The translations under genes were made by a program, and so were the position numbers. A DNA stretch of 64,000 nucleotides from Macrocystis pyrifera (Eukaryota > Sar > Phaeophyceae > Laminariales > Laminariaceae), in NCBI GenBank assembly GCA_031763025.1, contig JASSKH010000026.1, positions 6,478,934 through 6,542,933 on the forward strand, in the 5' to 3' direction. Position 1 is the stretch's first letter, and each line of letters starts with the position of its first letter. Below the pieces are notes generated by a model, which did no database searches, had not been told where the DNA came from, and worked only from the letters and a program-made list of their open reading frames with translations. This document shows positions 1-64,000 of this stretch, piece by piece.

Positions 1-370
1 CGAAACCCCCACAAACCCAACAAACCTCACGTCCCAGGGGAGAGCTCACCATCATCTGCACCCATAGTGACAAGTGCTCACCTTCACTGTCAAGATACGA
101 TGCCCTCCGTGCTTACCTCCACTGACCTCAACCCACGTGGGCGCTCACCTCGACACAAAACCAGACCCCAGGACACTCAACAGCACACAAACCTACCGGA
201 CCCCTGGAAACCTCACCTCATCCAACCCGCAGGGAGGGGCTCACCTTCACTTCCCCTCTCAGCGATAGCACAATGACAAGTGCTTACCTCCACTTGCAAG
301 GTGCTACGCTCGTCAGTGCTCACCTTCACGGAGGTCAATCCGCGGCGGCACTCACCTCGCCATCCTGCCT
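1..370. repeat. degenerate minisatellite, GTGCTCACCTYCAC-like units
   Basis: A core resembling GTGCTCACCTTCAC recurs at irregular 30-60 bp spacing at least eight times (for example near 72, 110, 140, 240, 280 and 320). No convincing protein is encoded; the overlapping open frames simply follow the repeat. The left edge is cut by the window, so the array may extend further. Confidence 0.55.
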
Positions 371-401
371 GCTAGTAATGACAAAGTTCTCACTCCTCAC
401 C

Positions 402-600
402 ATGCTATTATACCAAGAGTACCAGACCTACTGGCATACAACCCCAACAACAACCGATATGGAAACATCGCAGGCATGCTATCATACCAAGAAGACCAAG
501 AGCATTATCCGTCATGCAACCTCAACAACAGCCGATATGCACGTCCCACGCTTTCAATCATACCAAGAGTACCAGACGTACTACTGTAGTATACAACCCC
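402..600. repeat. three diverged ~75-bp tandem units
   Basis: The word ATACCAAGAGTACCAGA and variants recur near 410, 483 and 560, each followed by similar CAACCYCAACAACARCCGATATG-like sequence. This is a short diverged tandem array with no evident coding function. Confidence 0.55.
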
Positions 601-1347
601 CCTCGTTGTTACGTGTAAATCTGGCCGCGAACAAAATGAATACGTGCAGAGATGGCAACTCACTCCTAAACAACAGGTGTAGAATGCCGGGATGTTGCCG
701 GTTGTATTGATAACACGCTGCTGCTGCGATATCATCGTTGCCAGTTAGTGCCAAGTTTGTGTACTATGTGTGAGGCTTATGTTCATCCCTGCTACACATT
801 AAAAACCGCGGGCTAACAAAAGTGGTCAGATTATTCTATGAGTCACAGCCACGTGTGGATCACTGCTGTTGCTTTATATAATATGTTTATCGCTAGTGAG
901 GACGTTTTCGTGGGTGCATACCGGTGTGGTCCTTTCTGTATCACTCCCTTCGCTTGCATGCACCAAGATTGATTTTATCGGACACGCAAAACTTCTACAA
1001 CAACAGTAGTAGTGTACCACCACTAACAACAGCAATGTACGTACGGGACTATACTCGCGTTATCATCAGCAGCATTGTGGTCGAATCGTAAACTAAAAAC
1101 ACAACCTGTGGTGCACCTGACTCAGCGAAACGCTCTTCCTGCGAATTAGTTGTATTTCTGATATGCTACTTTGTTTTTTAAGTTTTTGAGGTTACTGCGT
1201 ACCAGTACTCAATTTTGCACCAGGTCCATCGCTATCGCTACCTTTGCACGCATATTTCAGCATCGAACATTACCCCCCAAAACTTGCAATAGGTACCAGC
1301 ACACGTCACATACACCGAAGCAAAGCAATCTATCAACCCAGTACATT
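601..1347. other. no gene recognised
   Basis: Low-complexity, TE-poor sequence. I see no splice-compatible exon, RNA gene or repeat match to other parts of the window. Confidence 0.5.
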
Positions 1348-1528
1348 CGATGAAAATCTACGAGCAGTGGGAATGCTGAACCCTATGCGCGATAAAAAAA
1401 TAAAGGCACGTACCGGGGGGGAGAAGGGAAGACACCTGTGACCACGGCTTGTCCAGAAGGTCGTCGAGGGTAAAACCTCTTACGAATTAGGCTGGAAAGG
1501 GAAAGTGATGAGTGAAAAAAAAAAAAAA
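1348..1528 (+). mobile_element. SINE copy, 5'-truncated, poly(A) tail
   Basis: This matches the 3' half of the full-length SINEs at 11752, 13150 and 29709 in the opposite strand sense. The shared parts are the GATGAAAATC..GAGCAGTGGGAATGCTGAACCC block, the GGCACGTACCGGGG block, the GTGACCACGGCTTGTCCAGA block, then TGGAAAG..AAGTGATGA and a poly(A) run. The tRNA-like head is missing, as expected for incomplete reverse transcription. Confidence 0.8.
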
Positions 1529-1797
1529 GTCTCTCTCCCCTTGTTTTCTGTGCTATGACACAGCATAAACAAAAACAAGTCCGTTTTAAGGCTGGCCCAG
1601 CTCGTAGTGGTAGTATTTAATTCAACATAACATCCTTATACGGTCCGTTCAGAAAAGCATATCCGCTCATTCTCGTGTAGATTTTACGGTTTTAGTGTGG
1701 CGCTCGAACTAGGTTCTCTTATACATAACGGCATTTGATAGCTGTGTGGCGCCATAGAAAGAGTTTGCGCTATACAGGCGTCGTCGTCACGGGACCG

Positions 1798-2050
1798 CGA
1801 CGGCTGTATGGTTGATTTCAGGTTACGTGATAAAAACGTTAGTGACATGTTGGTAATCGTAGGCATAAACTGCTGTACTTCACACTGCTCCATAACAATC
1901 TTAAGGTGTAAGTTTGATGGCTGCTGTATGGTGCTATATTTACGTACAACAGCGCAGGGAGTTCATCTTTTTCAGGCCCTGTTATCCCGGGATCAGGCCT
2001 GTACGGTTGATTTAAGGTTATGTGATCCCAATATAGGTGAAATAATGGTT
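1798..2050. repeat. two diverged direct copies of a ~50-bp block
   Basis: The block GTATGGTTGATTTCAGGTTA..GTGAT near 1805 recurs as GTACGGTTGATTTAAGGTTA..GTGAT near 2000, about 195 bp apart. Open frames across it are short and resemble nothing known. Confidence 0.45.
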
Positions 2051-2730
2051 CTCTCTGGGTTCATTATGGTGTGGGAAGCTCCTCGGCGTGAACTGTCAAC
2101 ACTCACCTGACTCGCCTCCTCAAGTTGGACCCGTCGGCAGTCAACGTGGCTTCAGTGCTTCGCTCAGGCGAGAGAGCGAAGCAAACGATCACGAAAAACC
2201 CCGATTACGAGCGATGAAGATACTCGATGATGCCCGCTATCACGCGGAATGGTGCGTTTATGCGAGCGAACAGTCGGTTAAGCCCTTAATCCCTTAGTAT
2301 TTAGTCCTGTTCAATTTTCAGGTTTTGCACATATGCTCTCCCTTGCTTTGGTTGCGTCTGAAGACACTCGGTGTTGGCCCACGCGCTGCATGCGCTGTAC
2401 ACCTTTTGGTCAGGCGTTTTACATTCAGCAGGATGTTTCCGTCTGCTGAATGAAACACCTATCCCACACCCACAGAGTAATTCGCCTGTACTCTGCGGCC
2501 AACGACTCGTGGCTGCATGCCTCGACTCGCCGTACTTTTGGTTGTTCCCATTTCCCCCGCTGCAACATGTATTTATGTATGTGTGTACCTGGTATGTATT
2601 GTTAATTGTAGCCCATGGTACCGAGTGCATGCTGCTTCTATTTTCGCCTGTCCAATACCAGTAGTAGTACCTGTACTGCTGTACGTAGTAGCAATAGTCG
2701 TAGTCGTTGTGGTGTCCGCTATTACTATTG
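2051..2730. other. no gene recognised
   Basis: Several short open frames on both strands, none with recognisable similarity or compatible splice sites. The stretch contains TACCTGGTA (2586) and ACTGCTGTA (2675), two words enriched across the first 33 kb. Confidence 0.45.
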
Positions 2731-2835
2731 TTACGGGGGTCCATAGTAAACAGGACCAAATAATGTCAGAAAAAATAGGTAAATATATAGGTTTTTATGT
2801 ATAACATAGGTCCTATTAACTATGGACCCCCGTAA
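2731..2835. mobile_element. 105-bp MITE, TTACGGGGG terminal inverted repeats
   Basis: One of five copies (also 11329, 20517, 24679, 32250). The termini TTACGGGGGTCCATAGT... and ...ACTATGGACCCCCGTAA are near-perfect inverted repeats. Other copies are bounded by TA on both sides, a Tc1/mariner-like target duplication; here only the right flank is TA. There is no coding capacity, so it must have been moved in trans. Confidence 0.85.
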
Positions 2836-2944
2836 TAGTATAATATTATTGTTGTTGCCGTATGCAGCCTGCTTCCACCTGCCCGATAGCAGTAGATGCC
2901 CTCAATCGTATATAATACGTAGCCTGTGCATTAAAAAATATTAA

Positions 2945-3115
2945 CATTACAAGTAGTCGTAGTAGTATACTTGGTAGTATTCTGTAGGGTGCATGATGCT
3001 TCTACCTTTAATAAAGTGCATCTATCTGCGTAGTAGTGGTACTGGTGTATAGTAAGAGTAACAGTATGGTAGTCATGCCCCCAACCCATGGTACCGCTTG
3101 CATGCTACGTTTCCG
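2945..3115. repeat. ~150-bp repeat unit, copy 1 of 3 around a LINE
   Basis: The block with TGGTAGTATTCTGTAGGGTG, then GGTGTATAGTAAGAGTAACA, then CCCAACCCATGGTACCGC recurs at about 5130-5225 and 5320-5450. The LINE fragment at 3167-5111 sits between copies, so the LINE probably landed inside or beside a pre-existing tandem array. Confidence 0.55.
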
Positions 3116-3166
3116 TTGTAGGAAAGTTGGTACTATAGTAGCAGTACTTGTGCTTGTAGTGGGTAG

Positions 3167-5111
3167 TGTGTGTGTGTGTGCTTCACATTAAACCGTTCTT
3201 CTACTCGTCGACATCCAGCAAGCCCAGTGTCCGAGCTGATTCTTCACCCTAGAAAGATACGAGCTCTGTGGTCACAGACTACGACACAGAGATAACACAC
3301 CGTAATGCATTAATAGCCTACGCAATACCATGCCTTCGCACTAGGTGCGGCCGACACAACATACATACATACGCCAGCAACCAAAATACACCATAAAGAA
3401 AGAGAAGCAACGAAGAAACCAAACCGAAAAAGAAAAAGAAAAAAGAAAAAGAAAAGGAGAAGAATCCCAAATAAATAAATAAAATGGGAAGCCAAAGCTC
3501 AGACACATACATACTTACCCCGAGCATGAGCCAAAAGGGACGTGCAAGGGGAAATATACGAGAAGGAAAAAGGGGACTATACATCCCGGTGAACACTTAA
3601 CTACGTAAAAAGAGCAATAATGAGTGGGCCAAAATACGCTCGTCACCCACCCACTATATAGTACTTCTTTCATAAGGATAAGAAGGGAAAAATATAGGAA
3701 AAAGTTAAGTCATGGAAAAAAATCAAAATACATACCGAACGGCCGCAGCAGTTGGCGGTACGAGTAGCAAAGAAACGTCCAACGTATTAGTCGGCCTGGT
3801 ACCTTGCTACCCTATCTGCGGTCTCTCTGCTACTCTCTTCTACCGCGGTTTCCCTTCTACTCCTCCTGTTCCCCCCCCTGCCCCCATACACTTGTACGGT
3901 GTTCCTTCTACCCCCCTCCTGCTGTTACCCCTCCCTCCATTCCCTCTAACTCTACCTGCAGCGGATGCACGGCGCTGTCTACTCAGCTTTGCCTCAGCCT
4001 CGTGCCACCTGCCCATGAACTGTTCAGCTGCTTCAAGGATTCCCCGGTACCACTTTCCCGTCTGTTTTGCTGCAGTGGGCCACAGTGCGGTCCCAACTCC
4101 AAAGACTAAGGGGGAGTCTTCCGTTGATCCCTCGGTGGCTTTGAACACTCTAAGGTCCTCAGCAATGGCCCTAGGCCAAGTCTTGGGCTGCCCGCCTGGT
4201 ATCGGGCTCTCCCCACCAGCGATCGTCCCGAACATCAACCGACTGGGCAATCGCCCCTCGTGTTACCGCACTAGAGCCCCCGCAAAGAAGAGTCGCCGTT
4301 TACGGATGGTCGTTTCGATACTTTCGCATCGTGTTATCCTGAGCGCCTTCGCATACGAGAGGGTGGTGTGGTCGGTGCGTAGTCGGCGCTGGAAACCAAT
4401 GACTCGCAGAAGGACTTCGTGGTGGGCTGATCGAAGCTTGGCGAAGTGGTCCGCATTGAGGGTCCACGTCACGCAACCATACAGCAAGGTCTCAATCACC
4501 TCGGCCTTCAGCATCCGGACTTTCAGACTGAGCGGTGCGTTCGTCCTATCGTACAATGCCGGACCATACCGTTTGAGGCATGCCCGCATCAGACGGATTC
4601 GTCGCTCGATTTCGAAGGAGAGGTCAGCGTTCTCGTGGATAATGCATCCTAGGTATAAAAACTGGGTCGTCTGTTTATACTTTTGGCCTGCAGCTTCGAT
4701 CGCGAGCGGTGAGGTGGTAAACGTCTGATCCGGTGTTCGTAGGAGCATCGTCTCTGTCTTCTTCTCGGATACCGTGAGACCTACTGCTTCGAAGACAGTC
4801 ACGATGACTGTCACCATTCTTGTAAGGCCTTCCGCCGACTTCGAGACTATTCCTGAGTCGTTTGCATACAACATGCCCCACACAGCCCTTTGCACGCATG
4901 CCAACGGTTCCTCTTTTCCGACGACCCTGTCCTCTTCGAGATGAACCAAATCCCTTACGATGCACTCGTCTTTGCTGAGGCGTACCAGCACGATGTGTAT
5001 CGCAGCGGCGAAAAACACGTTGAACAGTAACGGCGATAGTACGCAGCCTTGCCGCAGCCCCTGGGTTACACTGAACCAGTCCGAGTGTTCACCGTCATCC
5101 GCACGCACGCG
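3167..5111 (-). mobile_element. LINE (non-LTR retrotransposon) copy, 5'-truncated, dead
   Basis: Minus-strand element homologous to the one at 33870-36210. Order along the minus strand: truncated RT ORF (5111 to about 3840), a 3' UTR with a GAAAAAG-rich stretch and TGGGTGGGTGACGAGC block, then GAACGGTTTAATGTGAAG and a (GT/AC)n microsatellite tail (3180-3167). The 5' break lies inside the RT domain, typical of abortive target-primed reverse transcription. Confidence 0.88.
3840..5111 (-). pseudogene. LINE reverse transcriptase fragment, inactivated
   Basis: Minus-strand translation aligns with the RT ORF at 33935-35617, from the segment just before [14 protein letters not shown] to near the C terminus. 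Three lesions are visible. The catalytic YADD box reads YAND (codons at 4857-4868), losing an essential aspartate. A Gln codon is TAA at 4263-4265. A downstream indel changes the Gly/Arg-rich tail and ends the frame at 3840. The 5' end is missing, so there is no start codon. The C-terminal [15 protein letters not shown] segment recalls the region after the RT thumb in RTE/Jockey-like LINEs; clade assignment is tentative. Confidence 0.9.
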
Positions 5112-5129
5112 TGTAGTATTTATTCATCG

Positions 5130-5455
5130 TGCTTCTACCTGTACTACATCTACTTATTTCTGGGAGTGGTGTATAGTATAACAGTATAGTAGTCATGCCC
5201 CAACCCACGGTACCGCGTGGTTATTTCACCTCTCCGTTTACCATGAGGTTGTCTGTAGTGTATGAGCGTATGGTCACACTCTAGCAGTAGTACTTAGTAG
5301 TACAGTTAGTAGTCGTTGTAGTAGAGTGCACCAGGTAGTATTTTGTAGAGTGCATGCTCATTCTGTCTGAACTACATATGCGTAGTAGTGGTAGTGGTGT
5401 ATAGTAACAGTATAGTAAGTAGTCAACCCATACCCATGTACCGCGTGCATGTAGT
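5130..5455. repeat. ~150-bp repeat unit, copies 2 and 3
   Basis: Two further copies of the 2945-3115 unit: the GTGGTGTATAGTATAACAGT..CGGTACCGCG part at about 5160-5220, and the CAGGTAGTATTTTGTAGAGT..TGTACCGCG part at about 5325-5450. Confidence 0.55.
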
Positions 5456-7041
5456 AGTGTGATATTCACCACAGAAAGAGCAGTACTCAGTTCCTATTAC
5501 ACGTTCTCGTTTGCGACAATAACAACTATATATATGTGTGTTAACTGTGCCTCCCTTTTCGCCTTGCTACGCCCCCGGGATTTCAAGTTCCAACCCGGTT
5601 GCATTCCTAGCAGCCTGCGTTGCTTGATATTGCTGATGATCGCTATTACGATAATATTCATCATCACTTCTCCCAATCAAAAGAACTCTTCGCCCGCGCC
5701 AGGTAGCAGCAAAGAGGTACGCGAGAGCGTCACTAGGCCCAAACGGCAACACCCTACGCGCAGTATAGTGGGCACCAAGAATCCCCATAACAGTAGTAGT
5801 ATACTAGCGGCTTTTTGTGTGGTCTACCGAAGCACAACTGAAAATAATCGTTTTCGTTTCGCCGCCCCCGTCCCGCTGCATCCCACACCGCCACTGCGTC
5901 TACAATAAATATCATATCGACTTTTGCCTGTCAGAGACAAACTCGCTATATAGTATGTCAAGCATGTTGTTCGCCATGCCATTTCTTCATTTCATCAACC
6001 CTCTCGCTTTTTCTGCTCTTGCCCGTTTGCCACCTGATAACCGTTTTTGAACGGTACGTCCGACGTAGCCCCAACATGAGTGTACAACACGCACTACTAT
6101 GCATAATTATGGCTCATCGACTCCATGCCACAGAAAAAGGTACTACGCATCTCTAGATATTTGTCCTAATTATCTCCACAACCGTCCTGGATGACGGCCG
6201 GCTACAGTCAATGTCTATACCTCTGCAACCTGTAATTGGCATTCGGGCTAGAGTGCGCGAACCCCCCCCCCCCCCCCCCCCCTCTTCATACGACTACGGA
6301 CATGCATTGTATCTTGTCGAATACCCCCGTCCTCCCGCCCTCCTGCCTTCCATTGTGCACCGCAGCGTCAGTTGTCACGTTCGAAAAGGCTCAACACCCC
6401 CTGCCTGAATGAAGCAGTCGTTGTCGTCGTTTGCCGTGGTGTTCCTATTTTTTTTTAGTTTCACGTTTTTCTCCTACAGTTACGGAGCGCCATCCCCTGT
6501 CAACCCGCAACCCGCGCCCTCACAGCTTATGAACAGCTTATTGACATCGCCCTTCCTCCTCGGCACTGCATTTATCACCCCCCCCGCTCATTATGCTACT
6601 ATTCTTGGCATATCCGACCAAATGGCAACCCTCCCCCCCCCCCCAAAGCCCCACCCAGCATATTCCGTCCACGGCAGGTATTCATCTACTACTGCTTCAC
6701 ATCGAACTCTGTCTTAAAGCAAGATCCTCAAGTCGTATACTGGTATAGGACGAGGAAGTAAACACATTTTGAAAACCAAATAGCGAATCAAGCGTCGCCG
6801 CTCCCCAGGCTACATCGCATCGTCACCCTGCCTGTTGCCTCTATGCGGGAGATTGTGCTATGTATGTTCCATTTACGAGGTGCTTCAATGTAGTAAATCT
6901 TCGTTAGCCCCTTTATACATGACGCGGCAATTTGAGTGGGGGACACAACTTTACCTTAGAGTGGAATCATGTTTTTTTCATGGCAGTACAAAAACAGTGA
7001 TACTACGAGAGATATCTCGAAGACCACGAGACGAGCTATAT
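5456..7041. other. 3' flank of the DSBA-like gene; no gene recognised
   Basis: Open frames are short and unrelated to known families. There is an 18-20 base poly-C run near 6262-6281 and C-runs near 6632-6645. No clear AATAAA-type signal for the minus-strand gene ending at 7042 was found close to its stop. Confidence 0.45.
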
Positions 7042-7387
7042 CTACATAGTGACTAACACTGCTGTATTGTCTTCGAGGAACTCTCCACTCCCACCCAGGC
7101 CACCCAATCGAACACCGTTTTTGCCGTGGTCAGCGCCTTCTCCTCCAGTCCCACCGTTCTCGCCTGATGCCCACACACTTTCCACGCCGCCCGCTGGGTA
7201 GTAAAGCGGCTGGGGCGCCATCCCGCTTTCAATGAACAGCTTGAAGTTTCGCATCTGGTCGGCCCCAACAAGGTGCATCGTGTGAATACCGTTGAGGACG
7301 ACGGTGGGCGTTGCGCGCACGCCGAGCGCAGCGGCCGACTCCAACTCGCTTCTGACTAACTGTTCCACCTGAGGATCTTTCATCCAC
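7042..7387 (-). CDS. DSBA-like gene, exon 4 (C-terminal)
   Basis: Begins with the single G that completes the Trp codon split by phase-2 intron 3 (FKW|WMKDPQ) and ends at TAG 7044-7042. It encodes a helix (VEQLVRSELESAAALGV), the cis-Pro loop RATPTVVLNG, a last helix, and a Gly/Asn-rich tail. The acceptor is cccgaag|G with a C/T-rich tract about 20 bases upstream. The alternative acceptor ctcag at about 7370 breaks the frame. Confidence 0.85.
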
Positions 7388-10300
7388 CTTCGGGTTGGCG
7401 GCGCACGTGGCAAGTTGTTGAAGGGAGGGGGGAGGCAGCGGGGGGCACCAAAGAGAAACGTCCGGTTAATGTAGTGTTGACAAGTGTTTGACATCCTACG
7501 CTGCGTACTACTGTAAAATGAGCTGCAGCGTTGATTGATTACTCTTAAGTGTTCCCTAAGGGAACGAAGAGGGAAACCAAGGGAAACCAAGAGAAAAAAG
7601 GAAACCTAAACGTACAAGTAATTATTTTAATTGCTTGCAGGCCTTAGAGCTATTGGGCACTACTAGGGTGTACAAGGGTTGTGCCGGGATTGGGCTGAAT
7701 GGCTCATAACCGGGTTGAGCTCCTCAAGTGGGCAACAACTAGCGGTTTAGTGTTATGGCACTTTTCTTAATACTTGAACAGTTGTTTCAGGACTATAGCA
7801 CATGTAGAAATGACTGTTGGTAGGGAACTCCTTCGAAGTCAAGTTTCTGGGTGAGCTATATTAAGCTCCTCGCGTGAGGGGAGCTCAAAACAAAATAAGG
7901 CACCACCCCAGGAAGGCAGCGTAAGAGAGCCGAGATTACGGTTAAAGAGAGAAGGGTTGCGCTTTTGAGCGCAATGAGCGTTTCTCACTTTATCCGTTGA
8001 TAGGCTCCTCGACCATGCATTGCAACTGTGTGAGGAGCGTTACCTCGATTTTTTCAAGCACTCCTCGTTACATACCTAGCAAAATAACGCCTGTTAGGAC
8101 AGGGATGATCCCTACATTTTCAGAGGATTCATTCACTCGAGGAGCTACTTTCTATCTCACCCAAGTTGGAAAAAACTAAATCAATATGAGAGCAATCCCA
8201 TGGCCTAGCTATACACCCAAAACAATATAACATAATATAACTATTGGCTTTCCAACCGCATTGAGCACTTTCTCCAGTGCCCTTGAGGAGGTGCCCTTAA
8301 GGAACCCCGTCCCTCAGAAACTTATTCCTCCAAAACGTTGTACCTTTAACCTAGCACGGGTCGCATGGGGATTGTGTATCGGACTTGTACAATACGTAAC
8401 TTACATGATTTCTTCAAGTCGGATATCGGGTGGGGAAAGAGCTTCAATCAAGCGAGTACGGGCGCCAACAAAAAAATAGGTGTGCCACCCCTTCCGCGAG
8501 AGGGCACGCGTACGCGTCAAAATTAGTTGCAGTGGAAATGTTGAAAATTCCCTTAAAGCTACAAGACTACTACCACTATTTAAAATTACTGCTGTCTTGT
8601 CAAGTCCCTTTTAGATTCATGCCGCCATAGGGAGGGGGGTGGCGAGAGTAATGCAGGCTGGCGTATAGCCTATTACTAGCGTTCGCAGGGAATTACATAG
8701 GGTCAACATTGCAACCCCCCCCCGCCGATGTACGTGAAGAGTGCTGAGTTCGCACCGGGGTACGATTTGTGTTTTAGCTCTCCTTTTCTCGACAACGGTG
8801 AGGCCACTGAAGTCGAACATTACATTTCGGAAGGCTCTCGGACAGATTTTGTCGACAAACGCCTCCCTTGTTCGGTATTGGTTGCGCTCCCGTTCCCGAA
8901 AAATCGAACACTGAAAAACGATCGCACCCCTGTGCGAGCTCGAAGCTTCTTGCGGTGTACGAGGTATACATCCAGCAGAGGCGCGTTACAACAGGGGTAG
9001 TATTTTTTTACCATTTGTGTTTCTGGCTGGCGGGAGCTCCTCGTGAGGATCGACAATCCACCGCTCGTACGAGTAACAAGTTACGCTATGGACGCGGTGC
9101 GATAGGCAGACCGAAAGCAGAGTTTGCCCTTCGAAGAAGTCTACGAAAACACTCGATGCGGCCCCTAAAGAGTAAACCATGCGAGGCTTTTCCCGCCAGC
9201 GATTGGCTTGATGCAGTCGTGTTTCGCTCATATACAATCGACTCAACCCTCCCTGCCCCATCCGCCTCGAACGGGGCACGCGTTCATAGGCTAGATGACT
9301 GAGGCATGCAACACAAGAGTACGCCGCCCCCCCCCCCCCCCCCCTTCTCCCTGATGCAGTCGAACTTCGCGTATGAACAATGGACCCCCCCCCCCCCCCC
9401 TCTCTTTTTTTCTACACGCCCTACGATAGGCAGACCGAAAGCAGAGTTTGCCCTTCGAAGAAGTCTACGCAAACACTCGATACGGCCCGTAAAGAGTAAA
9501 CCATGCGAGGCTTTTCCCGCCAGCGATAGGCTTGATGCAGTCGTGTTTCGCTCATATACAATCGACTCAACCCTCCCTGCCCCATCCGCCTCGAACGGGG
9601 CACGCGTTCATAGGCTAGATGACTGAGGCATGCAACACAAGAGTACGCCCCCCCCCCCCAGCCCCTTCTCCCTGATGCAGTCGAACTTCGCGTATGAACA
9701 ATGGACCCCCCCCCCCCCTCCTCTTTTTTTCTACACGCCCCACGTACATGACCCCATACATCATACCTGCCTCCTTACCATTTGAATTGTATTTCGGTAA
9801 TTCTCCCCTGGGCCACAGCCTCTTTCACCAAGATCTCCTCGAAGAACTGGAGTCGTGCCGCTTCATCGTCGGCTTCGTTGAGGATAAGGCTTTGGTGGTC
9901 CAACATGGCGTCGATAAAGAGGGCACACTCGTCGCTGTCGATTGAGTGCATTCGCAAGACCTGCACCGCCTGTCAGAGGCAGCAGTCAAAGGGAGCAGAG
10001 GCATGTTACGATACGCTCGGGGGGAAGGAACTAGTTTTTCGCGAGCTTCTAAGGTTCCTAAGATGAGGCACTCAATATCTCGCAAAAAAAAAACAGATTT
10101 ATTTTCATGACACGGCAAAAGCTCTGCTCCACATACACAACTATAATTGACCATTATTTTATAAAGTTGTTAATACGTCAGCTTTGAGTTCGACTGAATA
10201 TATAGTTTAAACTCGCCTTTAATTGTAAAACACCAAATGAGATTGAAGTTATATTTGTGAGTATTTTATAATAGTTGTAATGGTTGACGAGGAAGCCCCG

Positions 10301-11751
10301 TCAATTACCTGCTGTACAGCTAACAATTTTTTCTTGAAAGCCTAGTCACAAAACAGCACTACCACCTCTGCAGTGTGGCAAGAGTCAGCCCTCAGAGACA
10401 AACAGTCAAAGAGATACCAATCGGTCAGAGGCAACAGCAGTCAGAGACAGCAGTAAACGCCAACGGCCAGAAAGAGGTTGCCCGTCAATAACTAACAATT
10501 ATTATGATGTATATCTACCTGGTACAGGATTTACTCGTAATACTATGGGAGTCGCTATGTGTGAACATTTCTCCCATGTTGCCCGCCCGCTTTCGCTCTT
10601 CTGCTATTATACGCTTTTACTTGTTGAAGCATGCACATATTTAGCTGCACGTATAATCTTATCAGGTACGAAAGTGACAACTATAAGGATATATACATAT
10701 ATATGTCCACGCGCAAAGCGGTTGTGCTTACAATGGTTCTCCGTCTAAAAATGGTTGTGGGTGGGACGTGTGAGTGAGTGCACATCGTGGAACAGCGTCA
10801 ACCAAATAGTTGATAGTCCCACTTCCACCAAAACAACAAACGTCGTTGAGTACCGGTACGTTTTACATTTTGGTTCGTTGTACAAAAAAAAGTTAAACCA
10901 TTGGGTTACTCAGTCAGCGCTGAAAAAGTTCTGGTAGCTCAATGCTTTTATTCTTGACCTTACAGACCAAACGATACGGCCTGCCGCCATTAGCATCTTC
11001 CGCGAGGTTGATCTAGCCCCTAAATCAGCGCCTGTGTTTTCCGGGTTATGATCCCCCCTCGCTCCCACAAGTCGTGTGCTTTTTTGTCTGACGTACTGTA
11101 GTTCTATCCACGCTGTCGACTCTCTGGGCGTTATTTCGTCGTGATTTTCTCCTCTATTATAATATCCTCACAATAACACGCCGGAAACGACTTTGCTTGG
11201 CAGAAATCGAACCCAGGATTTTTCTTCGGTTCGTATTATTTGGGATAAACGACTGAGCTACTGATAGGCAACACCCTGAAAAAGTAGCTCGCGACTGAGT
11301 CGCTCATAGTGTGGTTTACCCTTCACTATTACGGGGGTCCATAGTTAACGGGACTAAATTTTGTTAGTAAAAATAGGTAAATATATAGGTTTTTATGTAC
11401 ACCATAGGTCCTGTTAACTATGGACCCCCGTAATAGTACAACATCGACATATTTATATTTGCAGGCGCACGGGGAAAACATCGTTCAGGCGCGCTGTGAA
11501 CGGCACCACGACCGATGGGGTGCATGGTATCAGGGTAACTGCTGTGGCAGGCCTCCGACGGCTCGCTGCTTATGAAGTTTCTGTACCACACCATGTATAT
11601 GTATATGTAGGTGGGACCAAGAAGGCGCCAAATGGAAAAGACCAACTGCGTGGTCAATGCACCGAAGGCGGGAGCGCAGAATGCCAAGCTCACTTCGGCT
11701 GCAATTAAGTTCTGTAAAAAAGTTCTTGCGTTTCAACACTAAATACATACG

Positions 11752-11784
<33 letters not shown>

Positions 11785-14700
11785 TTCATCACTTTTACTT
11801 TCCAGCCCACTCGTAGGAGGTTTTACCCTCAACGATCTTCTGGACAAGCCGTGGTCACAGGTGTCGTCCCTTCTCCCCCCCGGTACGTGCCTTTTATTTT
11901 TGTCGCGCATAGGGTTCAGCATGCCCACTGCTCGTCGATTTTCATCGAATGTAGCCAACTCACGCTTTCGCGCTTTCCGCTTATCAATTTTTTATGCAAG
12001 AAAAAGTCCCTATGAGCATGTGCACTCGGTGGGACTTGAACCCACGAAATTGATCTTGACAGGCACGCGGACCACCTACCAAGCCACCGGGGACGTACAC
12101 AACCACACACGTCTATCTTTTTCATTCAGGGATTTTTTTCTCGTCCGGGCGGGCGGTGTTTTCGAAGTTTTGTCGACCTCTGCGCAGATTACGCCGCTAT
12201 CCGCTACCTGGTATGTTCATACCTGGTGTCAGGCGTGCCACTATGTAAGTCCGGAAATTGAACCTCCTCCTACTACTGCTGTATAGGTGCTCCAATCCCG
12301 CTTTGAGGATAAATTACTTAGAAGTTGAATGCTTTGTCCCCACAACGGGACCGCAGCACAAAATGGGAATCCACCTGAGATACAGCACCAGTATGCAATT
12401 CAAACGGTCCTATGTTGCTTCTCTTTCTTTGTGGTGTATTTTGGTTGCTGGCGTATGTATGTATGTTGTGTCGGCCGCACCTAGTGCGAAGGCATGGTAT
12501 TGCGTAGGCTATTAATGCATTACGATGTGTTATCTCTGTGTCGTAGTCTGTGACCACGGAACTCGTATCTTTCTAGGGTGAAGAATCAGCTCGGACACTG
12601 GGCTTGCTGGATGTCGACGAACAAAAGAACGGTTTAATGTGAAAAACACACACACACATAGGAAAGGACACGGAGCAAAATTGTCGGGAGACAGCCCTTT
12701 TACCCCTTGACAGACACCGTCAAGGCTAATGTCTTGACAGACAGCCTTGACAGCCAAAAGCCGAGGACGCTAAGAAAAATCCCCGTTCTTCCGGAAACGC
12801 CCGAACAAAATGTCGAAAGGACTGAGCTTTCCTATCTTTTGCTTAATTTCGGAATTTTTATACTTTTCCGAGTCCTATCTACGGAAAAATCCAGTTGAAT
12901 AGCAGCATCTCGATATTTTAAAGGAAGCTCTATTTTTAGGTACGACGATTGACGTGGACCAGCCTGTGCCAGCGAGTTAGTTGATGTGTTCGTTGACAGT
13001 CGATTGTCGATGGCCTGTCAATACACTGTCGATAGTCGAGGCAAAGACGTAGCCACTGTCAGGTGACTTGTACAGAAGCTGCAATAAAAGAGAAGAAGGG
13101 GATCAGATGGTGGCGACCCCAGACCGGTATGTTGATTGATTCGCTCAGCTTTTTTTTTTTTTTTTTTTTCTTCATCACTTCTACTTTCCAGCCCACTCGT
13201 AGGAGGTTTTACCCTCAACGATCTTCTGGACAAGCCGTGGTCACAGGTGTCGCCCCTTCTCCCCCCCCGGTACGTGCCTTTATTTTTTGTCGCGCATAGG
13301 GTTCAGCATTCCCACTGCTCGTCGATTTTCATCGCATTAAGCTAAATCACGCTCTCGCGCTTTCCGCTAATCATTTTTTTTATGCAAGAAAAAGTCCCTA
13401 TGAGCATGCACTCGGTGAGCCTTGAACCCACGAAATTGATCTTGACAGGCACGCGGACCACCTACCAAGCCACCGGGGACGCAGCTGGAAGCTGATGGTG
13501 AGCAAAAGTAGAGTAAGTTCAAAAGGGGGGCGGTGCGCGTGTGCGCTCGCAGCTCGCAACAAAGGACGACCCTTACACTTCGTTCAAACGAAAACAAAAT
13601 AGGGAAACACGTTCGTATTCAGTTCAGTAAAAACAACATGGAGACTCGCAGTTCTGCTGCGAAAATAACGCACTCATGACCCTCGTGTGACCCACATCTA
13701 TCTATTATGTTGTTCAACCAGGACTAAAACTATGCTAGCTACTGGTCCTGGAGGGGGATACACCCTTTCTATTATTTACCAGTGCGTACACACTGATTGT
13801 TTCTACATGTGCTGCAGTAAACTATGTACATTACGTACGTATACTACAGTATAGATCCAAGATGATGCTATCAATACCTTGCCATTCGGACTTATTCTGC
13901 AATGTGTACGAGTGCACAGCAGTAGAAGTAGATAGTGCAAGACTGCTGCTGCTGTATACTGCGACAATAATCAAACTATGATTCACAGACTGGAAAACTG
14001 TCTGTTGTACCTCGACATGCGCAAATGCATACCAGATGACGTAAGTGTTATCGAGTAACGACTATGGTGGCTACTGACAAGTATCATCTCTTAGACCAAC
14101 TATTATTATGGGAAATTATTTCTGAGCTCTCAGAACTGGGGGTTCAGGCCGAAACTCGGCGGGAAAGCTAAAAAAAAAACGATAGACTCCTCAAATTCTC
14201 CCCGTAGTTTTCCGCGAGCTTCCAGGAACAATTTCCCATTGCTCCAGGGTTCTATTTTTAATTTTTGGAGCAGCCAATCACTTTTCTCTGGAGGGTCAGA
14301 AATACGGCTGTTGGTCAGAACTGGGGCCAGAAAAATAGTACATCTTCAAACTTTGTTGATGAGAAATCACGATGTCCTCGGAACTTTTCATAAATTTTGA
14401 AATACGTCAGCTGTGAGTTGGACTGATTAAATAGTTGATACCCAACTTTGCAAGCTGCGTACTACGTCTCGTCTATATTCCATTTTTACCGAATTTTTTA
14501 AGTATTGTGATAAACCGAACGCGCGTATTCTGGACGAACAGTCCAACCACGACTCTGGAGAAACGGAAAAGTGCTAAAACAAGCTCTCGAAAAACTAAGG
14601 GGAACATCGTCAGGAGTCTGCCGGTGTTTTTTTACAGTCGTGTCGAGTAAATCGCGGGTTTTCGGCGAAGAAAGCCAGTTCTGAGACCCCTTGAAAAATT

Positions 14701-17700
14701 TCCCAAAACAATAGTTGGTCTAAGACTATACTAAGCTCTATATAAAATGAGTAAAACACCTGTGGGCGTAGAAATAAAAAATAGAGGTTTCCACACGTGT
14801 AGAGGCTTTTTCTGCCAGGGAGGGTGGTGGGGGACACATGTTTAGACACAGATTGATTTGCCTCGACAGACAGACAGCTTGGCACTGACATGTCTCCTGA
14901 CGTCTTCGGCACAGAGTGGTACGTACCAGGGATGGCGGAAATTAACTGTTGTTGCGCTGTCGCGCAAAATTTTGGTCCAAATATTTGCCATTTTCCGCAA
15001 TAGCCGCAGAGGCAGAGGGGACAGCGCAGCACGCGATTTTTGGGTCGCATTTGTTTTGGCCACAGGCCCAAAAAATTGCTGCGGCCATTTTTATTCGCGT
15101 TAGGTGTTTTTTTTCAACACTGTTTTTCATATTCGCCTTTGGCAGGGAAAAACCTGAGCCCCCATTGTGAATTCGCCGAACGCGAAATAAAAAACTTAAG
15201 GCCCTTTTTCTATGTGCCTGTACTACAGCAGTATAGCAGTAGAATTAAACAAATCTAGGCACCATTCTTTTGCTGTTGGCCGTAGGCTATCTTGTTCCGT
15301 TGTCTTATATTTTAGACACCCGATTTTTCTTCTATTCGCCGTTCGTCGGCGCTTTTCTGTATTCGCCGTTAGTTTCTTGGGCCCGTTTTTCTTGTTTGTG
15401 GTCGGCTGAAAAAACAAATTTATTATTATAGGCTCTTGTTTTTATTAAGTGCCTGTGAACAGTTGGCGTGTTTTGAATTTTGTTCTACGCCTTTTCGAGG
15501 TCCGGGAGGGGGGTTTAAAACGTACTTTGTTACTTGGTTTGCGGGCATGTATTCGCCCATATATATACACCTGTCTCCCTGGACAATAGACAATAGTCCA
15601 ATAGTCTATTAATAGCTTCACATATTGCAATTGACTGTCTATTGCCCTAATTCCAGTTAATTGAAAGGCGTGGATCTCTATTATCCAGACAATTTCGATT
15701 GAGCAACCCCTACCTGGCCCTATTGTCCAGACAATTTCACTTTATAGGTAATTTCCGTAACCAATAGTCCGGACAATTCCAATTAATGGAGCTTCTCCAA
15801 AATAAATTGTCCGGCCAATTCCAATTGACAGACTGTCTCCTGAATCAATTGTCCCGACAATTCCAATTGATAGTCGACCACCCGAAATAGTTGTCCGGAC
15901 AAGTTCAATTAGTAGACTGGCGCCAAGAGTATTTGTCCCGACAACTCCAATTAATAGACAGTCTCTCAGATCACAACTGGCCCGACAATTCCAATTGATA
16001 CACAGTCTCCTAAATCAATTGGCCGGACAATTTCAGTTAGCAGAGTGCTTTCCCAATCAATTGTCCGGGCAATTCCAACTAATAGACGATATACAAAATC
16101 AATTATCTCGACAATGTCGACTAATGCGAAATCTCCAAAACTACTTCAGACAATGCCATCATTGGTGGGCAGTCTCCTAAATCAACTGTCCGTACATTTC
16201 AAAATAACAGTGCACACGGATTACTTTGTTTCGCGGAAACTTTTTGATAATAGAAATATTTACATCTGAGCACATTGGCTAAGCGGTATCAAAACTTCCT
16301 ACCTGCGGACATAAAATACAAAGCTAAAGTTGAGGTGTCCCGCCCTTTTCTGCTTATGCCTTGGACAATTGACCTATCAATAGACTATTGCCCCTACAGC
16401 AGAGTCACGAAGCCGTCTATTAATTGGAATTGTCCGGGCAAGCGATGTCGTAGACTGTCTAGCAATTGAAATAGTTTGGACAATTGTTCTTGGATGCTGT
16501 CTATAATAATCGGATTTATTCGGACAATAGACATCGGGTACTGTTTGACAATTGGGATTGTCCGGACAAATAATTTTGGAGACTCTCTATAATTTGAAGT
16601 TGCCCTGACAATTGATTCCAGAGACTGTCCATTAATTGGAATTGTCTGAACAATTGATGTTTGGTGCTTTTCAATAATTGGAATTGTCAACACAAATGAG
16701 CTCGGAGACTGCCTACCGATTGAAATTGTGCTGGCAAATGATTTCACAGGCTGTCTATTAGTTGGAATTGCTTGAACGATTGATTTCGGACGATTCACAT
16801 GAATTGGACTTGTCGGGGCAACTGCTTTGAGATACCGTCTATTAATTGGATTGTCCGAACAATGGGTTTCGGAAGCGATCTACTAATTGGATTTGTCATG
16901 ACTATCGACTTTAAGAGGGCTCTGTTATTTGAAAGCTGGCAGCTACTTGTAGAACTACATTCGTTTGGTCAGTACACAACATTACCACCATGCTATTTGA
17001 TACATATACCAGGTATATATTTTTGTTTCTTTTCTCTTTGGAATTGTCTTTGTTTTTGTTTTTGTTTTTTCTCTTTGTTTCGTTTTAGTTTCTCTAGGTC
17101 ATGGAATGGGTATGTCGTGCCTGTCGTACGCAGTATGATGACATGGCATTGCATTTCATACGTGCCAACGTAGTAGCGTAGCTTTGTGACCACATAACTT
17201 GTATCTCTCTAGAATTGAAGAATCGGCACGGACACCGGTTGTGCTGGATGTCGACGCGTTGAAAGAACGGTTTAATGTGAAGAAAACAACAGCAACAACT
17301 ATGCATGCCCCCCCGTAATTGTGGTCTCTCTACAGGAGGGGGTGGTTCCAGTATAGGGGGATACCTGATTACATACGAGGTCACAGCAGCAACACAGCTA
17401 CACCTAGATATACGCAGCAGCATCGGTACAGCAGGAGCAACAGCAGCAGTGGTAGCAGAGAAGGTCGACGGTAGGTCCATAGGGGAGTAGGGATGCATCA
17501 AGTGGTGGCATCGATCGCAATGCGGCTACTCCGCATACTGCCACACTACTGTCTGGTTACTGCCGTCTGTGAGATTTCATTGATAGGCACGACCGGCAAC
17601 CGGCACTATATATTCAACAGGCACTATTATGGAAGGGCTACTACTTACTGCTGGTACAATATACTGCTTGATGACAGCAGTGTGAAGCAGCAGAACAAAC

Positions 17701-18127
17701 ACAATGTTTCAAGTTGCAGCTCTGAGCTGGCAGCGAAACGACTACATCCTAACCCGTCAAGCCCATCGACCTAGAGTACAAGATGTTAAAGTCGTTCCAC
17801 AGCCCCCTGCCCCAGCTGAGGCTGACTCAGACCACATCTTGTATATCAAAGTCCGACTCAGTGGTCACTTTGCGTCAAGCTCTGCAGTTTGTATTTATTT
17901 ATTTCCCGAACAAGGTTGATTTATCGATATACGGGGTTGGTTGATACCGCACCACAAGTGTACAGGGGGGGTGGTTCGCAGTATGCTTTTTACACATATT
18001 TACATAGAGGACGTACACTGTATATCCGTCACACTAAAACTGTATGGCAAGATCCCGAGGGACCCTGGAGCCTATATATCGTCGAGGGTAAAACCTCCTA
18101 CGAGTAGCCTGGAAAGTAAAAGTGATG

Positions 18128-18165
<38 letters not shown>

Positions 18166-21100
18166 CTCTTCCTATCTTGACGAGTTATCATGTTGACTCG
18201 TTGAAAACAGCACCTACACAGCAATATCTGCTGGATGCACTACACAACACCCGTATGTATACATCATATTCACACGGGGCATACTTGAAGCTGGATGAAC
18301 AGATTGAAGCTGGGTAGAAAAGATGTCGGTCTAAAAACTCAAGACAACAACCTGGAGGATATATGGGTGATACTACTGGTCGTACGGCAAGATCTCCCTC
18401 GATCCTTGGGCCTTAAAATAGTGTCCCATACTGCCGCAGCAAAGTATCAACACCGCTGCCTCCCGGTATAAAGTACTGCTGTTGTGAAGCCGCTCTATAT
18501 GGTATTCATACCACTATTAATATATCTGTTCATGATACTATAGGTCGTACGGCAAGATCTCCCTCAATACTGCCGCAGCAAAGTATCAACACCGCTGCCT
18601 CCCGGCATGAAGTACTGCAGTGAATTCGGTCAGCTGTCCAGCATAGCAATCAGGTTTTTATTGAGGTGAAAGCCCCGCATGAAAGCTACGTTGAAACTGA
18701 GAACTATACAGCAACTCATATGTTCACAACATAGCTGGTGTTGTGGTCTTGTCGTACCCGGTACATTGGCATTTCTCTTGTTCTACCCGTTACGGTATTC
18801 TCGTACCCGGTACGTGGCAATTCACTTGCTTTACCCGGTATTCACCGGTACGCTGGCATTTCCCTTGCTTTCTTGCTTCACTCGTTGCTTTTTCTGCAAA
18901 TATTAATAAATCAGAATCAGAACGGACACTGGGTTGTACTGATGTAGTTGGGTATAAAGAACGGTAGGGCACACACATACGGGAGTTGTGTACTCCTACG
19001 ACTCATATCCCTGGGATTTCCATACATTCACGGGTGGTAACGCAGGCATCACGGTCACGTTAACACCAGGGAACCGCGAAGGGCTGTTTGCGCAAAAGGT
19101 GCACCCATCAAGACCAACTGCCGCGCTTTCGTCGGTAGTGGAGGCCCCGCAAGTACCACTCGTGGCAAAGGCTTTGCTTGAAGCGCTGATGACCTTCAGG
19201 ATGAGCAGACAGTATGCAGAACATCAAACTGCCCGAGATCAGGGGGGTGCAGAGGGTAGCTGTGCTGTCGTCAATGCCATCCAGATTTTCGGGGGTTTGC
19301 CGGGGGGTATGAGATGGCAGTAGGAGCATAGAAAGACCATCATAATCACTTTTGGCAGCAGCACGAAGGTGCAAGGTGTATCAAGTGCTGTACACCCGAC
19401 GAGCTTTCCCGGGACTTTTAAGCATCCGAAGGAGACAAACGAAAATTGGAAATTCAGTGGGGAGTGCGAGTTGATACGCCCGAGTCAACACCAGCAGTAT
19501 TTTAGTATTATCAAAAGGTTTCTGCATCCGTACGATCGCACATTATTCATGCTGACTGCAAAGTATATGCTATCTTCATTCATATTCTATAATATACAGC
19601 ATCTTCAGCATACCGAGCGGTATTACACAGCCTTAGTTTAATCTTGGCAGATACCCCGTATAATGCTGTCCACTACGGCGAGGAAGTGAGGAATGAGATA
19701 ATTACAGCTACTACTGTGCATGAGCTGCGTACGACACCACGTATTAATATTGTGATTCTCAGTCTATGGCCGAAAATTCGATTGAAGCATAATTTTCTGC
19801 TGTAGATTACGTAAAAAAAATGTCCCCACAGAAACACAAAGATTAGATTTATTAGGGTTCGACCTTCAATATACTTATACCCGATCTGGGTCATGCCCTG
19901 AAAGGGTTTCGTTGGTTTTGATCATGGCTGGCCTATTCGTTTCATCTAAAGGCCGGCGTGGTCTAGTGTATCGCTTCTGTTTTTAGCGTTGAACCATGGA
20001 GCTCGGATCTCATGATGGATGCGGCGGGGATTTATGCAATATATACAATGAAAAGGTAAGGAATCAACTGCTGAGATCGCCTAACGAGGGTAGGCGCGAC
20101 GAAGGACTGAGGTCTTTTCGCAATAAAAATCTAAGGCACAGACCACAGCGGGGAGGGGAATAAGCAGCTTGCTCTGTGACACCGAATGTCTATACGTAGG
20201 AGGGATAGAGAAAAAAGGGCGAAGATAACAAATGGGATCGAAATCAACGATATATCTGTATCTTACATACATAACTACGTACGTAATAAGAATAGAAGGT
20301 ATGAAAAACCAGCAAACGAGTACGAAGAAACACTGCATGGTCGGTGGGCGTCTAGGGGTTTCAAGATCGGTTTGGTTTGAAGAATACACTGCCACTACCT
20401 GTTGTTAGGTCCATACCTTGCGTAAGTATCATCTGAAGATTGGGTTGTCCGAGAACGAATCTGACCAGCAGGTAAACGCCGTAACTCCGAGAGTGTGGGG
20501 TGGTCAAATAATACTATTACGGGGGTCCATAGTTAACGGGACCAAATTTTGTTGGTAAGAATATGTGAATATATAGGTTTTTATGTTTACCATAGGTCCT
20601 ATTAACTATGGACCCCCATAATACCAGGTATTGTAGTACGTGTGATGTTCTCACACTGTAACAATAGCTCACAAAGTCCTGAAATCCCACCCGTGGTCAC
20701 AAAACAGGCTGTAAAAAGTAAAATGCATCGCGACTGGAGAAAACAAACCAGTACGAAATAGTGCCGAACCGGTAGGTGAGATAAAAGGTATTAACGACAT
20801 ATCCAATATGGTATTTACCATCCCGCATCAATTGTAAATGAATGACACCATGAGCGTGTCCATGTTATTACATTTACACCCTACTACTGCTGTAGAGCTA
20901 AAACCAAAAGGACAACGAAAGAAAAACTACATCGCTGGTCTGTATTTGCGGTGTGTCTGAACATAAGAGTGCTGAAATGCCGAATCATACACTACATAAT
21001 CAGCACAGCGCTTACGATGGCTCACCAACAAGAACCGAACGCTGCGTGCTACAGGTTAGTCTGTGCATGAACTAGAGCAGAGTGTGAGCGTAGCATGTAC

Positions 21101-24100
21101 ACCCAGCATAGAGCATAGAGCGGGCTAGAATTTGGAAAAGAACATCAACCTTGATGTGAAAACAGGTGCTTGTTACATCGTGACGAAGGACTCCGGAGCG
21201 TTGGCTCCGATCATGAGTGCTTTGCCTGCAGGAATTGCGACTGCTGTAGCAGAACTGATACATGCATTCTAAGCGGTGGATTCGAGATACACTATGCAAA
21301 CCAAACTGAGCAGAGAAAACCTGGCCTTTTCCGACAGGAAAAACCCAGGACGGACGCATATACTCATTCGCCGCCTTACTCACTAACGCGGTGAACGGAA
21401 AGTCAATCGATTTTGACGCTGTTGTGAGTATCTGATACGGTTCCCATTGTCGACTGGTCATCTTCGCCTTTTGAGTACTGCACTGCTGTACATGTAAAAA
21501 CGATGGCACAACAACAGTGACAGTCAAACAAGAGGCAATTCGATACAGAACCCCTTCTACGAGAACGGTATAGCTGGATAAGCCCAAGCTTCTATTATGA
21601 CCGACCAGTCTGTTAAACCCAATACCAGTGGGATACAGACCATCAGTGTTTTGCTATACTTTTTCGTGATAATACCTGGCCTTCGGGATTGTTACACAGA
21701 TTCAGTTAATATACAGATACTCGACGTCAGGCGCACAGGAGGTACATGAGAATGCGTATACCAGGTATCATAACGTGTGAATACCCACATGTAGGAAGGA
21801 ACGAATGCATGTGCAAGTCGCCACACCACGCACAGCTACACATCTGTGAGACGATAAACATAGATGGGACGTGACGAGCTTTGGTATGATCTGCGCAACC
21901 TAACAGGATACTATTTGTCGCTCCAAGTAAAAGTGTCCGGGTGTTGAAGGAACGAATCGATAGGTGTGATTGGAATGCCAGTAGGCGGTAGGCAGTTTCT
22001 GTTTTGGGGGGGTGTTTGTCTCCACCTTGCTGCAACTATTTCCACAAAAACCGTTACACGAGGGGTACGATTTCGAAGTGGTTCTGGACGAATGCCGGTT
22101 TAAGACGCATTATTGATTTTAGCACGAACAAGTCGCACGAGTGGACAGTGTCCGTGCTGGGGGGGTGGCGTATACGTCAGTACCTTCAAACACGTACTAC
22201 TGTGGGTTCCAGGTTCTCGACCAGACCGTCGCATGGGTATTGTCCCGCGGAGGTCCCACCATTCGCCGAGGTCGTGGATATCCGTATATCTTATTGTACG
22301 ACTGTGGTCATCCATATTCCATGACTATTTGTTGTCGTCAGCAGAGATGTCGTCAGCAGTGACATTGTCCCGTGACAAGTAGTCACTGCGGATTGGAATG
22401 CAAGGCCCGTGCCTCGCACACACTCTCTCTTCCTCTTCCATCATCGTTGATGGTTGTTCGTGAGATCGTCCGTACCGATCCTATACGAAAACCTGGCGTG
22501 TCCTACACGCTACACCCTCTAAGAAAGGGAAGTGCCACAGATGTCGAGTCGAACCTGGGGGTCCTCCCCACATTTGGCGTCGACGGCAGGACCGCGCCTG
22601 TGGCAGTTCTTGTTTTCTCGTGAAAACACACAAGAGGTTCGGTATTTTTCTTCACATCGTACGAAGAAAAACACGAAAGAAAAAATCAAAGAGGACACGA
22701 GTCAGTGTTTCGTAGACTGAGTAAACTACCCCTTTCATCGTTGCGATCTATGGAAGGCGCCCTTCGCCACGCTCATCGTTGACAAGCGAAGAACGCTCTC
22801 CAATCGCTATGGGCCGTGGTTCTACCCGTCTTCTGGTATACGATATGCTCAAGCCGCGTTGGTAAGCCTTCGGTGGCGAGTAGATCTATCGTACCTACCG
22901 TCGTTTGTTTCTTCCGCTGTACGTATCAGTGAAACAGACACGTTCGTTATGTCTACCTTCGAGTAGATATTTTCGTTTTGTCGATTTCAGGTAGGTGTTT
23001 GTCTGCAGAGTCTTCCGTGAACCCACCTGGAGCGCTAACGCTACGTAGCATAAGCGCTGGTTCTTCGTATAACCACCGACGAAACACCGTCCTAGTTTCA
23101 TCCACCAATAACCGCGCTCTGCCCTCGTTAGGCAGGTACATACCATTGGTTCGTTGGACTGGTAAAATCTCTTCTGTTCCTTCTTGTTGTTCTGTTGTGG
23201 TAATTTCGTAATTTTCCACTCATTGTATGCATCATACAAGGAACACAACACACAAGACTTTGAAGCACAGGTAGAGTCGGTACAATCGTTACGTATCATT
23301 GTTTCGCGTGCTGTCGCTGGGCCGCAGCAGCGCAGTGGTTGTATTCGTCACCGTGAGTACAACTGCCGACGTGCTCTCTCCCCTTCGTACGGGGGGGGCA
23401 GCACGGGTAATCGCCACTTCTTTGGCAGATCTGCGTGGGGTGTCTAGCTGTTTGTACCCTTTTCTATCCCATGCAGAGGTCATATTTCGTACGTTGACCT
23501 GTCTGGCCAAAGTTGAGCAAACAACTCTTATTCTGCTAGTTGGAGAGTTCGTGGTTGTTGCACACATAAACGACTAAATAAAAATAAAACGGAATGCCGC
23601 GAAGAGGAGCTTGTCGCGTATGCGCGACCGAACGTACAAGGTCAGTACGAAATATCAGGCAGTCGTCTTGCTTGATAAATGGTAGTCGTGTGTACCATTC
23701 AGCTCGACTCGGTCCCCATGCAACAGCATGATGTGATAGGCGCATTCCGTACTCGGCACCATCGCTATTAATTGACTCTCGTTCAGGTACTCGTACGTAC
23801 TCGTGTACGCGTGGTACTCGTACAGTCAGTCTGCCTGGTGGTCGATTTATGTTTTTATTTTTTTTCCGTTTCGTCTCGTATTTTTACGATTTTCTTTGGT
23901 TCCTTGGAAAATAATTGCGCCATTCAATTGCTTATCGCATAAATATGTTCGCGGATTTCCGTCCTGTTCGATTTGGTCGACAGAAAGAGCAAAGAAACCC
24001 TCATACAGCAGTCCAAAAAGCAGTACCGCAGAACGATATTGTATGTCGCAATCTCACCGCATTTTGGCAATCGTATTGTCACTACAGAGTACTACGTAGT

Positions 24101-27100
24101 ACTTACACTACTGCTGTATGGATTGAGGGACCACTACCACTAGTTCGACAGTGAGCTAATACAGCAGTATAAAACTCGTCGTTGGCCGAATATAGGAGGT
24201 AGTCTATCAGACTGACTCACAGTCATATTTACCTGTACAACAGTACTCGTACGTACAAGTAAGTAGCTTGTGCGGTACACGTTGGATGCATGACATAAAG
24301 GCTCCGTGGCCCACCAATGTGCACTTCGTTGCGTGCCGTAAATCGTTGGACGCTTGAAGTCGTGGCATATTATGTCGTGGATATCCGTATATCTTATTGT
24401 ACGACTGTGGTCATCCATATTCCATGACTATTTGTTGTCGTCAGCAGAGATGTCGTCAGCAGTGACATTGTCCCGTGACAAGTAGTCACTGCGGATTGGA
24501 ATGCAAGGCCCGTGCCTCGCACACACTCTCTCTTCCTCTTCCATCATCGTTGATGGTTGTTCGTGAGATCGTCCGTACCGATCCTATACCAAAACCTGGC
24601 GTGTCCTACACGCTACACCCTCTAAGAAAGGGAAGTGCCACAGATGTCGAGTCGAACCTGGGGGTCCTCCCCACACTACTCCGGGGGTATATAGTTAACA
24701 GGACCTATGGCATACATAAAAAGCTACATATTTAGGCATTTTTAATAACAATATTTGGTCCTGTTTACTATGGTCCCCCGTAATAACTCGGAATCAAGTA
24801 TTTACCTTGGCTAGTGCCAGTAAGTCGATGTGGAGTACCTTGAAACTACCTAGGTCACTCGAATAAAGGTGGCGTAAACGTCATTAGCTTCAAACACTTA
24901 ACTCGGAATCAAATATTTACCTTGGCTAGTGTCAGCAAGTCGATGTGGCGTGAACGCCAGTACCTTGAAACCACCTACGTCACTCGAATAAAAATTTTGG
25001 CCCGGAGTAGAAAGAGAACTCATGATGAACTTCCTACAGCCCGTGATGAACGTATACATGAAACCACGTCCACAGTCGCAAGGAATACCTACTCTCAATG
25101 CAGACAAGTTCGAGATCATCACCACAAGAAAGGCCAATATAAAATATAAAACGCGCGGTACGCGCGACCGAAGTATCACACATAGCTTGCAAAGGACAGT
25201 AGCGTGGAAGCTGGCAAATATGAGCTTCGACGAAATCCTCGATCTCTCAGCTGTTGCTTTTGTTCTGTCAATATATCAAAACGTGGTATCCGTACCAAGA
25301 GACTAGAGACATCTGGACAAACTTCAGAGTGGCGGATGGATTCTAATTTACGCAGAAACGTTTGTTGAAGGAAGGTACAGTGAGACACGTCTGGCGAAGG
25401 TAAGTGAACGGTGGCATCATCGACAGTCCTCTGCGCACGCTGAAACGTGGCAAAGGTACGTGAAGTTTTGCCACATCGACACAGACAAGTACGTGAGTAT
25501 ATTGGAATACTCATCGGTGTACCGTAATAACAGATTTGACAGTCAAGCGCGTAGATGTATATATATATATATATATATTGAGAGGGGCAAAGTGGACAGC
25601 CACCGCAGCGTCTCGGTAGTGTGGCCACGTATAGCCATACGACAAAGGACTGGTAGAACTCTCTGAATCTCAGTTAAAGGTGAGGTGGTGGGGTAGGACG
25701 ATGGTAGCTTTCAGTGGAATCTATGTCTGGCCAAAACCTTAAACGTGTAGGTTATTGTCCAAGTGCAGACGTAGGCCTTCGAGAGCAACCCCCACCTCAG
25801 ATGCAAGTGAGACAGGAAGAAAACATATTTTTTTGATGAGTACATGCCCCGAGCGTGTCAGACAGATGAGGCGTTGGCAGTTGCAAGTGGTCAAGACTGT
25901 ACGAGGGTCAGGTCCGCCACTCTTCTCAACACCGTCCAAGGTCAGCACCGCGTGAACAAGACAAGCTGCAACATCGGGCCGACGGTGATAGACGGAGGAG
26001 GAAGGCTGAAGAACATATGAACTAAGGCCAGGACCGCCGTTCTTCTTTCCACCGTCCAAGAGCAACACCGCGGAAAGGAAGGGCCCTGCAACATCGGGCC
26101 GACGGCGATGGATGGAATAGGTGTGCTGAAGAATGTCTGGACGAAGGTCAGGACCGCGCTCTTCTTACCACCGTCTGAGGGCAACACTAGGAATGGAGAG
26201 GAGCTGCAACATCGAGCCGACGGCGAGGTGCGGAGGTGGAAGGCGCAGGCGCTGCAGCGGTCCATGATCGAAATACCCGCTGGGCACCGTCGCTCATATG
26301 CGCCGGTCTGGGGGGGTGTCCGAGGTGGAAAGCGCACACGCTGTCGCCGGGCTAGCACCGGGGCGCCGGCTTTGTGCAGACAATGGTTGTGTGTCGGGCA
26401 GGGGGGGTGTTACAGCGGGTGGCGCCAGGGAGGGAGGTTCATAGCGCTGCGACTGTTGTGACCAGCGCTATGGGGAGGATAATACGGCGCGAGACCACTG
26501 TCCTGATCAGGGTCACGCGTCGGGTCTATTCGATAGGCAGAGGGCAAGCTCTGGTTAGCATCCTCTGGGCGGATCCTATAGGGGCAGGGAGGATCCCCGG
26601 TGTGGGAACGCCTTCGGTCTCGTGTACAGAGCCAGTAACAAGGTTCCGGGACCACCTGGTGTTTACAAAACACCACCAAGTGAAGAAAGAAAGTCAAAGC
26701 CAGGTGATCTGTGATACCTGTCCTATCGACCCCCAGCCCCTTGGGCCCTGCCTTGCCCGTCGTGCCCGTCATCGTGTCTATGGTGCTTCATTGAGTGTTC
26801 ACGCTGACTGCTTGCATTTACCGCATTGCATCGATTCACGTTCTGCGTGACCCGATCATTACTGCTTGAAGGCACTTCCTCGAACTCCCAAACAACAGGT
26901 GAGCAGGCCTCAGAGATCTAACGAGCGCAGGTCCTTTTAAGGGTCTGAGAGCTGTATCCTGCTGTAACAATTATCCTGTTCTCCTGCTGCTGCCCCTGCC
27001 GCTGCTGCCTTGCCTGGAATATATTTTTGTCGTTAGTCCCGGTGGACATGGTAAATAAGCAAGTCAACCTCTCTCGGTGATGTGTCTCCACATTAAAGCT

Positions 27101-30100
27101 GAAATACGGACCCATCTGCTTCGGAAGCTGTGCGAGTACCGTCTCGCAATTGACATTTGTTTGGTGTCTCGGCGGAGTCTTGTGCCAGCGGAGGTTTTCC
27201 TATTATACGTACCTGTACGCTATGCTCCTGGTGCATGCTGCTGCTTGCTCCTGTGAGCTGCTGCACCAACGTAGTCGCCGGCGCTTCGTACTGTCCATTA
27301 AACTCGAAAGACTGCTGCGCAACTAATTGTGTTTATCTGCACACGGAATATACAGTACGGACGCCTTAAGAGCTGGGCCAACCGAAAAATGGACAAAGCA
27401 TCCGACGGTCATATATCGTGAACCACTGCGAATTAAAACTTGCAATTTGCAGGTTTTCCCTCATGATTTTTCCCGTTGTGAACAAACTGCGGGATTCCGC
27501 GGGCTGAGGGATAATCCCGTGATCCCGTGGAATTTTGAATATCCCGTTACCGTCCAAACTGATCCCGTGGAAATGTTCGCGATCACGATCTCGTCCCGTT
27601 TTTTTTTTTCAAATGCCCATCCTGTGCAAACTAGTCCCGTGAAATTGGGCAAATCCCGTGAAATCCGTGCCCCGTCCCGTGCAAACCCTCTGAAAAGTTT
27701 TTCGCGCCCCGTCTGGGCACTGCGCGGGCGAGCGTGTAAACGAGAAAAACATAAAAACGTCCGACGGCAGTAGCAGCAGGCCTCGGGCGTGCGTGGCGTG
27801 CAGCTGCTGCTGCTGCTGCTGCTCTGCTGCTGCTATGCTGCTGCTGCTACGTGCAGCTGCTGCATTGTTCTGCTGTTGCTGCTCACGCAGTCCTCTTCGG
27901 GGAGTAGATCGGCTTAAGATGTATATCAGAAGAGGGTTTGACGGGCCAAAGGGTAAGCCCGACGGGGCAAAGGTAGGCCGTCAACCAAACTCTTTGACCA
28001 CGAGACTATGATAAATCAATTATCGATCACGCAACTGGTCTTGTGCACAGCTGACCTATTTTTGAAATGTTTCTGTAGAAACCGAGCAACAGCACACCCG
28101 GTCAGCCGGTAGCCGGGGTACGTCACGCTCTCACGCTTGCCGCTCGTCAAGGTTTACGCAAAAAAAAAAGTTCCTACGAGCACGAGCACGCACTCGGTGA
28201 GACTCGATCCCACAACTTGACTTTAGTGGGGACGAGATTCACCAACTACAAAGTAACTCCATCGGGGACACCATTTTAACTTTCGTCTTGCCCCACCGTG
28301 ACACCCTGCCTCGAGTACTGTGCCGTGGGTGCCTTGGGTGGTCTCGGGCGTGCGTTATGTTATACTGTTGCTGCTACTACAGCTGCTCTGCTGCTGTTCT
28401 GATGCTGCTAGGGGCAGCTGCTGTGTTGTTCTGCTGTCATCTGTTGCTGCTGTTGCTACTGACGCAGGCCCCCTCACGGAGTACGTCGGCCTGAGATATA
28501 TTATTATGCCTTTCCTCCTCGTGCGCCACCGGCTCCCTTGCCCCGACTGTTGTACCAGGGGCAGCCTCGGGCGTGCATGATGTGCTACTGCTGCTGCTGT
28601 TGCTATTCATCCGATGCCCTGGTGCTACTGCCATGTATATCCTGCTGCTGTTCTGTTCTACTGCTAGTGTTGCTTTGTCTGCTGTATGTTTTTGCTGCTG
28701 ACCCCCGTGTGAGCATGGTTATTGTGCAAGTCAATTCCTTTCGGTGATGTATTTCCGCATCTTAAAGCTGAAAGACGGATCCATCTGCTTCGGGAGCTGT
28801 ACGAGTACCGACTCGCAATTAACTTTATATAGCGTCTCGGCGGAGGTCTCGTGCCAGCGTAATTTTGGTATGATATGTACCTGTACGCTATGTTGCTGCT
28901 CAACTAATTGTTTTGTACCAGGTATATACCTGTACAGGAAGTATATAGTACGGACGTCGATGGTCTCTTACGTACTACCTGGTACTTGGTAGTGCTGCTA
29001 GCTGCTGTGTACGAACGAGTAATGCGTTGTTTGGCCGGATGGCGGAAGGCAATGTTTTTTTCGTGCTTTCAGCATTTTCTTTCTCTTCGCTCAAAATTGT
29101 TTGTTTTAATGCACCCGTTGGCAGTATTGTCGCACTAACAGCCTCAAGTTGCATACCGATACGCCCTTAGCCATCACGGGCATGCGCGGAGCCGCAGGTG
29201 GGCGTCAGCCCGCCGCGGCGAAGCCCCCCTTGCATGTATATGTTGTTGTGATAGTAGAAGAAAGTGATCAACACGAATGACAATCAAACGACATCCCCCC
29301 TTTTTTGCGGTGTTCCGGACAAACCCACCTTGGCGGCATCAAAGACGACTTGGTTTTGAGAGATCGGCAGGACATGGAACACGAACTCAGTCCTAAATCC
29401 GTGCTCCCAAACCACTTGCTTTATTGTCGTCCAGGCAGCTGCGCTGTCTGGGCACGCTAGGTCAAGATAGACGTCAACCTGCGAGGTGCGGCGATGTTGG
29501 TCGTGCGCACGGAGGGGGTACCGAAGGTAAAAGTATACCGGGGGAAACAATTTAATGAATAAAAAACAAATATCACACGAGATCCCACTATTATTGTGGC
29601 TGTGTAATGACGGTAGATATATGCAAGAACACACGGCCGTTTTAGAGGTGCACCCACTCTTTCGAGTACAAATGAATTGGAACTGGTGTAGGACAGCCTT
29701 ATTCAGCATTTTTTTTTTAATTTTTTTTTAATTTTTTTTTTCATCATCACTTTTACTTTCGAGCCCACTCGTAGGAGGCTTTACCCTCGACGATCTTCTG
29801 GACAAGCCGTGGTCACAGGTGTCGTCCCTTCTCCCCCCCGGTACGTGCCTTTAGTTTTTATCGCGCATAGGGTTCAGCATTCCCACTGCTCGTCGATTTT
29901 CATCGAATGTACAGCTAACTCACGCTCTCGCGCTTTCCGCTAATCAATTTTAAGCAAGAAAAAGTCCCTATGAGCATGCACTCGGTGAGACTCGAACTCA
30001 CGAAATTGATCTTGATAGGCTCGCGGACCACCTACCAAGCCACCGGGGACGCCGGCACATATACATATGGGTTGAGTCGGTTCCATATTTATATACATGC

Positions 30101-31662
30101 GTCCCTTACTATAATATACATGCAGCACATATGCAGCTGTATGTACCTGTGTATATAACACTGCTGTAGTATGAATCTGTACGTACCGTACGTATGGCAA
30201 GCTTCTTGTAATCTTGTACCAGGAACATTCAATCTTGAGAAAAAAATCCCTACAAGTAAAAAACTTGACCGACGAAAGGTGGTCAGTCAGGGTATTCGTA
30301 GTAGAGTGCCGTCGTAAACGCCACGGGGTACCTCTTCGTATGGGGCCATACGAACCTACTTACTACTACACATATGCACGATTGGTTCAACTAACTGGGC
30401 TAGGACATGAGAGTGCTCCATGTATACATTATTAGTTTCAAGGGAGTATCTCCACAAAAAGCTGGAAAACAAAAACAGGCCCTCCTTGGCTCTCCTAGTC
30501 CGATCCTATCCGAATGTGATCCCTTTTGGCACCCTATTCCAACCCACAAGTAGGTGCAGATAAATAATTCGTTCCGCAGGAGCCGTCAACGGTCAGAAAT
30601 CGTCGAACCGTCAAAAATCGTCGGATGCAGAAAAACGTGGACCGTCGCAACCCGGAAAGTGAACCCAGCATCAAAAATATGGTGCTGGGCACTAGTCCAC
30701 GGAGCTACATCACCCTTGGCACAGACCACACGCAGCTATATCACCCCCCCCTCCACCTCCACGTTATGTTAAGGCTACTTATTTATAGTCGCCATACGTG
30801 TACGTACAACGTACAAGCACATTTAGAGCGAAGGTATATTCCTGGAAAATTGTATCGTTCTAGAACTTCGTGAACCCGGCTCAACTGGGCAGAGTACCTC
30901 GTAAACAGCAGTAGCCCTCACCCCTAAATAACATTTAAATTTGCAACACGAACGTTTCGGCGTGTTGCGGGCGGAGGAGTCGTTCCGTGTGAGCTTCAGT
31001 GCATGATACAGGCCTGATAAAAATAAAAACATGCACGCATACTCGTACCTGACATTTAAGAAACGCATGAAGCACCTGACGGGACAAACAGGATGCCGCC
31101 ACTGCTGTACACTATTTGCTATTGGTTTTATGTAGTACCTCGTACTTGGTGATAAAGGGGGCGTCCGCTGATGGGAAACATGTTTGGTGCCCAGGCATCA
31201 CGTCTTATTTTTCCCGACCTTGTTCCAATTTTATTGTACTACAGGATTTGGAGTTGGTACTACGATTGAGCCGTGATTTTCTTATTGTTCAGGCCGATCT
31301 GAACCTATTATTTTTTATCAACGTGAATACGCTTTTTCACTGCGAGCGCCCACTAACTGTATACTTGGTACAGGCCAACATCGCAATCACCGCCTTCTTT
31401 CGAACCCTGATCCCCTAACCCTCCCTAACCTATAACCCTAACTCACCTTACCGTCCACCAAGACGGGCGGGGTAATACGAAAGGTGGCCTGGCTTGTGGC
31501 AGCTCGTACCCGAGGAATGCGACGGGCAGGTGGAACATCGGTGGCGGTAGCGGCGACAGTAGTAGTAGTAGCAGAAGTAGAAGTAGCTCCCAGCACTGAA
31601 TAGGCGACCCCACTGCATAGCAGACTCGCTATTACAACCGAAAATGATGCGACTCCCGTCAT
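7042..31662 (-). CDS. secreted DSBA-like thioredoxin-fold protein, four exons over 24.6 kb
   Basis: Coding join on the minus strand: 31662-31447, 29478-29329, 9969-9779, 7387-7042 (216, 150, 191 and 346 bases; 300 residues plus stop). Donors are AAG|gtgagt, AAG|gtgggt and ATG|gtaagg; acceptors are cag|GTT, acag|GCG and gaag|G; phases are 0, 0 and 2, all compatible. Residues 1-20 form a hydrophobic signal peptide, followed by a Thr/Ala-rich linker. From residue 73 comes the thioredoxin fold: VDVYLDLACPDS with a CPDS redox-site variant (Ser for the second Cys), a helical insert with a DAM..HQ segment, then GVRATPTVVLNG with the conserved cis-Pro. This matches the algal/plant/fungal CPDS-type DSBA-like (thioredoxin_4) family. 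Substrate unknown; loss of the second Cys suggests reductase, isomerase or non-redox use. The Gly-rich tail is lineage-specific. The introns (1968, 19359, 2391 bp) are filled with mobile DNA. Confidence 0.85.
7388..9099 (-). other. intron 3 of the DSBA-like gene, unique part
   Basis: No ORF or RNA gene recognised. The word CTCCTC(G/A) and relatives recur between 7700 and 8300 (for example GAGCTCCTCAAG, GGCTCCTCGACC, CACTCCTCG) without a regular period. Confidence 0.5.
9100..9741. repeat. two tandem 324-bp units with poly-C tracts, inside intron 3
   Basis: GATAGGCAGACCGAAAGCAG begins unit 1 at 9101 and unit 2 at 9425. The rest is nearly identical through ACACGCCC at about 9420 and 9740, with long C runs (9328-9345, 9385-9400, 9650-9658, 9706-9717) differing in length. 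Unit 2 ends only about 40 bases from the exon 3 donor at 9778. Confidence 0.9.
9779..9969 (-). CDS. DSBA-like gene, exon 3
   Basis: Starts after gcctctgacag and encodes AVQVLRMHSIDSDE..., the helical insert between the CPDS half and the cis-Pro half of the fold. It ends AAA TG|gtaagg, leaving phase 2. The segment ALFIDAMLDHQ corresponds to the (F/L)xxxLFxxQ helix common in this family. A second in-frame acceptor nine bases downstream (gtgcag|GTC) would remove only three residues. Confidence 0.82.
10300..10490. repeat. imperfect GTCAGAG/CAGCAG-rich repeats
   Basis: Words such as GTCAGAGGCAACAGCAGTC and GTCAGAGACAGCAGTAAACG recur, and a relative (TGTCAGAGGCAGCAGTCAAA) overlaps the exon 3 acceptor region near 9970-9990. 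Function unknown; the rest of 9970-11198 shows nothing recognisable. Confidence 0.35.
11199..11275 (-). pseudogene. decayed tRNA-like sequence
   Basis: The minus strand carries TAGCTCAGTCG, a good A box, and GGGTTCGATTTC, a good B box, at tRNA-like spacing. The acceptor, D and T stems do not close, so this is not a functional tRNA. It may be a tRNA pseudogene or the head of an old SINE unrelated to the main family. Confidence 0.4.
11329..11433. mobile_element. 105-bp TTACGGGGG MITE
   Basis: Near-perfect terminal inverted repeats TTACGGGGGTCCATAGTTAA / TTAACTATGGACCCCCGTAA with TA on both flanks (11327-11328, 11434-11435). It lies inside intron 2 of the DSBA-like gene. Confidence 0.9.
11752..12094 (-). 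mobile_element. full-length tRNA-derived SINE
   Basis: Read on the minus strand: GTCCCCGGTGGCTTGGTAGG (A box), a T-arm-like GTGGG-TTCAAGT-CCCAC (B box), CATAGGGAC that can close against the 5' GTCCC, a TTTTT run, a unique body with GGCACGTACCGGGG and CTTGTCCAGAAGATC, then TGGAAAGTAAAAGTGATGAA and a poly(A)-rich tail. It should be transcribed by RNA polymerase III and moved by LINE machinery in trans. Confidence 0.85.
12413..12660 (+). mobile_element. solo LINE 3' end
   Basis: Matches the last 250 bp of the LINE at 33870-36210 (GTTGCTTCTCTTTCTTTGTG through GGTTTAATGTGAA) and ends in a (CA)n tail. It is a severely 5'-truncated insertion in intron 2. Confidence 0.88.
13150..13480 (-). mobile_element. 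full-length tRNA-derived SINE
   Basis: Same organisation as the 11752 copy: poly(T) on the plus strand at 13150-13170, body, then the tRNA-like head ending in the complement of GTCCCCGGTGGC at 13480. The B box reads GGTTCAAGGCTC, slightly decayed. It lies in the same orientation as the other full-length copies, antisense to nothing but parallel to the host gene. Confidence 0.85.
13481..14088. other. intron 2 sequence, nothing recognised
   Basis: No repeat, RNA gene or exon candidate identified apart from short CTGCTG words near 13940. Confidence 0.4.
14089..14725. mobile_element. 637-bp element with ~50-bp terminal inverted repeats
   Basis: Left end TCTTAGACCAACTATTATTA..GGGAAATT..CTCAGAACTGG (14089-14140) is inverted at the right end (14675-14725, CCAGTTCTGAG..AAATTTCCC..ATAGTTGGTCTAAGA). 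There is no ORF of note inside. No target duplication is obvious. The internal block 14395-14525 is also found at 37720-37860, so the family is dispersed. It is a candidate non-autonomous DNA transposon. Confidence 0.6.
14726..15570. other. intron 2 sequence with scattered ATTCGCC words
   Basis: The words TTCGCC and ATTCGCG recur at irregular spacing between 15090 and 15560 (for example ATTCGCCTTTGGC, ATTCGCCGTTCGTCGG, ATTCGCCGTTAG, ATTCGCCCAT). No gene recognised. Confidence 0.4.
15660..16905. repeat. inverted pair of 42-43-bp satellite arrays
   Basis: The left array (about 15680-16200) has roughly 13 units built on GTCCGGACAATTCCAATT at 41-43-bp steps. After a spacer of about 200 bp the right array (about 16430-16905) has roughly 12 units in the opposite orientation, AATTGGAATTGTCCGGAC, with the same step. 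Together they form a large imperfect palindrome, as in foldback-type elements. Only fragmentary ORFs follow the repeat. Confidence 0.85.
17007..17299 (+). mobile_element. internally deleted mini-LINE (5' end joined to 3' end)
   Basis: A T-rich leader is followed by an ATG (17101) opening [18 protein letters not shown], the same start as the LINE at 33935. Within about 60 bases it jumps to the LINE 3' terminal block (GTAGCTTTGTGACCACA..GGTTTAATGTGAAG) and an AACAAC-rich tail. ORF interior, endonuclease and RT are absent, so it can only move in trans. Confidence 0.75.
17300..18078. other. intron 2 sequence, CAG-rich
   Basis: GCAGCA/CAACAG-rich between 17380 and 17460. A few short open frames, none recognised. 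Confidence 0.4.
18079..18162 (+). mobile_element. SINE 3' end with long poly(A)
   Basis: GTCGAGGGTAAAACCTCCTA..GCCTGGAAAGTAAAAGTGATG followed by about 32 A residues. A severely 5'-truncated SINE in the sense opposite to the full-length copies. Confidence 0.8.
18367..18620. repeat. two tandem diverged ~110/90-bp units
   Basis: GGTCGTACGGCAAGATCTCC and ACTGCCGCAGCAAAGTATCA..CCGCTGCCTCCCGG both occur near 18379-18470 and again near 18543-18610; the second copy lacks about 25 bp in the middle. Confidence 0.75.
18747..18880. repeat. three ~50-bp units with ACCCGGTAC
   Basis: Units of the form TACCCGGTAC(A/G)TTGGCATTTC..CTTG recur at about 18755, 18805 and 18850. No coding role evident. Confidence 0.6.
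18905..18975 (+). mobile_element. diverged LINE 3' terminus
   Basis: CAGAATCAGAACGGACACTG, then GATGTAG, then AAAGAACGGTAGGG and a short ACACAC tail. This resembles the LINE 3' end in order but is more decayed than the other copies. Confidence 0.45.
18976..20516. other. intron 2 sequence, one unexplained open frame
   Basis: A plus-strand frame at 18988-19323 (111 codons) has mixed composition and no recognisable domain; a minus-strand frame overlaps it. With no splice-site pairing to the host gene, I treat both as chance. Nothing else is recognised. Confidence 0.35.
20517..20621. mobile_element. 105-bp TTACGGGGG MITE
   Basis: TIRs TTACGGGGGTCCATAGTTAA and TTAACTATGGACCCCCATAA with TA flanks (20515-20516, 20622-20623). 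One mismatch in the right TIR. Confidence 0.9.
20622..22270. other. intron 2 sequence, nothing recognised
   Basis: No homology within the window except the enriched words TACCAGGTA (20622, 21759) and ACTGCTGTA (20886, 21482). The minus-strand frame at 21587-21072 (171 codons) shows no known motif. Confidence 0.4.
22271..22572 (+). repeat. 302-bp direct repeat, copy 1
   Basis: GTCGTGGATATCCGTATATC through GGGTCCTCCCCACA. Copy 2 at 24374-24675 has the same length and I see one difference (CGAAAACC versus CCAAAACC). Directly after copy 1 comes TTTGGCGTCGACGGC, which could be read as a primer-binding-like TGG motif. Confidence 0.92.
22573..24373. other. 1.8-kb interval between the 302-bp direct repeats
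   Basis: Short frames on both strands (for example minus 23299-22895, 134 codons) without recognised domains. If the flanking repeats are LTRs this would be the internal part of a non-autonomous element, but I see no purine tract before copy 2. Confidence 0.4.
24374..24675 (+). repeat. 302-bp direct repeat, copy 2
   Basis: Near-identical to 22271-22572. Its right edge is adjacent to the MITE at 24679. Confidence 0.92.
24679..24783. mobile_element. 105-bp MITE, inverted orientation
   Basis: Same family as 2731 but with the internal sequence reversed (AGGACCTATGG..ATTTGGTCCTG). TA flanks at 24677-24678 and 24784-24785. The left TIR is the most decayed (CTCCGGGGG). Confidence 0.85.
24785..24990. 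repeat. two tandem ~115-bp units
   Basis: AACTCGGAATCAAGTATTTA..GGCTAGTG..GTCGATGTGG..CACTCGAATAAA starts at 24785 and again at 24900, with an internal deletion in the first copy around GGAGTACC. Confidence 0.85.
24991..25840. other. intron 2 sequence with a (TA)n microsatellite
   Basis: An uninterrupted TA dinucleotide run lies at about 25558-25580. No gene recognised. Confidence 0.45.
25850..26265. repeat. ~119-bp tandem array, about 3.5 units
   Basis: CAACATCGGGCCGACGG recurs at 25969, 26089 and (as ATCGAGCCGACGG) 26206, together with CAGGACCGC..CTTCTT..CACCGTC..GGCAACAC. The minus strand stays open across it (frame 26358-25942), giving a repetitive peptide. The open frame may be a by-product of the repeat. 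Confidence 0.8.
26266..27047. other. intron 2 sequence, nothing recognised
   Basis: GC-richer than its surroundings. No domain seen in the overlapping frames at 26374-26850 (+) and 26772-26410 (-). Confidence 0.4.
27048..27359 (+). repeat. ~300-bp direct repeat, copy 1
   Basis: Shares with 28714-28961 the series GCAAGTCAA..TCGGTGATGT, TAAAGCTGAAA.ACGGA.CC, GCGAGTACCG.CTCGCAATT, GTCTCGGCGGAG and TACCTGTACGCTATG, with about 15-20% divergence by eye. Confidence 0.75.
27440..27690. repeat. diverged TCCCGTG-rich short-period repeat
   Basis: ATCCCGTG(G)AAAT..-like words recur roughly every 25-35 bp. They resemble the CCGTCCCG satellites at 32.8, 47.3 and 56.4 kb but are more diverged. Confidence 0.5.
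27775..28690 (+). repeat. three CTG-rich units led by TCGGGCGTGC
   Basis: CCTCGGGCGTGCGTGGCGTG (27780), TCTCGGGCGTGCGTTATGTT (28343) and CCTCGGGCGTGCATGATGTG (28566) each lead into CTGCTG-rich DNA. The first two also share ACGCAG.CC..C..GGAGTA..TCGGC further on. Confidence 0.7.
28161..28269 (-). mobile_element. SINE-related tRNA-like head
   Basis: On the minus strand: GTCCCCGATGGAGTTACTTT..GTGGGATCGAGTCTCACCGAGTGCG..GTAGGAAC then a T run. It has the same 5' GTCCCCG, B box and CACCGAGTGC as the main SINE but a different middle, so it is either a second subfamily or the source tRNA-like unit without a body. Confidence 0.55.
28714..28961 (+). repeat. ~250-bp direct repeat, copy 2
   Basis: Second copy of 27048-27359, ending near GTATATAGTACGGACG. 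The pair brackets the CTG-rich triplication. Confidence 0.75.
29329..29478 (-). CDS. DSBA-like gene, exon 2 (redox site)
   Basis: Fifty codons after cctcgcag, beginning VDVYLDLACPDSAAAW and ending FDAAK|gtgggt. It contains the first beta strand, the CPDS motif, the following helix and the FHVLP strand of the thioredoxin fold. Both flanking introns are phase 0. Confidence 0.87.
29709..30050 (-). mobile_element. full-length tRNA-derived SINE in intron 1
   Basis: Poly(T) with two AA interruptions on the plus strand, then the shared body and a tRNA-like head with B box GAGTTCGAGTCTC. It is the best-preserved copy for the A and B boxes and lies in the same orientation as the host gene. Confidence 0.87.
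30051..31403 (-). other. intron 1 of the DSBA-like gene, remaining part
   Basis: No exon or RNA gene recognised. Words GTCAAAAATCGTCG-like recur near 30590-30630, and ACTGCTGTA occurs at 30160 and 31101. Confidence 0.45.
31404..31445 (-). repeat. interstitial telomere-like TTAGGG tract at the intron 1 donor
   Basis: On the minus strand the intron starts gtgagTTAGGGTTATAGG followed by TTAGGGAGGGTTAGGGG. Five G runs lie within 45 bases of the 5' splice site, enough for an intronic G-quadruplex. TTAGGG-type telomeres are common in stramenopiles and many other eukaryotes. Confidence 0.7.
31447..31662 (-). CDS. DSBA-like gene, exon 1 (signal peptide)
   Basis: ATG at 31662-31660 opens MTGVASFSVVIASLLCSGVA, a short n-region plus hydrophobic core with small residues where a signal peptidase would cut. 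A Thr/Ala-rich linker and PPVLVDGK follow, ending at AAG|gtgagt. The start is chosen because it gives the signal peptide and no longer in-frame extension is evident. Confidence 0.8.
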
Positions 31663-32249
31663 GATGACCGCGATCGAGCTGGTCTCAGAAGAAAACGATG
31701 TACCCGGTATGTAAGTAGTATGTACAGTAGTATATAGTATGCCTCCTTATAGGCAGGCAGGGACAAAGACGGTGGGTGTTAGGGGAGTAAAACAAAATCA
31801 ATGCGATAGCGCATGCGACTCCTTCTTCCAGCTTCTCGTCTCCGATCTGTGCCGAGCAACCGACACAACAAAATGTGGCCTCGACCACCGATGATGGGCA
31901 GGTAAGACGGCAGGCGCTATTGATGTAATGCCCGAGCGGGTTGCTGCCCCCGGTTCCACAACAAGGATGACGTCTTCTACTTTACCGTCTACCCATATCT
32001 ATTGTTTGGAATTTTCGGCGGTGTTATATTGGTTGACAATGTATTTTCCGACTAGAACCAAGGGGAAAAGACAGAGTCATTGCAGCCCGTCTAAACCACG
32101 CGAAAATATATTATTGTTGTGGTAGTAGAGTGTTATTTTTTAATACAAAAGTACACGTGGATGGTAGACTATTAATAATTGTCATGGTACCAGGTACGGT
32201 TTAATTATAATGAAAAGTTTATTCCATCTGTGGTGGTTCTATACAGCTA
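31663..32249. other. upstream region of the DSBA-like gene
   Basis: No clear TATA box. The minus-strand frame 31888-31685 and plus-strand frame 31928-32125 are short and unrecognised. Transcription start not located. Confidence 0.35.
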
Positions 32250-32353
32250 TTACGGGGGACCATAGTAAATAGGACCTATGGTAGACACAAAAACCTATAT
32301 ATATACCTTTTTCAATAACAATATTTAGTCCTATTTACTATGCTCCCACTTTA
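32250..32353. mobile_element. ~104-bp MITE, most decayed copy
   Basis: Left TIR TTACGGGGGACCATAGTAAA; right TIR TTTACTATGCTCCCACTTTA, several changes. Left flank TA (32248-32249). Same internal orientation as the 24679 copy. Confidence 0.78.
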
Positions 32354-32794
32354 TAGACCAAAGGTATTATCTAGTTTCAATAATTTGATGTATACAAATG
32401 ATGGTGAGAGAAAAATCTGAGAGGTTGTGTGGCTACATTTCGCCATAAGAACATACTGCAGCAACAGTAGAATAACCACCAGAAAAAGGTCATTCGTGTA
32501 CAGCGTTATCAGTAAGGAATGAACCTGTTATGCCAGGAGTCAGTAAGGGTCGAAAGCAAAATTGTAAGATTATTCCATGATTTGCCATCTGAAAAAGTGA
32601 AACGAATATTCGACAATGTCCAACCATACCCTCCACCATTAAACCTCGAAAAGCGGAGTATCTCTACGTTCACGAGAGATGCATGTTTTGTTCACAACCG
32701 ACGAATTTAATCATTTATAGTCATGGGCTCTACCGACGGAAACTAATAGCTGAAGTTGCCCAGAGGCAGAGAGAAGAGAAGAACGGTTCCACCG

Positions 32795-33030
32795 TCGTCC
32801 CGTCCCGCTGACAAATTCCCTTATCGTCGTCACTTAACGTCCCGCCCCGCCGATACAATCTCTGCTGGTGGAAACTACCTTCCCGTCCCGCCGATAAAAT
32901 CTAATCCGTTGGAAATTGTTGTCCCGTCCCGTCGTGACATCCTAAATTTGATTTACCGTCCCGTCCTGTGATCAAAAACTTCACCACCATCCGTTGTCAC
33001 ATGCAGTCCCGTCCTGCGGGCACAACTTGC
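32795..33030 (+). repeat. CCGTCCCG satellite, diverged copy
   Basis: CGTCCCGYCCCGCCGATA..AATCT-like units recur about every 35-45 bp. Related to the better-ordered ~32-bp arrays at 47288 and 56339. Confidence 0.65.
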
Positions 33031-33869
33031 CTCTTCCCCTGTCAGATACTTTCATTCGTGGTCGTCTGTTCCCATGATACCCACCGATGAATTACTAAAA
33101 ACTTAATCAAGAAATTTCAAGTTGTACTATAAAATTCGGCAGTAAATCCTACCAGGTATATAAATACATACATACATACATAAATATTATGTGGACAACC
33201 CCCGTACTAATAATAATGAAATATAGAACCGCAGTAGTAGTAGGCGTATTCCGCAGCTTGCACAAGTAAGTGAGAATCAACTATTCGATTAATCAGTCGA
33301 ACTCACAGCTGACGCGCGATATTTTCATTATCTTTATGTTATACAATCTGAAATTGCTTCGCACCACGTTTACTTCTTGTTTTGAGCAGAGAAGGTGTGC
33401 TGGTGGTGTTGATGATTAGCACCTGATTGATGATGCGTTGATTTATTTACACATACCAGGTATATATTAAAGTACCTTCTTATTGAAGGAGTCGTGTGGT
33501 GTGGGTGGATCACGAGGTTGCTTTGCTTGTTTCGTTTTGTCTGACGCCGAGGAGTCGGGCATACTTGACGAACGCAGGACGGAGGCGGTAGACAGGGTAG
33601 CAAGGTACCAGGCGAACTAGCAGGGAGAACCTGGCTATGCTACTCGTACCACAAACTGCTGCCGCTACTTGGAGGATGCTTTGCGCTTTGGTTTTTCCCT
33701 GTTATTTTCCCTTATTGGTTCTTAGTCTTACTCTTTTAACGACGAGTAGAGCTTTTTTTTTTTCTCTTTTTTTTTTTTCAGCTATTAATAGTTATTTTCA
33801 AGTGTCTGCCACATCCCCTGCGGGGGGGGCACGACAGTTTGTTTCTTATATATTTTCAAGTTTCTTTTT
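33031..33869. other. no gene recognised
   Basis: Contains TACCAGGTA at 33150 and 33454 and a diverged piece of the 14395-14525 dispersed repeat near 33260-33320 (TCAACTATTCGATTAATCAG in reverse sense). Confidence 0.4.
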
Positions 33870-36210
33870 TCTCTTTCGATTTGTCTTTTTTGTTTTTGTT
33901 TTTTTGTTCTTTGTTCGTTTCGTTTCTCTATTCGATGGAATGTGTATGTCGTGCCTGTCGTATCCAGTATGATGACATGGCATTACATCGCCCACTGTGC
34001 TTACTGAAAATCGTTGCGTCCCGTCTAAGAAGCTACTGCGAGACCGAGCATATACTCCCTGAAGAACTGTGCGGCTTCCGCCCCGCACGGTCAACAGTCG
34101 ATATGCTGTTTGTCGTGCGCCGGTTGCAGCAGCTCGGGCGGCAGAAGAAAATCCCCCTGTACATGTGCTTCATCGACTTGCAGAAAGCGTACGACTCTGT
34201 CGACCGAGAACTGTTGTGGGAGGTACTCACACGCCTTGGTGTACCAACCAAGATGCTCACAATCATTCGCAATTTTCACGAAGGCATGCGGGCTCGCGTG
34301 CGTGCGGATGACGGTGAACACTCGGACTGGTTCAATGTAACCCAGGGGCTGAGGCAAGGCTGCGTACTATGGCCGTTACTGTTCAACGTGTTCTTCGCCG
34401 CTGCGATACACATCGTGCTGGTACGCCTCAGCAAAGACGAATGCATCGTAAGGGATTTGGTTCATCTCGAAGAGGACAGGGTTGTCGGAAAAGAGGAACC
34501 GTTGGCATGCGTGCAAAGGGCTGTGTGGGGCATGTTGTATGCAGACGATGCAGGAATAGTCTCGAAGTCGGCGGAAGGCCTTGCAAGAAAGATGACAGTC
34601 ATCGTGACTGTCTTCGAAGCAGTAGGTCTCACGGTATCCGAGAAGAAGACAGAGACGATGCTCCTACGAACACCGGATCAGACGTTTACCACCTCATCGC
34701 TCGCGATCGAAGCTGCAGGCCAAAAGTATAAACAGACGACCCAGTTTTTGTACCTAGGATGCATTATCCACGAGAACGCTGACCTCTCCTTCGAAATCGA
34801 GCGACGAATGCGTCTGATGCGGGCATGCCTCAAACGGTATGGTCCGGCACTGTACGATAGGACGAACGCACCGCTTAGTCTGAAAGTCCGGATGCTGAAG
34901 GCCGAGGCGATTGAGACCTTGCTTTACGGTTGCGTGACGTGGACCCTCAATGCGGACCACTTCGCCAAGCTTCGATCAGCCCACCACGAAGTCCTTCTGC
35001 GAGTCATTGGTTTCCAGCGCCGACTACGCACCGACCACACCACCATCTCGTATGCGAAGGCGCTCAGGATAACACGATGCGAAAGTATCGAAACGACCAT
35101 CCGTAAACGGCGACTCTTCTTTGCGGGGGCTGTGGTGCGGCAACACGAGGGGCGATTGCCCAGTCGGTTGATGTTCGGGACGATCGCTGGTGGGGGGAGC
35201 CCGAAACCAGGCGGGCAGCCCAAGACTTGGCCTAGGGCCATTGCTGAGGGCCTTAGAGTGTTCAAAGCCACCGAGGGATCAACGGAAGACTCCCCCTTAG
35301 TCTTTGGAGTTGGGACCGCACTGTGGCCCACTGCAGCAAAACAGACGGGAAAGTGGTACCGGGGAATCCTCGAAGCAGCTGAACAGTTCATGGGCAGGTG
35401 GCACGAGGCTGAGGCAAAGCTGAGTAGACAGCGCCGTGCATCCGCTGCAGGTAGTGTTAGAGGGAATGGGGGGAGGGGTAACAGCAGGAGGTGTAGAGGG
35501 AACACCGTACAAGTGTATGGGGGCAGGGGGGGGAACAGGAGGAGTAGAAGGGAAACCGCGGTAGAAGAGAGTAGCAGAGAGACCGCAGATAGGGTAGCAA
35601 GGTACCAGGCCGACTAATAGGTTGGACTTTTTTGCTACTCGTACCGCCAACTGCTGCGGCCGTTCGGTATGCATTTTGATTTTTTTCCCTTCTTATCCTT
35701 ATGAAAGAAGTACTACATAGTGGGTGGGTGACGAGCATATTTTGGCCCACTCACTATTGCTCTTTTTAATTAGTTAAGTGTTCACCGGGATGCATAGTCC
35801 CTTTTTTCCTTCTCGTATATTTCCCCTTGCACGTCCCTTTTGGCTCATGCTCGGGGTAAGTATGTATGTGTCTGAGCTTTGGCTTCCCGTTTTATTTATT
35901 TATTTGGGATTCTTCTCCTTTTCTTTTTCTTTTTCTTGTTCTTTTTCGGTTTGGTTTCTTCGTTGCTTCTCTTTCTTTATGGTGTATTTTGGTTGCTGGC
36001 GTATGTATGTATGTTGTGTCGGCCGCACCTAGTGCGAAGGCATGGTATTACGTAGGCTATTAATGCATTACGGTGTGTTATCTCTGTGTCGTAGTCTGTG
36101 ACCACAGAGCTCGTATCTTTCTAGAGTGAAGAATCAGCACGGACACTGGGCTTGCTGGATGTCGACGAGTAGAAGAACGGTTTAATGTGAAGAACACACA
36201 CACACTGCAC
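33870..36210 (+). mobile_element. LINE (non-LTR retrotransposon), longest copy
   Basis: A T-rich leader, a single long ORF (33935-35617), a 590-bp 3' UTR including TTTTCTTTTTC-rich DNA and GTGACCACAGAGCTCGTATC, then GGTTTAATGTGAAG and an ACAC tail. The ORF joins the element's N-terminal CRAC segment directly to the RT palm, so an endonuclease domain is missing and the copy is probably internally deleted. Confidence 0.85.
33935..35617 (+). CDS. LINE reverse transcriptase ORF
   Basis: 560 codons. Residues 1-18 ([18 protein letters not shown]) form a Cys-rich start shared with the mini-LINE at 17101. The RT begins immediately after: [12 protein letters not shown] with catalytic Asp near residue 81, GLRQGCV near 138-144, YADD at 202-205 and a KKTETMLL thumb-side segment. 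It continues into the [25 protein letters not shown] region and ends in a Gly/Arg-rich tail. Function: target-primed reverse transcription of the LINE and probably of the SINE. I see no apurinic-type endonuclease, which would normally precede the RT, so autonomy is doubtful. The ORF is otherwise intact, unlike the 3840-5111 copy. The start is the ATG conserved in both 5' ends. Clade (RTE- or Jockey-like) is uncertain. Confidence 0.85.
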
Positions 36211-36224
36211 ACTGGGTACGTGGC

Positions 36225-36372
36225 AAGTAGTATCTCTGCTGTGGCGTAGCTTTGTGACCACAGAACCTGTACCCCCTCTAAAATAGGATTGAAGAATCGG
36301 CACGGGCACTAGTTGTGCTGGATGTCGACGGGCAGAAAGAACGGTATAAAGTGAAGAACACACAAGACAAAC
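36225..36372 (+). mobile_element. solo LINE 3' end, second subfamily
   Basis: GCGTAGCTTTGTGACCACAG..GGCACGGGCACTAGTTGTGC..GATGTCGACG..AAAGAACGGTATAAAGTGAA then ACACAC. More similar to the 17165 and 37440 ends than to the adjacent long LINE. Confidence 0.8.
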
Positions 36373-36537
36373 AATCAATTACAAAGTACGAAAAAAAAGA
36401 GTAATTAATACCGTACCACGTAGTAAGTGGTAAACCTGGCGGCGTTTTTATTTTCATTGTTTTAATGGATCTTCATACTTCATATTTCCACGCGCAACAC
36501 CTGCCACAGCCGCAAGCTCGCCACCCTAATCACTCTC

Positions 36538-37325
36538 TGTGTGTGTGTGTTCTTCACATTAAACCGTTCTCCTACTCGTCGACATCCAGCAAGCCCAGTG
36601 TCCGTGCTGATTCTGCACCCTAGAAAGATACGAGCTCTGTGGTCACAGACTACGACACAGAGATAACACACCGTAATGCATTAATAGCCTACGCAATACC
36701 ATGCCTTCGCACTAGGTGCGGCCGACACAACATACATACATACGCCAGCAACCAAAATACACCATAAAGAAAGAGAAGCAACGAAGAAACCAAACCGAAA
36801 AAGAACAAGAAAAAGAAAAAGAAAAGGAGAAGAATCCCAAATATATAAATAAAATTGGAAGCCAAAGCTCAGACACATACATACTTACGCCGAGCATGAG
36901 CCAAAAGGGGAAAGATACGAGAAGGAAAAAAGGGACTATGCATCCCGGTGAACACTTAACTAAGTAAAAAGAGCAATAGTGAGTGGGCCAAAATACGCTC
37001 GTCACCCACCCACTATGTAGTACTTCTTTCATAAGGATAAGAAGGGAAAAAAAAAATCAAAATGCATACCGAACGGCCGCAGCAGTTGGCGGTATGAGTA
37101 GCCAAGAAAGTCCAACCTATTAGTCGGCCTGGTACCTTGCTACCCTATCTGCGGTCTCTCTGCTACTCTCTTCTACCGCGGTTTCCCTTCTACCCCTCCT
37201 GTTCCCCCCCCTGCCCCCATACACTTGTACGGTGTTCCTTCTACCCCTCCTGCTGTTACCCCTCCCCCCATTCCCTCTAACACTACCTGCAGCGGATGCA
37301 CGGCGCTGTCTACTCAGCTTTGCCC
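36538..37325 (-). mobile_element. 5'-truncated LINE in inverted orientation
   Basis: The minus strand carries the LINE 3' UTR and the tail of the ORF (to CTCAGCTTTGCC at 37325) with an ACAC tail at 36540-36555. It faces the long LINE tail to tail across about 330 bp. Confidence 0.88.
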
Positions 37326-37434
37326 ACTGGACAATGGATACAACAGTAATGATTGTCTATCTTAATTGCTTCAACAATCAGACGAGGGAGGAAATCTAAA
37401 ATATATATATACGGCAGGAAAAAACAACACATAC

Positions 37435-37560
37435 TAATACATTGTGACCACAGAACTTGTATCTCTCTAGGATAGAAGAATCGGCACGGACACTGCAATG
37501 GTTGGGCTGGATGTCGACGCGTAGAAAGAACGGTTTAATGTGAAGAAAACAACAACACAT
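37435..37560 (+). mobile_element. solo LINE 3' end, AACAAC-tailed subfamily
   Basis: TGTGACCACAGAACTTGTAT..GGCACGGACACTG..GGATGTCGACGCGTAGAAAG..GGTTTAATGTGAAGAAAACAACAACAC. Like 17165-17299, it ends in AAC repeats rather than AC repeats. Confidence 0.82.
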
Positions 37561-37719
37561 ACATTGATTGTTGATCATACAGCCAGTGGTGAGATGGTGT
37601 TGTTGTGGGCGTACGCACTCTGCACCATGTTGTCTTATCTAATTATTTAAATATTACTTTTTTTAGTGCACATACAATTTTTTCCCGACTTCAAATTTTG
37701 TCATTATTTTTTTATAAAT

Positions 37720-37860
37720 TTTGAAATACGTCAGCTGTGAGTTCGACTGATTAAATAGTTGATACTCAACTTTGCAAGCTGCGTAATACGCCTCGTCTAT
37801 ATTCCATTTTTACCTAATTTTACAAGTATTGTGATAAACCGAGCGCGCGTTTTCTATGTA
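37720..37860 (+). repeat. dispersed ~135-bp repeat
   Basis: TTTTGAAATACGTCAGCTGTGAGTT through GTGATAAACCGAGCGCGCG matches 14395-14525 inside the 637-bp TIR element. A shorter diverged piece lies near 10165-10215 (AATACGTCAGCTTTGAGTTC). Confidence 0.8.
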
Positions 37861-38324
37861 TATGTGATTCCTTGTCAACGATATAGGCCAGCGGCTCCCC
37901 TGGATGCTGCCCGGGTCAACAGGACAATTTTAACTAATCATTCTGCGCACTGATACTATATAACCCGAACAAGGGATATTGATATGATGTTTCGAATTTC
38001 GTGTTTTTTGTGTGTTTTTTTTTTTTTCCGGATTTCATGATTTTGCTTTGTTGTATGTAGTCGTTTCTCATTTTGTGGTCTGTTTCTCGATTCGATTTAG
38101 ATTTTTGTTTTGTCCTGTCAAATGCTATAGCCGTAACAAAAACACAGCACTCTGACCTGTACGTTTCCGAACTTGAGTACATTGTAATGCATACATTCCA
38201 CAATCCGGGGACGTTCGTTGTGAATGTTTACGTTGGGTAATGATCCACCTTGAGATTTGTGACTCAAGGTGTTTTTACTTATTTTTAAGGTCCACCAGAG
38301 TACGCTCTCAAGGTACTCCAGTGG

Positions 38325-38720
38325 CCAGCTGTGTGTCTATCGATAGATATTGTCGGCGACAATAGACTGGTGATATTGTCGATCGATGGACATTGATTGT
38401 CGGACACAATAATAATGGATGGGGAACTTCGTCCATCGATGGCCATCATTGCAGGCCACAATAGAATGTTCGGAGATGTCTATGGATATCATAGCCATTG
38501 ATGGCCACAATAGATTGTGCGAGAGGTTTATCGACGGCCATTGCCGACCACAATAGATTGTGCGAGAGGTCTATCAACGGTCATTGCCGACCACCACAGT
38601 AGATTGTGCTATGTATCTATCGATGGCCATTGCTGGCCACAATAGATTGTATGAGATGTCTATCGATGGCCATTGCCGGCCAAAATAGGTTGTACAAGCT
38701 ATCCATCGATATGCTGTAGG
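38325..38720 (+). repeat. 43-45-bp satellite, left array
   Basis: About eight units of the form TCTATCGATGGCCATTGCCGG + CCACAATAGATTGT at 43-48-bp steps. Related by the GACAATAG core to arrays at 40140-40675 and 46755-47140. Confidence 0.85.
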
Positions 38721-38879
38721 CATCTCGAGGAGAGTTTGTGCACTCATCCCACGATATACACGAGGCAATAATCCATTTAGGAAGCGCGTCGAATAATGTA
38801 TACGCGTAATATATTGGGTGTGGATGGCGATGGTTGCTGTTGTTGTACACAATCAATCGTGTACCCGATTTTCCTGATT

Positions 38880-39002
38880 GAGAATTGCCTTACCCATAAG
38901 AACGAGATTTTTTCTTTTGGAACACAACAAGTTGCCTAATATGTACCAGGCATGTCATGCTGTATGTGGTAAGTAAGGTGAATCGAGGTCATCATACATT
39001 GT
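38880..39002. other. spacer, nothing recognised
   Basis: Short sequence between the satellite and a solo LINE end; includes TACCAGGCATG. Confidence 0.35.
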
Positions 39003-39263
39003 ATGTGTGTGTGTTCTTCACATTAAACCGTTCTTCTACTCGTCGACATCCAGCAAGCCCAGTGTCCGTGCTGATTCTTCACCCTAGAAAGATACGAGCT
39101 CTGCGGTCACAGACTGCGACACAGAGATAACACACCGTAATGCATTAATAGCCTACGCAATACCATGCCTTCGCACTGGTGCGGCCGACACAACATACAT
39201 ACATACGCCAGCAACCAAAATACACCATAAAGACAGAGAAGCAACGAAGAAACCAAACCGAAA

Positions 39264-39294
<31 letters not shown>

Positions 39295-39549
39295 GAAAAA
39301 GAAAAAGAAAAGGAGAAGAATCCCCAATAAATATATAAAATGGGAAGCCAAAGCTCAGACACAAACATACTTACCCCGAGCATGAGCCAAAAGGGACGTG
39401 CAGGGGGAAAGATACGAGAAGGAAAAAGGGGACTATGCATCCCGGTGAACACTTAACTAATTAAAAAGAGCAATAATGAGTGGGCCAAAATACGCTCGTC
39501 ACCCACCCACTATGTAGTACACTTTTTTCATAAGGATAAGAAGGGAAAC
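39003..39549 (-). mobile_element. LINE 3' UTR insertion, 5'-truncated
   Basis: Minus-strand copy of the LINE 3' UTR only, starting at an ACAC tail (39003-39015) and ending at AAGGATAAGAAGGGAAA. The GAAAAAG stretch is expanded (39260-39310). It lies within the satellite-bearing interval. Confidence 0.9.
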
Positions 39550-39739
39550 ATGTTGTGTAGTATGTTGTGGAGACCATACGATATCACACTCATTTATTTG
39601 AAGACATTATTATCTATAGATGATGCCATTACTAGAAACTCGCGGACCAAGATATTGGTAGATGTCATCAACTTGTGTGCGCTGGTAGTTTCGATAATTG
39701 ATTCGGCAGTCTATTATCTCCCCTTTGACTAAAACGTGG

Positions 39740-40060
39740 AATATTCAAAAACTAAAAACACATTATTATGCTGACAATTCTAAGCTTTCCGTTTCTCATC
39801 TAGAGTTTGTTTGTCCTCTACCGAGACCAAGCAAGTAGGAGTTGTTTTTTTTTGGATGCTGTTCATCTTGATTGTTGTTTTTTTTTTGTTCGCGGAAATA
39901 AATTCGATTAACTACCCATACGTTGTCTTATATTAACTGCCCTTTCTGAAATAATTTGAATACTAAAAACAAGACCACTCGCGACAAGAAAATTATGAGC
40001 TTTCCGTTTCTTAATTCGAGGTTTTTGTCCCATAGTGAAATGAAGTAAGTCAGATTCATA
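39740..40060 (+). repeat. two diverged ~95-bp direct copies
   Basis: ACTAAAAACA..GCTTTCCGTTTCTCATCTAG..GTTTGT.CC at about 39748-39838 recurs as ACTAAAAACA..GCTTTCCGTTTCTTAATTCG..TTTTTGTCC at about 39962-40050. Confidence 0.6.
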
Positions 40061-40139
40061 TTTTTCGCAGCCCGGCCAACAATCTCTTGTGGGTGGCGAT
40101 GGCTAGTTATTGTTGGACACAATCGCGTACGTACGTACC

Positions 40140-40675
40140 TATTGTTGGCGGCAATAGAAGCTTCGGCGGTCGCGAGAATGGCCATCGATATTCATCTTTC
40201 ACCGTATTGCGTGTATATTGTTGGCGGCAATAGCCATTGATGCGCAAACGTTTCTACTGTAGTCTGTTGTTCAAACAATGTATATCACGGTTGCTTCCCC
40301 AACATCTATATTGTTCAGGACAATGACCATCTATGGACAATCTTGTGACTTCATTGTTAGGGCAAAAGCATATTGTTTCCATTCCCGAAACTATATTGAT
40401 TGTTCCCTGACTAGATGCATCTATCGATAGACAGCGTTGCAAGTCTATTGTCGTTAACAATATCAATCCATAGACAGCGTTGCCAGTCAATTGTGATTAA
40501 CAGTGTCTATCGATAGACGGTACTGAGTGTTGCCTGTCTATTGTGGTTCACAACGTCTATCGTTAGCCAGCGTCGCCGGTCTATTGTCGTTAACAATATC
40601 CATTGACACACGCTTTTTCGGGGCTACTGTAGCGGCAATGTTCTATTTCCTTTCTATTGTCCAGGGTATATGCAT
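40140..40675 (-). repeat. 43-bp satellite, inverted array
   Basis: Units TATTGTCGTTAACAATATC + CATAGACAGCGTTGCCAGTC at 43-50-bp steps. Orientation is best matched to the 38325 array in reverse (GACAATAGACTGG in both). The right edge is CTATTGTCCAGGG. Confidence 0.75.
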
Positions 40676-40775
40676 ATCTTACGTCATCTATCTTATACGT
40701 TCAGAGTGTAACCAATTAGGAATCACGATCAACAACGCACAGTACCAACCCCAACAACACAGCCGAAAATGCAAC

Positions 40776-40780
40776 ACACT
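40776..40780. repeat. target-site duplication (ACACT), left
   Basis: ACACT immediately before the left LTR, matched by ACACT at 46538-46542 after the right LTR. Confidence 0.8.
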
Positions 40781-41011
40781 ATGGCCTCTGCCAGATGATA
40801 TCAGCAAGAGGGCTTCCAGCGAGGGACTCCACCAGTCTCGCTGGCCTCGCACTCAGTAAGTCTTGTTCTTAGAGCTTGTATTATCACGGAGTGATCCTCA
40901 TCGGACCACGAGCCAGGTGGCTAGGGGACATCACACAGGATCCCCGGCCACTGCTCCACTCACACATGCGATTACACTGAAACCTCCACGGCTTGGTATC
41001 TTTTGGCTACA
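40781..41011 (-). repeat. 3' LTR of Ty3/Gypsy element (plus-strand left)
   Basis: 231 bp, ATGGCCTCTGCCAGATG...TTTTGGCTACA. By eye identical to 46307-46537. In element orientation it begins TGTAGCC, preceded by a G-rich GCTTTGGGGGTGC that could serve as the polypurine tract. Confidence 0.92.
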
Positions 41012-41089
41012 GCACCCCCAAAGCGAGTTCACTCGACGCGAACGAGCTTGACAAAACCAAAAAACCAAGACGAAATCGCATGCGGCAAA

Positions 41090-42729
41090 TCACAAATCAA
41101 TGCTGAACTCTGAAGCAATTTTAATCTTGAGCGCACGGGTCATCCGTAATTTGCGCAATTCCTTCACGACGAATTCAGGCGCAGCAGAATAAATCGACCG
41201 CAAAGACTCCCACGTGCGCTCCTCTGCTTCGAAACCATCCCAATCGACCAAGACAATCACCTCGTTGGCATCATCTTCGGCCACATGCACCAAAGCATTC
41301 ATGCGGCATTCACCCTGCGCAAAGGAATGTTGGAAAACATCCTTCAGATCAGCGGTGACGTTCAACGTCGCATCCGCATAAAATCGTAAACGAGCCACGT
41401 GAGCTTGATGCACCTTCCCAGAAACGATGTTCTGAACTGAGTACACATGATCATGATCAGCTGCTACCACACGCCACGGACCAGTCCATGTGGACAACAA
41501 TTTCGGTGTGGCACCCTGCCGACGAACACGAGCATACAACACGAAATCACCAACCGCAAATTTTGGCAACACCACCTGGCCCTGAGCCTGTTTACGTTTG
41601 TTGTCGCGAGACACGGCAACAGCTGCGCGAATATCGGCGCAAAATCTCTCCTGCTCTGCAACGACTTCACGGACGTTCGCACGCAACAAGTCAGCATTCA
41701 TCACGTCAACATTCCACCTGCCATCAGACTCAGAAACGAGCGCCGAGAAATCGGTACGCGGAGCACGCCCAAACATCACGCTGTACGGAGTGCTTCGGTA
41801 ACGTTCACGAAACGAAGTGTTCAAGGCCCACTGAGCGGCCGGCAAAACATCAACCCACTCCGAAACCTGACGACGCTGTTCTGACAGAATGGAACGCAGA
41901 GCACGTACCACCTCTTTTACCATGCGTTCACACGTACCGTTCGACCACGGCGTGTAAGCGACAGCAAAACGATGTTCGATGTGCAACGCGTCGCTCAACA
42001 AAGCAAGCACCCTGTTCTTGAAATGCGTGGCGGTATCACTCACCCACACACGCGGCACCCCCAAAGTCTTACACCAGGCTAGCAAATGCTTCGCTGTGAC
42101 CTCGGCTGTACAAGCCTCGGCCGGTTCCAACGCCACGTAGTTGGACAAATCATCCATGATGACCAAAACATATCGGAAACCATCCTCATCAGGCAGGCCA
42201 TCGCTACCTTCGGGCCCGCTGTGGCCAACATACAAAAAATCAAAGTGCACCACTTCTCCCGGAGCGGTACCATGCACCGTGTCTCCGTAGGGACGAGGAA
42301 TGAGTGCACCTGCACGCGTGTCTACACAGTGCAAACACTGGCGAACGAATTCGCGAACCTGAGAATCCATGTGAGGCCAAACACAATATTCCTTCAGGCG
42401 AAACAAAGTCGGCGCCACACCACGGTGACCAGCCGAGCGCATGTGCGCGCACACCATCAAACGAGTTTGAAGAGCAAGATCATCCGGCGGAATCCACAAG
42501 ACGTCACGCACCCCAACACGCACACGAAACAAACCATCATCGGCCAAGGTAGCTTGACCGAAGGTTGTCGAAAATTCATGAACACCAACGCCGATACGAG
42601 CGACAGACCTTTGTTGCGAGGCACGAATCACATCCAATGCGGGAAGCGAATCGTCAGCATTACATGGGCTGTGCACGGCAACCGAACGAACAGGCACCGT
42701 AGGAACTTTGACCCAACGAGACAACAGAT
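41090..42729 (-). CDS. Ty3/Gypsy integrase with C-terminal chromodomain
   Basis: Continues the polyprotein one frame away from gag-RT. Features in order: an H..H/C-x2-C zinc-binding segment (HMRSAGH..QCLHC); a DDE core with FDFLYV, VSDTATHF and CERMVKE supplying D, D and E; a basic SH3-like segment ending VHQAHVARLRFY; then a chromodomain-like tail (EVIVLVDWDGF..RTWE) near the C terminus. It inserts the element cDNA, and the chromodomain would steer insertion to marked chromatin. An ATG exists upstream at 42844 in this frame but overlaps RNase H; translation more likely enters by frameshift from the gag-pol ORF at the G6 run (42735-42730), or one base has been lost there. Confidence 0.9.
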
Positions 42730-45700
42730 CCCCCCAACAGTTCGATCGCCAGGGATGTGTTCGATTGCATAGCGGTATTGTCCTAAAACACCCTTCCAAT
42801 TCTCTAGGCGTTGTGCCATGGTCTTTGTGACCGTCGTGACACACTTCTCCGGATTGAAAATGTACTGCAAGTTTCGATGATCAGTAAAGATATGAACACC
42901 ACCCCAAAGCAGGTATTCGAGCCTCCGGAACGTATTAACGATCGCAAAACCTTCTTTGTCGACAGTCGCCCAGCGCAACTGCGAACCTGTGAACGAACCA
43001 CTCAGAAATCCGAGAGGCTCGTGAGACATGCTTTCCAACGCCAATCCACTGCGAAATTCGTGTTCAGGCACTTGGGTGAGAAAACTACCCCAATGGAAAT
43101 CAGAAGCGTCAGGAAACATCAAAACAACGCACCCGGGACGAGGATGATGAAGCGGCACTGCTTGCGCCACCAAACCCCGTGCGGCATTCCACGCCCGCAC
43201 CCGATCCTCCGTCCACGCGGTATCCTTGATGACACGATTGCGCGCCACTCGCTTAGTCCGACGTGTAGCCCCAACAAGGAGCTCCTCCAAAAAATCACGT
43301 AACGGTGCTACCGTTTCCGCTAAACGTGGTAACGATGTACGCAACCAGTTGACAGCCTGCAAGAATTGCATTAGTTCTCCAGCGTTTTCGGGACGACGCA
43401 TTTCACTTAAACCTTGCACTCGAGCGGGGTCATGGGACACGACACCATTGGAATACACCTTACCACACCAGACCAGTTCACGAGAGAAGAAGGTACACTT
43501 GTGGGCGGCGACAAACAGTCCAACATTCTCCAGGCGTTCAAGAATGTCATCAAGCAGCTGCAGAAGAGCTTCTTCGGTGTCTGCGAAAAAGAAAACGTCA
43601 TCGACCCAAACTTTGCAATCCAAACCACGCAACACTTCAGTCATGACACCTTGGAAATAAGAAGTCGCATTCAAAACACCTTGGGGAACACGGGTAGGCG
43701 TGAACAAACCGTCGCTTGTCGCCATGGTGAAGACGTCTTGCGCCTCCGGAGCCAAAGGCATCTGCCAGTACCCTTGAAGTAGGTCCAGCTTGCCGAAGAA
43801 ACGCGCCCCCAGCAGATCTCCCATGTCTTCATGGTTGGGCATGACGCCCGGGGACTTCTCCACCTGTGCGTTCACCGCCGAGTAGTCGCTCACCAAACGG
43901 AAAGAGTCCTTCTTGGGCACCGCCATCGCCGGACTCGCCCACACCGCCTGGATGTTGTGGTAGACAAAGCCAAAAAACACCAAAGCAGCAATGCACTTCG
44001 AGAGCCAGTCCCTTTTCGTCGGTTCGTACCGACGTGGCGTTGCCTTGACAGGCTTCGCCTGTTGCTTCAGCTGCACTCGCATCGGCTCCACTTGCGCTGG
44101 CGGATCACCACACAGCGCACGGCGAAAAGCACCCACGCGACGAGCCAAAATTTCGCGCAAACGGGTTGCTCCGCCGACGCTTAATCCACTCTGCTCTGCC
44201 TGCTGCACGCTGTCCTCCAACGCCCGTTCTCGGGCCGTCCGCTCCTCCTCCGGATCCATGAACATGTCTGGCCCCCGGTCGACCAAATGTTCCACCGCCT
44301 TGTCCTCCGGAGCATCCACCGTAGCCTCGGTCTGAAAAGCACGCACGGAAACCGTCACTCTGCGCGCCGCAAGGTAACTCGGAGTCTCCACACCGGTCGA
44401 TACCGGCACTGCGCGAGGGCGAAGCTTCTCCAGAGCTTCACGGTAGACGTCGATGCCAAGAGCTTTCATGGTAGCCATGCCAAACAGAACGACGTTATCT
44501 GTACCAGGCATGACCGCGAAAGTGATGGGCTCCAATTTCACCGCTCCCCACGGCGTCCGTACACTCACGGCAATCGGCACCGTTTTGTGCGTGACCATCA
44601 CTGAAACACCCGTAGCGGTTTTCGCCTGCTGCGGGCCATTTTCGAACGGAATTTGCAGATCGGCGCCGCCGAAATGCGAAGACAGCTGCTGAAGTAAGCC
44701 GACACCGATGGACGTGAGCGCCGACCCCGAATCAAGGATCACACGCGCCATCAGCGAACCAACCGACCCTGGCAAAGAGAGATCAGCGCGTAAACACTCA
44801 GCGCTGCGATCGACAGGCACTTCACCTGCCGTTGAACTCTGGTCGGTACCAAGAGTCACCTGACGCCATGGCTGCCCTCCTACAGCCGGCGCCGAAGAAA
44901 TAGAATCGGCGGTCCACCCCGACCAAGACGTCGAATATACAGACGGTTCCGGCGCTACCGCCCCTGCAGCAGCACCAGACACTGACTCCGCCCGCTCGGT
45001 GGATGGCGAAGTTCTCGCTCCAGCAGCACCCACCGATGTTCCAGCTCCTCCAACGTATACAGCTCGGCCGGCAACAGACGAACCAGATCCCGACCCAGCG
45101 GCTCCTGCCGCTGGCGCACCAGAAGTTGAAGAAGCAACAGCAGAAGTTCCACCGCCCGCTGTCAATTGATTGCCACCACGGCCACCGCGCCCGCGTCCAT
45201 GGTTGAATCTGCCCCGGCCGCCATTGCGGCCCCCGCGATACCCTGACGACCCGCGCCCACCACTGCTGGGAGCTGTGCCGCCACCGCGAGCTTTTGGGCA
45301 ATCAGAAACATAATGGTTGGGATCACCACACTCGAAACAGACGCGAACAAACGACTTTTTCGCGGACTGCTGCTGTTTCGGTTTCTGCTGCTGTTGGCGT
45401 CGCGGTTCAGCTGCCCCTGCAGCGTCTTTCCGACCATACGCCTCGATGAACTTCCACTGTTCTGCAGCAGAAAAAATTTGGTCCATGACCAATGCCGGGT
45501 CCTTCTTCCACCCTGCAGCGTACGTGAGCTGACCTTTTACGTACTTTTTGAACTCGGACGGCCATAAGCCATCCACCAACGCCATGCTCACAAATTCCGC
45601 CGGTCCGGGCAACCACGAACGGTCCTGCGCGCGGTACATGGCATGCACCGCGTGATTCTCCGCAAAATACTTTTCCATAGCGGAGTTTACCATCATCGCG

Positions 45701-46098
45701 CGGTCTTTGACGGATGTTTCACCGCCCTGCTTTTCATCGCGCCTCATTGAGAGAACGCGACGCAAGTCCGCTGCCGCCCGCGAGGTGTCAAATCTGTTGC
45801 TGGTGGTTGTGTAACCGGCGTGCTGCCTAACAGCGTCCAACAACTCCGAGGCGGTCATCGTAGTCTGATGCTTGTAAAATCCCTCAAAACACCGATGAAT
45901 GTAATTGGGGATAAGCTGGCCCATGCTCACTTTGGAGTGCTGAACCACCCCCTGAGCGTTGGCGAGCTGCAGCCGTTCCTCATAATCGAGGTACGCTGCG
46001 TAAAAAACACGAGAGGCCTGCTCGGTCCACACCTCTCCGTATTTCGGTGGAGTCAGAGACTCCCCTACCACCAGCGGCGTGCTTGCCGTGTGCGCCAT
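42730..46098 (-). CDS. Ty3/Gypsy gag-protease-RT-RNase H polyprotein
   Basis: ATG at 46098. Residues 1-230: gag. CCHC knuckle C254-x2-C257-x4-H262-x4-C267. Gly/Arg-rich, then Ser/Ala-rich linker to about 430. Aspartic protease DSGS at 456-459. RT from about 690: SDYSAVN, KLDLLQGYWQ, VPQGV, and VWVDD with catalytic pair at 833-834. RNase H Asp in FPDAS near 997, Glu of DKEG near 1049, and Asp of TDHRNL near 1073. The frame leaves the consensus after HIPGDRTVGG at the G6 run, running 30 junk codons to a stop at 42628; the correct continuation (DLLSRW) is in the -1 frame. Gag and Pol are one ORF, as in many chromoviruses. No other lesion seen. Confidence 0.92.
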
Positions 46099-46306
46099 AA
46101 TCCACAGCAGTCCACCTGGACTCTACTGTAATAACGGAGAAACTGCCGCCTGACCTGTGCGTCCTCCAGCTCCCGGAGCGTCCTCCCCTGCTGTGCGCTT
46201 CAAGCCGTTTCGATCCGTCCAACGGGCCAACTGCCTTCCCAGCTGTGACCCAATACTCCGCAGCCGAAAACTCCTCCAACAGAAGTTCCGCGAATATCTA
46301 GATATT

Positions 46307-46537
46307 ATGGCCTCTGCCAGATGATATCAGCAAGAGGGCTTCCAGCGAGGGACTCCACCAGTCTCGCTGGCCTCGCACTCAGTAAGTCTTGTTCTTAGAG
46401 CTTGTATTATCACGGAGTGATCCTCATCGGACCACGAGCCAGGTGGCTAGGGGACATCACACAGGATCCCCGGCCACTGCTCCACTCACACATGCGATTA
46501 CACTGAAACCTCCACGGCTTGGTATCTTTTGGCTACA
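46307..46537 (-). repeat. 5' LTR of Ty3/Gypsy element (plus-strand right)
   Basis: 231 bp, identical by eye to 40781-41011. Followed on the plus strand by ACACT (46538-46542). Confidence 0.92.
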
Positions 46538-46542
46538 ACACT

Positions 46543-46754
46543 CAACCCCCATGATGCCCACTGGCTTGTTGAGACACACAACGTTGCAGACCTCCTTCAC
46601 TCTATGCCATGCACCGACATTGCTGCTCATCCCGAGACACCATGCACCCATTCCATACTGGTGGTGATCACAGATGAAAATATGTCGTTGCTGCGTACCA
46701 AAATATTGCGTTGCTTAGTGAATCAGAGAGCATTGTGGGTGTGGAAATAGGCGG
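46543..46754. other. right flank of the Ty3 insertion, nothing recognised
   Basis: Continues the pre-insertion sequence that ended at 40780. No gene recognised. Confidence 0.4.
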
Positions 46755-47205
46755 GTGATGGTGTCTATCGATAGACATTCTCCATCATAACTGATTCTCC
46801 ACGGTGTCCATCGATAGCAATTAATTGCCGGCCATAATATAATTAGAAATGTATCTATCGATAGCCATTGCTGGTCACAACACAGAAACATATCTATCGA
46901 TAGCCATTGCCGGCCACAATATATCAAGAAATGTGTGCATCGGTAGCCACTGTGGACTGCAGTAGATTCTGCAAGCTATCCGTCGATAGCCATTGTGGGT
47001 GACAATAGCTTTCAACACAGGTACTTCAGCACTCCTGCCTGAACTATATGTTGGGGACGTAACCTATCGACAGACATTACCGACGACAGTGGATCGAGGA
47101 ACGTGGCAATCGATAGACTTTGCCGACGACAATAGACCCGTCCATTGCACCAAATTCTACTGCTATTGCAGTGACCCCATTGTCTATATTGTCCAGGTGA
47201 CGGCT
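46755..47205 (+). repeat. 43-57-bp satellite, third array
   Basis: TCTATCGATAGCCATTGCCGGCCACAAT-type units, about eight, same sense as 38325-38720. The right edge ATTGTCTATATTGTCCAGG resembles the CTATTGTCCAGGG edge at 40660 and, inverted, CCCTGGACAATAGACAAT at 15578. Confidence 0.8.
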
Positions 47206-47207
47206 CC

Positions 47208-47690
47208 AATCACGCAACCAGAAGTGCGGGGAATTCTTCATGTACAACCGAGCCGAGACCTTGCAGCGAGAAAGAGAAAAATATATATTCACCGTCCTGT
47301 TCCGCCGAGGACAAATATTTATCGTCCCGCTCCGCCGAAGAAAAGAAAATTACCGTCCCGTCCCGCCGTGGAAAAAATATTTGACGGCCAATCCTGCCCT
47401 TGAAACAAATAACTACCGTCCCATCCCGCCGTGGAAAACATATATTTACCGTGTCGTCCCGCCGAGGGAGAAAATCCTTAGCGTCCCGTCCCGTCCCGTC
47501 GTGAAAATCTGCCCCGTTGAGTTTTACCGTCCCGTCAAGTCGAGAAATCATGCACCCGCTGTCCCGCCCCGTCCCGTCCTGTCCCGCCAAATTTTAGTGT
47601 CCTCATTTGACAGTCCCGTCCCGTCTTCATTTTGTTTCCCGCCAAACGAGTCAAATCTGTCCCGTCCCGTCCCGTCACGATTCTCAGTCA
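47208..47690 (+). repeat. CCGTCCCG ~32-bp satellite with conserved flanks
   Basis: TTACCGTCCCGTCCCGCCG + GGAAAAAATAT units at 31-33-bp steps from 47288. The leader (CGCAACCAGAAGTGCGG..TTC) and the trailer (GTCCCGTCCCGTCACGATTC, then TCAGTCACTGTGA) are shared with 56255-56690, so the whole block behaves as a dispersed element. Confidence 0.88.
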
Positions 47691-47742
47691 CTGTGATAGA
47701 TCTTGAGATTTTATCTTGCTCATCATATATATATATATATTC

Positions 47743-48210
47743 TTTGACAGAGTGGTACAAGGAAGTACATCCTGCATGAGGTCATACAAAACCCGTAGCA
47801 CCCGCTGTAAGACATAACAGTTGTTCACAGTCACAGAAATGTCTGATGCATTCTGATTGCCTGATTGGTGTGTTTATGTAGCTCCAAATTGTCCGAGAGA
47901 CATACGCTGTGGGTTTTGTGCTTTGCCGAATGGGTTGTATCAAAATATATGGATGGTTTTCCAGGGTCGCGCGGAAGAGGAACGAGAGCCCCCTTTAACT
48001 CAGTACCACAAGCACACAACGTCAACTCGACTACAACAATAATTGAGACTTCGCAACACCATCTCTTCTTTTGCTCCCGCGCCTCATGGGAAGGTTGAGC
48101 GGCGCCACACCCGGTGCACGAGTTGTCCCCATACGCTAGAGATACATATAAGTCAGGATGGTTCGTGCCAGGGAGTGAGCGCTAGGGAGACCCGGTGAGA
48201 GGTTGCAAAA
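47743..48210. other. no gene recognised; 5' flank of the interrupted ORF
   Basis: A short (TA)n lies at about 47726-47741. The rest shows no repeat or gene; it would hold the promoter of the ORF starting at 48211. Confidence 0.35.
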
Positions 48211-48259
48211 ATGGGGTTTGGGGTGGCTGCTGACGCAGTAGACATTCCTTGGACAAAAG

Positions 48260-48590
48260 AGGAGGGTTGTCGTAGGGGCAACCTGGTGTTTGGGGAGTAA
48301 CGGGTAGAAAAGATAAACCAGTGAAGGAATGAGACTGTTTCTGAGGGTTTCCCATATCATAAGAAGGGATGTTTAGTACGGGGTAAGAATTAAATATAAT
48401 AGAAGTTCCGGATGATTGATGGAAATATCGATGCACTTCAGACATGAGCAAGCAGCGGTCGAGCGGTGTGAAGCGGGGTCGTCCGTGCAGCGAGTATCCA
48501 GGATAGATAGCTAACGGGCAAGGCCCTTCACGAGCTGAAATGAACCGGGCAAGGGACATCAGGGTGTCGTCTAGTTGGTTTTGTTTTTAG
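48260..48590 (+). repeat. split direct repeat A1
   Basis: AGGAGGGTTGTCGTAGGGGC through CAGCGAGTATCCAGGATAGA to GTCGTCTAGTTGG. Matches A2 at 53715-54040 at about 85% by eye. Confidence 0.88.
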
Positions 48591-48668
48591 ATAACTGGGC
48601 AAGGGACGTCAGGAAGTCGTCAAGTGGTCAGTCGTTGAGAATGTGCGTTGGGAGGGTCGACGAGCGGG

Positions 48669-49457
48669 ATGGAGGAACCTCTTACCGTGATACAACAGCA
48701 AAACGAGGAGCACGACAATCTTGTTGGAGGCCCGGCCCCAAGGCGGGGGTCGACCCAAGGGAACGGGGCAGCCGGTAACGCGGAAGACGATCAGTGTTCA
48801 GCAGGAGGGTCGGGCAACAACGACGACGGTAGAGTGCGAGCAAATACCCTGGGTGGCCGGGGTACAGCTAGGAACGTGTACGTTGAGGGTAGACAGACAG
48901 CACACAAAGGGCTCACATGCGGTCGGGTAGGGGGGGTAGGGGGGGTTACACGTGGCAGGTTAGGGGGCGTGGGAACGGCTTGTATGGGAACCGCGAGCAG
49001 TCCAACTCCATTCAACATGCCCCATCGCAGCGCAACGACCAATTGTTCCCCGAAAACGAGTTTCAGGACCCCCCATGCTCGGGTGGAGAGAGTTCATATC
49101 AGCAGGAGGCGGGGGGGAAGTGGGCTAACCGCCAGTTCACGACCGTTAACGGGCCCTCACAGGCGCCCTGGGGCCCGGGAGGCCCGCCGCCGCCGCAGCG
49201 GCAGCAGGAGTAGGCACTGCAGCAGCCGCATAGCCGGGGCAACACCACAACAGCTACAGCAAGAGTGGGCACCACAGCAAGAAGGGTGGGCATACAAGCG
49301 GGGGGGGGGGGGGGGGGCACCACAGCAGCAGCAGCAGCAGCAGCAAGGGTGGACATCAGAGCAATGCGGCAGGGAAAACGTGAGGGTGGGGACAGGTTGG
49401 GGCGGGGGAGTACCGAACCCGCGACAGCAGCAAAAGCGGCCAAGCATGCAGCTATAG
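48669..49457 (+). CDS. YR-retrotransposon ORF1 (gag-like, low complexity)
   Basis: Opens MEEPLTVIQQQNEEH and becomes Gly/Arg/Gln-rich with a (CAG)n-coded Gln run (49322-49343) and poly-G tract (49297-49317). No zinc knuckle or known gag fold is visible; the gag assignment rests on position upstream of RT. An in-frame ATG at 48648 is also possible. The poly-G runs make frame continuity unreliable. Confidence 0.4.
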   Translation: MEEPLTVIQQQNEEHDNLVGGPAPRRGSTQGNGAAGNAEDDQCSAGGSGNNDDGRVRANTLGGRGTARNVYVEGRQTAHKGLTCGRVGGVGGVTRGRLGGVGTACMGTASSPTPFNMPHRSATTNCSPKTSFRTPHARVERVHISRRRGGSGLTASSRPLTGPHRRPGAREARRRRSGSRSRHCSSRIAGATPQQLQQEWAPQQEGWAYKRGGGGGAPQQQQQQQQGWTSEQCGRENVRVGTGWGGGVPNPRQQQKRPSMQL

Positions 49458-49459
49458 CA

Positions 49460-50420
49460 GCCGCAGTCAGGCATGGGGGGGTTCGGGGATGTAAGCGAGT
49501 GGGAGATAGACGTGGCGGGTTCCCGACAGCAGCAGATGGGGCAAGCGGGGGGACAAACGGAAGCGGGGCCGCAGGGGGGTGGGGTGGAGGGGAGGCGGGA
49601 CGAGCAAGGAGCGGGACGGGGAGCAGTAGGGGTGGGGGGGGGGGGGGGAGCGGAGGGGGCGAGGCGGGGGGGGCGGGAGGCGGGAGGGGGAGGGGACGGG
49701 GGGGGGGGGGAGGGGGGGAAGGAGCATACGACCCACCCTGCCGTGATTATGAGGAGCTCGGTGCGAGCCTAAGAGGGGGCTGCCGTGCAGGTGCAGGCAC
49801 GAAGGCAGCTACAAAACCCCGAAGGGTACGTATCTGCCGAGGGACGGAGGCGGGTTGGGGAAGCGTAAGAGGAAGGAGGACGGGAGAGGGTGGGGGAGGA
49901 GGACGGGGGACGGAGAAGGAGGGGAGGGGAACGACGGGCTGGCGAAGAAATGAGGACACGGCCTCCGCGGCATAGCGGAGCCAACCAAGCGTGCAACCGT
50001 GACGAGTTCTGGGGCGACTGTGACGAGGGCGACGGCAGGGGTTCGGGTTGCGCGCTTGGCCAAACGGGGGTCAGACTCCGGGTCGGTGGTTTTGTCAGAA
50101 ATAGGTGCGTTATCCGACCGGCGCGTTGAAGAGCAGAAGCGTTGGGGGGTTGCACAGGGGTTGTTGGGCAAGGAGTCAGGGAAATCGGTGAAGGCGGCAA
50201 GCATAGTACGAGTTTTGGCTACGACGGCTGGGGCAGTTTTGTCGCGAGTAACTGGGGCGGGGGAAGGAAGGGTTGGGAGGGTTGTGAAATGGTTGGGGGG
50301 TTCGTTGACAGCACCCACATGGACCCAGAGCGCGTACAAGCGTTCTTCGGGGACAAGCACCAATTCCCAGAAATCGACAAGTCGAGGCACGTAGCGCGCG
50401 TGGGGGTACCGGTAGACGTT
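49460..50420 (+). other. G-rich coding-like region of the YR element
   Basis: Long G runs (49625-49720) and several overlapping frames. A segment DPERVQAFFGDKHQFPEID (about 50320-50385) looks coding and leads by frameshift into the RT at 50435. Precise frames cannot be settled by eye. Confidence 0.4.
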
Positions 50421-50434
50421 GGGTCAGGGGGGGG

Positions 50435-51413
50435 GTGGACCGCACACAGGAACTTGCATTCGAAAACCTTTCAAGCGCGCAGAAATTTAGCGACGCAGTG
50501 TGGGAAAAAGCGGTTGCGGACGTGGCGGGGGGCAGGGCAATTGTTTCCCCAAAGAAGCAAGCGGAGAAGGTACCGGGACTGCAGGTGTCCCCAGTTGGGG
50601 TAGTAGAAGAGCGTGAAACGATAAGGATAATCTACGACATGACGTTCGAGCACGAACATGGGTGCGGGTCGGTGGACTCGACGACAGATTGGGATGGGAT
50701 TCTGGCATGTGCGCTGGCGGGGGTGATGTATGAAGTTTACAAAGGGTACTGGGGTTGAGGGGTCAGTTCGGAGATCGAGCGCGAATTCGTATTCAAACAT
50801 GGACGTCAAAAATTCGTTCAGGCAGATCCCAGTAGACCCTGACGGTGCAGCGGCTTTCGGGTACGTATTGGGGGAGTACCTTTTCGTCGATTTGCGCTTG
50901 CAGTGTGGGTGGAGGGGTAGTCCGGGGCGGTGGGGCGTGATATCAGCTGCGATGCAGCATGCGCAACGCAACACCACGAGAGCATCCGCGTCGTTCTCGA
51001 GGCTAGGAGACCGCGCGTTAGAGCACGTGACGGTTGCGCAGGCAACGGGGCGTCCAGTAGCCCAGTGGCCGGCAGAGTGCGTAGTGCGGCCAGCGAACGG
51101 GGGAAGGGCGGACGACCTAGCCTTTGTGTGTTTTTATGGATGATGCCGGGTTCAGTGGAATCCGGAAGGGTCGCGGTGTTTGGACTTGTCTCCATCGTTA
51201 GCGGTAATCTACGAGCAGGCTATGGGCGAGAGGTCGGAAGGGGAGGAGCCGTTACTTTCGAAAAAAAAGGTGACAGGCTGGGCAACGCAACAAGAGGTAT
51301 TGGGGTACGATGCTAACACTGAGAGCATGACTATTGCCCCCCCGAAGCGAAAGGTGGACGAATTACTCGCGCGATTGGCAGATAGGCCAGCAGGCGGCAG
51401 ACGGCAACGGTGA
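50435..51413 (+). pseudogene. DIRS/Ngaro-type reverse transcriptase, frameshifted
   Basis: Segments in three frames align in order: IRIIYDMTF (about 50615), a shift near 50740, MDVKNSFRQIPVDPDGAAAF..GWRGSPGRWGV (50800-50940), the catalytic box MDDA at 51136-51147 in another frame, then KKKVTGWATQQEVLGYDANT (51260-51315). The GWRGSPG..WGV block and MDDA box are typical of YR-retrotransposon RTs rather than Ty3 RTs. At least three frameshifts are needed, so it is non-functional. Confidence 0.8.
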
Positions 51414-52315
51414 GGGAGGTGCTAGTGTTAGCACGGAAGTTGCTCCACGCATCCTTTGTAATCCGGTCCGGACGGTACTTCGTCCGTCGGCTTCTGCAGC
51501 TATTTAATCTGAATCTTGATGGGGTGGAGCGGGCCTGGGGGGGGGGTGCGTGGGGTAGGTTCAGAAAACAGAAGGAAGCGAGACAATTTTTACGATTGTC
51601 GCGGGAGTTCATGGCAGACGTGGGATGGTGGAGATGGATTTTGGGGACGGGGGGAGGGTACGGGGGAGGGAGCATAACAGCACCGTCTTTCAGCTTCGTG
51701 AAGCAGCGGCCGAGTAGAACCTGATTTTCGGACGCTTCCTTGACAGCGATAGGGGGGTTGTGCATGGAAAAGGGGGTGTACTGGAGGTTCGCCCTGCCAG
51801 AAGAGGTGCAGTAACATACGATAAGGGGGGGGCAGGCGGTAGCTGATTTAATTTCCATTAACCTGTTGGAGGTCATGGCCATGGTTGTGACGGCGTTCGT
51901 AATGGTAGACATGAGGGGGGAGAGACCGGGTAGGAAAGGGAAGGCAGTTTTGATGAGGGCAGGTAACGAAGCAGCCGTAACCTGGGTAAAGAGGTGTCGT
52001 GGGGGTAGGAAACAAGCAAGAGTAGGGGTGTTGATGAGAATGATGGGGGCGTTGGAAGCAAGGGGAAGGTGGTGTTTCCAGGCAAGGCACGTACGGGGGG
52101 TCAATAACAGGTTGGCAGATGGTCTGACTAGGTGGCGAGAGGAACAGATTCCCGAGAAACTGAACGCAGAATGTCCCGAAATCGCCTGGCAGGTGCAGAA
52201 ACTGGGATCGGGGGAGCAGCTAATGTGTTCGGAGATATTGCGAGAGAGTACGCATTTGGAAGAGTTGCAGCTTCGTCCCGAAAAACTTACGAGGCGAATT
52301 GGAGGATGTGGGTGA
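51410..52315 (+). pseudogene. RNase H region of the YR element
   Basis: REVLVLARKLLHASFVIRSG then GRYFVRRLLQL follows the RT thumb. CMEKGVYWRFALPEE (about 51763-51807) resembles the RNase H core, and MRAGNEAAVTWVKRCRGG and HVRGVNNRLADGLTRW complete it. Two frames and stops are needed. It would degrade the RNA template during replication. Confidence 0.65.
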
Positions 52316-53341
52316 GCTGGAGAGCGTTTGTCGGGAAGGGGTGTTCGGCTGCAGGAGACATGGGGGAGATGGAGTTAATGGGAGAGTTGATCGAGTTCAT
52401 TAGGTACTGCTGCGCAGAAAAAGGGAACAAGGAGTCGACTGTAGTAGGCAAGTTGGTTGCGATTAATTTCTACCATGAGTAGTTCGTGGGGCTTTCGGTG
52501 CCCATGAGTAACCCATTGATCAGATCGGTGAGGCAAGGTATCAAGAGGGCACACGTAGAGACGGGCAGAGGGTAAGAAGACCATTGACTTGGGGGATGCT
52601 GAGGGGGATGCAAGGGACCACTGCATCATGGGGGGAAGGGGGGAGGGTGTTGTGGATAGATCTGGCACTGTCCTATTTTTTTATGTTGCAAGCGTCAGAA
52701 TTGTTTGCCACGGAGAGAGGGGTGTCTCATAAAGTATACTGCTGACGGAGGGGCGATGTAGCGTTTATCAGAGATAACGATCAACTGGCAGAGGGTAGTT
52801 TTCGGGAAGCTAATAAGGTAGAGGTGAGGTTCAGGGGATCGAAGAGAGATCAAGGAAGAAAAGGAGCGGTGCTAGTCAGAACAAGATCAGGCCGGGGTGG
52901 AGGAGAGGAAGGGGGGGCAGTGGGGCTATTGGTGGAGCTTTCGCAATGTACAATGACGGGGAATTGACAGGGGAAGCCCCTTTGATGTCATATCGAGGAA
53001 CGGACGGTTGGAGAGTCTGGTCCAGGGGGAAGGCAACCCAGTGATTGAGGAAGGGTCTCTCCAGTGTAGGGAGGAAGCGAAAGGAAGAGGGGAGGGGAGC
53101 GGGGGCAAGTCTGATTCCGGAAGCATTCGCGTTGCATTCGGGTAGAATAGGGAGGGCAACCAGACTGGCCGCGAGAGGAGTGCCAGAGGCAGTGATTAAG
53201 AAAGAAGAGAGGTGGTCGTCGGACTCGTTTGTGGTGTACGTTAGGGCTAACATGGAAGACCCGGTATGGGTATCAGAGGTGTTGGAGCATGGGGGGGGGG
53301 AATTTGAGAGACAGCCAGGACAAGGGGCTAGATGGGGCTAA
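52210..53341 (+). pseudogene. tyrosine recombinase of the YR element, broken
   Basis: The N-terminal part (52245-52482) holds GRVAASSRKTYEANWRMWVSW, a SAM-like DNA-binding start. After a stretch with stops (52483-53040), the C-terminal frame 53045-53341 has ALHSGRIGRATRLAARGVPE with the H-x2-R box (His codon 53135, Arg codon 53144), then ERWSSDSFVVYVRAN with the nucleophilic Tyr at 53237-53239. The family replaces the DDE integrase and inserts a circular DNA. The first catalytic Arg was not identified. Confidence 0.78.
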
Positions 53342-53459
53342 ATTCTATAGGTGCTACTCCGCCCGGTATAGTAAGGACCGCTTGGGAGGCTGCAGAAAGT
53401 ACCCAAACAGTCCCTACACATATCCGGATGAAGGAGGAAAGGAACCACGGTCTCGTGAG

Positions 53460-53714
53460 GGGAGGCGTTCCACTAGCGGAGCGCGACCGGTAAGGAGGTC
53501 GACCGCGTTTCGTTTGAGTGGGTGGGGAGGGAGGCGTAAGCAAGCGAAAAGGGACGGGGTCGATCCCTCCCCTCTTTTCTCTCTTCCCTCCGGCTATTTT
53601 ATATAGGGGTAAGGAAGGCGTACACATGCAGGGGGGGGACGGGCCACCCCCCACACCATTTCGGCTTCTTCAACTAATATCAAGCATTTTTTTCGTGGAA
53701 GTGGACAACCAAAG
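53460..53714 (+). repeat. split direct repeat B1
   Basis: GTTCCACTAGCGGAGCG, GGTAAGGAGGTCGACCGCG, ATTTCGGCTTCTTCAA, ending GTGGACAACCAAAG. Matches B2 at 55150-55430. Confidence 0.88.
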
Positions 53715-54040
53715 AGGAAGGTTGTCATAGGGGCAACTTGGTGTTTGGGGGGTAAGGGGTAGAAAATACAAACCAATGAAGGAACTAGACTGTTTCGGCT
53801 GGTTTCCCATACCATAAGAAGGGATGTTTAGTACGGGGTGAGAATGAAAAATATTAGACGTTCGGGATGATTGATGAGGAAAGACCAACGCAGTTCAGAT
53901 ACGAGCAAGCAGCGGTAGAGCGGTGTGAAGCGGGGTCGTCGGTGCAGCGAGTATCCAGGATAGATAGCTAACGGGCAAGGCCCTGCACGAGCTGAATAGA
54001 ACCGAGCAAGCAACGTCAAGCAGTCGTCTAGTTGTTTTTA
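53715..54040 (+). repeat. split direct repeat A2
   Basis: AGGAAGGTTGTCATAGGGGC to GTCGTCTAGTTG, paired with A1. Confidence 0.88.
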
Positions 54041-54124
54041 TCCCGCCCACCCTCCCGCAACAAATTTTCACGGCGGATGGACAAACGGAGGGAAAGGAGA
54101 CACAGTAGTCGATTAGTAATGGCT

Positions 54125-54240
54125 TAATCCCGATCGCACGGGCCGTTTGAAACGGAATCATTACATATTAATCGTTTGGTTTCCGTGGTTGGTTCCCGAT
54201 CGCACGGGCCGTTAGAAACGGAACCACTAGAAAGCACGCG
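54125..54240 (+). repeat. double-hairpin repeat, first pair
   Basis: Two copies (54128, 54195) of CCCG-ATCGCA-CGGG followed at once by CCGTT-nGA-AACGG. In the second copy TGGTT and AACCA flank the pair and could close a three-way junction. The array resumes at 54796 after the MITE at 54244. Confidence 0.8.
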
Positions 54241-54243
54241 TAA

Positions 54244-54766
54244 GGCCGTTTCGTATGCGGTTCGATTTCGAGCTTCAGATTTGTATTTTTCGATCTCAAA
54301 ATCGAATGACCTTACTTGTGCAGTCCGCTTATGCAAAATCCGCTCGGGCCTAGAGACCAAGAGAAGAGCACTCGGCACGCGCCTCTACGTGGATACGTAC
54401 TCGTAGACTACACCGCAGCTGTACAGTAGCAGCAGCAGCAGCAGTCAAGTCACAAAATCTAACGCAAAATACCAAGACAGGTTGACTCTAGCGCACTCGC
54501 CACATCTCTTCGCCACCAGACTAGAGGCAGTCAGCGTGGGCTCGGACGCTTGGGTCCTACGCGCAGGGCAGCGCACTCAGCGCGTCTCTTTGCGGCGCGA
54601 AATCACAAAAACAGCAGTTGGTCTTGGGGTTTGCTCGAATCTCTACACGCACAATAAGTCTGATTTTTCCGCATAGGAAGGCCCTTTCGATTTGTCAAGC
54701 TCGTATCTGAAATTGCCATCGGGTCAAAATCTGAAGCTCAAAAATCAAACCGCATAGGAAACGGCC
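54244..54766. mobile_element. 523-bp Harbinger-like MITE
   Basis: TIRs of about 40 bp: GGCCGTTTCGTATGCGGTTC.. and the inverted ..AACCGCATAGGAAACGGCC. TAA flanks both sides (54241-54243, 54767-54769), the 3-bp TWA duplication typical of PIF/Harbinger. No transposase inside. It splits the double-hairpin array. Confidence 0.8.
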
Positions 54767-54795
54767 TAAGTGGTGGTCGACTAAGTGATGGCATA

Positions 54796-55115
54796 ATCCC
54801 GATCGCACGGGCCGTTCGAAACGCAATCATCACATAATCGTGTAGCAATCGTGGTGGGTTCCCGCTACGAACGGGCCGTTAGAAACGGAACCACCCAAAA
54901 GCACAAGCACTTAGTGGTCGATTAGTAGTGGTTTAATCCCGATCGCACGGGCCGCTTGAAACGGAATCACTACACTCATAATCGTTTGGCAGTCGAGGTT
55001 GGTCCCCGGTATGAACTGGTCGTTAGAAACAGAAAAAACACCAGAAAGCACGCGCAACGTACTGGTTGATTAACCGTGATTCCCGTTAGCACGGGCCGTT
55101 AGAAACGGAGCCACG
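54796..55115 (+). repeat. double-hairpin repeat, remaining copies
   Basis: Copies at about 54799, 54866, 54937, 55007 and 55080, alternating between an AATCCCG..GGAATCA form and a GGTTCCCG..GGAACCA form. Spacing between partners is 60-70 bp, giving higher-order units of about 140 bp. Confidence 0.8.
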
Positions 55116-55149
55116 AGACCGTTTTAGCAAATGAGAGCCCAGGACTGAG

Positions 55150-55430
55150 TTGGTTCTCTGGAGGGGGAGGAGTTCCACTAGCGGAGCGCCCCCGGTAAGG
55201 AGGTCGACCGCGTTTCGTTTGTGTGGGTGGGGGGGGAGGCGTAGGCAAGCGAAAAGGGACGGGGCGACCCCCCCCCCCCCTTTTTCTCTCTTCCCTCTGG
55301 CTATTTGATATAGGGGTAAGGAAGGCGTACTCATGCAGGGGAGGGACGGGCCAGGGCAGCCCCCCCCCCCACCATTTCGGCTTCTTCAATTAATATCAAG
55401 CATGTAGTTCGTGGAAGTAGACAACCAAAG
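55150..55430 (+). repeat. split direct repeat B2 (element right end)
   Basis: Matches B1 with a longer C run (55265-55280, 55360-55370). Ends at GACAACCAAAG, after which host sequence resumes. Confidence 0.88.
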
Positions 55431-55950
55431 CCATACTCGCGAAGCAAAAATGGTACGATGGGCTGACCGACGAGGAAAAGGCCGCCGTCGGGGTAGGATA
55501 TTGGACTGCCGAAGAATGGCAGAACCTCGAGCCTACAGTGGAGTACGATATAAGGCAGCAGAAGCAGCAGCGTTATCACCAGCAGCAGCACTATTACCAG
55601 CAACAGCAATTCAGCGACCCCTACTACCCACAAGATGACTACCAACAGCAACAGTACCAGCAGCAGCAGCAGCAGCGTTTCCATGAGTACCACAGCCGCA
55701 GGCTCGCCACAACACGCAAACAGCACAGAGACCACTCAACTCACGGCCACACTCAGCACTGGTGTGGCCTAAGAAGATGTCAGGAGACATATCACAAGCG
55801 GGACGCAAAACTTGCGCTGTGAAGGATGTAGGGCCGAATGTTACACACTAAAACCTAGTAGTTTAGTGTCAGTCAAAGCATGACATTGTCGTGAATGCAA
55901 AGTTGCTGTCTGTCAAGGGGTGAAAGTGCTGTCTCCTATTAATAACATCT

Positions 55951-56086
55951 TTGGTGTGACCGGCACGGACGCCATGGATGCCTGTTTCACGGGCGGGGTC
56001 GATCAACCAGCAGCGGCACTAGAAGCACCACCGCCGCTGCCACCACCTCCACCACCACCTCCACCTCCACAACCAACAGTAACATA
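55951..56086 (+). CDS. Pro-rich open frame, possible 3' exon
   Basis: IFGVTGTDAMDACFTGG, then VDQPAAALEAPPP and a run of Pro codons to a TAG at 56084-56086. No ATG near its left edge and a stop just upstream, so if real it would be a terminal exon, perhaps of the interrupted ORF ending at 55822. Splice sites not confirmed. Confidence 0.25.
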
Positions 56087-56254
56087 GTGCAAGCACAACT
56101 ATCAGAATAGCCACCATGATGAGCTGGCACCGTAACAACAGTGCTTGGGGCAGGGTTGCGAAGAAATCAGAAGAAGACGTCGCCCGTGTAGTGGCAGCAC
56201 CTCTGGGGGCTTGGGCTGCAGGTCGAGAAAAAACGTCTTCGTCGGACGGCTCCC

Positions 56255-56690
56255 TTCGCGCAACCAGTAGTGCCGGAAATTCTTTACGTACAACCGCGTC
56301 GACCTTGCGGTGGGAATGAAGAAAAATAAAAATATATTTACCGTCCCGTTCAGCCGAGGAAAAAGTATTTATCGTCCCGCCCCGCCGAAGAAAAAGAAAA
56401 CTACCGTCCCGTCTCGCCGTTGAAAAAAGTATTTACCGACCCGTCCCGCCGAGGAAACAAGTATTTACCGTCCCGTCCCACCGAGGAAAAGAAATATTTA
56501 CCGCCCTGTTCCACCGAGGGAATAAATATTTACCGTCCCGTTCCGTCGAGAAAATATGCGCCCGCTGTCCCGTCCCGCCAACTTTTTTTATGTCTTCATT
56601 TTACCGTCCCGTTTTCATTTGTTTTCCCCGCCAAACAAGTCAAATATGTCCCGTCCCGTCCCGTCACGATTCTCAGTCACTGTGACAATT
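56255..56690 (+). repeat. CCGTCCCG ~32-bp satellite, most regular copy
   Basis: Seven units TTACCGTCCCGTCCCGCCGA + GGAAAA..TAT at 31-33-bp steps (56339-56545), with the leader and trailer shared with 47208-47690. Confidence 0.9.
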
Positions 56691-57529
56691 TTCTTGGTGC
56701 TCAATCCACCAATGGATGTACCTGATATGCAATACGTACGAACTAGGTAGCTCTGGAGGGAATGCGCGTAGCTTTTTCTTGTGGAAACTCCGTACAACGT
56801 CGTACCTGGTATATGTTGCATTTTAATACTATTGCTTTTGGAGCACAGCGAAGTATAAACTGTAAGCAAAAAGAGCTTGCACACTGATGATGTCGAGTAG
56901 GGAGGAAGGACAGCAGCAGTACATACTACGTATAGGATAGTGATACTTTACATACTACTGCTGTGGTGTACTCGAAAACGAGTGTATGGTGGTCTCACGT
57001 GCCCCTACGTTATCTGCCCCATGACTCCGTTGAGTTCAACGCTTCGGGAGCGACGGTGCTATCACCAGGCGAACAAGGTGACCTGAGTCGCGGCCGGCGA
57101 TCAGAGCGGAGAACGAAGGTCGCGGCGAAGGCATCCGTCTCAGCAAGGGGGGAAGATGATGCACGAGTGTACGTACGTACGTACGCGCTTGGAGTCGAGA
57201 CCCATGTTTTTTTATATATTTTGCTTACGTAGTGTCGTAACTGGACTGTATACCCCCTCCTCCCCCCGTGCACGTGCGTATATGTACGGTGTGATATGGG
57301 TGGAGTAATCATGGGCTATAGATATATAATATGTTGCAGTCTTGTAGTCTCACGAATACGAGAATAACCCAAAAAATGGATTAACCCGGCGGATATTCCG
57401 TTAGTCGAGAGTGACGTTCTTTCAGGAATGTTTCCTAGGGTGGATAACCCGTTAGACGAGAGTAATGTTCCTTAACGTAGATAACACCACGAAGTGAGAC
57501 GTTCTTATATTAGCAGAAGAACGATCGGC
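56691..57529. other. no gene recognised; possible LTR region
   Basis: Contains TACCTGGTA (56803), a GTACGTAC run (57168-57185) and a doubled block GGATAACCCGTTAGACGAGA-like (57385 and 57434). It may include the 5' LTR of the following Ty3 element, but the partner LTR lies outside the window. Confidence 0.35.
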
Positions 57530-57559
57530 AGCCATAGGAAAGTTCTGTAGGAGTACATC

Positions 57560-58480
57560 AGATAAGAGGAATTTAGGAGAGCTCGCCAGGAGCTCACCGT
57601 CGACGACACCGGACCATCGGCGTTCAAGAAGCTTCTACGTCTACTCACGAACCACGTCGACGACGGCGACCAGGGCCGCGCCTTCGAGCAGCTCCACACC
57701 TTCGGCGTCCCTAACCTGACGGACTTCGCAACCTTCGTCCGTGCTTTTAAAGAACGTGTGTCCATCGCACAAGGCACGGAACGGGTCTTCAAGCCGAGCG
57801 ATGCCATGGTCATGGAGATTGTACGTGGCACTACGGGCAGCTAATACCCTTCCCTCATGCCCACGTTTTATCTGGGGCTCCACATGACCACGACGCAGCC
57901 CTTCTCCTCGGTTGACGACATGTGGGCAGCATTCGAAGTGCTGGCGACCAATAAGACGCCGGCAATCAACGGGCACCGCTTCCACGCGACTTTCCTCCGG
58001 CGGATTCGTCATGTACTCCTCCTCCTCAACGACCCCAGCGCGGTAGCAAACTCCCCGTGGCCCAGGAATCAACATAAGGGGGTCTTCCTCCAACTCGTTC
58101 GTCATGAACGTAGCCGAAGAGGGGCGCGGCCGTTCTGCGAGGACGAGGTGGACTGACCGCTGCGACACCACGAGGAGGTACACATGGTCACAACCACGTT
58201 TGACCCTCAGACCCCGCCACGCCTGACACCTCTCCTGACGAGCTCTGCCCGTGCCCAAGCCCTACGCGCTCACGGTGGGCATTTACTCAACCATAATGGT
58301 ACGGACCACAGTATGAAGACCTGCCCCGAGGGCTTCCTCAACACGTCCGGCATCCTGAACCCGGCACTCGGACAGTTGAACGATGGTGGACACGCTCACC
58401 GCCAATGGCAACGAAGGAGACCCTCCTATCACCGTGGACAATACGAGCGCAACCTGGAGCGGACCTCCTACCGCTAAGAG
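57560..58480 (+). pseudogene. Ty3/Gypsy gag, degraded
   Basis: FKKLLRLLTNHVDDGDQ, RAFEQLHTFGVPNLTDF then FVRAFKERVSIAQGTERVF to a stop at about 57843, then LPTFYLGL-type capsid continuing with DMWAAFEVLATN in 57857-58156. After a further break comes NHNGTDHSMKTCPEGFLN, the distal half of a zinc knuckle. Capsid character is inferred from position and helix-rich composition. Confidence 0.7.
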
Positions 58481-58496
58481 AACAACAACCGTCGAG

Positions 58497-58503
58497 GCAA
58501 CAA

Positions 58504-58535
<32 letters not shown>

Positions 58536-58540
58536 GCAGC
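58497..58540 (+). repeat. (CAA)n microsatellite
   Basis: AACAACAAC run of about 40 bases inside the post-gag region. Confidence 0.85.
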
Positions 58541-59027
58541 GGCAACTATAACAGCAACCGCTGGAACCAGAACCACTCCCGCAACTACCGCGGCAACAAC
58601 GGGCGCTCCTACAACTGGCGCCAGAACAACGGCCGTTCATACGACAACAGCAACCGATAGTCGCCAGGGCAACAGTTCCAACAACAACGCATCGAGCCTG
58701 CCCCCTCGTCTTGGGCGTTGACGGTGCATACCCCTGCGACCAACACTTCCGCACCTGCCGCCCCCGCGAACATGCAGATGGGCAGCAACAACTCGAGTAC
58801 CCACCCGAACCAACGGCCGCCGGGCACCTTCCGCACCAACTGACAAGCCGATGGTGGAGCAACTGCCGCATCTCCACCAACCGCATCTACTGCGAGCACC
58901 CGAGGCTCCCAGGACGCACGAGTAAATCACGTGCACCACGCCTCCCCGACCCCTGCCCCTCAATGCCCCCCCCCCTGCCCCAGCCCATTTCCCAGCCACT
59001 TGTTCAAGCACTGATCATCTTGCCCAA

Positions 59028-59705
59028 GTGATAGCCTTGAGGTGTGGGCGGGAGGAGGCCAAGACACCGAGCCCCACCAGGATGCTCCACTCGACCTCTT
59101 CTGGCGGTGAGCAACGCTGCTTGCCGACTATTGCCGAGACCCCAGACATTGCTACGCTGGAAAACGTCTCGACGATTACGGCTACCAGCGGTTCCGGTTC
59201 ACACGAAACTACTGTTTCGCCTACCGGGTCATCGCCCCCTGAGCCTGCCTCGAATTGGCCGCTCCATACGCGCTTGTTCCAGCATGCGCGCTTTTCTTGT
59301 GACAGCGTGGAACCCGCGAACGACGGGTTTCCTCCTGCTGCTGCTACGGTGTTGACACCACCGCTGCCCCTAAGCTCGAGGGGCAGTCTGGTTTTAAATA
59401 CGGAAGACTCGCGACGACCGTCGACTAGGGTCTGCCCTGAGCCCCCTGGCCCGTCCTCCTCGCCTGCTTCGCGCAACGCGTGGAAACGGACCCTAGGTGT
59501 GGCATCCCCTAGCGAGTATGCCCCTGTTCTCCAAACGTTGGACGATAGGGCCCTTCAGCGTCGTCCCGCCCAGCGTATAAGCCCCGGCGAGGACCGCCCC
59601 GATACCTCGGCTTTGCCGAGCAATTCCCCCGCGAACACGAGGGTTCCGGTCAGCATCGCTAGATCGTTGTTGACTCTACCCCCCGTCGACGCCAGCCGGC
59701 GATAG
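59028..59705 (+). CDS. Ser/Pro-rich polyprotein segment upstream of NADAR
   Basis: A 225-codon open frame, Ser/Pro/Thr-rich, ending at TAG 59703-59705. It is in the same frame as the NADAR N-terminal half that begins about 75 bases later, so it was probably one polyprotein. No domain recognised. Confidence 0.4.
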   Translation: MIALRCGREEAKTPSPTRMLHSTSSGGEQRCLPTIAETPDIATLENVSTITATSGSGSHETTVSPTGSSPPEPASNWPLHTRLFQHARFSCDSVEPANDGFPPAAATVLTPPLPLSSRGSLVLNTEDSRRPSTRVCPEPPGPSSSPASRNAWKRTLGVASPSEYAPVLQTLDDRALQRRPAQRISPGEDRPDTSALPSNSPANTRVPVSIARSLLTLPPVDASRR

Positions 59706-59780
59706 GAATGATTATCGTCGCGCCCCCCACCGCCAACAAAAAAGACGCCATCAACTGCACACATCACCACAGAGGCCACA

Positions 59781-60248
59781 TCATATTTCCACTTCTTCTG
59801 GCACTCCTCTTCGGTCTTGTCGCCGTGGTACCTGTGCAACAACGAACACGGTGGCGTCATATACAACTGCGCTGAGCAGATGATGATGGCGCAAAAGGCC
59901 GCGCTCTTCGACGACATCACAACTGAGCGCCGCATCAAAGCGACCCGCGACCCGGCCGACGAAAAACATTAAGCCGAACCGTTTCCGACTTCGACGAACT
60001 GGTCTGGGAGCTACACCGCTACACCATCGTCCTCAAAATGAACTTCTCCAAGTTCCGCCAACACCTGGAGCTTCGGCAGGAGCTAATGGCAACGGGCGAC
60101 GAGCACATCGCCGAGGCCAGTCCACACGACCTCATCCGGGGCATAGGCTTCAAGGCCGACCATCCGGACCCCTGCGACCCGACGCTGTTGGCGTGGTCGG
60201 AATCTGCTGGGCAGGATACTGATGGACGTTCGAGAAAGCCTCGGCGCC
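59781..60248 (+). pseudogene. NADAR (YbiA-like N-glycosidase) domain in a Ty3 polyprotein
   Basis: Signature blocks appear in family order. SYFHFFWHSSS and WYLCNNEHGGVIYNCAEQMM (catalytic-type Glu codon 59874-59876), AQKAALFDDI, ATRDPADEKH; then in the +2 frame RTVSDFDELVWELHRY, LKMNFSKFRQHLELRQELMA, TGDEHIAEASPHDLIRGIGF; then back in the first frame WRGRNLLGRILMDVRESL. Known NADAR enzymes cleave N-glycosidic bonds, either in riboflavin precursors (YbiA/RibX) or in ADP-ribosylated guanine (antitoxins). Lesions: frameshift near 59969, one extra T near 60187, and Arg in place of the usual Trp in (I)WGIG. The outer frames are the same as the protease frame downstream, so the domain was part of the polyprotein. 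Also possible: a cellular gene into which the element inserted, but RT-related sequence flanks both sides. Confidence 0.82.
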
Positions 60249-60875
60249 AATCGCTCCTCCGAACCTCTACTTCCTCCCCATCTTCACGACCCGGAGCCAA
60301 CACCCGCATCCACCGACTCCACCCGGGTCTTCCCCGCCGCCGACAGCATCCACGAAATAGGCCCGACCCCTCCATGGCAACCGCCTAACTCACCACTTGG
60401 GCCACTCATACCGCCGTCTACCCCCGACGCCTACCCCAGCAGCCACTTTGCCCAAGTGTCCACCATCAACACCGCAGCTCACAGCCACCTCCCTACCGGC
60501 CGCCCGCCGGTACCGGAACACGGACCATGCCTTACAAGCGGCATCATTACCGTTGACGACGCATCGTTCACGACGAAGGTACTCGTTCACAGCGGTCCCG
60601 CCGCCACTAAACGCCGCGAACTCGTGGCACTGCTCGATACCGGCTCGCCCCAGTCGTTAATCACCGCAACCGCGGTGGAACAACTGAAGGCTTCTCAGGC
60701 AGCCACCAATGCGTGTGAACGGCACAGTTCCCCCCCTTTATGGGGAGGTTTCGGCACTTCAGCCCCCCTCTCCACCTCCGTTTCCATCCGCTTAAGCATC
60801 CAGTTTATGCACCTTCAGACCCCCACCGCTGCCCTAGCAGTATGGGCCTGTTTAGCTCCTGCAGGAACCATGTAG
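60222..60875 (+). CDS. NADAR C terminus, Pro-rich linker and aspartic protease
   Basis: One continuous frame from the NADAR end (MDVRESLGANR) through a Pro/Ser-rich linker to ELVALLDTGSPQSLITATAV, the retropepsin active site DTGS. Past the stop at 60875, another frame gives LLGRDSWMRFEQRS, the usual protease C-terminal LLGRD motif. This physical continuity is the main evidence that NADAR belongs to the retroelement. Confidence 0.8.
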   Translation: MDVRESLGANRSSEPLLPPHLHDPEPTPASTDSTRVFPAADSIHEIGPTPPWQPPNSPLGPLIPPSTPDAYPSSHFAQVSTINTAAHSHLPTGRPPVPEHGPCLTSGIITVDDASFTTKVLVHSGPAATKRRELVALLDTGSPQSLITATAVEQLKASQAATNACERHSSPPLWGGFGTSAPLSTSVSIRLSIQFMHLQTPTAALAVWACLAPAGTM

Positions 60876-60996
60876 CACCCCGTCCTTCTGGGACGAGACA
60901 GCTGGATGCGCTTCGAGCAACGCTCGTATACCACGCTCAAGCAACATCCCACCCCCCCCTCACCAACCTCCCCGGCGATCACGCGGTGAGCTCTCC

Positions 60997-62001
60997 TTGA
61001 ACCAGCATGACCCCAACGGAGCCTCTGCATTTGTTCCCGACGATCGTTCCACTGACGACGTCTACCACTTCCGATTTACCCGCAACTTAGCTATTTTGCT
61101 TTCCTCTACCCCCAAGCTCGTCAGGGTCAACCTGGTGCGTGAGTCCGGCGCTCCAGCATTTACCGGGAACTACATGGTGAACATGCTCCCCCGCGAGAAC
61201 CCCCTTTTCGACACGGCCATTGTCGTCTCCGACGGGTACCAAACGGTCCCACTATCTGGATCTACCGATCTCGAGCCGGGTGACTTCCCCGGAACCTCCT
61301 GCTCTCCACTGGTACAGGAACCACTTTCCACCCTTGGACACCCTTCCTTGGCCCCTCCCCATCCCCCTCCGATTCCGGATGTACATGCCCTCCACGACAA
61401 CATCCCCGTGGCCGACCAGAGCCCATCGACAGACGACCCTCCTACCGCACCAGAGGCCCCGTGCCCACAACTCCTTGCACGCCTCAACACCCATCAACGG
61501 GAAAGCTTCTTCGACCTCTAGGAACGTCTGCCGTTACCCCTACGCGACGTCATCTTCGACCTGCACGGTTCTGGATGGACCCCGTCGGTGATCAACAACC
61601 TGGGAGACGTCCTCTGCGAATTCCAGGACGTCTTCTCCACCTCGAAAACCGACTTCGGCTCGTGCTCGCTGATGCCGTTCAAGATCCTCGTACCCCCGGG
61701 CAGCGCACCGGTCACTTCCCGCCCCTACAGGATCAACCCCATCCTCGCCAAGAAGGCAGACGCGGTATTAGACCAGTACCTGGCCGCCGGCCTGATCCAG
61801 AATTCCACGTCGCCATACTCCAGCCCTATGGTGGTCATCTCCAAAAAGGATGGAGGTGTCCGGATTACAATCAACTACAAGAAGCTCAAGGCAATCAGCT
61901 CCCTCAGACAACTCCCCATCACCCGCGTCGACGAAGTCCTCGACTCCTTGAGCAAAGGTCGCATCTTTTCTCTCTTCGACCTGGTCTCCTCGTTCCAATA
62001 A
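60997..62001 (+). pseudogene. Ty3/Gypsy connector and RT N-terminal half
   Basis: A connector frame to TAG at 61519-61521, then SVINNLGDVLCEFQDVFSTS, FGSCSLMPFKILVPPGSAPV, ILAKKADAVLDQYLAAGLIQ, SPYSSPMVVISKKDGGVRI, NYKKLKAISSLRQLPITRVD and FSLFDLVSSFQ up to TAA (61999-62001). The last stop replaces a residue just before the expected QITIHE, which follows in frame. This is a Ty3-type RT fingers/palm region. Confidence 0.85.
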
Positions 62002-62059
62002 ATCACCATCCACGAGGACACCATCCCTTTGACGGCGTTTCGCACTTCCAACCGGCTGT

Positions 62060-63631
62060 TTGAATGGCTTGTCCTGCCGCAAGAAGCAGCGCCTCCCCCG
62101 GCTGCTCCGTGAAGGTCACCAACGAGGTCATCAAAGGCCTGGAACGCGTCGTCGCGTACCTCGACGACATCATCGTCTTCGACCCCGACCCCATGTCGCC
62201 AACATCAGAGCCCTCGTCGGACACCTCCGGAAGCACCACCTCAAACTTCCCCCCGCCAAGGCCAAAATTGACGCCACCACCGCCGATTTCCTGGGACACA
62301 CCATTTCCGCTGGCGGCTACAGCCGCAATTCCGACAAGGTCGCCCCCCTCACCAGAATGCCCACGCCGACCGACAAGAAGCAAGTGCGCTTACGCCTTGG
62401 AGGCATCAACTACTACGGCAAGTTCCTGCCAAAACTTTCCCGACGTCTGCGCCCCATCAACGCTCTACTCAAGCAAGGCGCGACGTTCGACTTCACCCCC
62501 GCCATGGAAACCACCGTACGCGCCATTCTCCAAGAACTTGTCGAATCGCCTATCCTCGTCTACCCCGGCTGGGACGCCGTCGCCGACGACTCCCGCCCCT
62601 TCCGCCTCTACTGCGACGCTAGCATCGATAGCTTCGGAGCGACCCTTGAGCAAGAGCAACCCGACGGCTCAGTCCGCCCCCTCTTCTTCATCAGCCGTGC
62701 CACCCTGGACTCCGAACGTTCATGGACACCCCTCGACTTCGAGGCCGGGAGCATCGTATGGGCAATTAAACGCCTACGCGGACACTTATGGTCCATCCGC
62801 TTCCAGATCTACTCGGACCACAAGGCGCTCGAGAACATGGCCAAGGTCGGAGAACATTACCCCCGTGTCCGTCGCTGGCTCGAGTTCCTTTTAGCGTACA
62901 CCTACACGCTGGAGTACCGGAAGGGCACGGCCAACGGCAACGCCGACTTCCTCTCCCGGGTTCCTCAACCAGCCACCGACGCCGACCGCACCGGACGCAA
63001 CCGCCTCACTGGCCCCGACACCGTCGGCATCTACCTCATCCGCCCCCGCGGCTTCGCGCCGAACGACCCTTCCGCCCTGGGAACCGGCTTGGATGGCTTC
63101 GTGTCCCCCCCTTCCAGACCCATCCCAACCGTCCAGCCGCTCCCCTTCACCGACGACGACGTCCGCGTCTTCCGCCTACTGGGACCACGTATGGATCACC
63201 CCATCCTTTTCCCCGCAACCCACACCTTCGTCGGGCCTATTGCGACCCGCGACTCTACCAATGGACAGCTTGCCGGCATCGAGAATGCCGCCGTGAACAC
63301 CGGAGCTCCTCCAGTTTCGGCTTCCAGGCCGTCCGTCGTCTCTCCGCCGTCCACCATTGGCGCCACGACACCAGCCCTTCCAGGTCTGATATCTTCTCGG
63401 ACCCGCCATCCGTTCCGCCGCTGCCGCGGGGACCCCTCGGCCCATAGCCGACTATCGGTTTGGACGCCGACCGCCACCCGTCGTACAAAAACGATCTGCA
63501 CCCGCCCGCCTTCCGTGCGACCCCGCCCCCGCCGGGGCCTAGCCAAGACTTCCTCACCCGACGACGCCTCCAGCTACAGTCCCCGCGCCACCCGCACCAT
63601 CGACGCCACCCAAGCCATTGGCGCTCACTAG
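62060..63631 (+). pseudogene. Ty3/Gypsy RT C-terminal half and RNase H
   Basis: The catalytic YLDDIIVF box is in the frame of 62064-62894 (codons about 62157-62168). From about 62190 the sequence continues in the 62060 frame: HVANIRALVGHLRKHHLKLP, ADFLGHTISAGG, GGINYYGKFLPKLSRRLRPI, then RNase H RLYCDASIDSFGATLEQE, DFEAGSIVWAIKRLRGHLW and IYSDHKALENMA, then ADFLSRVPQPATDADRTGRN. A frameshift near 62190 breaks RT. The rest to 63631 is a Pro/Arg-rich extension of doubtful coding value. Confidence 0.85.
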
Positions 63632-63639
63632 ACAAAGAG

Positions 63640-64000
63640 TTACCTTTCCAACAACGCCTTCTTCGCCGGCACCAACACCACCGTCAGTGCCCTTTCCGAA
63701 GCCCGTCGTCGAACCCGATGACGACCCTTATCTCCTCGCCTGCGTCGAGCACTACACCCACAAAGACTGGGCGCGAGAACAACGCGTGGAGCCCCTGTGC
63801 TGCGCCACCATCCGCTTCCTGTCGTTGGATCCCCCGCCTCCACGCCGCACGACCTCCTGGATTTCATCCCCTCGGCCCGGCGCCCACAACGTTCGGACGT
63901 TCTCACTCTTGCCTCGAAAAGCAAGCTGCACCGTACCGACGACGAACCCACCCTCCTGGTCCAACGACCACCCACTACCCCACCCGGGAACAGCCTACCA
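63640..64000 (+). pseudogene. pre-integrase segment of the Ty3 element, cut by window end
   Basis: PLLPRRRRRTRR-like frames are unclear, but DLLDFIPSARRPQRSDVLTL then ASKSKLHRTDDEPTLLVQRP (about 63850-63975) resembles the region just before a Ty3 integrase zinc finger. Integrase should start beyond 64000. Confidence 0.45.

Follow-up and report, generated by a model that had tools for sequence, protein, structure and literature searches.

A YbiA-family NADAR domain at the start of Pol in an abundant Ty3/Gypsy-type retrotransposon of Macrocystis pyrifera: a dead copy and its relatives

Results

Layout of the element in the window

The DNA analyzed here (hereafter, the window) is a 64,000-nucleotide stretch of Macrocystis pyrifera contig JASSKH010000026.1 (positions 6,478,934 to 6,542,933, forward strand). 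A Ty3/Gypsy-type retrotransposon, abundant in the genome, is present here on the plus strand as a dead copy; its Pol starts with a YbiA-family NADAR domain. The copy is preceded by a 294-bp direct repeat at 57290..57583 that is probably the remnant of an LTR: its partner of 297 bases, about 10.3 kb downstream (L009:3694-3990), is 92.6% identical over 297 columns. The 3′ part of a decayed gag follows (57584..58843) and ends with an in-frame UGA at 58841-58843 after the motif PGTFRTN. Two other copies (L025 and L028) extend farther upstream than the point equivalent to 57584, so the 5′ part of gag is missing from the window copy. That gag lies upstream of NADAR, as the first-pass annotation had read from the letters alone, is supported by the 91% alignment of 57584-60497 to the family-B copy L028. 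The upstream frame of L028 contains a C-X2-C-X4-H-X4-C zinc knuckle (a motif read by eye) and gave no gag match in a Pfam search; the corresponding knuckle of the window copy (approximately 58283-58324) has lost its first two Cys residues relative to L028.

Between the gag stop and NADAR lies an N-terminal pol leader (58844..59792), which was aligned to other copies; a Pfam profile search of 58926-59702 detected no family in it. A NADAR domain had been proposed at 59781..60250, and the profile search confirmed that it is real. With the open pieces searched separately, hmmscan returned three PF08719 matches: approximately 59793-59966 (35.2 bits, E 1.8e-8, profile positions 1-71), approximately 59945-60166 (67.1 bits, E 2.8e-18, positions 65-138), and approximately 60177-60242 (22.3 bits, E 1.7e-4, positions 141-162 of 163). 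Two of the three exceed the curated Pfam cut-off of 35.1 bits, and the third taken alone falls below it. The pieces are ordered and complementary, jointly cover profile positions 1-162 of 163, and are far above chance expectation. The domain, placed at 59793..60242 by these matches, is distributed over three frames with two frame breaks inside it, so the window copy cannot make NADAR. In addition, where the ADP-ribose site of the Phytophthora enzyme has Gly78 and Trp133, the aligned residues of the window copy are Ser and Arg. The copy is dead on account of the two frame breaks and these two replacements.

The last NADAR block runs in one open frame into a Pro-rich linker (60243..60569) and then into a DTGS protease motif, as had been claimed. 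Proline makes up 14-22% of the first 120 residues after NADAR in three open copies (L024, L028, and L049). The aspartic protease (60570..60875) was identified by the motif LLDTGSPQS and a weak Pfam match (Asp_protease_2, E 0.082). Broken pieces of reverse transcriptase (RT) occupy 61522..62300, one of them 86% identical to L028 over 59 compared columns, and RNase H lies at 62492..62899 (PF17917, E 1.6e-24; PF17919, E 3e-18). An integrase match past the window end (PF00665, E 3e-5) is below its cut-off.

Elsewhere in the window, a second Gypsy-like element on the minus strand (41093-46122) comprises a zinc knuckle, a DSGS motif, RT, RNase H, and integrase. The profile search found no NADAR match in it, and its RT shares just 28% identity with the closest NADAR-element RT, that of the Ectocarpus polyprotein P0033. 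A 625-aa open frame at 33740-35617 (+) matches RVT_1 (E 8.2e-27) and may belong to a LINE-type element; RVT_1 is also matched by a piece at 4263-5123 (-). Tandem repeats are present at 9100-9744 (a 324-bp unit occurring twice at 96%), 15762-16115 (a 42/84-bp array), and 56328-56554 (a 32/64-bp array). No tRNA or Rfam family was found within the 64-kb window.

NADAR-bearing elements form three families in the genome

The genome examined (537,376,219 bases in 223 contigs) contains 1264 candidate NADAR places. All 150 that were scored exceeded the Pfam cut-off. We inspected NADAR at 60 distinct places and at 38 further family-B places. The 60 places divide into three families, with 35 in A, 12 in B (the 38 come on top of these), and 13 in C. 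Comparison with six B copies assigns the window copy to family B: its main match has 90-93% DNA identity to five of them, and shorter pieces go down to 75%. Elsewhere in the genome, unbroken NADAR frames also contain RT and RNase H. NADAR and RVT_1 share an unbroken frame in L024 (family A, 1696 aa), in L028 and L027 (family B, 1231 and 1177 aa), and in L049 and L050 (family C, 1033 aa each).

Nineteen loci of ten kb, which were selected through NADAR matches so that the frequency of NADAR-less copies cannot be read from them, share the order gag, NADAR, protease, RT, integrase, and C-terminal domain. NADAR and the protease were found in all 19, gag in 18, RT in 15, integrase in 17, and the C-terminal region in 16. 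The protease follows NADAR in every locus and a gag match precedes it in 18, so the location between gag and protease that was first noticed in the window is a recurring one. Integrase follows RT in all 13 loci in which both were found, which is the Ty3/Gypsy gene order. The C-terminal region in the 16 loci resembles that of P0033, in which Pfam sees no chromodomain, the C-terminal domain that goes with the NADAR-Gypsy lineage of PMC12477816. None of the 19 other ten-kb loci, which are shorter than the element, showed an LTR pair.

A search for a stand-alone host NADAR covered the best 150 of 1189 candidates, and the subset of these whose sequences were retrieved belonged to family A, B, or C by NADAR similarity. 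Two origins of the fusion were rejected. Chance or an artefact of joining frames is contradicted by the ordered, significant Pfam matches and by the presence of NADAR with RVT_1 in unbroken frames; bacterial contamination is contradicted by the location of such NADAR and RT frames on chromosome-size contigs.

The gag-pol junction

The end of gag was located in 11 of the 19 loci. Eight copies have UGA there, and three (L023, L025, and L026) have a Gly codon. The gag frame is also the NADAR frame in only six of the 11. In L027, the frame that follows the UGA is uninterrupted across NADAR and into RT (1177 aa), and the residues after the gag stop are similar in families A and B (QVDGGSA and QADGGAT). 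A UGA at this junction and similar residues after it fit read-through as the probable route to Pol.

Conservation of the NADAR active site

Residues were mapped through alignment with the solved Phytophthora NADAR (8bau), whose numbering is used here and whose ADP-ribose-binding and catalytic residues have been assigned roles (PMC11543638). Among the 60 sampled copies, the catalytic residues Glu43 and Lys50 are kept in 60 and 57, respectively. The ADP-ribose-site residues are kept to a similar degree: Lys75 in 60, Arg79 in 58, Trp89 in 60, Arg93 in 59, Glu125 in 59, Asp130 in 59, and Trp133 in 60. In 44 family-B copies, six of which are already among the 60, each of the nine residues is present in 44/44 except Arg79 (43/44). 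Since copies were chosen by NADAR score, these counts are biased toward conserved residues. There is a difference in the second sphere, where the position equivalent to Phytophthora Asp86 holds Cys, Glu, or Gln in families A, B, and C.

The YbiA family is described as marked by Glu, rather than Asp or His, near the last strand (PMC11125620), and this family-defining residue is Glu in 59 of the 60 copies. Two residues before it, at the position of the DarT1-type catalytic Asp as deduced from D171/E173 in PMC11543638, the four retroelement rows aligned have Ile or Leu. Structure prediction for a family-B NADAR gave a confident fold (mean pLDDT 89.9, pTM 0.80).

Divergence and origin of the domain

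The NADARs of families A, B, and C are 50-53% identical to one another, and their RTs are 74-86% identical. Between B and C (L028 and L049), identity is 50% for NADAR, which is no greater than the identity to bacterial NADARs, and 85.5% for RT plus RNase H. With A and B at 52%, the B and C NADARs are about as different as those of A and B, and yet the remainder of pol is more similar in B and C than in A and B. Either NADAR may have been replaced in one family, or the domains may lie at the divergence floor allowed by the fold; the trees do not decide between the two. Repeated capture by different families was suggested by these identities and by a first NADAR tree, which split the three families, but was not established by topology tests.

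A later tree contained 76 rows (12 retroelement, 22 environmental, 22 named genome, and 20 viral-contig). It placed family A and the Ectocarpus NADAR with Myxococcota NADARs (support 97/94); the grouping of B with C received 90/86 and was not starred. Neither a grouping of all 12 retroelement rows (p-AU 0.308) nor one of A, B, and C without Ectocarpus (p-AU 0.173) was rejected. The RT tree was small, and its single, distant outgroup, taken from the window (28% identity), gave no useful root. The Ectocarpus NADAR is reported to have almost only bacterial matches, and horizontal transfer has been suggested for it (PMC12477816).

Constraint between and within families

For NADAR, the comparison of B with C gave dN 0.42 and dS of about 2.3, with dS near saturation, and thus a ratio of about 0.18. 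Linker plus protease had a ratio of 0.20 and RT plus RNase H one of 0.09; dS ranged over 1.1-2.4 across the three segments, likewise near saturation. Between A and B, dN/dS was 0.21 for NADAR, 0.21 for linker plus protease, and 0.10 for RT plus RNase H; between A and C, the NADAR dS was saturated and yielded no ratio. These substitution ratios show constraint on NADAR between families.

Within families, NADAR pN/pS ranged over 0.37-0.65 in A, 0.39-0.77 in B, and 0.29-0.78 in C, with bootstrap intervals that often overlap a neutral simulation (0.72-0.91), and a stop interrupts 10 of 35 family-A NADAR stretches. Such values point only weakly to selection on NADAR inside families. A falling pN/pS trend inside families was discarded as mostly an artefact of binning on pS: when total distance was used for binning, the trend disappeared for A and B and was left only for C.

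A family-B derivative without RT

Four of six family-B loci (L019, L023, L025, and L026) share one deletion of about 1.2 kb that removes RT and RNase H. Its junction runs from 5614-5621 to 6793-6797 in L028 coordinates, and the window copy does not have it. Among 40 further family-B copies (short loci L227-L266), 31 have the same junction, seven retain RT, and two fit neither pattern. The deletion is thus present in 35 of 46 copies, with NADAR retained; all 46 were picked by NADAR score and are mutually related, so the counts are not independent. A stop inside NADAR was seen in 3/35 RT-less and 1/9 RT-bearing family-B copies. At the end of gag, 12 of 18 RT-less copies (nine Gly, three Arg) have a sense codon, as opposed to one of eight RT-bearing copies (family B, L305-L324 and the ten-kb loci). 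Such a codon would join Gag, NADAR, and protease constitutively in copies whose frame is open.

Discussion

A possible ADP-ribose eraser within the particle

In this genome, a YbiA-family NADAR is fused into the polyprotein of abundant elements, holds a set position, keeps its catalytic residues, and is constrained between families. Our preferred explanation, to which we give somewhat less than an even chance, is that NADAR works as a guanine-ADP-ribosyl hydrolase that the particle carries within Gag-Pol. We infer the read-through, the packaging, the enzymatic activity, the substrate, and the benefit. Living copies would produce Gag, with the UGA stop probably read through now and then, followed by a Pol composed of leader, NADAR, protease, RT, RNase H, integrase, and C-terminal domain. 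NADAR would enter the virus-like particle within Gag-Pol and would presumably be released by the protease. In the particle or the pre-integration complex, it would strip ADP-ribose from guanines of element RNA or single-stranded cDNA, the modifications having been added by host or environmental ADP-ribosyltransferases.

The first-pass annotation had already proposed that the element could counter ADP-ribosylation of its nucleic acids, and this proposal survives in part. On the enzyme side, the residues for catalysis are kept, and NADARs of several kinds are reported to hydrolyze guanine-ADP-ribose on DNA and RNA (PMC11543638, PMC11125620, PMC11833690). Those assayed on RNA reversed ADP-ribosylation of guanosine and not the phosphate-end or 2′-OH forms, according to PMC11833690; in vitro activity is also described as not predicting the cellular target (PMC11125620). 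On the host side, no enzyme that makes the modification was detected: a search for DarT-type transferases (PF14487) found no candidate in the genome in six frames with introns ignored, and the writer enzyme is the missing link of the eraser proposal. Also counting against it are the unclear selection on NADAR inside families, the sampling of copies by NADAR score, the changed second-sphere residue, and the fact that gag and NADAR have a common frame in only six of the 11 copies with a located gag end. Retention of NADAR in a proliferated derivative that lacks RT fits a role outside polymerization. It is improbable, though worth stating, that this derivative is a non-autonomous element that shed its polymerase and kept the ADP-ribose eraser as particle cargo. 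If it is, nucleic-acid ADP-ribosylation would be a host barrier to brown-algal retrotransposons, and parasites of the element would supply or exploit the eraser. The RT-deleted, NADAR-retaining copies in any case separate the role of the domain from polymerization.

We know of no ADP-ribosylation of nucleic acids serving as a retrotransposon defense in this eukaryotic lineage. An active eraser would point to such a defense and would explain why a transposon kept a bacterial-type enzyme across the split between Ectocarpus and the present alga. An inactive or neutral domain would instead caution against deducing what a captured domain does from its kind. With many open copies in one genome, the enzyme is easy to test in vitro.

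Other explanations

Among the alternatives, action on a small molecule survives best, and we regard it as unlikely. The substrate would be either a free ADP-ribose derivative with which the host signals alarm or a reactive intermediate of riboflavin, as for E. coli YbiA, which is described as acting on riboflavin intermediates (PMC11543638). The YbiA type of the domain, with the family Glu in 59 of 60 copies, agrees with this possibility, and many phage NADARs are argued to target soluble ADP-ribose derivatives (PMC9503650). However, fusion to Gag-Pol would place the domain inside particles and not loose in the cytosol, and the same source argues that NADARs in RNA-virus polyproteins target mainly macromolecules.

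The RT-deleted copies, in which NADAR remains with gag and the protease, could also be explained by a non-catalytic module of the particle that binds RNA or ADP-ribose or assists Gag-Pol folding. We consider this rather unlikely, since the catalytic Glu and Lys are conserved as well as the binding residues. Slightly less likely still is a role in processing RNA during replication, such as RNA repair or other handling of ends or caps, which the Ectocarpus study proposed by analogy with RNA viruses (PMC12477816); this reading has against it the inactivity of tested NADARs on ADP-ribosylated phosphate ends and 2′-OH groups (PMC11833690). Finally, a captured passenger without present function, spread by hitch-hiking, would account for the weak within-family constraint under score-biased sampling and for the stops in family A, but is very doubtful given the same position in three kelp-type families and in Ectocarpus, the between-family dN/dS of about 0.18-0.21 where computable, and the complete active site.

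Comparison with known systems

No described case of this fusion was known to the first-pass annotation; one was in fact reported in 2025 in Ectocarpus, in which a single Gypsy lineage is described with a YbiA-family NADAR at the N-terminus of Pol (PMC12477816). The NADAR-Gypsy fusion itself is thus already published, and the present element is a further case. The same source describes a NADAR in ORF1 of a Tx1 LINE of the Pacific oyster. A literature search, with most subscription papers and preprints outside its coverage, showed, among the papers listed, no second one on a NADAR-bearing retroelement. What we add to the Ectocarpus report are the kept catalytic residues, the UGA that separates gag from a pol with NADAR (the two being in the same frame in some copies), and the RT-less family-B derivative.

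The closest named polyprotein is P0033 of Ectocarpus sp. CCAP 1310/34 (NADAR 57% identical over 93% of the query). Like our elements, it combines NADAR with RT, RNase H, and integrase; its NADAR is 57-59% identical to that of family A. Elements such as Gypsy-12_Ec32 are likened to ours by description, the sequence comparison being with P0033; the present elements differ in residing in another genome, in forming three families, and in having an RT-deleted family-B derivative.

The YbiA-family NADARs of Nannocystis and other Myxococcota match the same profile and have the same active site, but bacterial YbiA-family NADARs stand alone, whereas those described here lie inside a retroelement polyprotein. 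In the myxobacterium Chondromyces crocatus, which is not represented among the 76 tree rows, YbiA is described as the antitoxin to the transferase YarT (PMC11125620). The DarT1-NADAR toxin-antitoxin systems share the fold and the catalytic Glu and Lys. The DarT1-associated NADARs (BC4488 type) differ from ours, which have Ile or Leu instead of the catalytic Asp and come from a genome in which our search found no DarT.

NADARs are also carried by other selfish elements, including phages (T4 gp30.3) and RNA viruses, in which they lie inside the replicase polyprotein (PMC9503650); unlike the present element, these replicate without reverse transcription. Phage NADARs are described as having His at the family residue (PMC11125620), in contrast to Glu in the retroelement NADARs. 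A match to the family-A domain was found in 673 of 50,697 phage records, all 673 below 60% identity. Lastly, the stress-induced Ectocarpus protein Esi0017_0056 (391 aa, NADAR at 132-291), whose nearest relatives are two Ectocarpus proteins and then prokaryotes (PMC7922944), might be derived from a NADAR-bearing element.
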